Shown here one piece after another: positions 1-64,000 of a stretch of DNA of 64,000 bases; position 1 is the first letter of the stretch; each line of letters starts with the position of its first letter. The position numbers and the translations under genes were made by a program. Below the pieces are notes generated by a model that was not told where the DNA came from, did no database searches, and worked only from the letters and a program-made list of their open reading frames with translations. The stretch is from Stappia taiwanensis (GTDB lineage Bacteria; Pseudomonadota; Alphaproteobacteria; Rhizobiales; Stappiaceae), in NCBI RefSeq assembly GCF_014635285.1, contig NZ_BMCR01000006.1:124001-188000 (forward strand), in the 5' to 3' direction.

Positions 1-1796
1 GGGTCCTCGGTCAGGAAGCGCATGGCCACGTCGAAGGTTGCCCCGCCCCAGCATTCCAGCGAGAACAGTTGCGGCAGTCCGGCGGCGTAGCTCTCGGCGA
101 TGGCGGCGATGTCGAAGGTGCGCATGCGGGTGGCCAGCAGCGACTGGTGCGCATCGCGCATGGTGGTGTCGGTGATCAGAACCCGCCGTTCTGCCTTCAT
201 CCAGTCGGCGAAGCCTGCCGGGCCGAGCTCGTCCAGCAGCTGCCGGGTGCCGTGTTTCAGTGTCTCGCCATAGGCCGGCGGCACCGGCGCCGGCGCATCC
301 GCCGGCGGTCGTGGTCGGGCCTTGGTCTCCGGATGGCCGTTGACGGTTACGTCGGCGATATAGGTCAGCAGCTTGGTTGCCCGGTCGCGGCGGGTGACCT
401 GTTCGAACAGGGCCGGGGTGCTGTCGATGAAGCGGGTGGTGTAGCTGTTGGCGCGGAAATCGGCGTGGCCGATGATGTTCTCCAGGAACACCAGATTGGT
501 GGCGACGCCGCGAATGCGAAACTCGCGCAAGGCCCGGTCCATGCGCTGGGCCGCCTCCTCGGCGGTGGGGGCCCAGGCGGTCACCTTCTCCAGCAGCGGA
601 TCGTAGAAGCGGGTGATCACCGCGCCGGAATAGGCGGTGCCGCCATCGAGCCGGATGCCATAGCCGGTGGCGCCGCGATAGGCGGTGATGCGGCCATAGT
701 CGGGGATGAAATTCTGCTCCGGATCCTCGGTGGTGATCCGGCATTGCAGGGCATGGCCGTTGAGCTGCAGCTTTCCCTGGGGCGGCACGCCGGAGGCGGG
801 ATCGCCGATCATCGCCCCGGCGGCGATGCGGATCTGCGCCTTCACCAGATCGACGCCGGTCACCTCCTCGGTGACCGTGTGTTCCACCTGAATGCGCGGG
901 TTGACCTCGATGAAATAGAACGCGCCGGTGTCCGCATCCATCAGGAACTCGACGGTGCCGGCGCCGCGATAGCCGACCGTCCGGCCGATCCTCAGGCCGA
1001 AATCGCAGACCTCGGCCCGTTGTTCGGCGCTGAGATAGGGGGCGGGTGCCCGCTCCACCACCTTCTGGTGGCGCCGCTGGATCGAGCAGTCGCGCTCGAA
1101 CAGATGGACCAGATTGCCGTGGGCGTCGCCGAGGATCTGCACCTCCACATGGCGGGCGCGCTCCACCAGCTTTTCCAGATAGATCTCGTCCTTGCCGAAG
1201 GCGGCCCGGGCCTCGCGCTTGGCGGCCTCGGTCTCGCGGATCAGCGCCTCCTCGTCGCGGATGACGCGCATGCCGCGCCCGCCGCCGCCCCAGGAGGCCT
1301 TGAGCATCAGCGGATAGCCGATGGCCTCGGCCAGGCGTCGCACCTCGTTCATGTCGTCGGGCAGCGGATCGGTGGCCGGCATCACCGGCACGCCGGCCTC
1401 GATCGCCAGATTGCGGGCGGCGACCTTGTTTCCCAGGCGCCGCATGGTGTCGGGCTCGGGGCCGATGAAGATGAAGCCGGCGGCAGCGCAGGCCTCGGCG
1501 AATTCCGGGCTTTCGGAGAGGAAGCCATAGCCTGGATGAATGGCGTCGACCTCGGCCTTGCGCGCCACCCGCAGGATCTCGTCGATCGACAGATAGGCCT
1601 CGATCGGGCCGAGCTGCTCGGGAAGATGCGGACCCTTGCCGATCTGGTAGGCCTCGTCCGCCTTGAAGCGATGCAGCGCCAGTTTGTCCTGCTCGGCGTA
1701 GACCGCGACGGTGCGCATACCCAGCTCGGTCGCCGCGCGAAACACGCGGATGGCAATTTCCGAACGGTTTGCGACAAGGATCTTGCGAATGGCCAA
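1..1796 (-). CDS. pyc: Pyruvate carboxylase, N-terminal ~598 residues (cut by window edge)
   Basis: Biotin-dependent cytoplasmic enzyme that carboxylates pyruvate to oxaloacetate (anaplerosis). The minus-strand translation opens [20 protein letters not shown], the biotin carboxylase N-terminus. The last residues before the window edge read [20 protein letters not shown], a hallmark of the pyruvate carboxyltransferase domain. The visible part therefore covers the biotin carboxylase/ATP-grasp domain (about 1-450) and the start of the carboxyltransferase domain. The rest of the carboxyltransferase domain and the biotinyl domain lie outside; the full protein is usually about 1150 residues. The start is taken as TTG at 1796 because a GGAGGAG ribosome site sits 5-11 bases upstream. 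An in-frame ATG 24 bases further up would place that site inside the gene. Family assignment is secure; the TTG start is inference. Confidence 0.95.
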
Positions 1797-2700
1797 AGGT
1801 GCTCCTCCCTCTCCAATGGGCATTGCCTGTGGTTCTACGCGTCGTGGCCGTACAAGGAAAGCCGGATGCGGGGGGTGGAGCGGGCCGGTGCCGCGCTGGG
1901 CGGCAAGGCTGCTTCATTTTGAGACGATATGGTTAACGAGCCGAGGAGAAGGGTTGTGCCGGCAGGGGCATCGCCCGGTCCCACCATGTGGCTGGCCGGG
2001 CGCTGGCCACCAGATCTTGTGAAAACAAACCGGAAACACAGGAGGGGCAGCGATTCGGACAGGCTTTGTTTCCGCTTTCATCGCAATGCAAATCGGCCGG
2101 GCTGGAGATTTCTTGCCTGGTTCATCTTTTTTCAAGAAATAGCTCTTGCGCGGCAGGGAATCGGGCCATGCGGGAATTGGGAAGTAAATCCTTGTTCCGA
2201 TTCAGGATTTTGGCGCCCCTTTTCTATCGAGTACGAGATCTTGTGGAGAACGAATGCGGAATCTCGGCGTGTGACCGATTCGGTCCGGCTTTGTTCGGGA
2301 CTCGTTCCGTTCTCGCCGATTTCGCCTGTTCCGACGCCGAAATCCCGGCGCCATCGGCGGGAAAAGAAAGGGCGACATGGCCGCGCGGTCTGTGCTACCT
2401 AACGGGCGGTTTTCCTCCGGCTGCGGGGCCTTGCTCCGGGAGGGATGGTTCAATTTTCCGCCCGGTGACGGCGCCGTGTTCGGAACCGAGGGAGTGTAAG
2501 GCTTGGCGATGGCGGTGACCTTCAGCTCTTTGCCTTGTCCTGGCCACATGGGCAGCGCTCACTTGTGGGGCAGCGCTCATTCGTGGGGCGGCGGTCCGGC
2601 GGCTTCGCGCTGTCGCGGCGGCATTCGCCATTTTCGCGCCGATCCGGTCCGCTGACCGCATCCCGACACCGAAACAGGTCACCTCGCGTCGACAATCGCC
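1797..2700. other. Intergenic region between divergent pyc and helicase genes
   Basis: About 900 bases with no convincing gene. Open frames here lack recognisable protein features and overlap one another. The composition is less GC-rich than the flanks, as expected for a divergent control region. It contains an imperfect 19-base direct repeat at 2052-2070 and 2277-2295 (GATTCGG..., two mismatches). No terminator or RNA gene is recognised. Confidence 0.5.
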
Positions 2701-5700
2701 ATGCTTCAATCCGGATACACGCAGCTCCCGGCGGTCGCCCGCGCCCGCAACGTCACCGCCGTTCTCGGGCCGACCAACACCGGCAAGACCCATCTGGCAA
2801 TCGAGCGGATGATTGCCCAGGAAAGCGGCCTGATCGGGCTGCCGTTGCGGCTCCTGGCGCGCGAGGTTTATGGCCGCATCGTCGACCGGGTCGGCGAGGG
2901 GCAGGTGGCGCTGGTCACCGGCGAGGAAAAGATTGTGCCGCGCGAGGCCCGGTTCTGGGTTTCCACCGTCGAGGCGATGCCGCTCGACCTGAAACCGTCC
3001 TTCGTCGCCATCGATGAGGTGCAGCTCGCCGGCGATCTGGAGCGCGGGCATGTGTTCACCGACCGTATTCTCAACATGCGCGGCACCTCCGAGACCCTGC
3101 TTCTGGGCTCGGCGACGGCACGCCCGCTGCTGGAGCGTTTGCTGCCGGGGCTGAATGTGGTGACCCGGCCGCGCATGTCGGTGCTGTCCTACACCGGTCA
3201 GAAGAAGATCACCCGGCTGCCGCAGCGCTCAGCCATCGTCGCCTTCTCCTCCTCGGAGGTCTATGCCATCGCCGAGTTGATCCGGCGCCAGCATGGCGGC
3301 GCGGCGGTGGTGCTCGGCTCGCTCAGCCCGCGCACCCGCAATGCCCAGGTGGCGCTGTTCCAGAACGGGGACGTGCAGCACCTGATCGCCACCGACGCCA
3401 TCGGCATGGGGCTCAATCTCGATGTGGATCACATCGCCTTTGCCGGAGTGCGCAAGTTCGACGGCTACCAGTATCGCCGGCTGAGCCCGGCGGAGATGGG
3501 GCAGATCGCCGGCCGTGCCGGTCGGCACACAAGGGACGGCACCTTCGGCGTTACCGGCCGGGTCGATCCGTTCGAGGATGATCTGGTGGAGGATCTGGAG
3601 AGCCACCGATTCGACGCGCTCAAGGTGTTCCAGTGGCGCAGCACCCGGCTCGACTTTTCCTCCGTGGCCGCCTTGCGCCGCTCGCTCGACGAGCCGCCGC
3701 GCGAGCAGGGTCTGACGCGGGCGCTGCCCGGGGCGGATGAAACCGCCTTCGATCTGGCCGTGCGCGACGAGGCGGTCCGCCGGCTGGCCGAGGGCAAGGG
3801 CAACACGAAACTTTTGTGGGACGTGTGCCAGGTGCCGGATTACCGCAAGATCGCGCCGGCCAATCATGCGGATCTGATCGCGGGTCTGTTCGGCCATCTG
3901 ACCCGCGAAGGGGTGGTTCCGGATGACTGGTTCGCCCGCCAGGTGGCCTTTGCCGACCGGACGGATGGGGACATCGACACCCTGTCCAATCGCATGGCGC
4001 ATATCCGCACCTGGACCTTTGTTGCCAACCGCGCCGACTGGCTTTCCGATCCCGCCCATTGGCAAGGCGTCACGCGCGGCGTAGAAGACCGTTTATCGGA
4101 TGCCTTGCACGACAGACTGACACAACGGTTTGTCGACCGGCGAACGAGCGTATTGATGCGACGTCTGAGAGAGAATGCAATGCTTGAAGCGGAAATCACA
4201 TCGACAGGCGACGTGCTCGTCGAGGGACAGCATGTTGGCCAGTTGCAAGGGTTCCGCTTCGCGCCGGACGCGGCAGCGGAAGGAACCGATGGCAAGGCCC
4301 TGAGGGTCGCGGCGCAAAAGGCGCTGGCCAGCGAGATGGGGAGCCGGGCGGAAAAGCTTTCGCGCGCGCCGAACGAGGAATTCGCTCTGGCCGACGACGG
4401 CGCGCTGCGCTGGCAAGGGGAAGTGGTCGCCCGCCTGTTGCCGGGTGACACGGTGCTGGCGCCGGGGATCCTGTTCCTGTGCGACGACACGCTGGACGGT
4501 GCCGACCGGGAGAAGGTCGAGGCGCGGCTGCAGCTCTGGGTCAAGGCCCATGTGGACACGCTGGTCAAGCCGCTGCGCGATCTGGAAACGGGCGAGGGGC
4601 TCGAAGGGCTGGCCCGGGGCGTCGCCTTCCGGCTGGTGGAAAATCTCGGCATCGTCGAGCGGGCGGACATCTCCGAGGACGTGCGCCAGCTTGATCAGAC
4701 GATGCGGGCGGGCCTGCGCCGCCTTGGCGTGCGTTTCGGTGCCCATCACATTTTCGTTCCGGCCCTGCTGAAGCCGGCGCCGAGCCGGCTGATCGCCCAG
4801 CTCTGGGCGCTGAAGCATGGCGAGCCGGACATGCCGGGTCTTGCGGAGTTGCCGCAGCTTTCGGCCTCGGGACGCACCTCGATCACGGTCGATCCGGAGA
4901 TTTCCAAGGCGCTCTACAAGGTGGTGGGCTTCCGCGTTTGCGGTCCGCGCGCCGTGCGCATCGACATTCTGGAGCGGCTGGCCGATCTCATTCGCCCGCT
5001 GCTCGCCTGGAAGCCGCTCGATACGGGCGTGACCCCGCCGGAGGGCGCCGTTGCCGAAGGCGGTGGGTTCACCGTGACGGTGGCGATGACCTCCTTGCTC
5101 GGCTGTGCCGGTGAGGATTTCTCGGCGGTGCTTAAGTCGCTCGGCTACCGCAGCGAAAGCCGTGAGGTTCAGCGGCCGGTGGTTGCTGCTGCCCCCGAAG
5201 CGGTGGGCGAAGCGCCTGCGGAGACCGCGCCGGAGACGGAAAACGCTGGCGAGGTGGCCCCGGCCCCGGTCGAGACGGATACGGCCCCCGCACCGGAGGC
5301 GGAAGCTGCGCGGGTCGGCGAGCCCGAGGCCGTTGCCGTTGCTGAGGCCTCAAGCGCAGAGATGACCGCCGAGGCGCCCGCCGCTGAAGCGGTCGCGTCC
5401 AACGCGGAAAACACGGAGCCGGCGCCGGCCGAGCCGGAAGCGGCCGAGGCTGCGCCTGCGGAAAGCGCGGACGAGGCTGCCCCGTCGGTGGTGATGGAAA
5501 CGGTGACCATCGAGGTCTGGCGGCCGGGTCGGCGCGAACGGCGCGGGCGTGGTGGCGATGAGGCGGCGGCAGGTCGGCGTGAGGGCCGGCGCGGCGGCCG
5601 CGGGCGTGCCGGTGAGGGCGCGGCGGATCGTCGCCCCGGTGGCAAGCCGAAGGGCAAGGGGCGCCCCTTCGCGGATGGCGGCAAGCGGCGCGATGGTGCT

Positions 5701-5835
5701 GGCGGCGGCAAGCCGGGGGCGTCGTACAAATCGGCTCCGGCCCCGCGCAAACAGGCGCTCGATCCCGATTCGCCCTTTGCCAAGCTGGCGGCGCTGAAGG
5801 CGGATCTGGAGAAGAAGCCCCGCGACAAGAGCTGA
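2701..5835 (+). CDS. Suv3-like superfamily 2 RNA helicase with disordered Ala/Glu- and Arg/Gly-rich tail
   Basis: ATP-dependent helicase related to the mitochondrial Suv3 RNA helicase, which works with a 3'-5' exoribonuclease in RNA turnover. The Walker A motif GPTNTGKT is at residues 23-30 and motif II DEVQ at 105-108. GSATAR (motif III) follows, and the C-terminal RecA-like domain carries ATDAIGMGLNLDVDHI and QIAGRAGR (motif VI). After about residue 820 the 1044-residue protein becomes low complexity. First comes an Ala/Glu/Pro-rich acidic stretch, then an Arg/Gly-rich basic stretch (about 945-1010) rich in GRR and RGG-like groups, which often bind RNA. An S4 RNA-binding protein follows 42 bases downstream, so the two are probably co-transcribed. 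The start is the first ATG before Walker A; no strong ribosome site is visible. RNA as substrate is inferred from the family. Confidence 0.9.
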   Translation: MLQSGYTQLPAVARARNVTAVLGPTNTGKTHLAIERMIAQESGLIGLPLRLLAREVYGRIVDRVGEGQVALVTGEEKIVPREARFWVSTVEAMPLDLKPSFVAIDEVQLAGDLERGHVFTDRILNMRGTSETLLLGSATARPLLERLLPGLNVVTRPRMSVLSYTGQKKITRLPQRSAIVAFSSSEVYAIAELIRRQHGGAAVVLGSLSPRTRNAQVALFQNGDVQHLIATDAIGMGLNLDVDHIAFAGVRKFDGYQYRRLSPAEMGQIAGRAGRHTRDGTFGVTGRVDPFEDDLVEDLESHRFDALKVFQWRSTRLDFSSVAALRRSLDEPPREQGLTRALPGADETAFDLAVRDEAVRRLAEGKGNTKLLWDVCQVPDYRKIAPANHADLIAGLFGHLTREGVVPDDWFARQVAFADRTDGDIDTLSNRMAHIRTWTFVANRADWLSDPAHWQGVTRGVEDRLSDALHDRLTQRFVDRRTSVLMRRLRENAMLEAEITSTGDVLVEGQHVGQLQGFRFAPDAAAEGTDGKALRVAAQKALASEMGSRAEKLSRAPNEEFALADDGALRWQGEVVARLLPGDTVLAPGILFLCDDTLDGADREKVEARLQLWVKAHVDTLVKPLRDLETGEGLEGLARGVAFRLVENLGIVERADISEDVRQLDQTMRAGLRRLGVRFGAHHIFVPALLKPAPSRLIAQLWALKHGEPDMPGLAELPQLSASGRTSITVDPEISKALYKVVGFRVCGPRAVRIDILERLADLIRPLLAWKPLDTGVTPPEGAVAEGGGFTVTVAMTSLLGCAGEDFSAVLKSLGYRSESREVQRPVVAAAPEAVGEAPAETAPETENAGEVAPAPVETDTAPAPEAEAARVGEPEAVAVAEASSAEMTAEAPAAEAVASNAENTEPAPAEPEAAEAAPAESADEAAPSVVMETVTIEVWRPGRRERRGRGGDEAAAGRREGRRGGRGRAGEGAADRRPGGKPKGKGRPFADGGKRRDGAGGGKPGASYKSAPAPRKQALDPDSPFAKLAALKADLEKKPRDKS

Positions 5836-5877
5836 GGCGGGCTGGCCGGGCGCCGGACTTCGGCGGACGATAGGCGC

Positions 5878-6354
5878 ATGAGCGACGACGAAGGAAAGCC
5901 GGGGACCCTGCCGGACGCGGTTCAGCGGATCGACAAATGGCTGTGGTATGCGCGGGTGGTGAAGTCGCGCAGCCTGGCGCAGAAGCTCGTCAGCGGCGGC
6001 CATGTCCGGCTGAACCGGGACAAGGTGAGCGCGCCGGCTAAGCCGGTGCGGCCGGGGGATGTGCTGACCATTGCCGTGGCGCGCCGGGTGCTGGTGCTGA
6101 AGGTGCTGGCGCCGGGCGAGCGGCGCGGACCTGCGCCGGAGGCGCGGCGTCTCTATGAGGATCTGACCCCGGCGCCGCAAGGCGATCCCGCCTCGGGCGC
6201 GGCTGCGTCGCCGGAGGGCAAGGCGGCCGGGGATGTTCGCCCTGGCGCGCGGATGGCGGGGCCGGAGCGGCGGGATCCGGGCAGCGGTCGGCCGACCAAG
6301 CGGGCGCGGCGGCAGATGGATCGCCTGCGCGGCGGCGGCCTCGATGGGGGATGA
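5878..6354 (+). CDS. S4-domain RNA-binding protein (Hsp15/HslR family)
   Basis: Small basic protein of 158 residues. An S4 domain spans about residues 17-77, starting IDKWLWYARVVKSRSLAQKL and including SGGHVRLN and KPVRPGDVLTI. In E. coli the relative Hsp15 binds stalled 50S subunits carrying nascent chains. The C-terminal half (about 90-158) is low complexity, basic and Gly/Arg/Pro-rich, unlike short HslR, and may be an RNA-binding extension. It directly follows the Suv3-like helicase, a pairing seen in other alphaproteobacteria as far as I recall. A role in ribosome or RNA quality control is inference from family and context. Confidence 0.88.
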   Translation: MSDDEGKPGTLPDAVQRIDKWLWYARVVKSRSLAQKLVSGGHVRLNRDKVSAPAKPVRPGDVLTIAVARRVLVLKVLAPGERRGPAPEARRLYEDLTPAPQGDPASGAAASPEGKAAGDVRPGARMAGPERRDPGSGRPTKRARRQMDRLRGGGLDGG

Positions 6355-6619
6355 CCGGCGGGCCTGATCCCGGGTGCTGATCGGGCATGGGTCCCAAGTG
6401 GAGCGGAGCTGGCAGGAAAATCTTCTCCTGCCGCTACCATATGCAGCAATTTCCGAACTTGAAGGTCACCGGCAAACCCGTTAGGCAGTCTTCAAGAGGA
6501 GATCAGTGCCCTCGGGTTCCCGGCCTTGCGGTGGTGACGGCGGATCCTTCAGGCGATGCGAATGCGGCGCTGGCGCGGGGAGGGGCCTCCCCGGACGGCG
6601 GTCCGATGAAAGGATTACG

Positions 6620-6958
6620 ATGACCTATATCGTCACGGACAATTGCATCAAGTGCAAGTACACGGACTGCGTGGAAGTGTGCCCGGTGGATTGTTTCTAT
6701 GAAGGCGAGAACATGCTCGTCATTCATCCTGACGAATGCATCGACTGCGGCGTCTGCGAACCGGAATGCCCGGCCGATGCGATCAAGCCCGATACCGAGC
6801 CGGGTCTTGAGAAGTGGCTGGAGATCAACACCGAATACGCGACCAAATGGCCGAATATCACGGCCAAGAAGGAGCCCATGCCGGAGGCGGATGCCATGGA
6901 CGGGCAGCCCGGCAAGTTCGAGAAGTTCTTCTCGGCGGAGCCCGGCGCGGGCGATTGA
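6620..6958 (+). CDS. fdxA: 7Fe ferredoxin FdxA (3Fe-4S and 4Fe-4S)
   Basis: Electron carrier of 112 residues. The cysteine pattern matches Azotobacter-type FdI: C9, C17 and C50 for the 3Fe-4S cluster, and C21, C40, C43 and C46 for the 4Fe-4S cluster. Extra cysteines C12 and C25 are at the positions where free cysteines occur in that family. The N-terminus [20 protein letters not shown] is nearly invariant in proteobacterial FdxA. The start ATG at 6620 has an AAAGGA site just upstream. A strong hairpin follows the stop, so it is probably transcribed alone or ends an upstream transcript. The redox partner is not evident from the window. Confidence 0.97.
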
Positions 6959-6980
6959 CGCCGGAACGGCGGCGTTTTAC

Positions 6981-7018
6981 GGGGCGTGGCAGCCAGGGTC
7001 TTCCCCGGCTCACGCCCC
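6981..7018 (+). terminator. Hairpin terminator after fdxA
   Basis: Nested inverted repeat: GGGGCGTG (6981-6988) pairs with CACGCCCC (7011-7018). Inside it AGCC pairs with GGCT, and GGG with CCC around a TCTT loop. A T-rich but interrupted tract follows (7020-7036). It lies 22 bases after the fdxA stop. Confidence 0.7.
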
Positions 7019-7034
7019 TGTTTGCGTTCGTATT

Positions 7035-7062
7035 TTGAAATCCACAGTTTTTGTGATAGTAT
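7035..7062 (+). promoter_or_regulatory. Candidate sigma-70-type promoter for carD
   Basis: TTGAAA at 7035-7040 and TAGTAT at 7057-7062 are separated by 16 bases, close to the housekeeping consensus. They sit in an AT-rich patch of an otherwise GC-rich region. The position is about 275 bases upstream of the carD start, leaving a long leader. Assignment is by eye only. Confidence 0.4.
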
Positions 7063-7093
7063 TCTTACATAGCTGATGTGAAGCCTGTCTCCT

Positions 7094-7115
7094 CCTCCGG
7101 ATGGAGGTTTTTTTT
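7094..7115 (+). terminator. Short hairpin plus T8 in the carD leader (possible attenuator)
   Basis: CCTCC (7094-7098), loop GGAT, GGAGG (7103-7107), then eight T (7108-7115). The stem is only five base pairs, but the T tract is uninterrupted. It lies roughly 30 bases after the candidate promoter and over 200 bases before carD. It could end a short transcript, act as a leader attenuator, or back up the fdxA terminator. Confidence 0.45.
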
Positions 7116-7337
7116 ATGGCCGCAATTCTGTTTCGGCGTTCCGGCGTGGAAAAGCGGTTTCCTTCCTGACCAATTCGGGATGGGCATGTTCGGTCGGCTG
7201 ATCAGCGAATAGCGGGCGTTTGCGACGCTGGGAAACCAGAGACCGGCGAGCGCGCGCATCTCCGTAAGGCGGGGCGAAGTCGATGGTCGCCCCTTTCGGC
7301 CTCAATGGCCGCAACTGCGCAGGAGTAGCAAGAGCGT

Positions 7338-7919
7338 ATGGCGACAACTGTAAAGAAGACCGCGCAGAGACAGGGTTTCAAGACGGGCGAGCATATCGTC
7401 TATCCGGCGCATGGGGTTGGACAGATCACCGCAATCGAAGAGCAGAATGTCGCAGGCTACGCCCTGGAACTGCTGGTGATCAATTTCGAACAGGACAAGA
7501 TGACGCTGCGGGTGCCGGTCGCCAAGATCGCCTCCGTTGGCATGCGCAAGCTGTCGGATGCGGCGGCGGTCAAGAAGTCGTTGGAGACCGTTCGTGGCCG
7601 GCCGCGCATCAAGCGCACCATGTGGAGCCGCCGCGCGCAGGAGTATGAGGCCAAGATCAACTCCGGCGACCTGATCGCCATCGCCGAGGTGGTGCGCGAC
7701 CTGTATCGCTCGGACAGCCAGCCGGAGCAGTCCTATTCCGAACGTCAGCTTTATGAAGCGGCGCTCGATCGGATGTCGCGGGAGATCGCGGCGGTCAACA
7801 AGAGCTCGGAAACCGAAGCCATTCGGCAGATCGAGCAGAACCTGGCCAAGTCCGCCGGGCGCAAGCCCGCAGCCGAGGCAGAAGGCGAGGGCGAGGGCGC
7901 ACAGGAAGAAGCCGCCTGA
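7338..7919 (+). CDS. carD: CarD/CdnL-family RNA polymerase-binding transcription regulator
   Basis: 193-residue regulator whose N-terminal RNA-polymerase-interacting domain (about 15-75) reads TGEHIVYPAHGVGQITAIEE. The helical C-terminal domain includes RGRPRIKRTMWSRRAQEYEAKI. CarD/CdnL proteins bind the polymerase beta subunit and stabilise open complexes at promoters, notably rRNA promoters. The last 20 or so residues are Ala/Glu/Gly-rich and probably disordered. An AGGAGT-type site lies upstream of the ATG. A strong terminator directly follows. The downstream neighbour is the heat-shock sigma factor, so two transcription-initiation factors sit side by side. Confidence 0.95.
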   Translation: MATTVKKTAQRQGFKTGEHIVYPAHGVGQITAIEEQNVAGYALELLVINFEQDKMTLRVPVAKIASVGMRKLSDAAAVKKSLETVRGRPRIKRTMWSRRAQEYEAKINSGDLIAIAEVVRDLYRSDSQPEQSYSERQLYEAALDRMSREIAAVNKSSETEAIRQIEQNLAKSAGRKPAAEAEGEGEGAQEEAA

Positions 7920-7942
7920 TCTTTCGGTTTCGTGCGTTTTTG

Positions 7943-7974
7943 AAAAAGCCCGGCCGTCGCGCCGGGCTTTTTTT
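7943..7974 (+). terminator. Rho-independent terminator after carD
   Basis: AAAAAGCCCGG (7943-7953) and CCGGGCTTTTTT (7961 onward) flank a short loop and run into a seven-T tract. It begins 23 bases after the carD stop. This is a textbook intrinsic terminator. Confidence 0.92.
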
Positions 7975-8334
7975 CTAGGGTCTGGGCCCTGGGCAGAGGG
8001 CGAGCAAAAATGATGATGTTCCGCCCCGCGATCAGGAAACCTTATGGTCGCACACGATAACTTGTATTGGTTCTGATCGGGCCTTGGGCGCATTGTGGGG
8101 GTAACGAGTTGATCCGGTTGCCGTGGCGCCTGCTGGTGCCGCCCGTGTTTCAGGAGGCCTCCCTCTCCTGAAACGGCGGCTTTCTGCCTCGGAGCCGGAT
8201 CCGGGCGGCGCGTTCCGACGCGGCCGCCACACGGTGGTGTGCTTGCTCAAAGAGCTGGGTGAACCGGACTGCGGTGAACCGAAGGGCGGGCCGCCACGTA
8301 GACTGGCCGAGCGCAACGCGCGGAGGAACCCATC
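7975..8334. other. rpoH upstream region
   Basis: About 360 bases between the carD terminator and rpoH without a credible gene. It presumably holds the rpoH promoter, which I cannot place confidently. The one clear structure is the perfect inverted repeat at 8147-8174, listed separately. Confidence 0.5.
8147..8174 (+). repeat. Perfect 10-bp inverted repeat upstream of rpoH
   Basis: GTTTCAGGAG (8147-8156) and CTCCTGAAAC (8165-8174) are exact reverse complements around an 8-base loop, GCCTCCCT. It ends 160 bases before the rpoH start and has no T tract. It could be an operator, or an RNA hairpin in the rpoH leader if transcription starts upstream. Confidence 0.6.
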
Positions 8335-9204
8335 ATGAGCTACCTCTCAGGTGACCGTCGGCAACTGGTTCGGGCAGCGATGAACGCGCCCTATCTGAGC
8401 CGCGAGGAAGAGCACGAACTGGCGCTGAAATGGCGCTACGAGGACGATCAGGCCGCGCTTGACCGGCTGAGCCTGGCGCATATGCGGTTGGTGATCGCTG
8501 TTGCCGCCAAGTATCGCAACTTCGGCCTGTCGATGGCTGACCTCATCCAGGAAGGGCATATCGGTCTGCTGGAAGCCGCCTCGCGGTTCGAACCGGAGCG
8601 GGAGGTGCGCTTTTCCACCTACGCCACCTGGTGGATCCGCGCCTCGATCCAGGACTATATCCTGCGCAACTGGTCGATCGTGCGCGGGGGCACGTCCTCG
8701 ACGCAAAAGGCGTTGTTCTTCAACCTGCGCCGCCTGCGGGCGAAGCTGACCAGCGGCACCACCCAGATCACGGAAACGGAACTGGTTTCCAAGATCGCCG
8801 ACGTGATGGGGGTTAAGCCGGCGGATGTGGCGACCATGAGCGCGCGTCTTTCCGGTCCGGATACCTCGCTGAACGCGCCGGTGTCGGAAAGCGACGGACC
8901 AGGCACCGACCGGCAGGACTTCCTTGTGTCGGACGAACCGCTTCCGGAAGAAACCGTGGGCGCGGTGATCGACACCGAACGGCGTTCCCGCTGGCTGGAG
9001 AGCGCGCTCGGCGTGTTGAGCGAACGAGAGCTCAGGATCGTGCGCGAGCGCCGGCTCACCGAGGATGGGGCGACGCTGGAGGCGCTGGGGCAGAAGCTCG
9101 GCATTTCCAAGGAGCGCGTGCGGCAGATCGAAAGTCGGGCGCTGGAGAAGCTGCGCGAGGCCCTGCTCAAGGTGCAGCCGGACAAGCTGTCCTATTGCGG
9201 CTGA
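8335..9204 (+). CDS. rpoH: Alternative sigma factor RpoH (sigma-32 family, RpoH2-like)
   Basis: 289-residue sigma-70-family factor that directs RNA polymerase to heat-shock or stress promoters. Region 2 is clear: IQEGHIGLLEAASRFEP near residue 71 and VRFSTYATWWIRASIQDYIL at 91-110 (regions 2.3/2.4). The RpoH box is present as QKALFFNLRR (124-133). The region 4.2 helix-turn-helix LGISKERVRQIESRALEKLR lies near the C-terminus. No region 1.1 is present, as expected. The neighbourhood helicase-S4-fdxA-carD matches the rpoH2 locus I recall from rhizobia, where the second RpoH serves oxidative or singlet-oxygen stress. The paralogue number is inference from context. Confidence 0.95.
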   Translation: MSYLSGDRRQLVRAAMNAPYLSREEEHELALKWRYEDDQAALDRLSLAHMRLVIAVAAKYRNFGLSMADLIQEGHIGLLEAASRFEPEREVRFSTYATWWIRASIQDYILRNWSIVRGGTSSTQKALFFNLRRLRAKLTSGTTQITETELVSKIADVMGVKPADVATMSARLSGPDTSLNAPVSESDGPGTDRQDFLVSDEPLPEETVGAVIDTERRSRWLESALGVLSERELRIVRERRLTEDGATLEALGQKLGISKERVRQIESRALEKLREALLKVQPDKLSYCG

Positions 9205-9284
9205 CCGCCTTCAGACGGTAGCGGTGCGCCGGTATGGACGTGATGATTGTTCGGGTGCGGGGGAGGGCTCTCGCGCCTGAAAAA

Positions 9285-9361
9285 TGGTGATCCCGGCAGG
9301 ATTCGAACCTGCGACCCTCAGATTAGGAATCTGATGCTCTATCCTGCTGAGCTACGGGACC
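9285..9361 (-). tRNA. tRNA-Arg (CCT anticodon)
   Basis: Full cloverleaf on the minus strand. The acceptor stem GGTCCCG pairs with CGGGATC, and CCA is encoded. The anticodon stem TCAGA/TCTGA carries loop TTCCTAA, giving anticodon CCT, which reads AGG. The T-arm GCAGGTTCGAATCCTGC is canonical. It is convergent with rpoH. Confidence 0.97.
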
Positions 9362-9601
9362 CTCGGCAGCTATGCTGCGACGTTGATAACAAACCCCGGC
9401 GAAAAATCAATTTTCAATCCGCCGGTCGCGCCCGCTTTCCTCCGATCCCGGATGGGCAAGCAGCGCCGGCGGGGTGTGTCGTCGCGGCTGCGGAGTGCTC
9501 GCAGTGGTCTTGCCGAAGACGGCGCGTCACGCGATAGTTGCCGCCCGTCTTGGCGCAGCCCCTCGCGCCATTTCCGCACGCGTCCCGAACCGGATCCCGC
9601 C

Positions 9602-10441
9602 ATGAGAGCTTTTCCCCGCGCCGTCCTTGTCTTGCTGATCGGTCTGTCGGGGGCGGCCGCGATGACGTCCGCGGTGCGCGCCAGGACCCTGTGCACGGTG
9701 ATTGCCGACGCAGGCGATGGCCGCATCCTGCTGCAAGAGGGCGAGGGGTGCGGGGCGCGGGTGACGCCGGCCTCGACCTTCAAGATCCCGCTCAGCCTGA
9801 TGGGCTTCGATTCCGGCTTCCTTGAAGATGAGACGGTGCCAAAGCTTCCCTATCGCAAGGGCTATGTCGCCTGGGGCGGCAAGGCCTGGACCCAGCCGAC
9901 CGACCCGGCCCGCTGGATGCGCTATTCGGTCGTTTGGTTCTCGCAGCAGATCACAGGATTTCTCGGCGCCGAGCGGCTGCATGATTATGCCGCCGCGTTT
10001 GGTTATGGCAACGCGGACCTTTCCGGCGATCCGGGCAAGGGCAACGGGCTGGAGCGGTCCTGGATCGCGTCCTCGCTGAAGATTTCGCCGCTGGAGCAGG
10101 TTGCCTTTCTGGGCAAGCTGGTCAATCGGCGGCTTCCGGTCTCCGCCCAGGCGATGGAGATGACCGGGCGGATCGTTCAGGCTGCCGAACCGGGCGATGG
10201 CTGGATGCTCAAGGGCAAGACTGGCGGCGCCTATCCGCGCCGGAAGGACGGCAGCTTCGACCGGGCGCGCGGTTGGGGCTGGTATGTGGGCTGGGCTGAA
10301 AAGGACGGGCGGACACTGGTGTTCGCCCGGCTGGCTCAGGATGAAACGCGGCAGAAGGGCTCGCCCGGCATACGCGCGCGCAAGGCCCTGCTGGCGAATT
10401 GGCCGGCGCTGGCGGCACGGGCGCTGGCGCCGGGGCGCTAA
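9602..10441 (+). CDS. Class D (OXA-type) serine beta-lactamase
   Basis: 279-residue periplasmic beta-lactam hydrolase. A signal peptide covers about residues 1-27 (hydrophobic run VLVLLIGLSGAAA, cleavage likely around ARA). The class D motifs are all present in order. STFK is at 58-61, with S58 as nucleophile and K61 as the lysine usually carbamylated. SVV is at 109-111, YGN at 135-137 and KTG at 206-208. The ATG at 9602 is chosen because it puts the signal peptide at the N-terminus; the frame is open 219 bases further upstream without typical coding content. No mobile element or resistance neighbour is visible, so it appears to be a resident chromosomal gene. It is convergent with the TetR gene. 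The substrate range cannot be told from sequence. Confidence 0.93.
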   Translation: MRAFPRAVLVLLIGLSGAAAMTSAVRARTLCTVIADAGDGRILLQEGEGCGARVTPASTFKIPLSLMGFDSGFLEDETVPKLPYRKGYVAWGGKAWTQPTDPARWMRYSVVWFSQQITGFLGAERLHDYAAAFGYGNADLSGDPGKGNGLERSWIASSLKISPLEQVAFLGKLVNRRLPVSAQAMEMTGRIVQAAEPGDGWMLKGKTGGAYPRRKDGSFDRARGWGWYVGWAEKDGRTLVFARLAQDETRQKGSPGIRARKALLANWPALAARALAPGR

Positions 10442-10464
10442 AGGCGTCCGCCCGACTTCGGGGG

Positions 10465-11175
10465 CTATCGGTGCGGCCGGGCCGGGGCGCGAAAGCCCGC
10501 TTCGGCGAAGGAGACGATGCGCTCCAGCACCGGTTCATACTGGGAAATGTCGCAAATCCCCTCGGAGATATGCTCCAGCCGCTGCAGATCGGTGATGGTG
10601 TAATGGAGGGTGCCGAGGGTGAAATGCAGGCGCCAGTGGATCTCCTCGGCGCTCAGTTCCGGCAGAACCTTTTGCAGGTAGGGGATGAAGCGGCGCAGAT
10701 GGCCGACGTCCCGGTAGAACAGGTCGTAGAGCGGCGAGGCGCGGTCGACCTGGCAGCGGATCAGAAACTGAATGAAGAGGCCGCGCCCGCCCGGGTCGAA
10801 GGACCAGCGGATGCCGGGGGCGAGCAGGGCGGTCAGCACCTCGCGCAGTGGCACGATGCCGGTTTCCGAGCGCGCCTCTGCCTCTTGCAGAAGCTGGGCC
10901 CGTTCGCGATTGAGATCCCGCGCCCGGCGCAGGAACACCGCCTTGAACAGCCCCTCCTTGCTGCCGAAGTGATAATTGACCGCCGCCAGCGCCACATTGG
11001 CCTCGGTGGTGATCTCCCTGAGGGACACGGAGGCGAAGCTGCGGCGGGCGAACAGGCTTTCGGCGACCTCGATGATGCGGGTGCGGGTCTCGGCGGCGCG
11101 CAGCTGACCACTGTCCTGCCGCCGAGGCTCGTCATCGAAGGCGATCGCCTCGGTCCATTCGGGCTCTTTCGTCAT
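10465..11175 (-). CDS. TetR-family transcriptional regulator of the acyl-CoA island
   Basis: 236-residue regulator. The N-terminal helix-turn-helix spans about 30-75: RTRIIEVAESLFARRSFASV then LREITTEANVALAAVNYHFGSKEGLF, the typical TetR recognition helix. The C-terminal ligand domain follows. The start at 11175 is one base from the stop of the upstream acyl-CoA ligase on the same strand, so the two are translationally coupled. Within the island it is the obvious local regulator. Its ligand is probably an acyl-CoA, as for many TetR proteins in fatty-acid-type operons. The palindromes at 13676 and 13794 are candidate operators. Confidence 0.92.
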   Translation of the reverse strand: MTKEPEWTEAIAFDDEPRRQDSGQLRAAETRTRIIEVAESLFARRSFASVSLREITTEANVALAAVNYHFGSKEGLFKAVFLRRARDLNRERAQLLQEAEARSETGIVPLREVLTALLAPGIRWSFDPGGRGLFIQFLIRCQVDRASPLYDLFYRDVGHLRRFIPYLQKVLPELSAEEIHWRLHFTLGTLHYTITDLQRLEHISEGICDISQYEPVLERIVSFAEAGFRAPARPHR

Positions 11176-11176
11176 C

Positions 11177-12862
11177 TCAGGTTCTTTTCCCTTCAAAGAC
11201 CCTGGCCTTTTCGGCCAGCGGGGCCTTGAGCACCTTGCCGTTCGGGTTGCGCGGCAGGGGCTCGGCGCCCACCAGATAGAAATCCGGCTGCTTGTAGTCG
11301 GCCAGGGTCGCGGCCGCATGGCGGCGCAGCGCGGCCTCGTCCGTCTCGCCGGGCTGGCAGGCGACGAAGACGCAGACCCGCTCGCCCATCACCGGATCGG
11401 CCACCGGCACCGCCGCGCATTCCACCACGCCCTCAAGCGCCACCAGTGCGTTTTCCACCTCGGCGCTGAAAACCTTGTAGCCGCCCTTGTTGATCATGTC
11501 CTTCTTGCGATCGTGGATATAGAGGTAGCCCTCCGCGTCCATGCTGACAACATCGCCGGTGCGCCAGTATCCGTCGATGAAGGCGCGGGCGGTCTGCTCC
11601 GGATCCTCCCAGTAGCCGGGCACGACCATCGGGCCGCGCACCCACAATTCTCCGCTTTGCCCGCGCGGCACTTCCCTGCCGGCGTCGTCCATCACCACCG
11701 CCTCGGCGCATTGCACCAGAAGGCCGACGCTGGCCGGCCGGTCGCGGCTGGCAAAGGCCGGCATGATCGACACCGGCGAGGTGGTTTCCGTCGCGCCATA
11801 GGCGTTGATCAGCCGCAGGTCCGGCAGCACTTCGCCGAGGCGCTGCACGGTGGCTGGCGGCATGATGCCGCCGCCGAAGATGCCGGTGCGCCAGGCGTCG
11901 AAGGCGCCGGCATCGAAATCGGCATGCATCAGGATCAGCTGGTAGATCGAGGGCACGAAGACGGTGAAGGTGATCGCCTCGCGCTTCATCACCTCCAGCA
12001 CCTCGGCGGTGCGGTAGTCGGGCAGGATCACCGTGGCGCCGGCGACCGACAGCATGTTGGTGTAAAGCGCCATGAAGCCGGAAATATGCGCGCCGGGAAT
12101 GGCCAGCAGGCCGCGCTGGCCCGGTTTCAGGTCGATGGCATAGGCGTATTGCAGGGCGGAATGGACAATGTTGATGTTGGCGATCCGCGCGCCCTTGGGC
12201 TTGCCGGTCGTGCCGGAGGTGTAGAACAGGAAGATGGTGTCATCTTCATCGCCAACCGGCGGGGGAGGTGTGTCGTCGGCCGCGAGCAATTCGGCGAAAG
12301 CGGTCATGCCGGCGGGGGCAGCCTCGGTGGTCTCGCCATTGCCGGCCACCCAGATGTGGCGCAAGGAGGGGCACTCGGCGGCCGGCGGGACACGGGGCAG
12401 GATGTCTTTGCCGGTGATCAGCGCGGCGGCCTGACAGTGGTTGAGGATGTAGCGGGTTTCCGGTGCGCTCATCTTGATGCTCATGGGCACGGCGATCGCC
12501 CCCATGCGGACAGCGCCCATGATGGCGAGAAAGAAGGGAATGCCGTTGCCGAGCATGATGCCGACCCGCTCGCCGGGGGCAATGCCGGCGGCGGTGAGCC
12601 CGTTGGCGACCCGGCTGACGGCCGCGTCGAATTCCCCGTAGCTCAGGCGCTCCTCGCCGCAGACCAGCGCCTCGTTGTCACCATGGTCGCGGGCGGCCTT
12701 GCGCAACAGATCGTCGAACCGCGCCGGACGGCGGTCGAGGCAGGTAAACAGCCGGTGGCCGAAATGACACTCCCGGCGGGTGGTGTTGACCGTTTCGGGA
12801 ACGACGAAGCGCTCACCGGCAATTGCCGGAGCGTAGGGCTCTGTTTTCTGGGTGCTGGACAT
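11177..12862 (-). CDS. Acyl-CoA ligase (AMP-dependent synthetase)
   Basis: 561-residue ANL-superfamily enzyme that adenylates a carboxylic acid and transfers it to CoA. The P-loop-like motif YTSGTTGKPKG is at 214-224. NAYGATETTSPV (A5), YWRTGDVV (A7) and the C-terminal hinge DRKKDMINKGGYKVFSAEVE (A8) follow, and the terminal catalytic lysine lies in NPNGKVLK (A10). No peroxisomal or membrane signal is seen. It is followed by the TetR gene and preceded by an SDR on the same strand. The island context (kinase plus acyl-CoA dehydrogenase plus thiolase) suggests a short or medium, possibly 4-substituted acid. This could correspond to LvaE of the levulinate pathway, but that is inference. Confidence 0.93.
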   Translation of the reverse strand: MSSTQKTEPYAPAIAGERFVVPETVNTTRRECHFGHRLFTCLDRRPARFDDLLRKAARDHGDNEALVCGEERLSYGEFDAAVSRVANGLTAAGIAPGERVGIMLGNGIPFFLAIMGAVRMGAIAVPMSIKMSAPETRYILNHCQAAALITGKDILPRVPPAAECPSLRHIWVAGNGETTEAAPAGMTAFAELLAADDTPPPPVGDEDDTIFLFYTSGTTGKPKGARIANINIVHSALQYAYAIDLKPGQRGLLAIPGAHISGFMALYTNMLSVAGATVILPDYRTAEVLEVMKREAITFTVFVPSIYQLILMHADFDAGAFDAWRTGIFGGGIMPPATVQRLGEVLPDLRLINAYGATETTSPVSIMPAFASRDRPASVGLLVQCAEAVVMDDAGREVPRGQSGELWVRGPMVVPGYWEDPEQTARAFIDGYWRTGDVVSMDAEGYLYIHDRKKDMINKGGYKVFSAEVENALVALEGVVECAAVPVADPVMGERVCVFVACQPGETDEAALRRHAAATLADYKQPDFYLVGAEPLPRNPNGKVLKAPLAEKARVFEGKRT

Positions 12863-12907
12863 GTCGGTCTTCTCCTCCCTTGCGACCTTGCGACCTTGCG
12901 GCCCGGA

Positions 12908-13690
12908 TCAGCGCGGCGGCAGGCGAATGCCGCCGTCGAGCCGGATCACTTCGCCGTTGAGCAGGTGATTTTCGATGATCGCCATCACCAGGCCGGCGAA
13001 TTCCGCCGGTGTGCCGAGCCGGTCGGGGAAGGGCGGGCGCAGGGCGGTGACCACATCGCGGGACCGGTCCGGCATGCCGTGCACCATCGGCGTTGAAAAC
13101 ACGCCGGGGGCGATGGCCATGACGCGGATGCCGTATTTGCCCAGCTCCCGGGCAAGTGGCAGGGTCATGGCGGCAACACCGCCCTTGGAGGCAGAATAGG
13201 CGGCCTGGCCGACCATGCCGTCGAAGGCGGCGACCGAGCTGGTGTTGACGATCACGCCGCGCTCACCGTCCGCATCCGGCTCGGCCTCCTGCATCTGCCG
13301 GGCGGCGAGGCGGATGAAGTTGAAACTGCCGATCAGATTGACCTCGAGAACCTTGCGGAATTCGTCGAGCGGCATGGGGCCGTCCGGCCGCAAGGTGGCA
13401 CCGGGCGCGGCAATGCCGGCGCAGTTGACGAGGACGCGCGGGCTTCCCCAGCGCGCCGCATGGTCGGCGAACAGCCGCTCCGCGGTCTCGGGGTCTGCGA
13501 CATCGCAGGCGGCGGTTTCGATGCCCTCATGGGGCAGCGCGGCGCGCAGCGCCTCCGCATCGAGATCGACGGCGGTGACCCGGTAGCCCGCCTGATGCAG
13601 CTTGAGGGCGGTCGCCTGGCCGAGCCCCGATGCCGCGCCGGTGACGATGGCCGATGCCCCATCTGCTGAAAAACTGAATGATCGTTCCAT
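12908..13690 (-). CDS. SDR dehydrogenase, 3-hydroxyacyl-CoA dehydrogenase type II-like
   Basis: 260-residue short-chain dehydrogenase. The cofactor motif TGAASGLG is near residues 17-24. The usual NNAG is NCAG here. The catalytic Ser/Tyr/Lys set is visible in NTSSVAAF and AYSASKGG. The C-terminus FPDRLGTPAEFAGLVMAIIE...LNGEVIRLDGGIR strongly resembles the HSD17B10/type II 3-hydroxyacyl-CoA dehydrogenase subgroup. The expected reaction is NAD-dependent oxidation of a 3-hydroxyacyl-CoA to the 3-ketoacyl-CoA, feeding the thiolase on the other arm. It is divergent from the importer operon, and a candidate operator overlaps its first codons. Confidence 0.9.
   Translation of the reverse strand: MERSFSFSADGASAIVTGAASGLGQATALKLHQAGYRVTAVDLDAEALRAALPHEGIETAACDVADPETAERLFADHAARWGSPRVLVNCAGIAAPGATLRPDGPMPLDEFRKVLEVNLIGSFNFIRLAARQMQEAEPDADGERGVIVNTSSVAAFDGMVGQAAYSASKGGVAAMTLPLARELGKYGIRVMAIAPGVFSTPMVHGMPDRSRDVVTALRPPFPDRLGTPAEFAGLVMAIIENHLLNGEVIRLDGGIRLPPR
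13676..13687. promoter_or_regulatory. Candidate TetR operator (imperfect palindrome)
   Basis: GAATGATCGTTC, one mismatch from the dyad GAACG-N2-CGTTC. It overlaps codons 1-5 of the minus-strand SDR gene. It matches the perfect copy at 13794. Confidence 0.4.
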
Positions 13691-13793
13691 TTATTCCTCC
13701 AGAAAAATGCCAATCGCGTTCTTGTTCAGCGAGATGTCTGGCAATTTCGGATCATTTATTGCAGGGAATGACGCGCCTCTCAAGAATGAACTT

Positions 13794-13805
13794 GAACGGT
13801 CGTTC
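13794..13805. promoter_or_regulatory. Candidate TetR operator (perfect palindrome)
   Basis: GAACGGTCGTTC is a perfect dyad, GAACG-N2-CGTTC, placed in the divergent control region 41 bases before the importer operon start. This architecture is common for TetR regulators of acyl-CoA catabolism. A related copy lies at 13676. The assignment to the TetR gene at 10465 is inference. Confidence 0.5.
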
Positions 13806-13846
13806 TAAATTTGATAGCGAGGAATGGCTGTGATTGGGAGGAGATC

Positions 13847-15112
13847 ATGAAGCATTCGGTATTTTGGGCGGCACTCGCCGTCAGTGGACTGGCCGTCGGT
13901 GGATTGGCGATGAGTGGTCTGGCCGTGGGGGCGGCGCAGGCGGAAAGTATTCGCATCGGCCATATCGACCCGTTTTCGGGCACGTTTTCCAATGTGGGCG
14001 TCGTCAACGGCAAACATGTGCAGTTTGGCGCCGATCTGGTGAACGAGGCCGGCGGCGTTCTTGGCGGCAAGACCTTCGAAGTGGTGCGCTTCGACAACAA
14101 GGCGAGCGCCCAGGAGACGGTGATCGCCTTTCAGGAGGCGCTCGATCAGGGTATCCGCATCATCACCCAGGCCACCAGCTCGGGCATCGCGCTGGCGCTG
14201 GCCGATGCGGTCAACAAGCACAACCGGCGCAATCCGGACGATCCGGTGCTCTATCTCAACTACGGTTCGGCGGACCCGTCGCTGACCCGCGACAAGTGCA
14301 ATTTCTACATGTTCCGCTTCGAGGCCCATTCGGGCATGAAGCAGGCCGGTCTGACCGATCTGATCGCCGCCGACAAGGACATCAAGAAGGTCTACATCAT
14401 CGGTCAGGACTATGGCCACGGCCATGAGGTCAGCCGCTACACCAAGGAGATGCTGGCGGAAAAGCGCCCCGATATCGAGATCGTCGGCGATGAGTTCCAC
14501 CCCTTTGGCAAGGTCAAGGACTTCACCCCCTATGTGGCCAAGATCAAGGCCGCCGGCGCCGATGCGGTGGTGACCGGCAACTTCGGCGCCGACCTGACGC
14601 TTTTGATCAAGGCGGCCAACAGCGCCGGCCTCGATGCCAAGTTCTTCACCCAGTATTCGGGCACCTTCGGCACGCCGACGGCGATTGGCGCGGCCGGTGT
14701 CGGCCGGGTCTACGATGCCGCGCCCTGGCATCCGGACGTCCCGGTGGAGCAGGACAACGCGGCGGCGGGCCAACTGGTCTCCGGTTTTCAGGAGAAATAT
14801 GGCGAGGATCTCTACTACGTGCAGATCCTGGTGCAGATGCAGATGCTGGCCGAGGCCATCGAGGCGGCCGGCTCGACCGACCCCAAGGCGGTGGCCGGTG
14901 CCCTGTCCGGGGCCGCTTTCGATGGTCCCACCGGCAAGATGACCATGCGCGCCTCCGATCACCAGCTGTTCCACCCGCTGTTCATGTCGGTCTTTACCGG
15001 TGAAGGGATCACCAACGACGCCGAAGGGACGGGCCTTGGCTGGAAGACGGTCCTGACGGTGAACGGCGATCAGCTTTCCGACGATTCCACCTGTGAGGTG
15101 AAGCGCCCCTAG
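13847..15112 (+). CDS. Branched-chain/aromatic-acid-type ABC transporter substrate-binding protein
   Basis: Periplasmic binding protein of the type I LivK-like fold, 421 residues. A signal peptide covers about residues 1-31, with a repetitive hydrophobic core SGLAVGGLAMSGLAVG ending AQA. The mature protein starts ESIRIGHIDPFSGTFSNVG, typical of this family. The start at 13847 has a strong GGGAGGAG site; an in-frame ATG 36 bases upstream lacks one. It heads the operon livH-M-G-F, thiolase, SDR, acyl-CoA dehydrogenase and kinase. The cargo is therefore likely a carboxylic acid that the downstream enzymes degrade, rather than leucine. Cargo is inference. Confidence 0.92.
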   Translation: MKHSVFWAALAVSGLAVGGLAMSGLAVGAAQAESIRIGHIDPFSGTFSNVGVVNGKHVQFGADLVNEAGGVLGGKTFEVVRFDNKASAQETVIAFQEALDQGIRIITQATSSGIALALADAVNKHNRRNPDDPVLYLNYGSADPSLTRDKCNFYMFRFEAHSGMKQAGLTDLIAADKDIKKVYIIGQDYGHGHEVSRYTKEMLAEKRPDIEIVGDEFHPFGKVKDFTPYVAKIKAAGADAVVTGNFGADLTLLIKAANSAGLDAKFFTQYSGTFGTPTAIGAAGVGRVYDAAPWHPDVPVEQDNAAAGQLVSGFQEKYGEDLYYVQILVQMQMLAEAIEAAGSTDPKAVAGALSGAAFDGPTGKMTMRASDHQLFHPLFMSVFTGEGITNDAEGTGLGWKTVLTVNGDQLSDDSTCEVKRP

Positions 15113-15199
15113 GTGCCCGTTTCACCGATCTGACTGGAATTCGCGGGTTGCGTCCCTCTTGAAAAGGGGAAGCAACCCGCCCTTGGGGAGGCTTTGCGG

Positions 15200-16150
15200 G
15201 TGGATACTTTCGCCTTTGCCGTGGTCAACGGCCTGCTCTACGGCATGTTGCTATTCATGCTGGCCAGCGGCTTGACGCTGATCTTCAGCCTGATGGGCGT
15301 GCTCAACTTCGCCCATGCCAGTTTCTTCATGCTGGGCGCCTATTTCGCCTATCAACTGAGCAGCATCGGCAATTTCTGGATGGGGCTGGTGCTGGCGCCG
15401 CTTCTGGTCGGGCTGCTCGGCGCCACCGTCGAGCGCTACGGCCTGCGGGTGGTGCACCGGCATGGCCATGTGGCCGAGCTTCTGTTCACCTTCGGTCTTG
15501 CCTATCTGATCGAGGAGTTGGTCCGGCTTGTCTGGGGCCGTCAGCCGGTGCCCTATCGCATCCCGGAGGTGCTTGACTTTCCGCTGTTTTCCATTGGCGG
15601 CATCGACTATTCCGCCTATCGCGCCTTCATGTTCGCCATCGCCGTTCTGATGTTTCTCGGCCTCCTGGCGCTGCTGAAGCGCACCCGGGTCGGCCTGATG
15701 GTGCAGGCGGCGCTGTCCCATCCGGACGTGTTGTGGGCGCTCGGGCACAATGTGCCGCGCCTGTTCATGCTGGTGTTCGGCGGCGGCGTGGCGCTGGCCG
15801 GTCTCGCCGGGGTGATTGGCGGCAATTATCTCGTCACCGAGCCGGGCATGGCCCATCAGATGGGGACGATCCTGTTCGTGATCGTCGTCTTCGGCGGGCT
15901 CGGCTCGCTGCTCGGCGCCTTCCTCGCCTCGATCCTCATCGGCATCCTGCAGACGTTGATGGTCGCCTTCGACGGCACCTTGACCGATCTGGTGGTGAGC
16001 CTTGGCGCCGCCGCGCCGCAGGCGACCGGGCCGTTCCGTGAAATCTGGACGATCACTCCGGCCAATCTTGCGCCGGTCCTTCCCTATCTCCTGCTCGTGG
16101 TGCTCCTGATCGTGCGGCCCCGGGGGCTTCTGGGGACGCGCGAAACATGA
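15200..16150 (+). CDS. livH: ABC transporter permease, LivH type
   Basis: Inner-membrane permease of about 316 residues with multiple hydrophobic segments. The family signature region LIFSLMGVLNFAHASFFMLGAY lies near the N-terminus, and the C-terminus ends in RPRGLLGTRET. The start is taken as GTG at 15200, because the GGGGAG site at 15185-15190 is correctly spaced for it and too close to the TTG at 15194. The stop overlaps the next start by ATGA, so it is coupled to livM. It forms the transmembrane pore with LivM. Confidence 0.92.
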   Translation: MDTFAFAVVNGLLYGMLLFMLASGLTLIFSLMGVLNFAHASFFMLGAYFAYQLSSIGNFWMGLVLAPLLVGLLGATVERYGLRVVHRHGHVAELLFTFGLAYLIEELVRLVWGRQPVPYRIPEVLDFPLFSIGGIDYSAYRAFMFAIAVLMFLGLLALLKRTRVGLMVQAALSHPDVLWALGHNVPRLFMLVFGGGVALAGLAGVIGGNYLVTEPGMAHQMGTILFVIVVFGGLGSLLGAFLASILIGILQTLMVAFDGTLTDLVVSLGAAAPQATGPFREIWTITPANLAPVLPYLLLVVLLIVRPRGLLGTRET

Positions 16151-17397
16151 CCAGATCCGTCTCTTTCCTGCTCTTAGGCCTTCTCGCCCTCAGCGCGGCG
16201 CTGGCGTTGCCGCTGGTCTCGGACAGCCGTTTTCTCACCCTGTTCCTGACCCAGCTCGCGGTGATGGTGACCTTCGCCATGTCCTACAATGTGCTTCTGG
16301 GACAGACCGGGCTCCTGTCCTTCGGCCATGCGGTCTATTTCGGCGGCGGCGTCTTTGCCGCGCTCTATCTGATCACGGCGATCGGCGGCGGTGCGCTGGC
16401 ACTGCCCCTGGAATTCATACCGCTTGGCGGCGCGCTCGCGGGGCTGGCGATGGCCGCCGTCTTGGGGCTCGTCTCCGTGCGCCGGGCCGGCACCACCTTC
16501 GCCATGATCTCGCTGGGCATGGCTGAGCTGATCACCGCCGCCGCCATGGTGTTTCCAAGCGTCTTTGGCGGCGAGCAAGGGGTCTCCACCGATCGGATGG
16601 TGGATGTCACCCTCACCGGTCTGGGCTACGGCCGGCCCTCGGAGATCTATCTGCTGGTGCTGGTCTGGGCGCTGGTCAGCGTCGCCCTGATGGTGTTCCT
16701 GTCGCGCAGCCCGCTTGGCCGGATGGCGAATGCGGTGCGGGACAATCCGCAGCGGGTGGAGTTTCTCGGCTACGATCCCTACTGGATCCGCTTCCTGCAA
16801 TTCTGCATCGCCGGCACCTTCGCCGGGCTTGCCGGCAGCCTGTTCGCGCTCACCTTCGAGATCGCCAATGCGGAGGTATTCGGGCTGCGCACCTCGGCCA
16901 ATGTGCTGATCGCCACCTATCTCGGCGGCATCACCTATGTGCTGGGGCCGGTGGTCGGTGCCTTCGTGGTGCTGCTCCTGGAGCTCAACCTGGCGCGGAT
17001 CACCGATGCCTGGCTGTTCTATTACGGTCTTCTGTTCCTGGCGATCATCCTGTTCGCGCCGCGCGGGCTGACCGGGATCCTGGCCGAACTGCCCGGGGCA
17101 CTGCGCCGCCACGGTGCGGCGGGGTGCCTGCGCCGGGCGCTGGTCTGGGGGCCGGCGGTGCTGTCCGGGCTGGTCGGCGGGGTGATGCTGGTCGAGCTGA
17201 GCTATCACCTGTCCAACAGCTTCGACCCAAGCGATCCGCTGCGCCTGTTCTGGCGCGATGTCGATGCCACGAACTGGGGCGTGTGGGCGCTGGCGCTGGG
17301 GGCCTGCGCCCTGTCGGCGGCGCTGGTCCTGCGGGCCCGGCGCGGGGGGCGGCGGCCTGAGGTGGTCGTCACGCCGCTGGTGGAGGAGGGCTCATGA
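16147..17397 (+). CDS. livM: ABC transporter permease, LivM type, with C-terminal extension
   Basis: Polytopic inner-membrane permease, 416 residues. The LivM core reads SYNVLLGQTGLLSFGHAVYF near the N-terminus and ANVLIATYLGGITYVLGPVVGAF later, closing with LFLAIILFAPRGLTGIL. After that usual end (about residue 315) there are about 100 further residues with two more hydrophobic segments (about 335-355 and 375-395) and a basic tail. This is longer than typical LivM proteins. It overlaps livH and livG by 4 bases each. Confidence 0.92.
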   Translation: MTRSVSFLLLGLLALSAALALPLVSDSRFLTLFLTQLAVMVTFAMSYNVLLGQTGLLSFGHAVYFGGGVFAALYLITAIGGGALALPLEFIPLGGALAGLAMAAVLGLVSVRRAGTTFAMISLGMAELITAAAMVFPSVFGGEQGVSTDRMVDVTLTGLGYGRPSEIYLLVLVWALVSVALMVFLSRSPLGRMANAVRDNPQRVEFLGYDPYWIRFLQFCIAGTFAGLAGSLFALTFEIANAEVFGLRTSANVLIATYLGGITYVLGPVVGAFVVLLLELNLARITDAWLFYYGLLFLAIILFAPRGLTGILAELPGALRRHGAAGCLRRALVWGPAVLSGLVGGVMLVELSYHLSNSFDPSDPLRLFWRDVDATNWGVWALALGACALSAALVLRARRGGRRPEVVVTPLVEEGS

Positions 17398-18152
17398 TGA
17401 CCGCTTCCGGGCCCGCGCTTTCCATTCGCGATCTTCACAAGGATTTCGGCGCCGCCCAGATCATTCGCGGCATCTCGCTCGACGTGCGCGAGGGCAGTTT
17501 CCATGCGGTGATCGGGCCGAATGGCGCCGGCAAGTCCACCTTCTTCAACCTGATCTCGGGACGGTTTGCCCCGACCTCCGGAAAGATCCTGCTCGGCGAC
17601 ACGCAGATCTCGGGGATGCGGCCCTACCGGATCAACCGCCTTGGTCTCTCGCGCTCCTTCCAGATCACCAACATCTTCAACGAGATGAGCGTGTTCGAGA
17701 ACATCCGCTGCGCGCTGATGTGGCCGGGCCGGGCGGGCTACTGCTTCTGGCGGCGGGCCTCCGGATATCGTCGGATCGGCGCTGAGGCGGAGCGGCTGAT
17801 CGAGGAGATCGGCCTGTCGGCGCGGGCGGGCGAAAAGGCCGGCAATCTGTCTTATGCGGAGCAGCGGGCGCTTGAGGTCGGCATGACCATTGCTGGTGAT
17901 GCCCGGGTGCTTTTGTTCGATGAGCCCACCGCCGGGATGAACCACAATGAGGTGGAGCAGTTCTCCGGCTTCCTGCGCAAGGTGGCGGTGGGGCGGACGG
18001 TGATGATGGTGGAGCATGACATGAACGTGGTGTTCAGCCTGGCCGACCGGGTGTCGGTGCTGGTCTACGGCCAGATCATCGCCACCGGCACGCCGGAGGA
18101 GATCCGCCAGGATCCGGCGGTGCGCGAAGCCTATCTCGGAGCGGAGGCATGA
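17394..18152 (+). CDS. livG: ABC transporter ATPase, LivG type
   Basis: 252-residue cytoplasmic ATPase. Walker A GPNGAGKST is near 41-49. The signature region is LSYAEQRALEVGM, the LivG variant of LSGGQ. Walker B is VLLFDEPTAGM, followed by the switch histidine in MMVEHDMNVV. Two consecutive ATGs overlap the livM stop; either may serve as start. It pairs with LivF below the LivH-LivM pore. Confidence 0.94.
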   Translation: MMTASGPALSIRDLHKDFGAAQIIRGISLDVREGSFHAVIGPNGAGKSTFFNLISGRFAPTSGKILLGDTQISGMRPYRINRLGLSRSFQITNIFNEMSVFENIRCALMWPGRAGYCFWRRASGYRRIGAEAERLIEEIGLSARAGEKAGNLSYAEQRALEVGMTIAGDARVLLFDEPTAGMNHNEVEQFSGFLRKVAVGRTVMMVEHDMNVVFSLADRVSVLVYGQIIATGTPEEIRQDPAVREAYLGAEA

Positions 18153-18856
18153 GCGCGCCGATCCTCAGCCTGCGCGGCCTGCACGCCTTCTACGGCCTCA
18201 GCCACGTGCTGCACGGGGTCGATCTGGACGTGGGCGAGGGCGAGATCGTCGCGCTGCTCGGGCGCAATGGCGTCGGCCGTTCCACCCTGTGCAAGGCGGT
18301 GATGGCGATTGTCGAGCGTCAGGGCAGCATCCGGGTGCGGGGACGCGAGACCATCGGTCTTGAACCGCATCGGGTCGCCCGCCTCGGCCTCGGCTATGTG
18401 CCGGAGGAGCGGGCGGTGTTTCCCGGGCTGACGGTGGAGCAGAACCTTCTGCTTGGCCGGCATGGAGCGGCGAGTGCCCGCAGCTGGCAGCTTGAGGAGG
18501 TGTACGAGCTGTTCCCCTCGCTTCGGCGGCGCAGCGACACCCATGCGGAGGTGCTGTCCGGCGGCGAACAGCAGATGCTGTCGATCTGCCGGGCCTTGAT
18601 GAGCGGCCCGGAGCTGATGATCGTCGACGAGCCGACCGAGGGGCTGGCGCCGTTGATCGTCGAGCAGGTCGGCGATCTTCTGGCGGAAATTGCCCGGCGC
18701 GGGGTGGCGATCCTGCTGGTGGAGCAGAAGCTGACCATCGCGATGCGGATCGCCCATCGGGTCTATGTGATGGGCCATGGCCGCACGGTGTTTGAAGGGA
18801 GCCCCGACGAACTGCGCACTGACGAGGCAATCCGCAAGGCATGGCTGGAGGTTTGA
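18149..18856 (+). CDS. livF: ABC transporter ATPase, LivF type, with Walker A Lys-to-Arg
   Basis: 235-residue ATPase. The P-loop reads GRNGVGRST (38-46), with arginine 44 where lysine is canonical; the codon is CGT. The rest is intact: LSGGEQQMLSICRAL signature, LMIVDEPTEGLAP Walker B and LLVEQK. To my knowledge several LivF-family proteins carry this Arg substitution, so it does not by itself mean loss of function. It overlaps livG by ATGA, and the thiolase starts 4 bases after it, linking transport and catabolism in one transcript. Confidence 0.93.
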   Translation: MSAPILSLRGLHAFYGLSHVLHGVDLDVGEGEIVALLGRNGVGRSTLCKAVMAIVERQGSIRVRGRETIGLEPHRVARLGLGYVPEERAVFPGLTVEQNLLLGRHGAASARSWQLEEVYELFPSLRRRSDTHAEVLSGGEQQMLSICRALMSGPELMIVDEPTEGLAPLIVEQVGDLLAEIARRGVAILLVEQKLTIAMRIAHRVYVMGHGRTVFEGSPDELRTDEAIRKAWLEV

Positions 18857-18860
18857 CGAC

Positions 18861-20141
18861 ATGACATCGGCAACACGCGAACGGGACCATACCGAAGGGA
18901 CCGGGGCGGGCGGCGTCTATATTCTTGGCGGTGCCCAGACCGACTTTGCCCGCAACTGGGCGCGGGAGGGGCTCGGTATCGACGCCATGATGGCGGAGGC
19001 GCTGCATCAGGGGCTGGAGGCGACCGGCCTTGAGGCATCCGAGATCGAGACCGCGCATATCGGCAATTTCACCGGAGAATTGTTCTGCGGTCAGGGCCAG
19101 CTTGGCGGCATTTTCGCCTCGCTTCACCCGGACCTTTCCGGCGTGCCGACCAGCCGGCACGAGGCGGCCTGCGCCTCCGGCTCCATGGCCGTGCTCTCCG
19201 CCATGGCCGAGATCGAGGCCGGACGCTATGACCTTGCCTGTGTCCTTGGCGTTGAATACATGCGCAACGTGCCCGGCCAGACGGCGGCCGAACATCTTGG
19301 CGCCGCCGCCTGGCACGGGCGGGAATGGACCGACGCCCGCTACCTCTGGCCTGCCGCCTTTTCCGACTTGATCGACGCCTATTCGGAAAAATACGGCGAG
19401 GTCGACTATGCTCATCTCGGCGAGATCGCCCGGATCAACTACGAGAACGGCCGCCGCAATCCCTTGTCGCAGACGCGCAACTGGTCGTTCACGCCGGAGA
19501 GCTTCACCGAGCATGATGAGGCCAACCCGGTGATCGAGGGGCGGGTGCGGCGCAACGACTGTGGTCAGGTGACAGATGGCGCCGCCACCGTTTTCCTCGC
19601 CTCAGCCAAACGGGCGCGTGCCTATGCGGAAAAACGCGGGCTGAAGCTGTCGGATCTTGCCCGGATCGAGGGCTGGGGCCATCGCACCGCACCGATGCTT
19701 CTCTCCGATAAGTTGAGGGAGGGGCGGAATACGCGCTATGTTCTGCCTCAGGTGCAAAAGACCATCGCCGAGTGCTTCGGCCGGGCCGGGGTTGGCGATG
19801 TCTTCGCGCTCGACGCCATCGAGACCCACGACTGTTTCGCCATGACCGAATACGCCGCCATCGACAGTTTCGGCATCACCGCGCCCGGAGAGAGCTGGAA
19901 GGCGATCGAAGAGGGGGTGATCGCCGCCGATGGCCGGTTGCCGGTCAATCCCTCCGGCGGGCTGATCGGCCTCGGCCACCCGGTCGGGGCAACCGGCGTG
20001 CGGATGATGCTCGACGGCTACCGCCAGGTGACCGGTCGGGCCGGGGCCTGCCAGGTGGAGGGCGCGCGGCGGGTCGGGCTTCTCAATATCGGCGGATCGA
20101 CCACCACCATCGCCGCCTTCGTCGTGGGAGCTGCCATATGA
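18861..20141 (+). CDS. Thiolase (acetyl-CoA acyltransferase, SCP-x type)
   Basis: 426-residue thiolase that cleaves 3-ketoacyl-CoA with CoA. The nucleophilic cysteine is C104 in HEAACASGSMAV. The second active-site region reads ETHDCFAMTE, and the C-terminal His lies in GGLIGLGHPVGATG. The usual C-terminal second cysteine loop (CxG) is not evident, as in the SCP-x/lipid-transfer-type branch. The start at 18861 sits four bases after livF. The stop overlaps the next gene (ATGA). In the pathway proposed for this island it performs the last step, releasing acetyl- or propionyl-CoA. Confidence 0.92.
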   Translation: MTSATRERDHTEGTGAGGVYILGGAQTDFARNWAREGLGIDAMMAEALHQGLEATGLEASEIETAHIGNFTGELFCGQGQLGGIFASLHPDLSGVPTSRHEAACASGSMAVLSAMAEIEAGRYDLACVLGVEYMRNVPGQTAAEHLGAAAWHGREWTDARYLWPAAFSDLIDAYSEKYGEVDYAHLGEIARINYENGRRNPLSQTRNWSFTPESFTEHDEANPVIEGRVRRNDCGQVTDGAATVFLASAKRARAYAEKRGLKLSDLARIEGWGHRTAPMLLSDKLREGRNTRYVLPQVQKTIAECFGRAGVGDVFALDAIETHDCFAMTEYAAIDSFGITAPGESWKAIEEGVIAADGRLPVNPSGGLIGLGHPVGATGVRMMLDGYRQVTGRAGACQVEGARRVGLLNIGGSTTTIAAFVVGAAI

Positions 20142-20902
20142 CCTTGCTGGATCTGACCGGACGGGTTGCCGTCGTCACCGGAGCCTCCTCCGGCCTCGGG
20201 GCGCATTTCGCGCGCACGCTGGGGGAAGCAGGCGCGGCGGTGGCGCTGATCGCCCGCAATGGCGAGAAGCTGGAGGCGGTGGCCGCGCCCTTGCGCGCTG
20301 ACGGCATCGATGTGCGCTGCGCGCCGGCCGACATCACCGACCGGCCGGCGCTGGAGGCGGCGGTTGCCGGCATCGCCGACTGGCACGGGCGGATCGACGT
20401 CCTCGTTAACAACGCCGGCATCGCCCGCACCGAACGGTTTCTCGACATGTCGGAGGCGGACTGGGCGGCGGTGGTCGACACGGACCTGACCGGCCTGTGG
20501 CGCGCCGGGCAGATCGTCGCCCGGGTGATGGCCGCCGGCGAACGGGGCGGGTCGATCGTCAACATCGCCTCGATCCTCGGGCTCGCGGTACAGCCGACCC
20601 AGACCAACTACGCGGCGGCGAAGGCCGGGGTGTTGCACCTGACCCGGGCGATGGCCCGGGAGTTGGGGCGATACGGCATCCGCGTCAACGCCATCGCGCC
20701 GGGCTATTTCAAGACCGATATCAATTCCGATTTTTTCGACAGCGACGCCGGCCAGGCGCTGATCGGCAAGCTGTTCCCAAGGCGGCTGGGCCGGTTGAGC
20801 GAGCTCGACGGGCCGTTGCTGCTGCTCGCCTCGCAGGCGGGCAGTTTCATGACTGGAACCACTTTGACCGTCGATGGCGGTACATTACTTTCGGGGGTTT
20901 GA
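20138..20902 (+). CDS. SDR-family oxidoreductase
   Basis: 254-residue short-chain dehydrogenase/reductase. Cofactor motif TGASSGLG is at 15-22 and NNAG is present. Catalytic residues are in NIASILGL and YAAAKAG, and the C-terminus TGTTLTVDGGTLLSGV is classical. The true start is ATG 20138, overlapping the thiolase stop. It is the second SDR in the island. One may act on the 3-hydroxyacyl-CoA and this one on a 4-keto/4-hydroxy group (LvaD-like), but sequence alone cannot assign them. Confidence 0.92.
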   Translation: MTLLDLTGRVAVVTGASSGLGAHFARTLGEAGAAVALIARNGEKLEAVAAPLRADGIDVRCAPADITDRPALEAAVAGIADWHGRIDVLVNNAGIARTERFLDMSEADWAAVVDTDLTGLWRAGQIVARVMAAGERGGSIVNIASILGLAVQPTQTNYAAAKAGVLHLTRAMARELGRYGIRVNAIAPGYFKTDINSDFFDSDAGQALIGKLFPRRLGRLSELDGPLLLLASQAGSFMTGTTLTVDGGTLLSGV

Positions 20903-22114
20903 ATGAATTTCGTCCACAGCGCAAAGGTCGAGGACCTGAAGGCCAGGGTGTCCGCCTTCATGGAGGCGCATGTCATCCCGGCCGAGGCCGACTATCACCG
21001 CTTCGTCGACAGCGGCAAGGACCGCTGGGCGATCCCCCCGGTGATGGAGGAGCTGAAGGCGCGCGCCCGGGCGGAAGGTCTGTGGAACCTGTGGTGCCCC
21101 TATCCGGAGCATGGCGCCGGGCTCAACAATTGCGACTACGCGCCGCTGGCGGAGATCATGGGCCGCTCGATCATCGGCCCGGAGGTGTTCAACTGCAATG
21201 CGCCGGATACCGGCAACATGGAGGTGCTGATCAAATATGGCACCGAGGCGCAGAAAGCGAAATGGCTGACGCCGCTGCTCGCCGGCGAGATCCGCTCCGC
21301 CTTCTGCATGACCGAACCGGCGGTGGCCTCGTCGGACGCCACCAATGTGGAAGCCTCGATCCTGCGCGATGGCGATCACTACGTGATCAATGGCCGCAAG
21401 TGGTGGGCCACCGGCGCCCCCGATCCGCGCTGCCGCATCCTGATCGTCATGGGCAAGAGCGACCCGGCGGCGGAACGGCACAGACAGCAGTCGATGATCC
21501 TGGTGCCGTTCGACACGCCGGGGGTGACATTGGTGCGCCCGCTCAATGTGTTTGGCGCCGATGACGCGCCGCACGGGCATGCGGAGATCCTGTTCGACAA
21601 TGTCCGGGTGCCGGCGGAGAACCTGCTGCTCGGCGAGGGGCGGGGCTTCGAGATCGCGCAAGGCCGGCTCGGGCCGGGACGCATTCACCATTGCATGCGG
21701 CTGATCGGCGCCGCCCAGCGGGCGCTGGAGCTGATGTGCGACCGGGTGTCGGCACGCCGGGCCTTCGGCAAGCCGCTCGCCGATCAGGGGGTGGTGCGGC
21801 AGCAAATCGCCCTGTCCCTGTGCGAGATCGAGCAGGCCCGCCTGCTGGCATTGGCGGCGGCGGACAAGATGGACCGGCTCGGCAACAAGGACGCACGCGA
21901 TCTGATCGGCATGGCCAAGGTGGTGATCCCGCAGATGGCACAGACGGTGATCGACCGGGCGATCCAGGTGCATGGGGCGGCGGGCGTGTCGCAGGACACC
22001 TTCCTCGCCGCGGCCTTTGCCTATGCCCGGACCATCCGCATCGCCGACGGTCCGGACGAGGTGCATCAGGATGCGCTGGCACGGCAGATGTTGAAGGCGC
22101 GGGCGGCCGCATGA
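20903..22114 (+). CDS. Acyl-CoA dehydrogenase (ACAD10/11-like)
   Basis: 403-residue flavoprotein of the acyl-CoA dehydrogenase fold. The FAD-contacting stretch [20 protein letters not shown] is around 135-154, followed by [11 protein letters not shown]. The C-terminal helical domain has [19 protein letters not shown] and [16 protein letters not shown]. These sequences resemble the dehydrogenase halves of ACAD10/ACAD11. It is immediately followed, with ATGA overlap, by an APH-type kinase that corresponds to the other half of ACAD10/11. In levulinate/4-hydroxyacid degradation the analogous enzyme LvaC removes the 4-phosphate and isomerises the acyl-CoA. That function here is inference. Confidence 0.92.
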
Positions 22115-23139
22115 GTGCGGTTCCCGGCGATGTCGCGGCCCTCGCGCCGCTCTTGGAAGAGCGGCTGCCGGCGCTCGGCCGCGGGGTGACCATCGCCCCG
22201 TTCGGCGGTGGTCAGTCCAACCCGACCTTCCTGGCGCTCGGTTCCGGCGGTGAGGCGGTGTTGCGGGTGCAGCCGGCCGGCAAGCGGCTGAAGGGGGCGC
22301 ATGCGGTCGACCGCGAATTTCGGGTGATGGCTGCGCTGCACGGCTCCCGCGTGCCGGTGCCGGAGATGCTGCTGAGCGGCGGCGAGGACGAATGGCTCGA
22401 CCGCCGTTTCATCGTCATGCAGCGGGTGGAGGGCGTTGTCTTCTGGGATCCGGCACTGCCGGACAAGACCCCGGCCGAGCGTGGCCGGGTCTATGACGCC
22501 ATGGTCACGGTGCTGGCGGATCTGCACGACGTCGACATCGCCTCCGTCGGGCTGTCCGACTATGGCCGGCCGGGCAATTATTTCGCCCGCCAGTTCGCCA
22601 CCTGGCAGCGCCAGTACCGGGCGAGCGAGACCGGCGAGAACCGGGACATGGAGCAGCTGATCGCCTGGCTGGACCGGCATCTGCCGGAGGATGACGGGAC
22701 GGTGAGCCTTGTTCATGGCGACTACCGGATCGACAACCTGATCTTCGATCCCGAGGTGTTGGCGATCCGCGCGGTGTTGGACTGGGAGTTGTCGACCCTG
22801 GGCCATCCCTTCGCTGATCTTGCCTATCAATGCATGCAGTGGCGCCTGCCCAACGACGGGGTGTTCAAGGGGCTCGGCGGCGTCGACCGGGAGGCGCTGG
22901 GCATTCCCGACGAGGCCGCCTATCTCGCCGCCTATTGCCGGCGGCGCGGGCTTGCGCGCATCGAGGGCTGGACCTTCCATCTGGCGTTTTCCTTCTTCCG
23001 GCTTGCCGCCATCCTCCAGGGCATCTATCGCCGCTATCTGGATGGCAATGCCGCCAACGCGGAGACCGCGCTGCGCTACGGCCAGACCGTGCCGGTGCTG
23101 ACGGCGCTGGCGATGGCGGAGGTGGAGCGTGGAGGATAG
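22111..23139 (+). CDS. APH-type phosphotransferase (ACAD10/11 or LvaA-like hydroxyacyl-CoA kinase)
   Basis: 342-residue kinase of the aminoglycoside-phosphotransferase fold. The nucleotide-binding region is [10 protein letters not shown]...AVLRVQP (31-55). The catalytic loop HGDYRIDN is at 202-209 and the metal-binding DWE at 224-226, followed by [12 protein letters not shown], a signature of the ACAD10/11-like branch. The true start is ATG 22111, overlapping the dehydrogenase stop. Antibiotic phosphorylation is unlikely given the operon. Known relatives (LvaA, the kinase domains of ACAD10/11) phosphorylate 4-hydroxyacyl-CoA so that the hydroxyl can be eliminated. It ends the operon. Confidence 0.9.
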
Positions 23140-23305
23140 CGCCCTTTCCCGCTACGGCTGCCGCCCCGAGCCCCTTTGCAAGCAAGACGCAGTATTGCTG
23201 TTAAGACTCATGGTCTAACTAGGGCCGACCTCGCGGCGTTTCCGTCCGTTCTGGCGACCGCCCGCGTGGGGTATGCGTCTACAAGCTGGGCTGATCGGGG
23301 GAGAA

Positions 23306-24748
23306 ATGGCGTTTATCGAAGGGGTGTTCGGGGTTATCGGCGACCTCACCTGGGGCTGGGCGCTGATCCCGCTGCTGGTGGTGTTCGGCGTCTTCATCAC
23401 GGTGCTGACCGGGTTCGTGCAGATCCGCTATTTCAAGCGCATGTTCCGGGTGCTGTCCTCGGAAAACCAGAGCGCCGATCCCAACGCGATCTCCGCCCGC
23501 GCGGCGCTGCTTGTGTCCGTCGGCGGTCGGGTCGGCGGCGGCAACATTGCCGGTGTGGCCGTGGCGATTACTCTCGGCGGACCGGGGGCGGTCTTCTGGA
23601 TGTGGGCGGTTGCCCTTGTCGGCATGGCGACCAGCCTGGTCGAATGCTCGCTGGCGCAGCTCTACAAGCGGCGCGAGCCCGATGGCGCCTTTCGCGGCGG
23701 TCCGGCCCGCTCGATCATTCATGGGCTTGGTCATGAGTACAAATGGCTGGCGGTGCTTTACGCGGTCTGCCTGATCGCCGCCTTTGGCCTCGGCTTCAAT
23801 GCCTTCCAGGGCAACACGGTGGCTGGCGCCGCCGAGGAGAGCCTGGGCATCGACCGTCTCTGGTCGGGCGTGGTGTTGACCATTATTGCCGGCTTCATCG
23901 TCTTCGGCGGCATTCATCGCATCGCCAAGGCCGCCGATGTGGTGGTGCCGGTGATGGCCGTCGGCTACCTGCTGATGGCGGTGGTGGTGATCCTTCTCAA
24001 CGTGAGCGAGCTGCCCGGCGTGCTGGCCTCGATCGTTCTCAATGCCTTCGGCTTCGAGCAGGCGGTGGGCGGCGGCATGGGCGCGGCGCTGGCGCAGGGG
24101 CTGCGCCGGGGGCTGTTCTCCAACGAGGCCGGTCTCGGCTCAGCGCCCAATGTGGCGGCGACGGCGGATGTGCGTCATCCCATCAGCCAGGGCATCACCC
24201 AGTCGTTCTCCGTGTTCATCGACACGATCCTGATCTGCAGCTGCACCGCCTTCGTCATCCTGCTCGGCGATGTCTACCAGCCCGGGGCGGAGGCCGTGGA
24301 CGGGGTGGTGCTGACCCAGCAGTCGCTGGCGGAACATCTGGGCGACTGGACCCAGTATTTCCTGACGTTCATCCTGCTGCTCTTCGCCTTCAGCTCGATC
24401 ATCTACAACTACTATCTCGGCGAGAACGCGCTGACGGTGATCACCGAACATCCGATGGCGCTGAACGGCTTCCGGCTGGTCGTCATGGGTATCGTCTTCG
24501 TCGGCGCGGTGGCGCCGGGAGCGACCGCCGTGTTCTTCTTCTCCGATCCGCTGATGGGCATCCTGGCGGTGGTCAATCTGGTGGTCCTGATGATGCTGTT
24601 ACCCACCTGCCTGCGGATCCTGCAGGACTTCCGGGCGCAGCTCAAGGCCGGCGTCGCCCGGCCGCTGCTCAACCCGGACGACTTCCCCGACCTCGATCTC
24701 GACCGCACCGCCTGGACCGGCGTCAACCCGGACCGGCAGACGGCCTGA
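23306..24748 (+). CDS. Sodium/alanine or glycine symporter (AGCS family)
   Basis: 480-residue polytopic inner-membrane transporter. Family motifs are visible: VGGGNIAGVAVAITLGGPGAVFWMW near the N-terminus, FSNEAGLGSAPNVAATADV in the middle, and FSSIIYNYYLGENA later. The start is ATG 23306 with GGGGGA just upstream rather than an in-frame ATG 33 bases earlier. It imports alanine or glycine with sodium. It stands alone, 166 bases after the kinase, and is convergent with the DUF3788 gene. A hairpin lies between them. Confidence 0.93.
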   Translation: MAFIEGVFGVIGDLTWGWALIPLLVVFGVFITVLTGFVQIRYFKRMFRVLSSENQSADPNAISARAALLVSVGGRVGGGNIAGVAVAITLGGPGAVFWMWAVALVGMATSLVECSLAQLYKRREPDGAFRGGPARSIIHGLGHEYKWLAVLYAVCLIAAFGLGFNAFQGNTVAGAAEESLGIDRLWSGVVLTIIAGFIVFGGIHRIAKAADVVVPVMAVGYLLMAVVVILLNVSELPGVLASIVLNAFGFEQAVGGGMGAALAQGLRRGLFSNEAGLGSAPNVAATADVRHPISQGITQSFSVFIDTILICSCTAFVILLGDVYQPGAEAVDGVVLTQQSLAEHLGDWTQYFLTFILLLFAFSSIIYNYYLGENALTVITEHPMALNGFRLVVMGIVFVGAVAPGATAVFFFSDPLMGILAVVNLVVLMMLLPTCLRILQDFRAQLKAGVARPLLNPDDFPDLDLDRTAWTGVNPDRQTA

Positions 24749-24751
24749 TCC

Positions 24752-24789
24752 GCACGGCGCGGCGCTCTTGTGAGGGCGCCGGGCCGTGC
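24752..24789. terminator. Imperfect hairpin between convergent genes
   Basis: GCACGGC (24752-24758) pairs with GCCGTGC (24783-24789), with an inner GGCGC/GCGCC pairing and a small internal loop. No T tract follows on either side, so it is only a candidate bidirectional terminator. Confidence 0.45.
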
Positions 24790-24812
24790 CTGCCCTTAAG
24801 CATGTGAGAGCG

Positions 24813-25268
24813 TCAGGCGCCCTTGCGGTGCGGGCGCTTGAGCGCCAGAAGCTCGGTTACGTCCTGAAGGTCTTTGGTGGAGGCAATCCCGATCTTCAGC
24901 CATTTTCCGTCGTGATAGGTCTCGGCCGCGTCATACAGCGCCATCAGGCCGGGGCTCAGGGCTTCTCGCTGCGCTTCCACCTTCTCCCGCTCCCTGGCGC
25001 CCAATACGATCACCGCCGAAAACACTCCATATTCGGGCAGCAATGTGCAGAAGGCCTTGGACTTCTTGTAGCGCAGGGACCAGCCATGGGTCTTGCCGCC
25101 ATAAATCCAGTCCGGAGTGAAGACGCCGGGGTAGGAGCTGTCGATCCAGGCGCGCAGCGCCGTCCAGTGCTCGCAGGCTTCCGCCCCGATCCAGTCGCGT
25201 ATCGTCGCGTCACCGGGGGTGGCGGACTTGTCGGTGAGCCGGTCTCCGGTCCGGGGCGTCTGTTGCAT
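24813..25268 (-). CDS. DUF3788 family protein
   Basis: 151-residue cytoplasmic protein of unknown function. Conserved family features are TPDWIYGGKTHGWSLRYKKSK and LCTLLPEYG-like (here FCTLLPEYGVFSAVIVLG). No catalytic signature or signal peptide is seen. It is third in a minus-strand series after the LysR and NTF2-like genes, with about 60-base gaps, and may share their transcript. Biochemical role unknown. Confidence 0.82.
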   Translation of the reverse strand: MQQTPRTGDRLTDKSATPGDATIRDWIGAEACEHWTALRAWIDSSYPGVFTPDWIYGGKTHGWSLRYKKSKAFCTLLPEYGVFSAVIVLGAREREKVEAQREALSPGLMALYDAAETYHDGKWLKIGIASTKDLQDVTELLALKRPHRKGA

Positions 25269-25326
25269 GGGGCTGTCTCCTGAGCGCGAGGGGGGAAACG
25301 CAGGCTTGGAGCGTTGGTAGCGCCCC

Positions 25327-25710
25327 TTAAGTCTCGCGCCGGTGCCACCATTCCTCCAGGCTTTCGCACAAAAGCCCGTCCGTGCTGCCTGTCAGCTTGA
25401 GGCGGAAGGTTCCATCGAGCTCCACGCGGCTGCCGCAGGCCTTGCGCGTGAACCGCGCCTGCCAGCCGGCAACGGCGGTGGTTCCGTCAATGGCCCAGAC
25501 CTTGGAGGAGAACGCCACGTCCTCCTGCGCGTCCGCCGCCCCGTCCTGCCAGTATTGCCGGATTGCCTCCCGGCCGGTCATGGCCGGGTCGAACGGCGTT
25601 TCCCGGTAGGTTGCGTTCTCGGTAAAAAGGGCGGTGATCTGCTCCGGATCGCCCTCCACCCAGGCGCGGCCGTAGCGATCGAGCCAGTTCTGAACTTCTT
25701 GCTTCTGCAT
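25327..25710 (-). CDS. NTF2-like/SnoaL-type protein
   Basis: 127-residue small cone-fold protein. It begins QKQEVQNWLDRYGRAWVEGD followed by ALFTENATYRETPFDP and REAIRQYW, typical of nuclear transport factor 2-like proteins. These include ketosteroid-isomerase-type enzymes and ligand-binding proteins of unknown role. The start is set at ATG 25710; the frame is open upstream but its sequence looks non-coding. It lies between LysR and DUF3788 on the same strand. Specific function is not predictable. Confidence 0.82.
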   Translation of the reverse strand: MQKQEVQNWLDRYGRAWVEGDPEQITALFTENATYRETPFDPAMTGREAIRQYWQDGAADAQEDVAFSSKVWAIDGTTAVAGWQARFTRKACGSRVELDGTFRLKLTGSTDGLLCESLEEWWHRRET

Positions 25711-25769
25711 GATGTCTGCTCCCGCTTTCCGTGTGTGCGGGGGTTCTACATCCTGACGCCGGGGCAAGA

Positions 25770-26672
25770 TCAAGCCGCAGTGCCGGAGGCGGCGGGCGCC
25801 TGTTTCGGCAGGGGCGGAACCAGCTGATAAAAGGCTTCGACCACCTGACTGGTGGTCTCGCTCAGGCTGAACACCGTCTCGTGGATGGTCAGGCCCTGCA
25901 TTTCGGCGATGGGCAGGCGCACCACCCCGTCGCTGCGGCCGGTGGAGCCTTGCCACAGAAATCCGATGCCGAGGCCATTGGCTACCGCCTCATAGAGGCC
26001 GTCGCGGGCGTCGAGGGTCAGGAACGGGCGGGGCGAGAGGCCGGCCCGGGCGAACATCCTGTCCACCGCCCGCTGGGTTGACGAGCCCGAGGCGCGGAAG
26101 ATCATCGGCTCATCGCAGAGCATTTTCGCGGTCACCATTCTCTCCTGCGCCAGCCGGTGGCCAAGCGGGGCGATCGCCACCACGCGGGCGCTCGCCAGAT
26201 GCGCGCGGCGAAAGCGGGGATCGGCGGGCACATCGGGCAAAACGCCGATGTCGCATTCGTGGTTCAGCACCGCGCGGGTGATCTTGTGATGTGAGCCGGT
26301 CTCGACCTTCAGCGTCACCCCCGGAAAGGCGCGGTGAAAGGCCGCCACCAGCGCCATGCCCGGCATGGCATTGCCCAGGCCGACGATGATCTGTCCCGCG
26401 CGCAGCGACGAGCGGCTCAGTAGCAGACGCTCGGCCTCCTGCCGGGCTTCGGCCATGCGTTCCGCCGTATCGCAAAGTTTCAGGCAGAGGTCGGTGGGCA
26501 GCAGCCGTCCGGCCTCGCGGCGGAACAGGCGAATGCCGAACTCCTGCTCCAGGCCGCGCACCTGGGCGGAGATGTTCGGCTGGGTGACCGCCAGCGTGCG
26601 CGCCGCGGCGGCATAGGAGCCGGTTTCCGCGACGGCCCTGACGGCGTCGAGACGTTGCGGGGAAATGGCCAT
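25770..26672 (-). CDS. LysR-family transcriptional regulator
   Basis: 300-residue regulator. The N-terminal winged helix-turn-helix reads RLDAVRAVAETGSYAAAART then VTQPNISAQVRGLEQEFGIRLFRR. The effector domain starts near residue 90. It is divergent from the HAD-phosphatase/ABC importer operon (135-base intergenic region) and is its most likely regulator. It may also drive the two small genes behind it. The ligand is unknown; a phosphorylated or peptide-like compound would fit the neighbours. Confidence 0.93.
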   Translation of the reverse strand: MAISPQRLDAVRAVAETGSYAAAARTLAVTQPNISAQVRGLEQEFGIRLFRREAGRLLPTDLCLKLCDTAERMAEARQEAERLLLSRSSLRAGQIIVGLGNAMPGMALVAAFHRAFPGVTLKVETGSHHKITRAVLNHECDIGVLPDVPADPRFRRAHLASARVVAIAPLGHRLAQERMVTAKMLCDEPMIFRASGSSTQRAVDRMFARAGLSPRPFLTLDARDGLYEAVANGLGIGFLWQGSTGRSDGVVRLPIAEMQGLTIHETVFSLSETTSQVVEAFYQLVPPLPKQAPAASGTAA

Positions 26673-26807
26673 CTCTCAAGCTCCGGGTTTGGTTTGTCCA
26701 AAGCTTAGCTTTCGTTCGTATCAGTCCTGTTACAAAGCGCCGTCAAATCTGCTCTCCAGCGCCGGGCCAGTGGGGGCCGGTCTTGCAAACGCAAGGAGAG
26801 AGCAGAC

Positions 26808-27560
26808 TTGACCGTCGTTCCAACATCCCTCCCGACAACCCGACGTCGCGCCCGGCTTGATCCCCGTGACGTGAAACAGGCGCGGATTGTACTCTGCGAT
26901 CTGGACGGATGCCTGATGTCCGAAGGGCGGCTCTTCGAGGAGACGGCGGCGTTCGCCGATGGATGTGGCGACCGGCTGCGCATCGTCTCGAACCGCTCCG
27001 ACAGCACGGCGGAGGCTCTGGCGTCGCAACTGTCCGGGCTGGGTCTCTCCGTACCTCCCGCGCACATTCTGATGGCGGGCGAGTTCACCCTTCAGCACCT
27101 TGCCCGCCAGGGCGTGCGGCGGCTGACGCTTTGCGCCGCGCCGCTGCTCATGGCCCGCGCCCGCGCCCTCGGGCTCGACCCCGAGGCGCGCGACCCCCAG
27201 GCGGTGCTGCTGTGCCGGGACCCGGCGCAGACCGTCGATACGCTGGGGCCGCTGCTGGCGCCGGTGGCGCGAGGCGTTCCGCTGTGGGTCTCGAACGAGG
27301 ATGTCTCGCATCCCGATCACGCCGGCCGGCCGGTGGCGGAAACCGGCGCGCTGCTGGCCGCGCTGCGGGCGATCCGGCCCGGTCTCGCCTGGCACTGCCT
27401 CGGCAAGCCGCATGCCGCCATGCTGCTGCATGCAATGGCCGAGGCGGGGCTGGAGCCGGCGCAGTCGGTTTTCGTCGGAGACAACGCCGCGACCGACGGG
27501 CGCGCCGCCGAGGCGGCCGGCATGTCGTTCATCCATATTCAGCGGAGGGCCGGAAAATGA
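26808..27560 (+). CDS. HAD-superfamily phosphatase (NagD/class IIA-like)
   Basis: 250-residue hydrolase. The nucleophile motif DLDG (D31, D33) occurs in IVLCDLDGCLM, and the substrate-sensing SNRSDST follows. The C-terminal motif reads VFVGDNAATDGRAAEAAGMSF, and GKPHAAML supplies the conserved Lys. Family members remove phosphate from small organic phosphates. A TTG start at 26808 is supported by AAGGAGAG 8-10 bases upstream; no better ATG exists before the motif. It overlaps the permease start by ATGA, so dephosphorylation and import are encoded together. Confidence 0.88.
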   Translation: MTVVPTSLPTTRRRARLDPRDVKQARIVLCDLDGCLMSEGRLFEETAAFADGCGDRLRIVSNRSDSTAEALASQLSGLGLSVPPAHILMAGEFTLQHLARQGVRRLTLCAAPLLMARARALGLDPEARDPQAVLLCRDPAQTVDTLGPLLAPVARGVPLWVSNEDVSHPDHAGRPVAETGALLAALRAIRPGLAWHCLGKPHAAMLLHAMAEAGLEPAQSVFVGDNAATDGRAAEAAGMSFIHIQRRAGK

Positions 27561-28483
27561 CCCCCTATCTGTTGCGCCATGTGCTCAAGGCGGTGGTGAC
27601 GCTCTGGGCCATCGTCACGGTGACCTTCGTCGCCACTCGTCTGTCGGGCAACCCGATCGACACCTTTCTGGGCGAGGGGCTGACCGCCGAGGGGCGACAG
27701 GCGCTGATTGACTACTTCCAGCTCGATCGGTCGCTGTGGCACCAGTACCTGGCCTATCTGCGGGGCGTTCTCTCCGGTGAATTCGGCCTCAGCTTCGTCG
27801 ACCGACGTCCGGTCACGACGGTGGTGGCCGAACGGCTCTGGCCTTCGGGGCAGCTCCTGCTGACCTCGGTCGCCCTGACCGTGGCGGTGTCCCTGCCGCT
27901 GGGCGTGCTGGCGGCGGTCTATCGGCGCAGCTGGATCGGCTCGGCGGTGATGGTGGTGGCCTTCACCGGCTATGCGGTGCCGTCCTTCGTGCTCGCCATC
28001 GTCATGGTGCTGACCTTCTCCTACTGGCTGAACTGGTTGCCAGTGGTGGGCAATGGCACCTGGCTGCATTTCATCATGCCGACCATCGCCATGTCGGGCG
28101 GCTTGATCGCCGCGCTGACCCGCTTCACCCGCAATGCGATGCTGGATGTGCTCGGGCAGGACTTCATCCGCACCGCCCGGGCCAAGGGCCTGCGCGAGAC
28201 GCAGGTGGTGCTGAAGCATGGTCTCGGCAATGCCTCGATCACCGTGATCTCGGTGATCGGACTGCAGATCGCCGGGCTGGCGGCCGCCGGATCCGTGGTG
28301 GTGGAGAGCATCTTCTCCTGGCCCGGCGTGGGGCAGATGCTGGTGAACGCCGCGATCCTGCGCGACTACCCGGTGCTGCAGTTCGGCGTGATCGCCGTGG
28401 CGGTTGCGGTGGTCTCCATCAACATCCTGACAGACATCGCCTATGCGCTGGCCGACCCGCGCATCCGGCTGGCCCGCGCCTGA
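27557..28483 (+). CDS. Peptide-type ABC transporter permease (DppB-like)
   Basis: 308-residue inner-membrane permease. The N-terminus YLLRHVLKAVVTLWAIVTVTFVATRL is a typical first transmembrane helix. The ATPase-contact loop reads DFIRTARAKGLRETQVVLKHGLGN, and ESIFSWPGVGQML is the DppB/OppB family mark. The start at 27557 overlaps the HAD stop. It forms a pore with the next permease. Confidence 0.93.
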   Translation: MTPYLLRHVLKAVVTLWAIVTVTFVATRLSGNPIDTFLGEGLTAEGRQALIDYFQLDRSLWHQYLAYLRGVLSGEFGLSFVDRRPVTTVVAERLWPSGQLLLTSVALTVAVSLPLGVLAAVYRRSWIGSAVMVVAFTGYAVPSFVLAIVMVLTFSYWLNWLPVVGNGTWLHFIMPTIAMSGGLIAALTRFTRNAMLDVLGQDFIRTARAKGLRETQVVLKHGLGNASITVISVIGLQIAGLAAAGSVVVESIFSWPGVGQMLVNAAILRDYPVLQFGVIAVAVAVVSINILTDIAYALADPRIRLARA

Positions 28484-28494
28484 AGGAGACCGAT

Positions 28495-29385
28495 ATGGCA
28501 AGCCTTGTTGACGCGCTTCCCCGCCTTCGCCGCCGCGGCGCGCGCCGCAAGGGGCGGGGGGCGGATATCATCCAGACCATCGCGCTGGTCTGCGCCGTGC
28601 TGCTGGCCGGCGGCGCCCTTCTCGCTCCGTGGCTGACGCCGTTCGATCCGCTCGATCAGAGCCTGCTCGCCCGTTTGCGTCCGCCTATCGGCTTCGACCG
28701 CTACTCCGCCGGTCATCTGGCGGGCACCGATGAGCTCGGCCGCGACGTGCTGTCCCGGTCGCTGCATGGGCTGCGGCTCACCCTGGCGCTGGCCTTCGCC
28801 GGTGCGGTGATCGGGTTGCTCCTCGGCGGGCTGCTGGGGCTCATCGCCGGGCAGCGCCGAGGCTGGGTCGAGGATGGGATCATGTCGCTGGTCGACATGC
28901 AGATCGCCATTCCCTTCACGCTTGTCGCCCTGCTGGTGCTGGCGCTGATGGGGTCGAGCCTGACCGTGCTCGTCCTGGTTCTGGGCATTGCCGGCTGGGA
29001 GCAATACGCCCGCATCGTGCGCGGCGAGGTGCGCCGCATCGCCGCGCAGCCTTATCTGGAGGCCGCGCACACCGCCGGAGCCGGGCCGTTCTACATCGCC
29101 TGGCGCCATGTGCTGCCCAATCTGGTGTCGCCGCTGGTCGTGCAGTTCACCCTGTCGCTGTCGAACATCGTGATCCTGGAGAGCACGCTGTCCTTCCTGG
29201 GGCTCGGGGTGCAGCCGCCGCAGCCCTCGCTGGGGTCGATGGTGGGGCTGGGGCGCGACTACATGCCGACCGCGCCGTGGATCGTGCTGACCCCTGCCGC
29301 GCTGATCGTGGTGCTGACCTTCACCGTGCAAATCCTTGGCGACTGGCTGCGCGACCGCGCCGATGTCCGCCTGAGAGAGCGTTGA
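28495..29385 (+). CDS. Peptide-type ABC transporter permease (DppC-like)
   Basis: 296-residue inner-membrane permease. Near residue 78 it has AGTDELGRDVLSR, a DppC signature. The coupling loop is PYLEAAHTAGAGPFYIAWRHVLPN, and ESTLSFLGLGVQPPQPSLGSM is near the C-terminus. AAGGAGA lies upstream of the ATG. It follows the DppB-like gene after 11 bases. Confidence 0.94.
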   Translation: MASLVDALPRLRRRGARRKGRGADIIQTIALVCAVLLAGGALLAPWLTPFDPLDQSLLARLRPPIGFDRYSAGHLAGTDELGRDVLSRSLHGLRLTLALAFAGAVIGLLLGGLLGLIAGQRRGWVEDGIMSLVDMQIAIPFTLVALLVLALMGSSLTVLVLVLGIAGWEQYARIVRGEVRRIAAQPYLEAAHTAGAGPFYIAWRHVLPNLVSPLVVQFTLSLSNIVILESTLSFLGLGVQPPQPSLGSMVGLGRDYMPTAPWIVLTPAALIVVLTFTVQILGDWLRDRADVRLRER

Positions 29386-29461
29386 TCCGACAAGAAACCG
29401 AGAGCCGGACAAACCGGCCCGTCCCGTTGCTGTTTCTCTTCCCCCCAATCGGAGACATTTC

Positions 29462-31012
29462 ATGTTCCGTCTGCTTCTGACCACCGCCCTTGTCACGCTG
29501 CCGCTGGTGGCGGCCGCACAGGAAATCACCGTGGGCGCCGCCAACGTGGCCCCTTACATCGATCCGGGCCGCGACCACTCCAACGTAGGCTCGCAGTTCT
29601 ACTACAACACCTTCGACACGCTGATCGACCGGGACCACGGCAAGCTGGAGCTTGAGTGGGTGCCGGCGCTGGCCACGTCCTGGAAGCTGGTCGAGCCGAA
29701 GGTCATGGAGTTCAAGCTGCGTGAGGGCGTGAAATTCCACAATGGCGCCGACATGACCGCCGATGACGTGGTGTTCTCGCTCAACCGCATGATGCAGGCC
29801 ACCTTCCCGCCTTATGTGGTGCGGGCCAAGGATCGTCTGGGCAACTTCCTGCGCGCGGAGAAGGTCGACGACCTGACCATCCGCGTGGTGGCCGAGCGTG
29901 AAGAGCCGCTTTGGGAAACCCTGATGTCCCTGCAGCAGGTCATGATCGTGCCCGAGGCCTACATCAAGGGCCTGACCGGCAAGGCCGACGTGGCCGAGGA
30001 CAGCGACTACGAGGCCTTCGCCCTCGCGCCCGTGGGCACCGGTCCGTACAAGGTCGCCGCCTTCCAGCCCGGCGAGAAGCTGGTGTGGGAGCGGTTCGAC
30101 GACTTCTGGGGCGAGACCGCGCCGCTGGAGCGCGCCACCGTCGTGCAGATCGCCGAGACCGCCAGCCGCGTTACCGCGCTGAAGACCGGCGAAGCGGACA
30201 TCATCACCAACGTGGCGCCGGATCAGCTGTCGTTGATCGACAGCGATCCGAACCTCAAGACCGAAGGATCGGCCACCGCGCTGTTCCACGTGATGATCAT
30301 GAACCAGAACCACCCCAAGCTGCGGGACCCGCGCATCCGTCAGGCGCTGTCGCTGGCCATCGACCGCGATGCGCTCAACGAGGCGCTGTGGCTGGGCAAG
30401 GCGATCGTACCTTCGACCCACACCATGGCCGAGATGGGCGCACTGCATCAGCCCGATCTCGTGACCTTCGAGTATGACCCCGAGCGCGCCCGGAAGCTGC
30501 TGGAAGAGGCGGGTTACGACGGGTTCGAGATCACCTTCGACACTGCCGCGACCTACTACACCAACGGTCTCCTGGCCGCGCAGGCTATCATGGAGATGTG
30601 GGGCGCGGTGGGCATCAACGGCCGGGTGAACGTGCAGGACCAGTGGTCCGGCAACGATCCGGAGATGATGGTGCGCAACTGGTCGAACCCGATGTATTTC
30701 GCCGATCCTTTCGGCTCCTTCGGCGTGATGTGGGCGCCCGGCGGTCCCTCGGAAAGCGAAGGCCGCTTCAACACCGATGCCGACTACGCGAAGAAGTGGG
30801 ACCGGTTCCGCTTCTCCACCGACGTGGCCGACCGGAACGCCGCCTATGTCGAGCTGATGGAAGAGATCAAGCAGGACCCGCCGATGCTGCCGCTGTACCG
30901 CCCGTTCGAAAGCTGGGGCATGAAGCAGTCGGTGAACTGGGCGCCGATGCCCGGGCACATCCCCTACGTGCTTGATTTCCGCGCCGGCAGCATTTCCTTC
31001 GCCGGCAACTGA
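29462..31012 (+). CDS. Family 5 extracellular solute-binding protein (peptide-type ABC)
   Basis: 516-residue periplasmic binding protein with a short signal peptide (about 1-19, ending AAA-QE). Family 5 features are WKLVEPKVMEFKLREGVKFHNG, VGTGPYKV and DPRIRQALSLAIDRDAL. This class binds oligopeptides, nickel chelates, opines, sugars or other organics, so the ligand cannot be read from sequence. In this operon the cargo may be a phosphorylated or amine-bearing compound, because a HAD phosphatase and a metallophosphoesterase flank it. A perfect 11-bp hairpin follows the stop. Confidence 0.94.
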   Translation: MFRLLLTTALVTLPLVAAAQEITVGAANVAPYIDPGRDHSNVGSQFYYNTFDTLIDRDHGKLELEWVPALATSWKLVEPKVMEFKLREGVKFHNGADMTADDVVFSLNRMMQATFPPYVVRAKDRLGNFLRAEKVDDLTIRVVAEREEPLWETLMSLQQVMIVPEAYIKGLTGKADVAEDSDYEAFALAPVGTGPYKVAAFQPGEKLVWERFDDFWGETAPLERATVVQIAETASRVTALKTGEADIITNVAPDQLSLIDSDPNLKTEGSATALFHVMIMNQNHPKLRDPRIRQALSLAIDRDALNEALWLGKAIVPSTHTMAEMGALHQPDLVTFEYDPERARKLLEEAGYDGFEITFDTAATYYTNGLLAAQAIMEMWGAVGINGRVNVQDQWSGNDPEMMVRNWSNPMYFADPFGSFGVMWAPGGPSESEGRFNTDADYAKKWDRFRFSTDVADRNAAYVELMEEIKQDPPMLPLYRPFESWGMKQSVNWAPMPGHIPYVLDFRAGSISFAGN

Positions 31013-31025
31013 TCCCCGCGCTGAC

Positions 31026-31051
31026 GGGGCCGGGCCTTCGGGCCCGGCCCC
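31026..31051 (+). terminator. Perfect GC-rich hairpin after the binding-protein gene
   Basis: GGGGCCGGGCC (31026-31036), loop TTCG, GGCCCGGCCCC (31041-31051): an exact 11-bp stem with a stable tetraloop and no T tract. Inside an operon, such hairpins usually protect the upstream binding-protein mRNA or give partial termination rather than a full stop. Confidence 0.7.
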
Positions 31052-31115
31052 TCGCCCTGCGGCCCCATCCTCCACAGCCTCCACGCGCAGCTGGCGCGCT
31101 TCTATAGAGACCATC

Positions 31116-31961
31116 ATGACCCGGATCGCCATCATCACCGACATTCACCACGGCGCCCCCTCGCACACCAAGCGCGGCGATACGGCGCTTGAGTTGCTCG
31201 CCGCGTTCACTGACTGGGCCAATGAGCAGAAGCCCGATCTGGTGCTCGATCTGGGCGACCGGATCTCGGACGTGGACAGTGAAACCGACGCGCGGCTGGA
31301 GCGCGAGGTGGCCGATATTCTCGCCCGCATCGAGGCGCCGCTGCACCACGTTTGCGGCAACCACGACCGCGATCACCTGAGCGTGGCGGAGAACGAGGAG
31401 ATCCTCGGCACGGCGCTCGCCAGCGAGGTGATCGACCTCGGCGCCTGGCAACTGGCGCTGTGGCGGGCGGATGCGCGTATCCACCGCAATGTGCCGCGTC
31501 CCGGCTTCGATCTGCCCGAGACCGACCTGCTCTGGCTGTCGCGCATGGCGCAGCAGGCGGACAAGCCCACCCTGCTCGCCTCGCATGTCCCGATCTCCGG
31601 CCATGCCCAGACCGGGAACTACTATTTCCAGCGCACTCCCGGCTTTTCCACCTATCCGCAGGCCGAGCGCGCCCGCGCCGCGCTTGCGCAGGCCCGTGTT
31701 CCCATGGCGGCCATCGCCGGGCATGTGCACTGGAACACCGTCACCACCGTCGACGGTATCCCGCACATGACCCAGCAGAGCCTGACCGAGAGCTTCACCA
31801 CCGCCGGCGAGCCGGCCCGGGCCTGGGGGCTCTTGCAGCTCGGCGAGACGATCCACTGGCAGGTGTTCGGCGACGATCCCTTCGAGGCGCGGTTGACGCC
31901 CTCCCGCCGCCGCTGGACGCCGCCGCTGGCGCCGTTCTTCGCAGACCTCGCGGCGGAGTAG
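31116..31961 (+). CDS. Calcineurin-like metallophosphoesterase
   Basis: 281-residue hydrolase. All metal-site motifs are present: DIH (D9, H11), GD (47-48), GNHD (81-84), H157 in SHVPISGH, and GHVH (202-205). No signal peptide or membrane segment is seen, so it is cytoplasmic. Relatives cleave phosphodiesters or phosphomonoesters such as cyclic nucleotides or glycerophosphodiesters. It lies between the binding protein and the ATPase of one transporter, so it probably acts on the imported cargo together with the HAD phosphatase. The start at 31116 is chosen over an upstream in-frame ATG inside the previous gene. Confidence 0.92.
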   Translation: MTRIAIITDIHHGAPSHTKRGDTALELLAAFTDWANEQKPDLVLDLGDRISDVDSETDARLEREVADILARIEAPLHHVCGNHDRDHLSVAENEEILGTALASEVIDLGAWQLALWRADARIHRNVPRPGFDLPETDLLWLSRMAQQADKPTLLASHVPISGHAQTGNYYFQRTPGFSTYPQAERARAALAQARVPMAAIAGHVHWNTVTTVDGIPHMTQQSLTESFTTAGEPARAWGLLQLGETIHWQVFGDDPFEARLTPSRRRWTPPLAPFFADLAAE

Positions 31962-31966
31962 GCGCC

Positions 31967-33703
31967 ATGACCCCCAATCCCCCCATCCTTTCGGTCAAGA
32001 ACCTGCGCGTCGCCTTCGGCTCGGTCGAGGCGGTGCACGGGCTGAGCTTCGACATTCACCGGGGCGAAACGCTGGCGCTGGTCGGCGAGAGTGGCTCGGG
32101 CAAGAGCGCCACGGCGCTCTCGATCCTGCGGTTGATCGAACGCGAGGGCGGGCGGATCACCGGGGGCAGCATCCGGCTGGGCGGCGAGAGCCCGGCCGAG
32201 ATCACCGAGCTTGCCCCGGCGGCGCTGCGGGCGATCCGGGGCGACCGGATCGCGATGGTGTTCCAGGAGCCGATGACCTCGCTCAACCCGGTGATGACCA
32301 TCGGCGCGCAATTGGCTGAGACGCTGGCGTTGCACCGGGGGCTGCGCGGCAAGGTCGCGCGCGAAGCGGCGCGGATCGCGCTGGAGCGGGTGCGGATTCC
32401 CGAGCCGGACCGCCGGCTCGACCAGTATCCGCACGAGCTGTCCGGCGGGTTGCGGCAGCGGGTGATGATTGCCATGGCGCTGATCTGCGAGCCGGACGTC
32501 TTGATCGCGGATGAGCCGACCACCGCGCTCGACGTCACCACCCAGGCCGAGATCCTCGCACTCATCGCCGGGTTGCAGCGCGATCTCGGCATGGCGGTTC
32601 TGTTCATCACCCACGACCTCGGTGTGGTTTCCGAAATCGCCGACCGGGTGGTGGTGCTGAAGGATGGCAATCTGGTCGAGGAGGGGCGCAAGGCGGATCT
32701 CTTCACCGCGCCGCGGTCCGATTATGCCCGCGAGTTGCTGGCCGCCACGCCGCGCCTCGGCGGTGGCTCGCCGGCGCCGTTGCGAGGGGCGGAGACGGTT
32801 CTGGAGCTGCGCGATGTGGTCACCACCTATGGCGGCGGCGGTTTCCTGAGCCGGTCCGAGCCGTTCACCGCCGTGCGCGGTGTTTCGCTGACGCTGGGTC
32901 GGGGCGAAACGCTTGGCCTTGTCGGCGAGAGCGGCTGCGGCAAGTCCTCGCTGGCGCGCACGGTGATGCGTCTGGTCGATCCCGCCGCCGGGGAGATCGC
33001 CTTGCTGGGCACGCAGGTGGAAACGCTGAATGCAGCCGCGCTGAAGCCGCACCGGGCGAAAATCCAGATGGTGTTTCAGGACCCTTACGCGGCGCTGAAC
33101 CCGCGCATGTCGATCCGCGATCTGGTGACCGAGCCGGCTCATCTGCATGGCATGGTCGCCCCCGGGGAGCGGGATGCCATGGCGCGCGAGCTGCTGGAGC
33201 GGGTGGGGCTGCCCGCCGATGCCGCCGAGCGCTATCCGCACCAGTTCTCGGGCGGGCAGCGGCAGCGGATCTGCATCGCCCGGGCCCTGTCGGTTCGGCC
33301 GCAGATCATCGTTGCTGACGAGGCGGTTTCCGCACTGGATGTCTCCAACGCGCGGCGTGTGACCGATCTGATGGCGAAGATCCAGCGTGAGGAGGGGGTG
33401 TCCTTCCTCTTCATCAGCCACGATATCGCCGTCGTCGAACGGGTCAGCCACCGGATCGCGGTCATGTATCAGGGGGAGATCGTGGAGCAGGGGGAAACCG
33501 CGCAGGTGCTGCACGCGCCGCGCCATCCCTATACCCGCCGCTTGCTGGCCGCCGTGCCGCGCGCCGATGGCGCCCATGTCACCGCGCCGATGCCGCTGCC
33601 GACCCCACAGCCATCCGATCATGTGCCGTCGGTGGAAGCCGCCGCGATGATCCCGGTTCCGGGCGCCTGGCAAGGCCCGCTGGAAATCGGCGGCGCGGCG
33701 TAG
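31967..33703 (+). CDS. Dual-domain peptide-type ABC transporter ATPase (DppD-DppF fusion)
   Basis: 578-residue protein with two complete nucleotide-binding domains. Domain 1 has Walker A GESGSGKS (40-47), signature LSGGLRQR and Walker B VLIADEPTTALD. Domain 2 has Walker A GESGCGKS (320-327), signature FSGGQRQR and Walker B IIVADEAVSALD, with Ala in place of the usual Pro after DE. Each half carries the C-terminal peptide-transporter extension (SDYARELL, HPYTRRLL). It powers the DppB/DppC-like pore. It starts 5 bases after the metallophosphoesterase stop and closes the operon. Confidence 0.95.
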   Translation: MTPNPPILSVKNLRVAFGSVEAVHGLSFDIHRGETLALVGESGSGKSATALSILRLIEREGGRITGGSIRLGGESPAEITELAPAALRAIRGDRIAMVFQEPMTSLNPVMTIGAQLAETLALHRGLRGKVAREAARIALERVRIPEPDRRLDQYPHELSGGLRQRVMIAMALICEPDVLIADEPTTALDVTTQAEILALIAGLQRDLGMAVLFITHDLGVVSEIADRVVVLKDGNLVEEGRKADLFTAPRSDYARELLAATPRLGGGSPAPLRGAETVLELRDVVTTYGGGGFLSRSEPFTAVRGVSLTLGRGETLGLVGESGCGKSSLARTVMRLVDPAAGEIALLGTQVETLNAAALKPHRAKIQMVFQDPYAALNPRMSIRDLVTEPAHLHGMVAPGERDAMARELLERVGLPADAAERYPHQFSGGQRQRICIARALSVRPQIIVADEAVSALDVSNARRVTDLMAKIQREEGVSFLFISHDIAVVERVSHRIAVMYQGEIVEQGETAQVLHAPRHPYTRRLLAAVPRADGAHVTAPMPLPTPQPSDHVPSVEAAAMIPVPGAWQGPLEIGGAA

Positions 33704-33730
33704 GGCCTGCGCTTGCCTCCGACCTTACAG

Positions 33731-33758
33731 CGCTATCGGCGGTAAAACGCCGATAGCG
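33731..33758 (+). repeat. Perfect 11-bp hairpin after the ABC operon
   Basis: CGCTATCGGCG (33731-33741), loop GTAAAA, CGCCGATAGCG (33748-33758). The arms are exact complements with no T tract. It may be a Rho-assisted terminator/3' stabiliser or a dispersed palindromic element. No second copy was noticed in this window. Confidence 0.6.
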
Positions 33759-33898
33759 TGCGGGGTGCCCTTCACCGGCTTTTTTCGCCTGCCCGCCCGC
33801 TCAGCGCGCGTGGAGGCATGCAAACGCGCGTCCGTCGCCGGCAAGGCGCGGTCGTTGCGTCATCGATTTTTCGTGGAAATGCAGATCGTTCGGGAAAT

Positions 33899-33974
33899 TG
33901 GTGGAGCCGAGGGGAATCGAACCCCTGACCTCTGCAGTGCGATTGCAGCGCTCTCCCATCTGAGCTACGGCCCC
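33899..33974 (-). tRNA. tRNA-Ala (CGC anticodon)
   Basis: Full cloverleaf on the minus strand with encoded CCA. The acceptor stem GGGGCCG/CGGCTCC contains the G3:U70 wobble that identifies alanine tRNAs. The anticodon stem CTGCA/TGCAG carries loop ATCGCAC, giving anticodon CGC (reads GCG). The T-arm AGGGGTTCGATTCCCCT is canonical. Confidence 0.97.
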
Positions 33975-34335
33975 AACGCCTTGGCGTTCAGCGGCTTTTA
34001 GGGGAGCGGGGAGGGGGCTGTCAAGGGCCATCGGCACCGGCACACAAGAGAAGCGCGGCGGCGGGTCCGAAAGGGCGCCGGGCGGCAGGTTGCAAGGGGA
34101 AAACCCGGGGCGCCCGGACCTTTATCGGCGACGCCAGGCGAGAGAGTTTGCACCTGCGGCACTCCGGTTTTCGGGCCGTTGCGCCGGTTTTCCCGGTTCC
34201 CATGAGGAAAAAAGGGAGATCGCATGGCGGCCGCTGCGGCATCCCCTCCCGGTCTGCGGCCTTGCGGGGCGCGCGTGCTGCCGTTACATCAGGGCAATCG
34301 CAAAATCCTTGGTCCGGTCCGGAGCCTTCTCGCCC
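33975..34335. other. Intergenic region upstream of yggT
   Basis: About 360 bases of GC-rich sequence between tRNA-Ala and yggT. The tRNA promoter on the minus strand and a yggT promoter are expected but neither can be placed. No protein with recognisable features or RNA structure is seen. Confidence 0.5.
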
Positions 34336-34626
34336 ATGCGTGCCATTCTCGACGTTTTTCTCCTGATCCTAAACCTCTACACCTGGGTGATCATCGCAAG
34401 CGCGATCTTTTCCTGGCTCTACGCCTTCAACGTGGTCAATCCGCGCAACCAGTTCGTTTCGATGATCGGCCAGGCGCTCTACAGCCTCACCGAGCCGCTG
34501 TTGCGGCCGATCCGCCGGTTCGTGCCCTCCTTCGGTGGGCTCGATATTTCGCCGATCGTGCTCTTGCTCGGCATCTTCCTGCTGCAGCGGGTGATCTTCC
34601 ATTACGTCGCCCCGAACGTCTTCTGA
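34336..34626 (+). CDS. yggT: YggT family membrane protein
   Basis: 96-residue integral membrane protein with two hydrophobic regions (about 3-28 and 68-90). The family core reads [24 protein letters not shown] and [38 protein letters not shown]. The start is ATG 34336. YggT proteins are linked to osmotic adaptation, membrane/cofactor assembly or cell division depending on lineage. It is followed after 9 bases by DUF167 and then folD, a conserved alphaproteobacterial order. Confidence 0.93.
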
Positions 34627-34635
34627 GGCGGGTAG

Positions 34636-34965
34636 ATGACCGGTGCCGAGACCCTTCCCTGGCGCGCGTCGGGCTCCGGGCTCAGGCTGGCGGTGCGGGT
34701 CACGCCCAAGGCGAGCCGCGACGGGGTCGACGGGGTCGATGTCCTGTCCGACGGCCGTCCGGTGCTGCGCCTGCGGGTGCGGGCGCTGCCCGACAAGGGC
34801 GCGGCCAATGTGGCGACGGTCAAGCTTTTGGCCAAGCAGCTTGGCCTTGCCCGCAGCGCCGTCACGCTGGAAAGCGGGGCGACGGCGCGGCTGAAAATCC
34901 TTCATCTTGACGCAGATCCGCAAGAATGTGCCGCACGGTTGATGGAGCTGTGCGGCGGCGAATGA
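34636..34965 (+). CDS. DUF167 (YggU) family protein
   Basis: 109-residue small cytoplasmic protein. Family marks are LRLAVRVTPKASRDGVDGV near residue 17, LRVRALPDKGAANVATVKLLAK in the middle, and LESGATARLKIL. Structures of this family are known but its function is not. It sits between yggT and folD in a likely operon (9 bases after yggT, 54 before folD). Confidence 0.93.
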   Translation: MTGAETLPWRASGSGLRLAVRVTPKASRDGVDGVDVLSDGRPVLRLRVRALPDKGAANVATVKLLAKQLGLARSAVTLESGATARLKILHLDADPQECAARLMELCGGE

Positions 34966-35019
34966 TCAGACTGTGCCCGGAGCTTTTTCGCACGCGGCGC
35001 ATAACCCATCGGAGACGAG

Positions 35020-35916
35020 ATGACCGCAACCCTGATTGATGGCAAGGCGCGGGCCGCACGGCTGCGCGAGGCGGTGAGCGGCGCAGTGGCGGCGCTGAAG
35101 GCAGACGAGGCATTGACCCCGGGATTGGCCGTGGTGCTGGTCGGCGAGGATCCGGCGAGCAAGGTCTATGTGGCCAACAAGGCGCGCCAGACCGAGGAAT
35201 GTGGCATGCGCTCCTTCGAGCACCGGCTGCCGGAGGAAACCTCCGAGACCGATCTGCTGGCGCTGGTGGAACGGCTGAACGCTGATCCGCAGGTGGATGG
35301 CATTCTGGTGCAGATGCCGCTGCCCGGGCACATCGACACGGACAAGGTGGTGCTGGCCATCGACCCGGCGAAGGATGTGGATGGCCTGCATCCGCAGAAC
35401 GCGGGCCGCATCGTTCTGGGCAAGCCCGGGCTGGTGCCCTGCACGCCGCAGGGCTGCGTCCTTCTGGCGAAGGAGGCCATGGGCGGTGATCTCTCCGGGG
35501 TCAACGCGGTGGTGCTGGGCCGTTCCATTCTGGTCGGCAAGCCGGTGGCGCTTCTGCTTCAGAATGAAAACTGCACGGTGACCATGGTGCATTCGCGCAG
35601 CCGCGACATCGCCGCCCTGTGCCGGTCGGCGGATCTTCTGGTCGCGGCGGTCGGGCGGCCGCAGATGGTGCGCGGCGATTGGGTCAAGCCGGGCGCGACG
35701 GTGATCGACGTGGGCATCAACCGGGTGCCGGCGCCGGAAAAGGGCGAGGGCAAGACCCGGCTCGTCGGCGATGTCGCCTTTGACGAGGCGGTCGAGGTGG
35801 CCGGCGCGATCACGCCGGTGCCGGGCGGCGTCGGGCCGATGACCATCGCCTGCCTCTTGGCCAACACGGTGGTGGCGGCCTGCCAGCGGCGCGGCCTGGC
35901 CGTGCCGGCGATGTAA
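35020..35916 (+). CDS. folD: Bifunctional methylenetetrahydrofolate dehydrogenase/cyclohydrolase FolD
   Basis: 298-residue one-carbon enzyme. It interconverts 5,10-methylene-, 5,10-methenyl- and 10-formyl-tetrahydrofolate using [18 protein letters not shown] holds the catalytic Lys (of YxxxK). [13 protein letters not shown] and [11 protein letters not shown] follow, then the Rossmann motif [11 protein letters not shown] and the C-terminal [16 protein letters not shown]. Length is normal. A clear hairpin terminator follows, so it ends the yggT-DUF167-folD transcript. Confidence 0.97.
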
Positions 35917-35935
35917 CACGCCGTACCTGTTTCAG

Positions 35936-35980
35936 CGCTCCGGACCCGGGACGCCTCTCGGGCCCGGAGCGTCGTTTTCT
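35936..35980 (+). terminator. Hairpin terminator after folD
   Basis: CGCTCCGG (35936-35943) pairs with CCGGAGCG (35964-35971). After one A/C mismatch CCCG/CGGG extends the stem. GTTTTCTT follows at once. It lies between convergent folD and yhhQ. Confidence 0.75.
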
Positions 35981-36022
35981 TGAAGCTCGGAACGTAGGCG
36001 CCGGCCAGCTATTCCGCAGGTG

Positions 36023-36676
36023 TCAGGCGCGGCTCGGGGAGCCGGTCAGGGCGAACCAGGCGAGCAGCAGCCGATAGGGCAGCAGCAGCGCGGCGGCGAC
36101 CAGCAGCTTGACCGACAGATCGCCAAGCGCCCAGGACACCCAGCGCGGCACCTCCAGCGCGAAGACGCCAAGCAGCGGTGCCGCCTCGGCGGCGAAATCG
36201 TCGTGATGGCCGAGCAACGGGGTCGCCAGGGCGGAAAAGGCGATGCCGAAGAACAGCAGCGTGTCGAGCAGCGAACCGCAGACCGAGGAGACCGCCGGGG
36301 CGGTCCACCAGGCGAAGCGGCGCAGCCGGTTGAACACGGCGATGTCGAGCAGATGGGCCATCAGGAAGGCCGAGCCGGAGGCGATGGCGATGCGCGGCGT
36401 GGCGGCGAAGATCGAAATGCCGACCGCCAGCGCGAAGCCGATCATCACCACCTTGCGGGCCGCTGCCGGGCCGAAGCGCCGGTTGGTCAGATCGGTGACG
36501 AGGAAGGCGGCCGGATAGGTGAAGGCGCCCCAGGTCAAGAGGTCGGCCAGATTGATGCCGGCCAGCGTTGCATGCACCGGATACTGGACAAGCACATTCG
36601 AGGCGACCACCACGGCGGCCATGGCCAGCATGGCGTTGAAGGCGTGAAGGCGGGTGAAGCTGGGGGTGTCGGTCAC
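36023..36676 (-). CDS. yhhQ: Queuosine precursor transporter (YhhQ/VUT family)
   Basis: 217-residue inner-membrane protein with about six hydrophobic segments. Family features are ASNVLVQYPV near residue 26, FLVTDLTNRRFGPAAARKVV (the Vut signature) and GSLLDTLLFFGIAF. YhhQ imports preQ0/preQ1, precursors of the tRNA base queuosine. It is transcribed away from rpmB on the same strand, with the rpmB terminator between them, so it has its own promoter. Confidence 0.92.
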   Translation of the reverse strand: MTDTPSFTRLHAFNAMLAMAAVVVASNVLVQYPVHATLAGINLADLLTWGAFTYPAAFLVTDLTNRRFGPAAARKVVMIGFALAVGISIFAATPRIAIASGSAFLMAHLLDIAVFNRLRRFAWWTAPAVSSVCGSLLDTLLFFGIAFSALATPLLGHHDDFAAEAAPLLGVFALEVPRWVSWALGDLSVKLLVAAALLLPYRLLLAWFALTGSPSRA

Positions 36677-36777
36677 GGGCAGTCGATCCTTGTCGCCGGC
36701 GCCGGACAGGGCGCACGGGGGCTTGGGCGTATCAGGCTCCGAGCTTCGCCTTTCAGGGGCGAGTGGGGCGCAAACAC

Positions 36778-36806
36778 CAAAAGAGGCGCCGCGGCGCCTC
36801 TCTTTT
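36778..36806 (-). terminator. Rho-independent terminator of rpmB
   Basis: AGAGGCGCC (36782-36790) and GGCGCCTCT (36793-36801) are exact complements. On the minus strand the stem is followed by TTTTGG. The plus-strand side also has CTTTT, so it may work in both directions. It lies 64 bases after the rpmB stop. Confidence 0.85.
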
Positions 36807-36869
36807 CATATCCGGATCATGTCGGGCGACGCAAGTAGCTTTCCGTTGCGGAAATTGCGTCCCTCGTGA

Positions 36870-37169
36870 TCAGTTGGCCGCAGCGGCCTCGGTCTGGCGA
36901 CGCCGGATTTCGGTGCGCAGCAGCCGCGCCTTCGGCGACAGCTCGCTCTCGGCGGCCTTCATCAGAAACGCGTCGAGACCGCCACGATGCTCAACCGAGC
37001 GCAGCGCATGGGCGCTGATCCGCAGCTTGTAGGTCTCGCCAAGAACGTCGGACATCAGCGAAACATTGCACAGGTTCGGCAGAAAGCGGCGACGGGACTT
37101 GTTGTTGGCGTGGCTGACGTTGTTGCCGGTCATCACGTCCTTGCCGGTCAGTTCGCAACGGCGGGCCAT
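36870..37169 (-). CDS. rpmB: 50S ribosomal protein L28
   Basis: 99-residue ribosomal protein. The alphaproteobacterial L28 opening [20 protein letters not shown] is followed by [12 protein letters not shown] and [23 protein letters not shown]. It has no zinc-type CxxC pair. It stands as a single-gene unit with its own terminator; length is normal for alphaproteobacteria. Confidence 0.98.
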
Positions 37170-37547
37170 GGGACACCTTCTCTCAATCGGGTTGTTCGGT
37201 GAGGCTCGCGCCTCTTGGTCGAAACTGCCAATCCTCGCGCGGACCTGATGGGTCCGGCACTATCCGACCGGCATTTCATGGAAAGTCGGCTTGCTATAAG
37301 GGGCATGGCCGCCGCCGTCAAGGCATCTTGCGCCGGCAACTTGCGAAAGATCGAAAGGCGGACTGGCGCGATGTCCTGTCGGCGGTCCGCGCGGCATTCA
37401 TTTGCAGTCCATTAACCATGCGGTTACCCTGAGCGATGAAACTTGCGTGAAATGCTGCCGCGCCGTCGGCATGATGTAACCCACGATTTTGTTTCTGCCC
37501 CGGCTTTCAGGCCCGGCGCGTGTCGCCGCGTTCCCGGTGAGGTTCCG
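37170..37547. other. Divergent control region between rpmB and DUF3108 gene
   Basis: About 380 bases without a credible gene. It should contain the rpmB promoter (minus strand) and that of the DUF3108 gene (plus strand). I do not see an unambiguous pair of promoter elements or an RNA structure. Confidence 0.5.
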
Positions 37548-38402
37548 ATGACCAGCCTATCGACCGTTTTCACCCGCCTTGCGCGGTCCTCCCTGCCCGT
37601 GCTCGCCGGCGTGTCCGCACTGGTGCTCGCCCAGGCGCCCTTTGCCCGGGCCGAAACCGCCAAGCTCGGCGGTGTCTACGATATCTCCGTTTCGGGGTTG
37701 AAGATCGCGCGCGGGTCTCTGTCGCTGGTGGTGCAGAGCAATGCCTATTCCGCCAAGGTGGTGATGGAGCCCGCCGGCATCGGCACGCTGTTTTCCACAG
37801 GCAAGGGCGGGGCGGAAGCCTCCGGCTGGCTGGGCGGAAAGAAGGTGCGGCCGGCGCGCTACAAGATGGCCTCGCGGGCGGCGAACCGGGATTTCTTCGT
37901 GGATCTGGCGCAAGGCTCGGGCCGTGTCCGCTCCATGCGCGTCACGCCAAAATTCAAGCCCAACGCCGAACGCATCAAGGTGACCGCCCGGCACAAGCGC
38001 AATGTGGTCGATCCCTTGAGTGCCATTCTGATGCCGGCGGCGGCCACGCGCGGGGCGCCCGATGCCTCGGTCTGCAAGCGGCGGATCCCGGTGTTCGACG
38101 GCTGGACACGTTTCGATATCCAGCTTGAGTACAAGGAGATGCGGGAGGTCTCGGGCAAGGGCTACGATGGCCAGGTGGTGGTGTGTTCGGCGCGCTGGAT
38201 TCCCGTTGCGGGCCATCGCCCGTCCCGCGCCTCGGTGAAATACATGAAGGAAAACCGGCGGATGGAAGCCTGGCTCGCGCCGATCGGTTCCAAGGGCGTG
38301 TTCGTGCCTTACCGGGTGGAAATGGCGACCAAGAACGGCACCCTGGTGGTGCAGCCGCGCAAGCTGCGGTTTACCGGCGGACGGGACCAGGCCGCGCGCT
38401 AG
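37548..38402 (+). CDS. DUF3108 family periplasmic protein
   Basis: 284-residue secreted protein. A signal peptide spans about residues 1-34 (VLAGVSALVLAQAPFARA-ET). The mature part begins with GGVYDISVSGLKIARGSLSL, a DUF3108 beta-strand pattern, and ends YRVEMATKNGTLVVQPRKL. The family is common in alphaproteobacterial envelopes with no settled function. The start at 37548 follows GTGAGG and puts the signal peptide first. It stands alone on the plus strand. Confidence 0.85.
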   Translation: MTSLSTVFTRLARSSLPVLAGVSALVLAQAPFARAETAKLGGVYDISVSGLKIARGSLSLVVQSNAYSAKVVMEPAGIGTLFSTGKGGAEASGWLGGKKVRPARYKMASRAANRDFFVDLAQGSGRVRSMRVTPKFKPNAERIKVTARHKRNVVDPLSAILMPAAATRGAPDASVCKRRIPVFDGWTRFDIQLEYKEMREVSGKGYDGQVVVCSARWIPVAGHRPSRASVKYMKENRRMEAWLAPIGSKGVFVPYRVEMATKNGTLVVQPRKLRFTGGRDQAAR

Positions 38403-38609
38403 CAAGGCCAGGGCGTGCCGGCGCGGTTTTCTCCGGTTGCCGGAGGGTCCCGGTGGGATGGCGGGAAACCGCTCTTGAAAACGTCCCTTTGCCGCGCCAC
38501 CTGATTGTCATTGCGCGCCGCTCTTGACAGGAGGGGCGTGTCTCGCCAGTTTCGCGCCGCAGACCGCGGGGCATATCCCGACCCCGCATAGCGCCGAGAT
38601 CGTCTTTCC

Positions 38610-39563
38610 ATGCTCAGTTTCCTCGACTTCGAAAAGCCCGTCGCCGACCTTCAGGGCAAGGTGCACGAACTCAAGGCCGTCGCCGGCTCCGGTGAGACGG
38701 TGGAAGTCTCCCAGGAAATCGCCCGCCTCGAACAGAAGGCGGAGCAGACGCTGAAGGAGCTTTATGCAAAGCTCACCCCCTGGCAGAAGACCCAGGTCGC
38801 GCGTCATCCCGACCGGCCCCATGCGGTGGATTACATTACGGGCCTGATCGAGGATTTCACGCCGCTGTCCGGTGACCGCAGCTATGCCGAGGATGCGGCG
38901 ATCATTGCCGGTATCGGCCGTTTTCGTGGCCGGTCGGTTGCCATTCTCGGGCAGGAAAAGGGCGCCGACACCCAGTCGCGCCTGAAGCGCAACTTCGGCA
39001 TGGCCCGGCCGGAAGGCTACCGCAAGGCGGTACGGATCATGGACATGGCGGAGCGGTTTTCGCTGCCGGTCGTGTCGCTGGTCGATACCGCTGGCGCCTA
39101 TCCGGGCATCGGCGCGGAAGAGCGCGGTCAGGCCGAGGCGATTGCCCGTTCGACCGATGCCGGTCTCGGGCTGTCCACGGCCAGCGTGGCGCTGATCATC
39201 GGTGAGGGTGGCTCGGGCGGCGCGATTGCCATTGCCACGGCCAACCATGTGGCGATGCTCGAACATTCCATCTACAGCGTGATTTCTCCCGAGGCCGGTG
39301 CCTCGATCCTGTGGCGGGACAGCGCCCGGGCGCAGGACGCGGCGACCAACATGAAGATCACCGCCCAGGACCTGATCGGCATGCGGGTGATCGACGAGAT
39401 CGTCGAGGAGCCGCTCGGTGGTGCCCATCGGGCCAAGGAGATCGTCGTCGACCGGGCGGGGACGGCCATCGAGGCGGCGCTGGCTCGGTTCGACGGCATG
39501 AGCGCCGAGGAGATCCGAGCACAGCGCCGGGCGAAGTTCCTGGAGATCGGCCGTACGCTGTAG
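38610..39563 (+). CDS. accA: Acetyl-CoA carboxylase carboxyltransferase subunit alpha
   Basis: 317-residue subunit that, with AccD, transfers carboxyl from biotin to acetyl-CoA to make malonyl-CoA. It starts LSFLDFEKPVADLQGKV. The catalytic-core motifs include DRPHAVDYI, VDTAGAYPGIGAEERGQAEAIA and GEGGSGGAIAIA. VYSVISPEA is represented by IYSVISPEAGASILW. Length is typical. No acc partner lies next to it, as is usual for accA. Confidence 0.97.
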   Translation: MLSFLDFEKPVADLQGKVHELKAVAGSGETVEVSQEIARLEQKAEQTLKELYAKLTPWQKTQVARHPDRPHAVDYITGLIEDFTPLSGDRSYAEDAAIIAGIGRFRGRSVAILGQEKGADTQSRLKRNFGMARPEGYRKAVRIMDMAERFSLPVVSLVDTAGAYPGIGAEERGQAEAIARSTDAGLGLSTASVALIIGEGGSGGAIAIATANHVAMLEHSIYSVISPEAGASILWRDSARAQDAATNMKITAQDLIGMRVIDEIVEEPLGGAHRAKEIVVDRAGTAIEAALARFDGMSAEEIRAQRRAKFLEIGRTL

Positions 39564-39767
39564 CTCCATCGCGCCGGTCGTTTTTCTGCCGCCAAATTGC
39601 CGGAATTCTGGTTCAGCAAGTACCCGCTGGGGTCGCATCTGCTGGCCGGGTTCGTGCCGTCAGCATGGGTTAACCGGAGGTAAACCGGTTCCTGTCAGGA
39701 TTCTGTTTGGTATAAATCCTTGTCTGGAAGCCGCCGTATTGCGGCACGCTGAGGGTGGATTGACGGC

Positions 39768-40943
39768 ATGGCTCAGGAATTTGCCCGGTTCGGGTCACGG
39801 CAGATGAAGACACTGGCCGCGCTGGCGCTGGTCGGCGTGCTCGGGGCGTGTCAGGCGGATGAGCTGGGCTATGGCCCCAAGCACCTCAGGCCGATCAGCG
39901 ACGAGCTGAAGAGCAAGATCTCCCGGCTTGGCATGGACAGCAAGAGCCCGATCATGCTGCGGATCTTCAAGGAAGATTCCGAGCTTGAGGTGTGGAAGCA
40001 GACCAAATCCGGGCGCTATGCGCTGCTGGAGACCTTCGAGATCTGCAAGTGGTCGGGCAAGCTCGGGCCGAAGTTCAAGGAAGGCGACCGGCAGGCGCCG
40101 GAGGGCTTTTACGAGATCACTCCCTCGCTGATGAACCCGAACTCCAGCTACCATCTGGCGTTCAACATGGGCTATCCGAACAAGTACGATCGCTCGCACA
40201 ACCGCACCGGGTCGCATCTGATGGTGCATGGGGCCTGCTCCTCGCGCGGCTGCTACGCCATGACCGATGCGCAGGTTCAGGACATCTACGCGCTGGCGCG
40301 GGAAAGCTTCAAGGGCGGCCAGCGCTCCTTCCAGGTGCAGGCGTTTCCTTTCCGCATGACCGCGAAGAACATGGCCGAGCATCAGGACAATCCGCATATC
40401 GACTTCTGGCGGATGCTGAAGCGCGGCTCCGATCATTTCGAGGTGACCAAGCGGCCGCCGAAGGTCGATGTCTGCGACAAGCGCTATGTTTTCGACGCAG
40501 TGCCGTTGATGGAGGGCGTGCCCTTCCGCGCCACCGCCAAATGCCCGGCCTACGATATTCCCGATCCGGTCGAGCAGGCGGTTGCGGTCAAGCAGAAGAA
40601 AGATCGGGAACAGGTGGAGCAGATCGTCGCCAGCCGCAAGCGGTCGGAAGAGCGCAAGGCGCAGATCGCCGCCATTTTCGGTGGCGGCGCGGATCAGGAT
40701 GCGGATGCGGAGAAAGCGCCCGCCGATCCGGCGACCGGCGTTGTGACCGCGTCGGTGCCCGCGGCCACCGCAGCCACCACCGCCACGAGCGAACCCACCG
40801 CCTCGGCTTTCGCGCCGCAGCCGGCTCAGCAAAAATCCTCTGGCGGCTTCTTCAGCCGGCTGTTTTCCGGTGGGGATGAGGCGGCGGCGACCGTCGCTCC
40901 GGCCGGTGGACCGGCGCCGTTGCCGGCCGCCAAGCCGCAATAA
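39768..40943 (+). CDS. YafK/DpaA-like L,D-transpeptidase-fold lipoprotein
   Basis: 391-residue envelope protein. A lipobox LGAC (Cys28 from the ATG at 39768) marks it as a lipoprotein. If the second ATG at 39804 is used the signal peptide is shorter but still complete, and I cannot decide. The YkuD-fold active site reads HLMVHGACSSRGCYAMT (catalytic Cys162), followed by TDAQVQDIYALA, as in YafK/DpaA proteins. E. coli DpaA detaches Braun lipoprotein from peptidoglycan. The C-terminal 110 residues are a charged coiled stretch then a low-complexity Ala/Pro/Thr tail. The function on cell-wall links is inferred from the family. Confidence 0.9.
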   Translation: MAQEFARFGSRQMKTLAALALVGVLGACQADELGYGPKHLRPISDELKSKISRLGMDSKSPIMLRIFKEDSELEVWKQTKSGRYALLETFEICKWSGKLGPKFKEGDRQAPEGFYEITPSLMNPNSSYHLAFNMGYPNKYDRSHNRTGSHLMVHGACSSRGCYAMTDAQVQDIYALARESFKGGQRSFQVQAFPFRMTAKNMAEHQDNPHIDFWRMLKRGSDHFEVTKRPPKVDVCDKRYVFDAVPLMEGVPFRATAKCPAYDIPDPVEQAVAVKQKKDREQVEQIVASRKRSEERKAQIAAIFGGGADQDADAEKAPADPATGVVTASVPAATAATTATSEPTASAFAPQPAQQKSSGGFFSRLFSGGDEAAATVAPAGGPAPLPAAKPQ

Positions 40944-40982
40944 CTGCGGCTGGGTTCGCACGGCAGCTCTCAGGCTCGCATT

Positions 40983-41867
40983 TCAGGCGCGGATCGGCAG
41001 ATCAAGGATGCGCCGGCAGGAGACCATTGCCATCGGTCCGACGAGCGAGGCCTGTTCGCTGGCGATCAAGAGGTCGCGGGCGCCCTGCCGGACACTGCGC
41101 GCCACCATCTCGAAGGTGGTGCCGGCGGCCCGCTTCAGGGCGCTTTCATCATCCAGACCATCGAGAAGGTGGGCGGCGAACAGCGCCGACATCAGATCGC
41201 CCGTGCCGTTGGGCGCATCGGGAACGATGCCGTGTTCGGCGGCAATTGCCCCCTTGGCGGTGACCAGCAGGTTGCTGACCGCATTGCGCCTGAGGGCCGG
41301 GGCGGAGGTGACGAGGACGCGGGCCGGCGCCAGCGACCGGGCGGCGGCGATGGACATCTGTTCCGTGTCGGCGGCAAGGCCGCTCATCCATTCCAGCTCG
41401 AACAGATTGGGGGTGGCCACGTCGGCGCGCGGCAGCAGCTCGTCGCGGATCGCCGTTGCCGTTTCTTCCGGCAGATAGAGCCCGTTGTGGTCGCCGCAGA
41501 CCGGATCGCACAGGTAGAAGGCGTCCGGATTGACCTGCTTGACCCTGTCGACGAGACGGGCAAGGCCGTGCGCCTGGCTCGGCGCGCCGAGATAGCCGGA
41601 GACGACGGCGCCGATATTGGCCAGCGTGTCGGCGCCCAGAAGATCCTCCACCAGCGCTGTGAAGGTCTCGTCGGAGGCCACATGGCGGGTGCCGCGCCCC
41701 TGTCCGGGATGCCAGGGCAGGAGCACCGTCGGCAGGAACCAGACCTTGAAGCCGAGGCGCTCCAGCGCGAAGACGGCAACCCGGCCGCCGACGGCGCCGC
41801 GCACCACCTGGGAGCTGACCACGAGGATCTCCGGCCGGGGGGCGCCGGGCGTCAGTGGCGCGCTCAT
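40983..41867 (-). CDS. pdxY: Pyridoxal kinase PdxY
   Basis: 294-residue ribokinase-fold kinase that phosphorylates pyridoxal in vitamin B6 salvage. It has [24 protein letters not shown] near the N-terminus, [19 protein letters not shown] in the middle, and the anion-hole/catalytic motif [16 protein letters not shown]. The start overlaps the ispG stop (ATGA), so the two are coupled; the functional link is not obvious. Confidence 0.95.
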
Positions 41868-43123
41868 TCGGCGGCAGACCGGGAGCCGGAGCCGAAACGG
41901 TTTTCGATGTAGCTGTCGACCATCGCCTTGAACTCTTCGGCGATGTTCTCGCCGCGCAAGGTGGCGACCTTCTTGCCGTCGATGAACACCGGGGCCGCCG
42001 GGGTCTCGCCGGTGCCGGGCAGGGAAATGCCGATATCGGCGAATTTGCTCTCGCCCGGTCCGTTGACGATGCAGCCCATCACCGCGACATTGAGCGCCTC
42101 GACGCCGGGGTACTTCTCGCGCCAGATCGGCATCGACACGCGGATGTTGTCCTGGATGTCGCGGGCCAGCTCCTGAAACACGGTGGAGGTGGTGCGGCCG
42201 CAGCCCGGGCAGGCGGCCACCACCGGAACGAAGGCGCGGAAGCCCATCACCTGCAGCAGCTCCTGCGCCACCTGCACCTCGCGGGTGCGGTCGCCGCCCG
42301 GCTCCGGGGTCAGCGACACGCGGATGGTGTCGCCAATGCCCTGTTGCAGCAGGATGCCCATGGAGGCGGCGGAGGCGACGATGCCCTTGGTGCCCATGCC
42401 CGCCTCGGTGAGCCCGAGATGCAGGGTGTAGTCGCAGCGGGCGGCCAGATCGGCGTAGACGGCGATCAGGTCCTGCACCTGGCTGACCTTGGCCGAGAGG
42501 ATGATCTTGTCCCGGCCCATGCCCAGCTCCTCGGCGCGGGCGGCGGACAGGAGGCCAGACTGAATGATCGCCTCGCGCATCACCGCATTGGCCGGCGCCG
42601 GCTTGGCGAGCGCAGCATTCTCGTCCATCAGATGGGTCAGCAATTCCTGATCGAGCGAGCCCCAGTTGACGCCGATGCGCACCGGCTTGTCATGGCGAAG
42701 GGCGATGTCGATGATTTCGGAATACTGCCGGTCGCGCTTGTCGCGAAAGCCGACATTGCCCGGGTTGATGCGGTATTTGGCCAGCGCCTCGGCACAGGCC
42801 GGATGATCGGCAAGGAGCTTGTGGCCGATGTAGTGGAAATCGCCGACCAGTGGTACGAAGCAGCCGATCCGTTCCAGCCGCTCGCGGATCTTCGGCACCG
42901 CCGCCGCCGCCTCGTCGCGGTCGACGGTGATGCGCACCAACTCCGAGCCGGCCTGGGCGAGGGCGGAGACCTGGGCGACCGTGCCGTCGATATCGGCGGT
43001 GTCGGTGTTGGTCATCGACTGGACGGCAACCGGCGCGCCGCCGCCGATGGTGACGGAGCCGACCCGGACGGGGACGGAGACCCGGCGCGTCGCCGGCCCG
43101 AAACTTGTGTCTTCGCTGTGCAT
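41864..43123 (-). CDS. ispG: 4-hydroxy-3-methylbut-2-enyl diphosphate synthase IspG (GcpE)
   Basis: 419-residue iron-sulfur enzyme of the MEP isoprenoid pathway, converting MEcPP to HMBPP. The TIM-barrel part starts [19 protein letters not shown]. The 4Fe-4S ligands are C305 and C308 in CPGCGRT and C351 in GCIVNGPGE, with the conserved Glu in NGPGE. Length is normal. First gene of the ispG-pdxY transcript. It is divergent from the membrane-protein trio. Confidence 0.97.
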
Positions 43124-43351
43124 GACGCCGATCCGCGTTTGTCTGGTCGCGCCCGGCGGGGACGCGGGGCGCTCGCAATCCCGCAGATTGAATAGGGCGC
43201 GCGGCCCCTGCGCGCAAGGGGGGCGCTCCGGTTCGGGGGGCGGCAGAGTGGCGGTCCGCGATCCTCAGGCCCCGGCCCAGCATCTTTCCCAAGGAGATTC
43301 GGCTTGACCTTGAGAAGGGCAGACCGCATCTGAAGGAGGAGAGGGGGCCTC

Positions 43352-44275
43352 ATGCTATTGGTCGTTGTCAGTCGCAGTCTGAAACTTGCCCGCAGCCGGC
43401 TCGGCACGTTCTTCACCGCCGGCTGGGCCTATATGCTGGTTCTCCTGGCGGTGAACCTGGCGATCAGCGTGGCAATGACCCCCGATACCGGCTTTCAGAC
43501 CGGATCCTACATGATGGAGCCGTTCGCCGGCGGCGATGGGGCCGACGACCCGGACCGGGCCAAGGCGCTGCGGGGGCTGGCCGTTCTTGCCAATCTGCTG
43601 GCGGGCTTTTCCATCGCCATTGCCTATGTGCGCCGGATCGTCACCGGGCGGCGTGAATTTTTCCTGGCCTTCGGTCTGCGCCATGTTCGGGTGGCCTGGG
43701 AGCTGTTGCTGCTTGGCCTGCTCGGCACCGGGATCCTGATGGCGCTGTTCTTCGGCGCCGCGTTTACGACGCTGATCGCCCCGCCCGTCGGTGCGGCCTT
43801 GATGATCCTGTGCCTGCCGCTGTCGGTGATGCTGGTGCAGCGGTTCTCGCTGGTGCTGCCGGCGGCGGCGCTGGACGATCCGCTGACCTTGCGCGAGTCC
43901 TGGCGGCTGACGGCGGGGCTGAGCTGGGCGCTGACGATTGCCGCGCTTGCGGTTCTGGCGGTTGCCGGCGCCGCGGTTGGCATCTGGACCCTGTTGCTGG
44001 GGCTGTTCGACACCGCGCTGGCGCTCGGTGGCAGCGGGCCGCTGGCGCAGGTGCGGTCCGCGCTCTTGCCGATGGGCACCATGGTGATCGTGACCTGGCT
44101 GCTCTCCAGCCTGCATGTCACCGCCTATGGGCTGGTGCGCGAACGGGTGGCGCGGCAGGTCGGGCTGCAACAGGCGGAGGTGGAGCGGGCGGAGCGGCTG
44201 CGCGGCGAGCGCCAGCGGGCGCAGGCGCATCGGGCGGTGGCGGCAGTGCGCGATATCGGCCGCCGGCGGCGTTGA
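43352..44275 (+). CDS. Polytopic membrane protein, first of a paralogous trio
   Basis: 307-residue inner-membrane protein with about six hydrophobic segments and a basic C-terminal tail (RERVARQ...RRR). I do not recognise a named family. Shared elements with the next two genes are the central RFSLVLPAAALDDPLTLRESWRL and the closing YGLVRER. This arrangement recalls glycerophosphodiesterase-type membrane-anchor domains, but without a catalytic domain. GGAGGAG precedes the ATG. A transport or envelope role is only a guess. Confidence 0.85.
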   Translation: MLLVVVSRSLKLARSRLGTFFTAGWAYMLVLLAVNLAISVAMTPDTGFQTGSYMMEPFAGGDGADDPDRAKALRGLAVLANLLAGFSIAIAYVRRIVTGRREFFLAFGLRHVRVAWELLLLGLLGTGILMALFFGAAFTTLIAPPVGAALMILCLPLSVMLVQRFSLVLPAAALDDPLTLRESWRLTAGLSWALTIAALAVLAVAGAAVGIWTLLLGLFDTALALGGSGPLAQVRSALLPMGTMVIVTWLLSSLHVTAYGLVRERVARQVGLQQAEVERAERLRGERQRAQAHRAVAAVRDIGRRRR

Positions 44276-44422
44276 TCCACCGCCGCGGAAAACGGGCGCC
44301 GGGCGATAATTTCATTGCGGGCTGCTTGCGGACACGCGCAGAGGTTGGAATAGTGCAACTCGATTTCAACCGGTTCGCGGATGCTGGCGTGCGCGGCAAC
44401 CAATTTTGTTTTCGGGGGATGC

Positions 44423-45205
44423 ATGCTCTTCAAGACGACCAGTCGGCTTTTCTTCGGCGCGTTCAAGGCACTTTTCGCCAATTTCGAGACGTTCCTGAAG
44501 ATCTGCTGGGCCTGGTTCGCGATCTTTCTGGCCGGTCAGGTAATTGGAGAAATATTCTCCCCTCCGGAATTCGGCGCTATTGGTCCCGGCCGTGTTGTGG
44601 CCGCATTTGTTTTTGTCGTCGTCTATGTCCTTGGCAATGCTTCCATCGCCGTCGCCTGGCATCGCTGTCTGCTGATGGAGGAGCGGCCGGGCTGGCTGCA
44701 TCTCACCGTCGGCGGTCGCGAGCTGCGCTATGCACTGAAATTCTTCGCGGTCATGCTGATTTTGATGGTACTGATGATCCCAGTTGCGGCTTTGCTCTGG
44801 CTGTTTATCTCGCAGGGCATTCTGGCGATTGTCGTCATGATCGCCACAATGGTTTTCTTTGTTCTTCCTTTCATACTGCGTTTCAGCCTCGTCCTTCCCG
44901 CCGTCGCGATGGACGAGCCGCTGGGCTTTGGCGAAGCCTTCCGTGACAGCGAGGGGCTCGGATTGCCGATGTCCCTCGCGGCGGTCGGCCTTTCGTTGGT
45001 GATCGCCGGTGGAACCTTCGCCGTCGGCCTGCTTGCGATGATTGGGGGCGGGGCGGGCCTCTTTTCGGTTGTTGCGGCGACTATTCTTCTCCTTGCGTTG
45101 CAAGTTGCAGCGACCGCGCTACAGATCAGCGTTCTGACCGGCGGCTATTACATCCTGCGGGAGCGCCAGGCGAATGCCCCGCAGCAGGGCCAGCCCCCGG
45201 TCTGA
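44423..45205 (+). CDS. Polytopic membrane protein, second of a paralogous trio
   Basis: 260-residue membrane protein with about six hydrophobic segments. It has RFSLVLPAVAMDEPLGFGEAF, clearly akin to the first gene (RFSLVLPAAALDDPL), and ends YYILRERQANAPQQGQPPV. The start is taken at ATG 44423, with GGGGGA upstream, so that FKTTSRLFFGAFKALFANF leads into the first helix. Its final 55 bases are almost identical to the end of the third gene. Function unknown. Confidence 0.85.
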   Translation: MLFKTTSRLFFGAFKALFANFETFLKICWAWFAIFLAGQVIGEIFSPPEFGAIGPGRVVAAFVFVVVYVLGNASIAVAWHRCLLMEERPGWLHLTVGGRELRYALKFFAVMLILMVLMIPVAALLWLFISQGILAIVVMIATMVFFVLPFILRFSLVLPAVAMDEPLGFGEAFRDSEGLGLPMSLAAVGLSLVIAGGTFAVGLLAMIGGGAGLFSVVAATILLLALQVAATALQISVLTGGYYILRERQANAPQQGQPPV

Positions 45206-45208
45206 GCG
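45154..45208 (+). repeat. 55-bp repeat, copy 1 (3' end of second trio gene)
   Basis: This stretch and 46059-46113 match at 51 of 55 positions without gaps. It encodes the tail LRERQANAPQQGQPPV plus stop and three bases after it. The matching copy ends the third gene. It could reflect recent duplication or gene conversion. Confidence 0.85.
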
Positions 45209-45279
45209 TGGCGCCGGAGGACTAAGGCGGTTCCCGGCTTCTGAAGCCCCCTGTACGAAACATCGAGGTTCAGTAGGGC

Positions 45280-46110
45280 ATGTTTGCAACCACCAGGCAG
45301 ATTCTTACCGAAACGCTCAGAGTCGTATCTTCAAACCCCATCCTCGTTGTGAAGGTTTGTGGCGCCTGGACGGTTCTGAGTGCCATGATATTTCTAATCA
45401 CGGGAATAGAGCCTGACGATTACCTTGATATCGCTTCGTCGTTTCAACTGCTTCATATTCCTCTCATGATCATATTGATGATCGGGTTGACCTCGGGGGC
45501 GGTGACGTGGATTCGTGCCATTCAGTTGAATGAAGATGTTTTTTGGGTGAATTTAAATTTAAATTCGAGATATGTTCGTTTATTTATTATATATTCATTT
45601 GTTACATTAATCAGTTTTGGCTCTGCGTTTACTATTTCGAGGTTTTATTTTCATTTTTTTAGTATATTTTATTATGGCTATCTGTTAAAGGGTGGTGGCT
45701 CTCTGGTGCTTTTCTTGATTGCGGATAATCTTTGTTATTCGTTTTATGTATTTATCTTCGTATGTTTTTTTGTATTGTTTCATGCTCCTTCGTCTCTTGT
45801 TGTTCCTGCTATTTCTTTGGGGCGAAATTTAACTATATCGCAATCAGTAAAGTTAAGTCAGGGAGCTCGATTTTCTATTTTTGTTTTGACGGCTCCGTTA
45901 TTTTTGTCTATGAAAATAGCAATATTGTTTTCTTTGAGATTTATCGCGGTGATTGGTTTATATTCACCTCTCGGTATTTTATTTTTATTTCTTGTATTTG
46001 CCATCTTGCACGTCGGATCGGTTGTCTATGTAACTCTCCTGACCCGTGCCTATTTCCTCCTGCGGGAGCGGCAGGCGAATGCCGCGCAGCAGGCCCAGCC
46101 TCCGGTCTGA
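45280..46110 (+). CDS. Polytopic membrane protein with AT-rich core, third of a paralogous trio
   Basis: 276-residue hydrophobic membrane protein, full length and uninterrupted. The ends resemble its neighbours: VLVVKVCGAW-type N-terminal helix and C-terminal YFLLRERQANAAQQAQPPV. The middle (45541-46020) has only about 32% G+C by direct count of eight 60-base rows, against well over 60% around it, with codons such as TTA, TTT and ATT. Its central motif is APSSLVVPAISLGRNLTIS where the paralogue has RFSLVLPAVAMDEPLGFG. This mosaic suggests replacement of the core by foreign DNA between conserved ends, or an old transferred gene partly converted by its neighbour. Function unknown. Confidence 0.8.
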   Translation: MFATTRQILTETLRVVSSNPILVVKVCGAWTVLSAMIFLITGIEPDDYLDIASSFQLLHIPLMIILMIGLTSGAVTWIRAIQLNEDVFWVNLNLNSRYVRLFIIYSFVTLISFGSAFTISRFYFHFFSIFYYGYLLKGGGSLVLFLIADNLCYSFYVFIFVCFFVLFHAPSSLVVPAISLGRNLTISQSVKLSQGARFSIFVLTAPLFLSMKIAILFSLRFIAVIGLYSPLGILFLFLVFAILHVGSVVYVTLLTRAYFLLRERQANAAQQAQPPV

Positions 46111-46113
46111 GCG
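46059..46113 (+). repeat. 55-bp repeat, copy 2 (3' end of third trio gene)
   Basis: Matches 45154-45208 at 51 of 55 positions. The identity starts abruptly at the edge of the AT-rich core, encoding LRERQANAAQQAQPPV and the stop. Confidence 0.85.
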
Positions 46114-46223
46114 CGGGGCGCGCCGCGGCCGGGCGATGTTGCGGTGCAATGCGATCTCATGTTGTATGAGCGAAACAGGCCGGCGGGCGTTCGCCGGTCG
46201 GTGTGATCGGGAGAACCGCCTTG

Positions 46224-47006
46224 ATGCTGTCCAATAAAACCGCCCTTGTCACCGGCTCCACCTCGGGGATCGGTCTTGCCATGGCCCGCACCTTCGCCCG
46301 CGAGGGCGCCAATGTCGTCATCAACGGTTTCGGCGATGCCGCCGCGATCGAGGCGGAGCGGTCTGGCATCGAGAGCGAATTCGGCGTTTCCTGCCAGTAT
46401 TCGGGCGCCGACATGACCCGACCGGACGAGATCGCCGGGATGATGGCGGACGCGGCCAAGACCTTCGGTACGGTGGATATTCTGGTCAACAACGCCGGCA
46501 TTCAGCATGTCTCGCCGGTGGAGGAGTTCCCGGTGGAGAAATGGGACGCGATTCTGGCGATCAACCTCTCCTCCGCCTTCCACACCATCCGTGCCGCCGT
46601 TCCGGGCATGAAGGAGAAGGGCTGGGGCCGGATCATCAACACCGCCTCCGCCCATGCGCTGGTCGCCTCGCCGTTCAAGAGCGCCTATGTGGCGGCGAAG
46701 CATGGCATCGCCGGCCTGACCAAGACGGTGGCGCTCGAAGTGGCGCAGCATGGGGTGACGGTCAATGCCATTTGCCCGGGCTACGTCTGGACGCCGCTGG
46801 TGGAGCGGCAGATCCCAGACACGATGAAGGCGCGTGGGCTGACCGAGGAAGAGGTCAAGCGCGACGTTTTGCTCGCGGCGCAGCCGACCAAGGAATTCGT
46901 CACCGTCGAGCAGGTGGCGGCGATGGCGCTTTATCTCACCGGCGATGCGGCCTCCTGCATCACCGGCACGATGATGCAGCTCGATGGCGGCTGGACGGCG
47001 CAATAA
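46224..47006 (+). CDS. bdhA: 3-hydroxybutyrate dehydrogenase
   Basis: 260-residue SDR that oxidises D-3-hydroxybutyrate to acetoacetate with NAD. Cofactor motif TGSTSGIG is near residues 11-18. NNAGIQHVSPVEEFP and the catalytic set in NTASAHALVAS...YVAAKHG are present. The C-terminal pattern CPGYVWTPLVERQIPDT...LAAQPTKEFVTVEQVA is diagnostic for BdhA. ATG 46224 is preferred, with GGGAGA upstream; it gives the normal length. The patatin gene starts 25 bases later, so both may serve polyhydroxybutyrate or lipid mobilisation. Confidence 0.95.
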   Translation: MLSNKTALVTGSTSGIGLAMARTFAREGANVVINGFGDAAAIEAERSGIESEFGVSCQYSGADMTRPDEIAGMMADAAKTFGTVDILVNNAGIQHVSPVEEFPVEKWDAILAINLSSAFHTIRAAVPGMKEKGWGRIINTASAHALVASPFKSAYVAAKHGIAGLTKTVALEVAQHGVTVNAICPGYVWTPLVERQIPDTMKARGLTEEEVKRDVLLAAQPTKEFVTVEQVAAMALYLTGDAASCITGTMMQLDGGWTAQ

Positions 47007-47031
47007 GCGGGCCGGGCCGGGAGACGGGACG

Positions 47032-48048
47032 ATGACCGTGAAGGCCAAGCCGATCAATCTCGCCCTGCAAGGGGGAGGCGCCCATGGCGCCTTCACCTGG
47101 GGTGTGCTCGACTGGCTCTTGGAGAGCGAGCTCTTCACCTTGAAGGGCCTGAGTGGCACCTCGGCCGGGGCGATGAACGCGGTGGTGCTGGCCGCCGGCC
47201 TGCATGAGGGCGGGCAGGCGGGGGCGCGCGACGCGCTGCATCGCTTCTGGAAGGCGGTCAGCAATCGCGCCTGGCTCAGTCCGATCAAGCGCACGCCGCT
47301 TGATGTGATCATGGGCCAATGGAGCCTCGATCTGTCGCCGAGTTATCTTGCCTTCGATCTCGCCTCGCGGTTTTCCTCGCCCTACGAGTTCAATCCGCTC
47401 AACATCAACCCCTTGCGCGAGGTGGTGGAGGAGACCGTCGATTTCGAGCTGGTGCGCGCCTGCGATCATCTCAAGGTGTTTCTCGCCGCGACCAATGTGC
47501 ATACGGGCAAGATCCGCGTGTTCTCAGGGCCGGAGATCACCCTGGACGCGGTGATGGCGTCCGCCTGCCTGCCGCATATGTTCCAGGCGGTGGAAATCGA
47601 CGGCGTGCCCTATTGGGATGGCGGCTACATGGGCAATCCGCCGCTGTTTCCGCTGTTCGGCACCACCGGGACCGAAGATACGGTGCTGGTGCAGATCAAC
47701 CCGCTGGAGCGCAAGGAAACGCCGCGCACGGCGCGGGAGATCCTCAACCGGCTGAACGAGATCACCTTCAACTCCACCCTCTTGCGCGAAATGCGGGCGG
47801 TGGAGTTCGTCGGCCGGCTGATCGAGGAAGGCAAGCTCGACCGCAAGGACTATCAGAAGGTGCGCATTCACCGGATCGCGGCGGAAGGGCTGAAGCCGCT
47901 GCAATCCTCCTCCAAGGTCAACGCCGAATGGCCTTTCCTCACCCATCTCAGGGATCTGGGGCGCGGCGCGGCGGAGACCTGGGCCGAGGAGAATTTCGCG
48001 GCGGTGGGCGAACGCTCCAGCATCGATCTGCGCGCGGAGTTTCTGTGA
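47032..48048 (+). CDS. Patatin-like phospholipase
   Basis: 338-residue serine hydrolase. The oxyanion loop GGGAHG is at 14-19, the nucleophile Ser44 in GTSAG, and the dyad Asp196 in DGGYMGNPP. No signal peptide is present, so it is cytoplasmic. Patatins hydrolyse acyl esters. Next to bdhA a role in releasing hydroxybutyrate units or turning over granule lipids is plausible but unproved. The start is ATG 47032, which leaves a 25-base gap after bdhA. Confidence 0.93.
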   Translation: MTVKAKPINLALQGGGAHGAFTWGVLDWLLESELFTLKGLSGTSAGAMNAVVLAAGLHEGGQAGARDALHRFWKAVSNRAWLSPIKRTPLDVIMGQWSLDLSPSYLAFDLASRFSSPYEFNPLNINPLREVVEETVDFELVRACDHLKVFLAATNVHTGKIRVFSGPEITLDAVMASACLPHMFQAVEIDGVPYWDGGYMGNPPLFPLFGTTGTEDTVLVQINPLERKETPRTAREILNRLNEITFNSTLLREMRAVEFVGRLIEEGKLDRKDYQKVRIHRIAAEGLKPLQSSSKVNAEWPFLTHLRDLGRGAAETWAEENFAAVGERSSIDLRAEFL

Positions 48049-48444
48049 GCGGATCGCGGCCCCACGCCGCCGGATGGGGTGAGGTGGCGTTTACGTTTCG
48101 CTAACCGGATCAGGCAGTTTGCAAGGCGGGATGCGATGCAGCGCCTCTTTCTGAAAAGTTAATGAAATCAATATATTGATTTGGCCGTTTTTTGGCCGCG
48201 CGGATCTTGAAAATTCAGCGCGCCAACGATTTGGCAAGGGTTTTGCTCCATCTTTGGCGCGCTGATAGTCAGGTAGTGCGTCGTCAGCGATCGGCGGACG
48301 AGGGAAAACGGCAAATGCGACCCCGCTGTTTTCCTTCGTCCCGCCCATCTTGCCGGATGCCTCATGGTGCATCCGAATTTGCCGCAGCCTAGCCGAGCCG
48401 GCCCTTCCGGAAAAGGATACAAGTGACCCGATCGTTCGGAAAGG
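48049..48444. other. Intergenic region between patatin and L,D-transpeptidase genes
   Basis: About 400 bases, less GC-rich than the flanks, lying between convergent genes. It contains a perfect 18-base palindrome at 48165-48182. No credible coding region is seen, and no classical terminator with a T tract, although TTTTTT occurs at 48188-48193. Confidence 0.5.
48165..48182. promoter_or_regulatory. Perfect 18-bp AT-rich palindrome
   Basis: AAATCAATATATTGATTT is its own reverse complement. The arm order ATCAA-N4-TTGAT is opposite to an FNR/FixK box (TTGAT-N4-ATCAA). It lies 117 bases after the patatin stop, in a convergent gap, where an operator would be unexpected unless an unannotated RNA is present. 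Confidence 0.4.
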
Positions 48445-48894
48445 TTACCGGGTGATCACGATGCGTGCGTTGCGTTTTCCGGTTCGCTTGATCAGCGAAA
48501 ACAGCTCGCGGGCATTCTGCGGATGCAGGCGGATGCAGCCATGGGACGCGGGCCGGCCGAGTTGGCGGATCTGATTGGTGCCGTGAATGGCGTAGCCGCC
48601 ATAAAAGAACACCGAATGCGGCATTGGCGAGCCGTGGTATTTCTTCGAATAGTAGCGCCGGTGCATCCGCCCCGGGCGGAAGGTGCCGACCGGGGTGCGA
48701 TAGCCGCGCCGGGCGGTGGAGACCGGCCAGGAACTGTAGCGCCGGCCATTGACGTAAACCCGCATGCGCTGTTCGGACAGGTCGATGCGGGCGACCAGTT
48801 GCGCCGCCAAGGCATCGGTCGCCGCCGGCAGGGGCGCGGCAAAAAGCAGGGCGGCGATCACCGCACACCTGCGAATCAAGGACATGCACTTCAT
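48445..48894 (-). CDS. L,D-transpeptidase (YkuD family)
   Basis: 149-residue secreted enzyme with a signal peptide (about 1-30: VIAALLFAAPLPAAT). The YkuD catalytic domain shows IHGT (103-106) and SHGCIRL with Cys120 as nucleophile. It forms 3-3 peptidoglycan cross-links or attaches proteins to the wall. It is a minimal catalytic-domain-only version. It stands alone, convergent with the patatin gene. Confidence 0.95.
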   Translation of the reverse strand: MKCMSLIRRCAVIAALLFAAPLPAATDALAAQLVARIDLSEQRMRVYVNGRRYSSWPVSTARRGYRTPVGTFRPGRMHRRYYSKKYHGSPMPHSVFFYGGYAIHGTNQIRQLGRPASHGCIRLHPQNARELFSLIKRTGKRNARIVITR

Positions 48895-49091
48895 CGTGTT
48901 CCCCCCTTAGGCCGCACGTGGAAGTCAGCAATCCAGACGATTATCGGTAATTTTAACACGGCAGCGGGGCAGAGTCCCCTCACGGGGGAAAATGCCGGCC
49001 GACGCGCGGCAAGTCGGTCTGTTCTCTTACATTTTGCTGCCGAAAAGCCTAAATCCTATGGAGTGACGAATTCGGATGATGGAGATGCGAC

Positions 49092-49925
49092 ATGATCGCC
49101 AGCACACGCGCCAGATGCGCTGCGGCGCTGAGCCTGCTTCTGGTCCTTCCGGTCGGCGGCGCCGTGGCGGAAACGCCCCTGGAGCAGTTGAAGCGAACCG
49201 GTGCGTGCGAGCGGTGCAACTTCAAACTGGGCGAGCTGCGCGGCCTTGATGTGAAGGACGCCAATCTGCGCCGCGCCGTGTTGCGCGAGGCGGATATGAA
49301 GGGCGTGTCGCTGGTCGGGGCGGATCTGCGCGGCGCCGACCTGCGCCGGGCCGAGGTGGAACGGGCGGATCTCTCCGGGGCGCAACTTGAGGGCGCCGCC
49401 ATGCGTGCGGTCGATCTGGAAAAGGCGAAGCTGACCGGCGTCCGGTTCGACGATGCGGATTTGCGCAACGCCGATCTCGGCGAGACCGATCTGGAGAAGG
49501 CAAGTTTCGTCGATGCGGATCTGCGCCTTGCCAACATGGTGCGCGCCTCGGCCGCCGGGGCGGTGTTTCGCGGCGCGAAGATGGACGGGGTCGTGCTGGA
49601 GCGCACCTGGTTGACGAATGCGGATCTGACCGGCGTCCGGCTCAAATACGGTGACCTTGACCGGGTGAAGGCGCGCGGCGCGGTGTTTCGCGACGCGGAT
49701 CTCAGCGGCGCGCATTTTTCCAGCGCCGATCTGACCGGCGCGGATCTGAGCGGGGCCAATCTGGAGGGCGCCCTGTTCCGGCGCACCCGTCTGGTGGGGG
49801 CTGACTTGCGCCACACGCGCGGGCTTCAGGCCGCGCGGATGATCGGTGCCTGCGGTGACAGCACCACCCGGCTGCCGGACGGTTTTACGCTGAAGACCTG
49901 CCGCTCACAGGAAGCGGAAGACTGA
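49092..49925 (+). CDS. Secreted pentapeptide-repeat protein
   Basis: 277-residue protein with a signal peptide (about 1-26, LLLVLPVGGAVAE). The mature part opens with LKRTGACERCNFKLGELRGL, a short Cys-containing cap. About 40 tandem A(D/N)LxX repeats follow (residues 50-250), for example ADLRGADLRR and ADLTGADLSGANLEGA, which should fold into a right-handed quadrilateral beta-helix. A C-terminal Cys pair (ACGD, KTCRS) may close it by a disulfide. Being secreted, it is not a Qnr-type gyrase protector. Specific role unknown. No partner gene is evident. Confidence 0.93.
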   Translation: MIASTRARCAAALSLLLVLPVGGAVAETPLEQLKRTGACERCNFKLGELRGLDVKDANLRRAVLREADMKGVSLVGADLRGADLRRAEVERADLSGAQLEGAAMRAVDLEKAKLTGVRFDDADLRNADLGETDLEKASFVDADLRLANMVRASAAGAVFRGAKMDGVVLERTWLTNADLTGVRLKYGDLDRVKARGAVFRDADLSGAHFSSADLTGADLSGANLEGALFRRTRLVGADLRHTRGLQAARMIGACGDSTTRLPDGFTLKTCRSQEAED

Positions 49926-50022
49926 GAACGTTTTTCGGGAGGGGGCGTTCGGGGCGGCCGGTTCGGCCGTCCTTGCAGTTTGATATGCGGGGCAGCAGGG
50001 CGGTGCGCCCCGCTGAACCGGA

Positions 50023-50841
50023 TCAGTCGAACAGATCGAAGGCGAAGCGGTAGGTGACGCCGACGCCGACGGTGAACTGGTCTTCGTTGCCCGCCTTGAC
50101 GATCGGGCTGTTCTTGGCATCGCCGATGAACCGATCCCAACCCGCCTGCAGATGCAGGGCGGTGGTGTCGGTGACCGCATAGCTGGCGCGGCCGAGAAGG
50201 CCGAGGGACTTGAAGCCGCCGCTGGGGTCATAGGCGGTGAGCGCGCCGCCGGAGGCTGCCGCTTCCGCCGCCGTCACACCGAAATAGGTGTCCATGTAGT
50301 TGCCGCTGGCAAAGTCGGCGCGCGGACCGAAGCTGAGCTGCAGCCGCTCCATCGGATTGAACACCACATCGGCGCCGATCTGGCCCACCTGTCCGGTGTG
50401 GCCGTTGATGCCCTGGCGCAGCTCCACGAAGGCGCGGAACCAGTCATAGCGGAAGCCCGCGCCCAGACCCAGCTCCAGTGCCCAATCGATCTTGTTGGTG
50501 CCGGTCAGCCTGCTGCTGTCGGACGCCTTGCGTTCCCCGATGAAGTTGAAGGAGGGGAAGAAGAAGACGCCCCGCTTGACGGCCCCGCCCTCCGCAACCT
50601 GGCCAAGGCCCGGCACGTAGAAGCGGCCGAAGGAGACGATCGGCAGCGGGTAGACCAGCATCTTGTCCGCGCCTTCGTACTTCGGCTGGACCATGGCACC
50701 GACGCCCAGGTCGACCACATATTGCTTCTTCGGCAAGGGCAGATCGTCCGGCGCGCTCATTCCATCCTGAGCAAGGCCCGGGCCGGCGGACAAAAACGTT
50801 GCGGACAAAAGGCTTGCGGCGAGGAGTTTGGCGATGCGCAT
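50023..50841 (-). CDS. MipA/OmpV family outer-membrane protein
   Basis: 272-residue outer-membrane beta-barrel with a signal peptide (about 1-24). The family start is VVDLGVGAMVQPKYEGADKMLVYPLPIVSFGRF. Alternating strands follow, and it ends with the aromatic outer-membrane signal FTVGVGVTYRFAFDLFD. MipA in E. coli scaffolds peptidoglycan enzymes; OmpV members act in adhesion or osmotic response. It is convergent with the pentapeptide gene, and both are single genes. Confidence 0.92.
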   Translation of the reverse strand: MRIAKLLAASLLSATFLSAGPGLAQDGMSAPDDLPLPKKQYVVDLGVGAMVQPKYEGADKMLVYPLPIVSFGRFYVPGLGQVAEGGAVKRGVFFFPSFNFIGERKASDSSRLTGTNKIDWALELGLGAGFRYDWFRAFVELRQGINGHTGQVGQIGADVVFNPMERLQLSFGPRADFASGNYMDTYFGVTAAEAAASGGALTAYDPSGGFKSLGLLGRASYAVTDTTALHLQAGWDRFIGDAKNSPIVKAGNEDQFTVGVGVTYRFAFDLFD

Positions 50842-50997
50842 GGTGGGAAATCCACTCCGGAGAAGGGCGTCGGTATCTGGTTATCTCGGGTTATACGCCG
50901 AACCGGCGGGGAATGCCTTAACAGGAAAACCGAAATCGCCGGAGTGTTGCACAGTTGCATCTGTTCCCGGGCAGGTGGATCGTCCCTGCCGGCCCCC

Positions 50998-53082
50998 TCA
51001 CAGATCCTTGGCAAGACGCAGCGCCTCGTAGATCGCCGCATGAACGTTGCGCGCGGCGACCGCATCGCCGATCCGGGCAAGCTGAAAGGTGCCCTCGGGA
51101 TTGCGGCCCGGGAAAGGATCGCCGCCGTTGATGACGGTGCGCCAATCGATCTCGCCCCGGTTGCGGGCATGCGGCTTGAGGGCGAAGTAGAGCTCGCTGA
51201 GTGGCAGTGTGCCGTGTTCGACAACCACCTGATCCACCGCGCGTTCTGTTCGCTGCGGCCCGTAGTCGGAGCCCAGCGTTGCCACCAGCCCGTTGCCGCG
51301 CCGCGCCACCGCCACGAGGCGGGTGTTGATGGTGATGCGGGTGCCGGTTTCCTGGAACAACGCCGCATAGGGCACATGGTTGAGCCCCCCCATCTCCGGC
51401 GCGAAGAAGCGCTCCGGCGTGACGATTTCAACCCGCGATCCGGCGCGCGCGGCCAGTTCCGCGGCCTGCATGCCGGGGTGGCCGCCATTGTCGTCGAAGA
51501 CCAGCACGCTGGCGCCCGGGCGCACATCACCGGCGAGCAGGTCCCAGGAGGACACGACGAGATCGCCGCCCGCCTCAAGCACATCGGTGTTCGGCAGGCC
51601 GCCGGTGGCGATGAACACCATGTCCGGGGCGAGCGCCAGCACGTCCTCCGCCTCGGCCAGGGTGTTGAACTGGAAGCGGACCCCGGCCGCTTCGCATTGC
51701 TCAAGGCGCCAGTCGATGATGCCGATCAGCTCGCGCCGGCGCGGCGTCTGCGCCGCCAGCCGGACCTGGCCGCCGGCATGGGGCGCGGCTTCCAACACGG
51801 TGACCTGATGGCCGCGCGCCGCCGCCACCCGGGCCGCCTCCAGCCCGGCCGGACCGCCGCCGACCACCACGACATTGCGCCGCGCGCGCGCATTGCGGCG
51901 GATCACATGCGGCATGGTCGCCTCGCGTCCGGTGGCCGCGTTGTGGATGCACAGGGCCTCATGGCCTTCGTAGATCCGGTCGAGGCAGTAGGTGGCGCCG
52001 ACGCAAGGCCGGATGTCCGCTTCCCGCCCTTGAGCGATCTTGCGGGCGATATGCGGATCGGCGAGATGGGCGCGGGTCATGCCGACCATGTCGAGCCGGC
52101 CTTCGGCGATTGCATGGCGGGCGGTGGCGACGTCGTTGATGCGGGCGGCGTGGAACACCGGGAAGCGGGTGGCGGCGCGCACCTCGCCGGCAAAGTCGAG
52201 ATGGGGCGCGGCGGCCATGCCCTGGATCGGGATCACCTTCGCAAGGGCCGCGTCGGTGTCGATATGGCCGCGAATGACGTTGAGAAAGTCGATGGCGCCA
52301 TCGCCGACCAGCCGGCGGGCGATGTCGATCCCCTCGGCGCGGCTCAGCCCCTTGTCCCAATCCTCGTCGGCGACCATGCGAATGCCGACGATGAAATCGC
52401 TGCCGACCCGGTCGCGGATTGCCGCCAGCACCCGGCGGGTGAACCGCAGCCGGTTGTCGAGGCTGCCGCCGTGCTCATCCGTGCGCTGGTTGGTGGCGGG
52501 CGACCAGAAGCCGTCGAGCAGATGGCCGTAGGCCTCGATTTCGATGCCGTCGAGGCCGGCGGCCTGCATCCGCTCGGCCGCGTCCGCATAATCGGCGGTG
52601 ATGCGGTCGAGATCCCAGTCCTCCGCCTCCTTGGGAAAGGCGCGATGAGCCGGTTCGCGCAGCGGCGAGGGGGCGAGCACCGGCAGCCAGTCGGCCTTGT
52701 TCCAGTTGGTGCGCCGGCCCAGATGGGTGATCTGGATCATCACCGCCGCGCCATGCTCATGGCAGGCGTCGGTCATCTCGCGCAGCCAGGGCACGATCTC
52801 GTCCCGGTAGGCGTGGAGATTGCCGAAGGCGGCGGGGCTGTCCGGTGAGACGATGGCCGAGCCGGCGGTCATGGTCAGGGCAATGCCGCCCTTGGCCTTT
52901 TCCGCGTGATAGAGCCGGTAGCGTTCCTTCGGCAGCCCGTCTTCCGCATAGGCCGGCTCGTGGGCCGTCGACATGATGCGGTTGCGCAAGGTGAGGTGCT
53001 TCAGCCGGTAGGGCTGGAGCAGCGGATCGCCGGCGACCTGCGCGGCGTTCATGGTGTCCGGCGGCGCGGGATTTGATGTCAT
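50998..53082 (-). CDS. Flavin-dependent demethylase, DgcA/StcD-like (trimethylamine-dehydrogenase fold)
   Basis: 694-residue two-part flavoprotein. The N-terminal old-yellow-enzyme barrel (about 20-355) has LKHLTLRNRIMSTAHEPAYAE and EAYGHLLDGFWSPATNQRTDEHGGSL. The C-terminal half has a dinucleotide fold VVVVGGGPAGLEAA (about 404-417). The iron-sulfur linker reads C360-VGATY-C366 and C378; the second of the four usual cysteines is Ala363. These features fit the family of dimethylglycine demethylase (DgcA) and N-methylproline demethylase (StcD). It lies 45 bases after the MttB-like gene on the same strand, so both are expected to act on a methylated amine. Confidence 0.88.
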   Translation of the reverse strand: MTSNPAPPDTMNAAQVAGDPLLQPYRLKHLTLRNRIMSTAHEPAYAEDGLPKERYRLYHAEKAKGGIALTMTAGSAIVSPDSPAAFGNLHAYRDEIVPWLREMTDACHEHGAAVMIQITHLGRRTNWNKADWLPVLAPSPLREPAHRAFPKEAEDWDLDRITADYADAAERMQAAGLDGIEIEAYGHLLDGFWSPATNQRTDEHGGSLDNRLRFTRRVLAAIRDRVGSDFIVGIRMVADEDWDKGLSRAEGIDIARRLVGDGAIDFLNVIRGHIDTDAALAKVIPIQGMAAAPHLDFAGEVRAATRFPVFHAARINDVATARHAIAEGRLDMVGMTRAHLADPHIARKIAQGREADIRPCVGATYCLDRIYEGHEALCIHNAATGREATMPHVIRRNARARRNVVVVGGGPAGLEAARVAAARGHQVTVLEAAPHAGGQVRLAAQTPRRRELIGIIDWRLEQCEAAGVRFQFNTLAEAEDVLALAPDMVFIATGGLPNTDVLEAGGDLVVSSWDLLAGDVRPGASVLVFDDNGGHPGMQAAELAARAGSRVEIVTPERFFAPEMGGLNHVPYAALFQETGTRITINTRLVAVARRGNGLVATLGSDYGPQRTERAVDQVVVEHGTLPLSELYFALKPHARNRGEIDWRTVINGGDPFPGRNPEGTFQLARIGDAVAARNVHAAIYEALRLAKDL

Positions 53083-53127
53083 CGGCGGGCCTCCCCTCCC
53101 TCCTCGTCCATCGGGTCGGTACCTTGA

Positions 53128-54714
53128 TCAGTACCAGGCATCCTCCATCGAGGCCTTCTTGCGGGCGATGAAGTCGCGCAAGCCCTCATCGATGCCAGGA
53201 TCGAGGGGCGGCGGCTCATAGGCGGCCAGCATTGCCTTCCATCGTGCATTGGCCCGGGCCGCCGCATCAAGCCCGCCGTTCTCGGCCCAGGTTTCGAACG
53301 GGTCGTTGTCGGCAAGCTGGCTGTCCCAGAAGCAGGTCTCGTAATTGGCCATGGTATGGGCGCAGCCGAAGAAGTGGTTGCCCGGCCCCACTTCGGCGAA
53401 GGCATCGAGCGCCAGCGCGTTGTCATCCACTGCGACCCCGGCGAGGTAGCTGTGCAGGGCGCCGCAGACATCGACGTCGAGCATGAATTTCTCGTAGCTC
53501 ATGGACAGGAGGCCATCGAGGAAGCCGGCGGAATGGAGCAGGAAATTGGCGCCGCAATGCACCGCCGAGAGCATCGAGGTGACGCTTTCCTGCATGGCCT
53601 GAGCGTCCGGCAGCTTGGAGGTGGTGAAGGACCCGGCGCAGCGCAGCGGCAACCCGAGCCGCCGGGCAAGCTGGCCGACCACCAGCGATCCGGCCGCCGG
53701 CTCCGGCGTGCCGAAGGTGGGGGAGCCGGAGCGCAGCGCCATGGAGGAGAGGAAGTTGCCGAAGATCACCGGCGCACCCGGCCTGACCAGTTGGGCGAGG
53801 GCGCAGCCGACCATGGTTTCGGCCAGCGACTGGGCGATGGCGCCGGCGGTGGTCACCGGTCCCATGGCGCCGCCGAGGATGAAAGGCACGATCACCGAGC
53901 CCTGGTTGGCCGCCGCATAGGCGCGGATGGCGCCGGTCATCATGCCGTCCCAGACCAGCGGCGAGTTGACGTTGACATTGCCCATGATCACGCAGTGGCG
54001 CTCGACCACTTCGGGGCCGAACAGGATCCGCGCCATCGCGATGGAATCTTCGGCCCGTTCCGGCGCGGTGACCGAGCCCAGGAACGGCTTGTCGGAGTAG
54101 CGGATATGGGCATGGACCATGTCGAGATGGCGCTTGTTGACCGGCACGTCCGTGGGCTCGCACACCGTGCCGCCGGAATGGTGCAGCCAGGGCGCCATGA
54201 AGGCGAGTTTCACGAAATTTTCGAAATCCTCCAGCGTGCCGTAGCGCCGGCCCTTGTCGAGGTCCATCACGAAGGGCGAACCATAGGCGGGGGCGAACAC
54301 CGTGCTGGTCCCGCCGATCTGCACCGACCGCGCCGGGTTGCGGGCCAGCTGGGTGAACTCCGCCGGCGCGCTCTTCAGGATCTCGCGCAGCATGCCCGGT
54401 TCGAAGCGGCAACGCAGATCCTGCACCTTAGCCCCGGCGCGGCGGAACAGCTCCAGCGCCACCGGATCGCCGCGAAACTCGATGCCGACCTCGGCAAGGA
54501 TCCGGTCGGCGGCCTGCTCGATGCGGGCCAGCCCCTCTTCGCCGAGAATGTCGTAAGGGGGCAGGGCGCGGGTGATATAGGCCGGGGCGGAGGTGGCGCC
54601 GCCGGCGGCTGCCTGCCGCTGGGCCCGTCGCCGCTCGCGGGCGCCGCCACCCTGACGGCGGTCGCGCGTGCCATGGGTTTCGTGGGGGCTCGTCTCCAGT
54701 CGGGCGTCAGTCAT
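53128..54714 (-). CDS. MttB-family trimethylamine/betaine methyltransferase, non-pyrrolysine type
   Basis: 528-residue MttB-superfamily enzyme. The fold features include ILAEVGIEFRGDP, a glycine-rich barrel stretch FAPAYGSPFVMDLDKGRR, SGGTVCEPTDVPV and ILGGAMGPVTTAGAIAQSLAE. The reading frame is continuous, without an amber codon, so it belongs to the large branch that lacks pyrrolysine and includes glycine betaine and proline betaine methyltransferases. The first 35 residues are an Arg/Gln/Gly-rich, probably disordered extension. Such enzymes pass a methyl group to a corrinoid protein, but none is encoded nearby. The gene is divergent from a GcvA-like LysR regulator. Confidence 0.9.
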   Translation of the reverse strand: MTDARLETSPHETHGTRDRRQGGGARERRRAQRQAAAGGATSAPAYITRALPPYDILGEEGLARIEQAADRILAEVGIEFRGDPVALELFRRAGAKVQDLRCRFEPGMLREILKSAPAEFTQLARNPARSVQIGGTSTVFAPAYGSPFVMDLDKGRRYGTLEDFENFVKLAFMAPWLHHSGGTVCEPTDVPVNKRHLDMVHAHIRYSDKPFLGSVTAPERAEDSIAMARILFGPEVVERHCVIMGNVNVNSPLVWDGMMTGAIRAYAAANQGSVIVPFILGGAMGPVTTAGAIAQSLAETMVGCALAQLVRPGAPVIFGNFLSSMALRSGSPTFGTPEPAAGSLVVGQLARRLGLPLRCAGSFTTSKLPDAQAMQESVTSMLSAVHCGANFLLHSAGFLDGLLSMSYEKFMLDVDVCGALHSYLAGVAVDDNALALDAFAEVGPGNHFFGCAHTMANYETCFWDSQLADNDPFETWAENGGLDAAARANARWKAMLAAYEPPPLDPGIDEGLRDFIARKKASMEDAWY

Positions 54715-54830
54715 GGTCTCCTCCGCCGCGGTATCCTGTTTGCCGGAATTCCTGCCGCTTGCATCAGGCTAACTTGGAGGACACGGGCCGTAACGCTGGA
54801 AAATTCTCATCGAACGGATAAGCTTCCCTA

Positions 54831-55739
54831 ATGGAAAGCCTGCGCCATCTGCTGCCCTCGGCCCGCGCGCTGATCGCCTTCGAGGCGGCCGGCCGGCTCG
54901 GCAGCTTTACCCGCGCGGCGGTGGAGCTGGGGCTCAGCCAGGCGGCGGTCAGTCTCGCGGTCAAGGGGCTGGAGGACAGTCTGGCGGTGCGGCTGTTTCA
55001 TCGTCGGCACCGGCAGGTGGAGCTGACGGAGGCGGGCGCCCGGTTCCACGCGGATGTGAGCCTGGGCCTTGGCCATATCCGCAAGGCGGCGGAAGAGCTG
55101 CGGGCGCTGGGCAGCGACCGGCATGTGACGCTGTTCGCCTCCACCGCCTTCGCCAGCTTCTGGATGCTGCCGCGTCTGGCGCAATTGCGCGAGGATCTGC
55201 CGGATATCGACTTGCGCATCCAGACCGGCGACCGGGATTTCGATCTGGCGGGAGAGAACATTCCGCTCGGGGTGCGTGCCGGCCCGGTCGGAGGCTTTGC
55301 GGCTTATGAGGCCGAGGTGCTGGCACCGGAGCGGATCGCGGCGGTGGCAAGCCCGGCCTATGTGGCCCGGTTCGGCCGGCCGGAGACGCCGGCGGAGGTG
55401 GCGTCCCAGCGGCTGATCCATCTGGAGGAGCCCTATCGCCCCTGCACCGACTGGGGCGACTGGTTCGCCAGTGTCGGCCTGCCGCGCCCGCCGCGCGCCA
55501 GCGGTCTGGTGATCAACGACTATGTGCTGGTGGTGCAGGCGGTGATGGAAGGGCAGGGCATCGCGCTCGGCTGGCAGCATCTGACCGACCGGCTGGTGCG
55601 GGCCGGTCTGTTGCTGCCGGTCGGCGGGCATGTGCTGGAGACGGACCAGACGTTTCAGCTCATCTGGCCGCGCGGGCGGGCGCTGGCACCGCCCGCTCTG
55701 CGGGTGCGCGACTGGCTGCTCGACCAGCGTGGCGGTTGA
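54831..55739 (+). CDS. LysR-family regulator, GcvA type
   Basis: 302-residue regulator. The helix-turn-helix is in RALIAFEAAGRLGSFTRAAVELGLSQAAVSLAVKGLED, typical of the GcvA branch. The effector domain has FASTAFASFWMLPRLAQL and LDWLLDQ-like ending. GcvA-type proteins often control glycine, betaine or one-carbon metabolism. Its position divergent from the MttB-like/DgcA-like pair (116-base gap) makes it their probable regulator. Confidence 0.93.
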   Translation: MESLRHLLPSARALIAFEAAGRLGSFTRAAVELGLSQAAVSLAVKGLEDSLAVRLFHRRHRQVELTEAGARFHADVSLGLGHIRKAAEELRALGSDRHVTLFASTAFASFWMLPRLAQLREDLPDIDLRIQTGDRDFDLAGENIPLGVRAGPVGGFAAYEAEVLAPERIAAVASPAYVARFGRPETPAEVASQRLIHLEEPYRPCTDWGDWFASVGLPRPPRASGLVINDYVLVVQAVMEGQGIALGWQHLTDRLVRAGLLLPVGGHVLETDQTFQLIWPRGRALAPPALRVRDWLLDQRGG

Positions 55740-55748
55740 CGAGGGCGC

Positions 55749-56762
55749 TCAGGCCGGGCGGGTGCCCAGTGCAAGCTTGGTCATGCCGGGGATCAGCGGC
55801 TCGACGCTGACACTTTCAAAGCCGGCGGCTTTCAACTGTGTTTCCAGCCAATCGTCGGCGAGCGAGCGGGCCTCGGGGGTGAAGGCGGTGTGCTGCAGCT
55901 GCCACAGCGCGGTGTTCTTCGGCCCGGCGCGGTCGCTGTCGACGATGAAGTCATGCACCATCAGCTGGCCGCCGGGCGCCAGATGCCGGAAGGCGCGTTC
56001 GATCAACCCCACATGGGTGTGGTCCGGCACGCCGGAGAGCAGATAGGACATCAGGATCGCGTCCTGTGCCTCCGGCCAGTCGGTTTCCAGCGCATTGCCT
56101 TCGCGATAGGCGATGCGGTCCGACAGCTCCGCCTTGTCGATGAAGGTGCGGCCGAGCGTCGCCACATTGGGGAAGTCGACGATGGTGGCGGAGAGCTCGG
56201 GGAAGGCCTCGCACAGGGTGATGGCGAAGGCGCCGGTGCCGCCACCCACATCGAGCAGCTTGCGCGCGCCGGACAGGTCGACCCGGCGGGCAAGGCCGAG
56301 AGCCGGGCCGAGCGATCCGGCGTGCTGGCTTTCGGAATAAAGCCGCGCCTCTTCGGGGTCGGAGAACCACTCCGCATAGGAGGCGGTCGCCTCCTCCGGC
56401 AGCTCGCCGGCCAGCGCCGGTTCGATCTGATCCATCAGCGGATACATCTGCTGATGGACCTGGAGGCGCAGGTAGTCGCTGAAATCGTATTTCGCGCCCT
56501 TCACCAGAAAGCGTTCGGCGGCGGGTGAGTTGCGGTACGCCCCGCCGTCCCGTTCGATCAGGCCCAGGGCGGCAAGCGCGGTCAGAAGCGTGCGGCACCG
56601 CTCCGCCGGAACGCCGATCTTCGCGGCCAGATCCTCGACCCTTGCCGGAGCCTGGGACAGATGCGTGAAGATGCCGAAGTGAAGCGCTGCGAATAATGCC
56701 TTTGAGGCCATGTATCCAAAAGCAATATCCGAGATTTCTTCCGCTTCTGTGAGAATCGGCAT
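55749..56762 (-). CDS. S-adenosylmethionine-dependent O-methyltransferase-like protein
   Basis: 337-residue methyltransferase with an N-terminal dimerisation/winged-helix domain (about 10-95: ALFAALHFGIFTHLS then IGVPAERCRTLLTALAALGLIERDGGAYRNS). A Rossmann SAM domain follows, with motif I LLDVGGGTGAFAITLC near residue 170. This layout fits the plant-COMT/acetylserotonin O-methyltransferase class; the catalytic His-type residue may lie in LMVHDFIVD. It is convergent with the LysR gene (9-base gap). The substrate is unknown. Its closeness to demethylation genes may be chance. Confidence 0.88.
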   Translation of the reverse strand: MPILTEAEEISDIAFGYMASKALFAALHFGIFTHLSQAPARVEDLAAKIGVPAERCRTLLTALAALGLIERDGGAYRNSPAAERFLVKGAKYDFSDYLRLQVHQQMYPLMDQIEPALAGELPEEATASYAEWFSDPEEARLYSESQHAGSLGPALGLARRVDLSGARKLLDVGGGTGAFAITLCEAFPELSATIVDFPNVATLGRTFIDKAELSDRIAYREGNALETDWPEAQDAILMSYLLSGVPDHTHVGLIERAFRHLAPGGQLMVHDFIVDSDRAGPKNTALWQLQHTAFTPEARSLADDWLETQLKAAGFESVSVEPLIPGMTKLALGTRPA

Positions 56763-57095
56763 CGGTTTGTCGTCTCCTTGTCATTATTCGCGCGCCGACG
56801 ACAAATAGTCGGCGTCGTTCTTGCTGCGCGAATTTTCTGTCTTGTCCGAATGCGGCAACGCATCGGAGGGGCGCATGGCGCGCCAAGGCGGGATGGATGG
56901 ACTTGTTAATACGTTTTGTCGCGAGAATCCACCTTGGTAAGGCTGCTGCGCAATATTGGTGCAACCGTCACCGGGCCGGCGCGGCCTGACCTGCCCACGC
57001 GCAAGCGCCGCCGGGCGCGGTGGCGCCGGGCGGTGCGGGGGCGTTGTCAGTGCAGTGAAGGAGGCTGAGGAAGGGGCTGGCTCAGCGGGTCGTGC
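56763..57095. other. Intergenic region between O-methyltransferase and puuD
   Basis: About 330 bases. It holds the O-methyltransferase promoter on the minus strand and the 3' flank of puuD. A short AT-rich patch occurs around 56895-56960. No gene, terminator with a T tract, or palindrome of note is seen. Confidence 0.5.
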
Positions 57096-58325
57096 TTAGC
57101 GGGTCGCGTCTTCGTACCAGGCGGCGAGCAGGCGCCGTTCGCTGTCTTCCAAATAGGTCAGGTTGGCCGGCGGCATGGCGCGGCTGCGGGCCGCCTGCAG
57201 GTAGATCTCGCGGGCATGGGCGGCGATGTCCGCATCGCTCTCCAGCACCACCCCCTTCGGCGGCACGATCATGCCTTCCCACACCGGCTCGCGCGCATGG
57301 CACATGGAGCAGCGGCCGAGCACGGTGTCGCGCACCTCGTCGAACCGGGCCTGGGTGACGAAGCGGCTTTGCTGCGGCGTCAGCCGGGCGCTGTCCTCAG
57401 GCTCGCCGGCCATCGGCTGCGGCAGGGCGGAGAGCCAGACGATGGCGGCGAACAGGGCCGCCGTTGCTGCCCAGGTCCACCAGGGCGAGCCTTTTCGCGC
57501 GTGCCGGGTATTGAAGAAATGGCGGATGGTGACGCCCATCAGGAACACCAGCGAGGCGATCAGCCAGTTGTACTGAACGGCGAAGGCCAGCGGGTAATGG
57601 TTGGACAGCATCAGGAAGATGACCGGCAGGGTCAGGTAGTTGTTGTGCAGCGAGCGCTGTTTGGCCTGGGCACCGAGGGCGGGATCGGGCGTCTTTCCGG
57701 CGATCAGCGCGGCCACCACCTTCTTCTGATTGGGGATGATGATCATGAAGACATTGGCCGACATGATCGTCGCGGTGAAGACGCCCAGATGCAGGAAGGC
57801 GGCGCGGCCGGTGAAGATCTGGGTGTAGCCCCAGGCCATGGCCACCAGCACGCCATAGAGCAGGAGCATCAGCCCGGTGGTGCTCTTTCCGGCGGGCGAC
57901 TTGCACAGGAGATCGTAGACGATCCAGCCAAGCGCGATGGAGGCGATCGAGACGGCGATGGCCACCGGCTGCGACATCTCCAGCACATTGGCGTCGATCA
58001 GATAAAGATCGGCGCCGGCATAGTAGACGACGGCCATCAGCGCGAAGCCGGACAGCCAGGTGGCGTAGCTCTCCCATTTGAACCAGGTCAGGTGCTCGGG
58101 CATCTCAGCCGGGGCGACCAGGTATTTGCGGATGTGGTAGAAGCCGCCGCCATGCACCTGCCATTCCTCGCCATGGGCGCCTTTCGGCAGGTCCGGCGCC
58201 TTGCGCAGGCCAAGGTCGAGGGCGATGAAATAGAAGGACGAGCCGATCCAGGCGATGGCCGTGATCACGTGCAGCCAGCGCAGCGCGAAGGAGAGCCAGT
58301 CCCAAGCCAATGCCATGTCGATCAT
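57096..58325 (-). CDS. puuD: Membrane urate oxidase PuuD with cytochrome c domain
   Basis: 409-residue protein that oxidises urate to 5-hydroxyisourate, passing electrons to the respiratory chain rather than to oxygen directly. The N-terminal part has about eight hydrophobic segments, with HVITAIAWIGSSFYFIALD near residue 20 and HNNYLTLPVIFLMLSNHYP (about 227-245) as family marks. A C-terminal cytochrome c domain carries the heme site CSMCH (339-343) and AMPPANLTYL with the likely Met ligand. The start is ATG 58325, with MALAW just after; a frame extension upstream lacks membrane features. It is divergent from a LysR gene in the urate cluster. Confidence 0.95.
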   Translation of the reverse strand: MIDMALAWDWLSFALRWLHVITAIAWIGSSFYFIALDLGLRKAPDLPKGAHGEEWQVHGGGFYHIRKYLVAPAEMPEHLTWFKWESYATWLSGFALMAVVYYAGADLYLIDANVLEMSQPVAIAVSIASIALGWIVYDLLCKSPAGKSTTGLMLLLYGVLVAMAWGYTQIFTGRAAFLHLGVFTATIMSANVFMIIIPNQKKVVAALIAGKTPDPALGAQAKQRSLHNNYLTLPVIFLMLSNHYPLAFAVQYNWLIASLVFLMGVTIRHFFNTRHARKGSPWWTWAATAALFAAIVWLSALPQPMAGEPEDSARLTPQQSRFVTQARFDEVRDTVLGRCSMCHAREPVWEGMIVPPKGVVLESDADIAAHAREIYLQAARSRAMPPANLTYLEDSERRLLAAWYEDATR

Positions 58326-58472
58326 TTTTGTCCGTTCTCTTCGCCCGATGTGTCCGGCTGCCAGCCCCGTGCGTGACCGGGAGCATGTCACGTTCGCCCC
58401 GGCGGTGCAGCCCATGCCGGCAAAGGTGGCACGGGGATGATTTGCAAAAAATGCGGTGCGTCCCCTAGCACT

Positions 58473-58489
58473 ATCAAAAATTTCTTGAA
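58473..58489. promoter_or_regulatory. Candidate LysR operator, puuD-LysR region
   Basis: ATCAAAAATTTCTTGAA. Read on the minus strand it is TTCAAGAAATTTTTGAT, matching 15 of 17 positions of the centre of the dyad at 59975-60001. It lies 17 bases before the LysR start, in the divergent puuD-LysR gap, a usual place for an autoregulatory site. Confidence 0.55.
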
Positions 58490-58506
58490 GATGGTACGGG
58501 GTTGCT

Positions 58507-59457
58507 ATGTCCTATGTGAACAATCTCAAGGTGTTCGTGCGGGTTGTCGAGCTGGGCAGCATGTCGGCTGCCGCCCGGGATCAGCGGGTGTCGCCGGCGG
58601 TGGTGTCGAGCCGTATCGGCGAGTTGGAAAAGCGGCTCGGGGTGCGCCTGTTCAACCGCACCACGCGCAAGCTGCAGCCGACCGAGCATGGGGCGATCTT
58701 CTACAAGGGCGCGGTGAAGATCCTCGACACCATCGCCGAGGCGGAAGCGGCGGTGGCGGATGTGGCGCGGGTGCCGCGCGGCTCGATCTTTGCCGCGGCG
58801 CCGCTGGGCATCGGCCGACGGCTGATCGCGCCGCTGATCCCGGAGTTCAAGGCGGCCTATCCGATGGTCGATGTGCGGTTGCGCCTGTCCGACCGCAAGC
58901 TTGATGTGATGGGCGAGGGGCTGGACATGGCCTTCGTGCTCGGCTCGCCGGAGGATTCCACCTTGCGGATGCGCCCCGTGCTCGATTGCGAGCGGGTGTT
59001 GTGCGCCGCGCCCGCCTATCTCGCCGCCCATGGGCACCCCTTGTGCGGCGAGGATCTGATCGCCGATGAGCATCATTGCCTGTTGTTGCGCTTTCCCGGG
59101 GCGAGCGAGTTTCAATGGCGGCTGGCAACCACTGAGGGGGTCAAAACCTTCGAGGTGTCCGGGCCGTTCGAATCCGACGATGGCGATGTGCTGACCGATT
59201 GGGCGCTCGCCGGCTGCGGCATCGTCAACAAGCCACTGTTCGAGGTTGCCGGGCATTTGCGCTCCGGCGCGCTGGTGGCGGTGTGCGAGCAAACGCCGCC
59301 GCCGCCGGTGCGCCTTGCCTGCCTCTACCCGCACAAGCGCTATCAGGATCCGAAGATCCGCCTGTTCATCGATTTCGTCACCGCGCGCTGCCGGCAGGGG
59401 CTGGAGGCGCTGCTGGCCGATCCGGACGCGCCTCCGGCTGAGCCAGCCAAAATCTAG
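58507..59457 (+). CDS. LysR-family regulator of the urate cluster
   Basis: 316-residue regulator. The winged helix reads LKVFVRVVELGSMSAAARDQRVSPAVVSSRIGELEKRLGVRLFNRTTRKL. The effector domain starts with GSIFAAAPLGIGRRLIAPLIPEF. It is embedded between puuD and hiuH, and its stop overlaps that of the convergent hiuH gene by four bases (CTAG). It probably controls puuD, hiuH and the puuE-uraD transcript through the repeated TTCAA-N7-TTGAA site. Urate or a product is the likely effector (inference). Confidence 0.93.
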   Translation: MSYVNNLKVFVRVVELGSMSAAARDQRVSPAVVSSRIGELEKRLGVRLFNRTTRKLQPTEHGAIFYKGAVKILDTIAEAEAAVADVARVPRGSIFAAAPLGIGRRLIAPLIPEFKAAYPMVDVRLRLSDRKLDVMGEGLDMAFVLGSPEDSTLRMRPVLDCERVLCAAPAYLAAHGHPLCGEDLIADEHHCLLLRFPGASEFQWRLATTEGVKTFEVSGPFESDDGDVLTDWALAGCGIVNKPLFEVAGHLRSGALVAVCEQTPPPPVRLACLYPHKRYQDPKIRLFIDFVTARCRQGLEALLADPDAPPAEPAKI

Positions 59458-59894
59458 CTGCCGCGATAGGTGGAATAGCCGAAGGGCGAGAGCAGCAGCG
59501 GCACGTGATGGTGCCGGGCGGGATCGCTGATGCCGAAGCGGATCGGCACGGCATCCAGAAAGGGCACGCCATCTTCTCCGATGAGCCCGGCGGCGGCGAG
59601 ATACGCCCCGGCATGAAACACCAGCTCATAGCTGCCCGCCGCCATCTGCTCCGGCGGCACCACCGGCGCATCGGTGCGTCCGTCCGCATTGGTCACGAGG
59701 TGTGTGAGCGGTTGCCGGGTGCCATCCGTGCCGAGCCGGAACACCTCGATGACAAGCCCTTCGGCGGGCACCCCGCGTGCGGTGTCGAGCACATGGGTGG
59801 TGACGCTGGCCCGTGTCCCGGCCCGTGTCCTGGCGTGTGTCCTGGCTGGTTTGCCGGTTTTGGGATTGGCTGGGGGAGTGGCGGCTTGGGTCAT
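59454..59894 (-). CDS. hiuH: 5-hydroxyisourate hydrolase
   Basis: 146-residue transthyretin-like enzyme that opens 5-hydroxyisourate to OHCU. It has THVLDTARGVPAEGL, ADGRTDAP and the family-defining C-terminus YSTYRGS, with HHHVPLLLSPFGYST. The start is ATG 59894. The first 30 residues (PPANPKTGKPARTHARTRAG) are an unusual basic, repeat-like extension without a clear signal-peptide hydrophobic core. The gene is divergent from puuE-uraD and convergent with LysR. It acts directly after PuuD. Confidence 0.96.
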   Translation of the reverse strand: MTQAATPPANPKTGKPARTHARTRAGTRASVTTHVLDTARGVPAEGLVIEVFRLGTDGTRQPLTHLVTNADGRTDAPVVPPEQMAAGSYELVFHAGAYLAAAGLIGEDGVPFLDAVPIRFGISDPARHHHVPLLLSPFGYSTYRGS

Positions 59895-59974
59895 GCGGGC
59901 CCCTTTACGTTTTGTGCTGCGGGGCGGCACTATCCCGGGTGAAGCCGTGCCGGCAAACAACCGGACGGCGCATA

Positions 59975-60001
59975 TCTCTTTCAAGAAAATTTTGAAAGAG
60001 A
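59975..60001. promoter_or_regulatory. Candidate LysR operator, hiuH-puuE region
   Basis: A 27-base dyad: 10-base arms TCTCTTTCAA (59975-59984) and TTGAAAGAGA (59992-60001) are exact complements around a 7-base spacer GAAAATT. Its centre is nearly repeated at 58473-58489. It sits in the divergent hiuH/puuE-uraD gap, fitting coordinate control of both transcripts. Confidence 0.65.
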
Positions 60002-60133
60002 GGGTGATTGTTCTGCATTACCACTATGAAGGTGCGGACCGATACATGGGGCCGGCGTGGCATGAGACATGGTGAAGCGCGGCCTTATCTATCGGTTCGT
60101 ATTCTGTCCTCATGATCGAAGGGAGACCGGACG

Positions 60134-61573
60134 GTGACCGCATCTGACGTTCCGCCGCGCTATTGCCGTGACATGCAAGGGTATGGGGCCACTCCGCCGG
60201 GGGCGGGCTGGCCGGGCAATGCGGCGATCGCCGTGCAGATCGTCGTCAATTACGAGGAGGGCGGGGAGAACGCCATCCTGCATGGCGATGCGGGCTCCGA
60301 AGCGTTCCTGTCGGAGATCGTCGGCGCCGCCTCCTGGCCGGGGCAGCGCCACTGGAACATGGAATCCATCTACGAATACGGCGCCCGCGCCGGCTTCTGG
60401 CGGCTGCACCGGATCCTGACCCAGCGCGGCATTCCGATCACCGTTTACGGAGTGGCGACGGCGCTCGCCCGCTCGCCTGCCCAGGTGGCGGCGATGCAGG
60501 CGGCGGATTGGGAGATCGCCTCGCACGGGCTGAAATGGATCGAATACAAGGACCATGACCGGGAGGCGGAGCTGGCGGACATGCACGCCGCCGTGCGGCT
60601 GCATGAGGAGGTGACCGGTGCGCGCCCTCGCGGCTGGTACACCGGGCGCTGTTCGGTCAACACGGTCGATCTGGCGACGGAAACCGGCCTGTTCGACTAT
60701 GTGGCCGACGCCTATGCGGATGATCTGCCCTACTGGCACGATCATGCGGGGCGACGGCAACTGATCGTGCCCTACACGCTCGATGCCAACGACATGCGCT
60801 TCGCCACCGCGCAAGGCTTCAACTCCGGCGATCAGTTCTTCGCCTATCTGAAGGACAGTTTCGACATGCTGCACGCCGAGGGCGTGGCGGGCGCGCCGAA
60901 GATGCTGTCCATCGGCCTGCATTGCCGGCTTGCCGGCCGGCCGGGCCGGGCCGCCGCCCTTGCCCGGTTTCTCGACTATGCGGCCGCGCAGGAGCGGGTC
61001 TGGTTCGCCCGCCGGATCGACATCGCCGAGCATTGGACCCGGCACCATCCGCCGCGCCCGCGGGAGGGGCGCCCGTCGCGTCTGGCGCGGGGCGCGTTCG
61101 TCGAGCGGTTCGGCGGGGTCTTCGAGCATTCGCCCTGGATCGCCGAGCGGGCCTTCGCGCTGGAACTCGGCCCGGCCCATGACACGGCGACCGGGCTGCA
61201 CAACGCGCTTTGCCGGATCTTCCGCAGTGCCAGCGAGGCGGAACGGCTCGGGGTCCTCACCGCCCATCCGGATCTTGCCGGGAAGCTGGCGGCGGCGCGC
61301 CGGCTGACGGCGGACTCCGCCCGCGAGCAGGCCGGCGCCGGGCTCGATGCGCTGACCGACGAAGAGCGCGCCCGGTTTCAGGAGCTCAACACCACTTACA
61401 CCGCCCGCTTCGGCTTTCCCTTCATCCTGGCGGTGAAGGGCCGCAGCAAGGACGAGATCCTTGCGAATTTCGAAGAGCGGATCGGCCATGACCGGGCGCA
61501 GGAGTTCCGCACCGCCTGCCAGCAGGTGGAGCGGATCGCCCTGTTGCGCCTTCAGGACATGCTGCCGGACTGA
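60134..61573 (+). CDS. puuE: Bifunctional allantoinase PuuE-OHCU decarboxylase UraD fusion
   Basis: 479-residue fusion. The first part (about 1-305) is the metal-independent polysaccharide-deacetylase-fold allantoinase PuuE. Its marks are RYCRDMQGYG, WNMESIYEYGARAGFWRL, SHGLKWIEYK and GWYTGRCSVNT. The second part (about 315-479) is OHCU decarboxylase, with HPDLAGKL, LNTTYTARFGFPFILAVKG and SKDEILANFEERI. It thus converts OHCU to (S)-allantoin and opens allantoin to allantoate, two consecutive steps. A GTG start at 60134 is used, with GGGAG 8 bases before it. It is followed by allantoicase on the same strand. Confidence 0.95.
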   Translation: MTASDVPPRYCRDMQGYGATPPGAGWPGNAAIAVQIVVNYEEGGENAILHGDAGSEAFLSEIVGAASWPGQRHWNMESIYEYGARAGFWRLHRILTQRGIPITVYGVATALARSPAQVAAMQAADWEIASHGLKWIEYKDHDREAELADMHAAVRLHEEVTGARPRGWYTGRCSVNTVDLATETGLFDYVADAYADDLPYWHDHAGRRQLIVPYTLDANDMRFATAQGFNSGDQFFAYLKDSFDMLHAEGVAGAPKMLSIGLHCRLAGRPGRAAALARFLDYAAAQERVWFARRIDIAEHWTRHHPPRPREGRPSRLARGAFVERFGGVFEHSPWIAERAFALELGPAHDTATGLHNALCRIFRSASEAERLGVLTAHPDLAGKLAAARRLTADSAREQAGAGLDALTDEERARFQELNTTYTARFGFPFILAVKGRSKDEILANFEERIGHDRAQEFRTACQQVERIALLRLQDMLPD

Positions 61574-61650
61574 CGCTTCGGCGCGTTTCGTTCCCGCAGG
61601 CCGGCTGCCGGCCCTGTGTCGTTTCCATCGTGTTTCGCCAAGGAGCCTTC

Positions 61651-62667
61651 ATGAGCGTTTCTTCCTCCGACAACCGTCCGGCCTTCACCCGGACCGATGT
61701 CAATCTCGCCTCCGCCGGGCTCGGCGCGCGGGTCGTCTCCGTGACCGACGATTTCTTCGCCGCCGCCGATCGGATGCTCGCCGATACCGAGGCGGTGTTC
61801 ATCGCCGACAAGTTCGACGACAACGGCAAATGGATGGATGGCTGGGAATCGCGCCGGCGGCGCGGCCCGGGGCATGATCACGCGGTGGTGCGGCTGGCGG
61901 TGCCTGGTCGAATTTCAGGCTTCGACGTGGATACCGCCCATTTTACAGGCAATTACCCGCCCGCCTGCCGCATCGAGGCGTGCCGGGTTTCGGGCGAGCC
62001 GGATGCGGCGACGGTCTGGACGGAGCTGGTGGCCATGTCGCCGCTCGGGCCCAGCGCGCAGCACTTCTTTGCCTGCGGTTCCGATGCGCTGTGGAGCCAT
62101 GTCCGCCTGCATATCCATCCCGATGGCGGGGTGGCGCGCTTCAGGGTCTATGGCCGGCCGGAGCTGGACCGCAACACTTTGGGAAGCGGCGAGATCGACC
62201 TGGCCTCGGCGCTCAGCGGCGGGCGGATCGTCGCCTTTTCCAACGCCCATTACGGCTCCTATCACCGGCTGCTGGTGCCCGGGCGCGGGATCAACATGGG
62301 CGATGGCTGGGAGACCCGGCGCCGGCGCGAGCCGGGAAATGACTGGATCATCGTTGCGCTGGGCGCGCGCGGCACCATCGGCCGGGCGCTGGTCGATACC
62401 GCGCATTTCAAGGGTAATTTCCCGGAGAGCTTCTCCCTGCAAGGGGCCGATCTCGGCGCGCTCGGCGGCGATTTGCGCGATGCGGTGGTGACCTCGTCGA
62501 TGTTCTGGCCGGAGCTGATCGCCCGCACGCCGCTGTCCGCCGATGCCGAGCATGCGGTCGGTCCGGAAGCAGTGACTTCCGCCGGACCGGTGACCCATGT
62601 GCGGCTCAACATCTACCCCGACGGGGGCGTCAGCCGGCTGCGCCTGTTCGGCACGCTGGCGGACTGA
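61651..62667 (+). CDS. alc: Allantoicase
   Basis: 338-residue enzyme that splits allantoate into ureidoglycolate and urea. Two tandem jelly-roll repeats are visible, each with a ...MDGWESRRRRGPGHD / MGDGWETRRRREPGND segment followed by DTAHFTGNYPP / DTAHFKGNFPE. The start ATG at 61651 is preceded by AAGGAG. It lies 77 bases after puuE-uraD in the same direction. Ureidoglycolate lyase and urease are not in the window, so the final steps are encoded elsewhere. Confidence 0.96.
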   Translation: MSVSSSDNRPAFTRTDVNLASAGLGARVVSVTDDFFAAADRMLADTEAVFIADKFDDNGKWMDGWESRRRRGPGHDHAVVRLAVPGRISGFDVDTAHFTGNYPPACRIEACRVSGEPDAATVWTELVAMSPLGPSAQHFFACGSDALWSHVRLHIHPDGGVARFRVYGRPELDRNTLGSGEIDLASALSGGRIVAFSNAHYGSYHRLLVPGRGINMGDGWETRRRREPGNDWIIVALGARGTIGRALVDTAHFKGNFPESFSLQGADLGALGGDLRDAVVTSSMFWPELIARTPLSADAEHAVGPEAVTSAGPVTHVRLNIYPDGGVSRLRLFGTLAD

Positions 62668-62805
62668 GCCGGCTGCCCGATTGAGAGTTTCCGGTGACCG
62701 GCATCGCGCGGAGGACGCGAACAAAAAGCCGGCACCGGATTTGCTTGGAACGAAAAAACAACAAGGCGGAACCGCCACGCACCTTCCAGAAGGAGACAGA
62801 TACAA

Positions 62806-64000
62806 ATGGCCGTCGACAGTTCGATAGGGACACCCGCCCAGTTGCGGGATCCCGACTACACGCCGCCGCTTGCCACGGCGGTGCCGCTTGGCATCCAGCA
62901 TGTGCTGGCCATGTTCGTCAGCAACATCACCCCGGCGATCATCGTTGCCGGTGCCGCCGGCTTCGGCTTCGGCACCGCCGGGGTGTTCGATCTCATCTAC
63001 ATGATCCAGATGTCGCTGTTGTTCGCCGGCATCGCCACCTTGTTCCAGACCATCGGCGCCGGGCCGATTGGCGCCCGCCTGCCGGTGGTGCAGGGCACCA
63101 GCTTCGCCTTCCTGCCGATCATGATCCCGCTGGTCGCGGGCAAGGGTGTCGACGCGATGGCGGCGCTGATGGGTGGCATCATCATTGGCGGGCTGTTTCA
63201 CGCCACGCTCGGCACGGTGATCGGGAAGATCCGCTTCGCCCTGCCGCCGCTGGTCACCGGGCTGGTGGTGCTGATGATCGGTCTGGCGCTGGTCAAGGTC
63301 GGCATCCAGTACGCGGCCGGCGGTGTGCCGGCCATGGGCAAGCCGGAGTTCGGCAGCGCCCAGAACTGGTTCGTCGCCCTTGTCGTTGTTGCCGTCACCC
63401 TCGGGCTGAAGTTCTTCACCCGGGGCATGTGGTCGGTGGCGGCGGTGCTGCTCGGGCTGATCGTCGGCTACCTGCTGTCCATGGCGCTCGGCATGGTCAG
63501 CTTCGCCAATGTGGGGCGGGCGGCCTGGTTCACCCTGCCGAACCCGCTGCATTTCGGTCTTGCCTTCGACTGGGCGGCGGTGATCGGCTTCGGCCTGATG
63601 GGCGTGGTTTCGGCAATCGAGACCGTGGGCGATGTCTCCGGCATCACCAAGGGTGGCGCCGGGCGCGAGGCGACCGACCGGGAAATCGCCGGCGCGACCT
63701 ATGCGGATGGTCTCGGCACGGCGGTGGCCGGCGTGTTCGGCGGGTTGCCGAACACCTCCTTCAGCCAGAATGTGGGGCTGATCGCCATGACCGGGGTGAT
63801 GAGCCGGCATGTGGTGACCTTCGGGGCGATCTTCCTGATCGTCTGCGGGTTGGTGCCCAAGGTCGGGGCGGTGATTTCCACCGTGCCGATCGAGGTGCTC
63901 GGCGGTGGCGTCATCGTCATGTTCGGCATGGTCGCGGCGGCGGGCATCAGCATGCTGGCCGACGTCAAGTGGAACCGGCGCAACATGGTGATCTTCGCGG
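62806..64000 (+). CDS. NCS2 family purine (xanthine/urate) permease, N-terminal 398 residues
   Basis: Inner-membrane nucleobase symporter, cut by the window end. Opening residues lead to PLGIQHVLAMFVSNITPAIIVAG. Family motifs are VVQGTSFAFLPIMIP and, near the end, NTSFSQNVGLIAMTGV, the QN(G)xxxxT-type signature of nucleobase-ascorbate transporters. Polytopic with many helices. AAGGAGA precedes the ATG. It lies 138 bases after allantoicase, which makes uric acid or xanthine the likely substrate of this cluster. Exact specificity is inference. Confidence 0.93.
   Translation, partial: MAVDSSIGTPAQLRDPDYTPPLATAVPLGIQHVLAMFVSNITPAIIVAGAAGFGFGTAGVFDLIYMIQMSLLFAGIATLFQTIGAGPIGARLPVVQGTSFAFLPIMIPLVAGKGVDAMAALMGGIIIGGLFHATLGTVIGKIRFALPPLVTGLVVLMIGLALVKVGIQYAAGGVPAMGKPEFGSAQNWFVALVVVAVTLGLKFFTRGMWSVAAVLLGLIVGYLLSMALGMVSFANVGRAAWFTLPNPLHFGLAFDWAAVIGFGLMGVVSAIETVGDVSGITKGGAGREATDREIAGATYADGLGTAVAGVFGGLPNTSFSQNVGLIAMTGVMSRHVVTFGAIFLIVCGLVPKVGAVISTVPIEVLGGGVIVMFGMVAAAGISMLADVKWNRRNMVIFA

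Follow-up and report, generated by a model that had tools for sequence, protein, structure and literature searches.

The closest described systems to the locus analyzed here are the levulinate (lva) operon and the mammalian proteins ACAD10 and ACAD11. By description, the lva operon combines a ligase, an SDR, a kinase and an ACAD10/11-type dehydrogenase acting on a 4-keto or 4-hydroxy acid (PMC6692424, PMC9399607); it uses the ActP-related symporter LvaF and the sigma-54-dependent regulator LvaR. The kinase LvaA is reported to be only 29% identical to the ACAD10/11 kinases (PMC11342911, in part). In ACAD10 and ACAD11 the same two enzyme kinds form one fused protein, which in ACAD10 also has a HAD domain. 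A hallmark of these proteins is an aspartate that replaces the usual glutamate base, together with R626, H634 and R637, which surround the phosphate (PMC12440821, in part). Separate bacterial kinase and dehydrogenase orthologues can replace the ACAD10 domains in vitro, in a study whose main text does not mention lvaB (PMC11342911). The levulinate clusters of P. citronellolis LA18 keep kinase, dehydrogenase and SDR homologues together, and the region analyzed has no lvaB; as far as the available part of that report extends, these clusters include a histidine-phosphatase-family gene, carry the ligase and symporter on the opposite strand, and have no Liv importer described (PMC6692424).

In our window, a 64,000-nucleotide stretch of Stappia taiwanensis DNA, positions 10465-23139 hold twelve genes in two arms, confirming the two-armed island described in an earlier note on this DNA. 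The leftward arm (- strand) comprises a TetR-family regulator (10465-11175; Pfam TetR_N and TetR_C_30; nearest NCBIfam model PsrA, with 122.8 bits against a cut-off of 300; PDB 2fbq at 88 bits), an AMP-forming acyl-CoA ligase (11177-12862; Pfam AMP-binding, 278.9 bits; nearest solved sequence FadD13, 232.7 bits) and an SDR, here SDR1 (12908-13690). The rightward arm (+ strand) opens with a LivK-type periplasmic binding protein (13844-15112; Pfam Peripla_BP_6, 239.6 bits), a LivH-type permease listed with a TTG start (15194-16150; NCBIfam UrtB 128.7 and LivH 57.2 bits, neither reaching its cut-off), a LivM-type permease (16147-17397; Pfam BPD_transp_2, 105 bits), a LivG-type ATPase (17394-18152; NCBIfam UrtD 215.9 and LivG 186.2 bits, each under its cut-off) and a LivF-type ATPase, named for its Pfam ABC_tran match (102.4 bits) and its position 3' of LivG (18149-18856). 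These are followed by a thiolase (18861-20141), a second SDR, SDR2 (20138-20902), an acyl-CoA dehydrogenase (20903-22114) and an APH-fold kinase (22111-23139).

Four-base ATGA overlaps join LivH/LivM, LivM/LivG, LivG/LivF, thiolase/SDR2 and dehydrogenase/kinase, the last (at 22111-22114) being an overlap that the earlier note had reported, and the SDR2 and dehydrogenase genes abut exactly (20902/20903). That note also had the pathway genes coupled to the importer by such overlaps; this holds inside LivH-M-G-F, but LivF and the thiolase gene are separated by a 4-base gap (18856/18861). LivK and LivH lie 81 bases apart. The note's statement that no LvaB-like gene is present agrees with the layout: the widest gap inside the island is 153 bases (13691-13843), which leaves no space for one, and the dehydrogenase and kinase genes overlap.

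Among 88 matched solved sequences, the dehydrogenase scores far higher against ACAD11 (471 bits) and 4hr3 (455 bits) than against the next acyl-CoA dehydrogenase (138 bits), and it is thus closer to ACAD10/11 than to ordinary family members. It is 56.3% identical to the ACAD11 domain (PDB 8v3u/8v3v) and keeps the published active-site set, R255, R260, H263, R266 and D382, with D382, R255, H263 and R266 invariant in 14/14 aligned rows. The base position is an aspartate, as in ACAD10/11, and not the canonical residue of an ordinary dehydrogenase; the set as a whole is missing from all seven other dehydrogenases of the same genome that we aligned. On this similarity we classify the protein as an ACAD10/11/LvaC-type dehydrogenase, and by analogy with its published homologues it would eliminate phosphate from a 4-phosphoacyl-CoA with no outside electron acceptor.

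The kinase matches 3dxp at 316 bits and the ACAD11 chains at 231-235 bits, is 39.1% identical to the ACAD11 kinase (PDB 8v3u/8v3v), and keeps the catalytic Asp and Asn in an HGDYRIDN motif; the published kinase residue R86 had no matched counterpart in the window kinase alignment. We built a tree of 56 kinase rows (53 from 90 loci searched, the window, and two PDB stretches), keeping at most one match per locus, at least 270 residues long and no weaker than E 1e-15. The window kinase shares a side of 37 of the 56 rows with ACAD11 and 3dxp, at a split support of 100/100, in a tree that contains neither an antibiotic kinase nor LvaA and whose root is for drawing only. Four NCBIfam antibiotic-kinase models match at 20-47 bits, far below their cut-offs of 205-450, the best being APH(3') at 47 bits. 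These model scores and the Asp base of the dehydrogenase go against the sequence-level findings that the earlier note had named as refuting its proposal. By sequence the protein is thus of the ACAD10/11 type rather than an antibiotic kinase, and work on homologues suggests that it phosphorylates the 4-hydroxyl of an acyl-CoA. Identities, matches and the tree split agree with the earlier proposal that the two genes are separate counterparts of fused ACAD10/ACAD11; they differ from the mammalian proteins in being two genes, with no HAD domain. By description they also resemble the bacterial orthologues of PMC11342911 (seen in part), which are separate proteins more closely related to ACAD10 than their P. 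putida counterparts.

The 3-hydroxyacyl-CoA dehydrogenase expected from the earlier note is present as an SDR, and the island therefore holds two SDRs. The 16 best solved matches of SDR1 score 155-250 bits and are mostly type-II or 3-hydroxyacyl-CoA dehydrogenases by name, with the next SDR at 122 bits; we accordingly assign it, on these matches, to the type-II 3-hydroxyacyl-CoA dehydrogenases of the HSD17B10 family. SDR2 is FabG-like (Pfam; PDB 4iuy, 207 bits) and a candidate 4-ketoacyl-CoA reductase. The thiolase scores 620 bits on NF004936 (PRK06289), above the curated cut-off of 375, and its nearest solved relative is 4bi9 (169 bits), with SCP2-thiolase 6hsj lower (106 bits); these scores place it in the SCP-x type. 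The ligase reaches no cut-off among the 25 NCBIfam models listed, and the substrate specificities ascribed below to thiolase and ligase are presumptive. SCP-x thiolases and HSD17B10-type SDRs are known to act on 2-methyl-branched substrates.

By enzyme class, the island shares with lva the ligase, SDR, kinase and dehydrogenase, and differs in having a Liv ABC importer, a TetR regulator by Pfam with no sigma-54-dependent LvaR-type activator in the island, and its own 3-hydroxyacyl-CoA dehydrogenase and thiolase without lvaB. The earlier note had set it apart by its importer and missing lvaB. Both features stand, but the contrast was overstated, since lva includes the LvaF symporter and the P. 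citronellolis region is also without lvaB (PMC6692424, in part). We searched for lva-like neighborhoods among the best 80 of at least 582 relatives, five named genomes, and 59 genomes sampled from the same genus as G061; nothing lva-like was seen around 15 loci titled Pseudomonas or the second copies L163 and L164. Because no neighborhood examined resembled lva, we compare the island with it through the identities that papers report.

A second species of the genus (G010) carries the twelve genes in the same order at 94-100% identity, and Roseovarius sp. ZX-A-9 has the same genes, order and strands at 68-86% identity, with TetR partial at the end of the stretch. Given this shared order, the genes are associated beyond chance. 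A third species of the genus (G001) groups only TetR, SDR2, dehydrogenase and kinase in its stretch, with the SDR2-dehydrogenase-kinase unit at 67, 79 and 65% identity; the same unit occurs in G002 at 50, 40 and 41%. By locus, L047 and L213 are those in which SDR2 adjoins the dehydrogenase and kinase. In the kinase tree, Roseovarius is nested in the window/G010 group with the same-genus G001 outside (95/84). Together with the patchy occurrence, this branching raises the idea that the island may have moved horizontally. IspG, chosen as a housekeeping reference, had no counterpart in the Roseovarius genome at E 1e-50 and so provides no baseline for this idea.

Between the two arms lies a palindrome, TTGAACGGTCGTTCTA (13792-13807), which ends 36 bases 5' of the LivK start. 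It is found 5' of LivK in the window, G010 and Roseovarius, and 5' of SDR2 in G001; by locus, L046 and L066 share the motif in their equivalent divergent regions, and L047 has it in its TetR/SDR2 region. All four loci having this TetR at 63% identity or higher carry the palindrome in the regulatory region, and it is missing from the distant G002 and G006 units. The exact sequence TTGAACGNNCGTTC was found once in the 4.42 Mb genome, but in each of three genomes its reversed control turns up 0 to 2 times, so position rather than rarity argues for the palindrome, which is perhaps the TetR operator. Allowing up to one mismatch, the genome gives 14 strand matches against 31 for the reversed control; with no enrichment, regulon members cannot be claimed outside the island. 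A second imperfect palindrome (13674-13689) was dropped, as it lies inside the first codons of SDR1 and is coding sequence.

Overall, we favor, with a probability of about 0.78, a reading of the island as a regulon devoted to the breakdown of a 4-keto or 4-hydroxy acid, its presumed substrate, using levulinate-type kinase-plus-dehydrogenase chemistry, for which animals have ACAD10 and ACAD11. Homologue activity supports this chemistry (PMC11342911, PMC12440821, each in part). In our model, the Liv-type importer would take up the acid and the ligase would convert it to the CoA ester. SDR2 would reduce the 4-keto to the 4-hydroxy compound, or interconvert stereoisomers via the ketone; the kinase would add phosphate to the 4-hydroxyl, and the ACAD10/11-type dehydrogenase would remove it by internal flavin redox chemistry, leaving the 2-enoyl-CoA. 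Hydration to the 3-hydroxyacyl-CoA may be performed partly by the dehydrogenase itself and otherwise by a hydratase encoded elsewhere; SDR1 would then oxidize the product, and the SCP-x thiolase would yield acetyl-CoA and a chain two carbons shorter. TetR, a presumed repressor, would control both arms via the palindrome at 13792-13807. The earlier note had every enzyme class of levulinate catabolism present: we find a candidate class for each step between the free acid and thiolysis apart from hydration, as none of the twelve genes encodes a dedicated enoyl-CoA hydratase. The island would thus encode nearly all of a route that leads from the free acid to acetyl-CoA.

Of the alternatives, the one that survives best, as a tentative possibility with the odds against it, is that the pathway naturally serves 4-hydroxy acids derived from gamma-lactones or oxylipins rather than 4-keto acids, and that SDR2 epimerizes a poorly used stereoisomer to the one the kinase prefers. 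The presence of two SDRs would suit this scheme, as would the preference of the ACAD10 kinase part, for which R-4-hydroxyhexanoyl-CoA yielded about fourfold more product than the S form did (PMC11342911, in part). SDR2 could, however, equally be a simple 4-ketoacyl-CoA reductase like LvaD, and no lactonase-family gene was found among the twelve genes with Pfam or NCBIfam.

It is doubtful that the importer, ligase, SDR1 and thiolase are a chassis for oxidizing side chains of larger (branched, terpenoid or aromatic) acids, to which the kinase-dehydrogenase triad was added to pass a 4-hydroxyl. Consistent with such a chassis are the 2-methyl-branched substrates of SCP-x thiolases and HSD17B10-type SDRs, and the surroundings of the thiolase subfamily elsewhere: LivG and LivF lie near it in 3 of 10 non-island stretches (L170, L180, L184), and a carotenoid-oxygenase (RPE65) family gene in 4 of the 9 tested (L168, L170, L184, L186). 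Yet no LivG/LivF pair was found in seven of the ten, and all ten lack an ACAD11-type gene; moreover, the window genome's own RPE65-family gene sits in a separate cluster with its own thiolase-like genes. More speculative, and improbable in our view, is a transferable single-regulator module that joins the ACAD10/11-type triad to a Liv-importer/SCP-x-thiolase chassis, itself found elsewhere with carotenoid-oxygenase-family genes, for larger 4-oxygenated (terpenoid, apocarotenoid or aryl) acids. If true, the substrates of ACAD10/11-type enzymes would extend past 4-hydroxy fatty acids.

We consider it unlikely that the island is two unrelated neighbors, an importer of amino acids beside a separate operon for 4-hydroxyacyl-CoAs. 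The nearest solved LivK relative, 4xfk (172 bits), which we take to be PA4913, was deposited as a putative amino-acid binding protein, which counts against the pathway acid as the presumed ligand. In a thermal-shift assay, small amino acids elicit a response from PA4913 (PMC6829864, in part). The LivF/thiolase junction is a gap rather than an overlap, and the G001 stretch groups only TetR and the triad; against this, gene order and strand are kept in Roseovarius at 68-86% identity, and the palindrome stands before LivK in three genomes and before SDR2 in G001. All four LivHMGF genes lie within the flanks at 8 of the best 80 of at least 582 relatives, a frequency to which we give no weight, since Liv operons are widespread and the count comes with no background rate. 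Finally, an ordinary fatty acyl-CoA dehydrogenase paired with an antibiotic- or choline-type kinase is very improbable and already contradicted by the sequence: Pfam gives broad families only and APH(3') is the best NCBIfam kinase model, but its 47 bits compare with a cut-off of 205, whereas ACAD11 and 3dxp match the kinase at 231-316 bits, and the dehydrogenase has the Asp base and R/H/R set that its seven aligned paralogs lack as a set.

If the island is a dedicated regulon for a 4-keto or 4-hydroxy acid, it bears on ACAD10/11-type enzymes, whose physiological substrates in animals are still being worked out. Because importer, regulator, activation, 4-hydroxyl removal and thiolysis are bundled, this compact bacterial island would be a convenient place to look for a natural substrate, with a binding protein and a TetR that lend themselves to ligand screens. 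The levulinate route would also come to include, beside its one operon type, a second with different regulation and import.

The island at window positions 10465-23139 comprises twelve genes in two arms: TetR, ligase and SDR1 genes on the leftward arm (minus strand), and LivK-H-M-G-F, thiolase, SDR2, dehydrogenase and kinase genes on the rightward arm (plus strand). Four-base ATGA overlaps occur at the LivH/M, M/G, G/F, thiolase/SDR2 and dehydrogenase/kinase junctions, the last as an earlier note on this sequence had described; that note's broader picture of importer and enzyme genes coupled by ATGA overlaps holds at these five junctions and fails between LivF and thiolase, where there is a 4-base gap. 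The SDR2 and dehydrogenase genes abut. With a longest intergenic gap of 153 bases, the island leaves no space for an LvaB-like gene, in agreement with its absence on first reading. This absence from a cluster otherwise resembling the levulinate (lva) operon is not odd, since P. citronellolis also lacks lvaB in the region analyzed (PMC6692424). Adjoining the island at 9383-10441 is a gene whose translation reads as a putative class D beta-lactamase or penicillin-binding-type protein.

Compared with solved structures, the dehydrogenase scores 471 bits to ACAD11 and 455 to 4hr3, against 138 for the next entry, and is 56.3% identical to the ACAD11 domain over 396 columns, the same figure as the 56% given for LvaC against ACAD11 in PMC11342911. 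Its residues R255, R260, H263, R266 and D382 are the counterparts of ACAD11 R626, R631, H634, R637 and the base D753, as named in PMC12440821, and are invariant in all 14 rows of our alignment A1. The genome encodes 22 further Acyl-CoA_dh_N matches; in the seven we aligned, which are the next best matches to the island dehydrogenase, this residue set is found in none, and the base position is Glu in five and Ala in two. The margin over other structures and D382 at the base position bear out the proposed ACAD10/11-like identity.

The kinase likewise scores 316 bits to 3dxp and 231-235 to two ACAD11 chains, and 47 bits with the APH(3') model against a cut-off of 205, which points to an ACAD10/11-like and not an antibiotic kinase. 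It is 39.1% identical to the ACAD11 kinase domain over 322 columns; for LvaA, PMC11342911 gives 29% identity to the kinases of ACAD10/11. In an unrooted sense, our 56-row kinase tree, whose rows include neither antibiotic kinases nor LvaA, separates 37 rows (with the window kinase, ACAD11 and 3dxp) from 19, with a split support of 100/100; 15 of those 19 come from Bacillota or Acidobacteriota.

Among the remaining enzymes, SDR1 is a member of the type-II 3-hydroxyacyl-CoA dehydrogenase group, SDR2 is FabG-like, and the ligase is of the general AMP-forming acyl-CoA type. The thiolase exceeds the NF004936 cut-off, and its nearest solved structures are SCP2 thiolase-like and trypanosomatid-type entries. 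For TetR the best NCBIfam model is PsrA, scoring below cut-off, and the nearest solved relative of LivK is 4xfk (172 bits), named a putative amino-acid binding protein.

As described in PMC11342911, ACAD10/11 act on 4-hydroxyacyl-CoA by phosphorylation and then phosphate elimination without an added electron acceptor, yielding 2-enoyl-CoA and some 3-hydroxyacyl-CoA; its authors note that the latter may stem from a contaminating hydratase, and propose internal flavin chemistry for the elimination. Mapping this mechanism on the island gives a predicted eight-step route, in which an acid would be taken up, ligated to CoA, reduced at a 4-keto group by SDR2, phosphorylated, subjected to elimination, hydrated, oxidized by SDR1 and finally thiolyzed. 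None of the twelve genes is a dedicated hydration gene. Judged by homology, the predicted kinase-dehydrogenase chemistry is well supported, and the core of the earlier reading is supported; beyond it, we infer the substrate, the importer's ligand and the direction of SDR2. In a search of open-access papers, none of the matches listed has a title or abstract opening that describes such an island; this is weak evidence of absence, as the listing covered part of the matches and subscription papers fall mostly outside the search.

Matches to the thiolase at E 1e-100 or better occur in 3 of 87 genomes of the family and 8 of 385 drawn from the class, our genome counted in both. We examined ten stretches carrying a thiolase homologue outside an island (L168, L169, L170, L180-L186). 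Three of them (L170, L180, L184) have LivG and LivF homologues close to the thiolase, L186 has a LivH homologue alone, and the other six have no Liv homologue; a carotenoid-oxygenase (RPE65) family gene is present in four of nine (L168, L170, L184, L186; L169 left out), and an ACAD11-type gene in none of the ten. Because of these other gene neighborhoods, the chance of a substrate bulkier than levulinate appears raised, though not settled.

Clusters pairing RPE65-family and thiolase genes, some with a ligase and Liv importer, occur in several proteobacteria (L170, L184, L186, L168). On two Cupriavidus necator plasmids (L168, L169), homologues of the thiolase (53%), SDR2 (52%) and kinase (46%) occur together, accompanied in L168 by the RPE65-family gene, and no ACAD11-type dehydrogenase was found in 29 kb. 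Contig C4 of our own genome carries an RPE65-family cluster (L179) with ligase-like and thiolase-like genes and, by reading, a putative HxlR-like gene.

With the dehydrogenase as query in 61 genomes, the nearest relatives are those of G010 (98%) and G001 (78%), both from further species of the genus; a dehydrogenase of at least 78% identity is present in 3 of the 14 genomes of the genus, ours included. The full set of 12 genes occurs in G010, with the same order and chromosomal surroundings. A wider contig search, of which we kept the best 80 of at least 582 relatives, gave Roseovarius sp. ZX-A-9 as the best locus, with the 12 genes colinear at 68-86% identity and a partial TetR gene, cut by the end of the stretch. 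G001 has a reduced unit, with TetR divergent from SDR2-dehydrogenase-kinase (63/67/79/65% identity), and a third genus genome, G002, a distant SDR2-dehydrogenase-kinase unit (50/40/41%). From these units beside the full islands, this triad appears to form the core, with the remaining genes as an accessory set.

A copy of the 9383-10441 gene (88% identical) flanks the G010 island. Directly downstream of the window island, at 23273-24748, is a symporter, putatively of sodium:alanine type by reading; 7 of the 14 genomes of the genus, ours included, contain a match to it at E 1e-120 or better. The distant dehydrogenase-kinase pairs (40-42%) of G002 (L213, 4458-14765) and of a further genus genome, G006 (L065, 3563-8863), lie near a relative of this symporter (72-73%).

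The divergent region of the island contains the palindrome TTGAACGGTCGTTCTA at 13792-13807. G010 (TTGAACGACCGTTCGA) and Roseovarius (TTGAACGACCGTTCCA) have this motif in the corresponding region, and in G001 (TTGAACGATCGTTCAA) it precedes the triad. Exact TTGAACGNNCGTTC has a single site in our genome, in G001 and in Roseovarius, and two sites in G010. G001, Roseovarius and G010 each contain 0 to 2 occurrences of a reversed control pattern, so rarity by itself carries little weight; with up to 2 mismatches, the window holds 5 matches against 4.65 expected. The argument for the palindrome is its position, in four of four loci. GAACGNNCGTTC was not found in the G002 and G006 stretches carrying the distant units.

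Among the best 80 of at least 582 relatives, 33 loci have a kinase homologue (E 1e-8) no more than 3 kb away from the dehydrogenase; counting the whole of the fetched flanks, the figure is 44. No such homologue was detected in the flanks of the 15 loci titled Pseudomonas (L089, L097, L098, L100, L109, L112, L113, L117, L123, L127, L130, L132, L134, L140, L144). Of 59 genomes sampled from the genus to which P. putida HAI-2 belongs, 57 encode an ACAD11-type dehydrogenase sharing 64-68% identity with that of the window. In the kinase tree, Roseovarius falls inside the window/G010 group and the same-genus G001 outside it (support 95/84), a placement suggestive of horizontal transfer.
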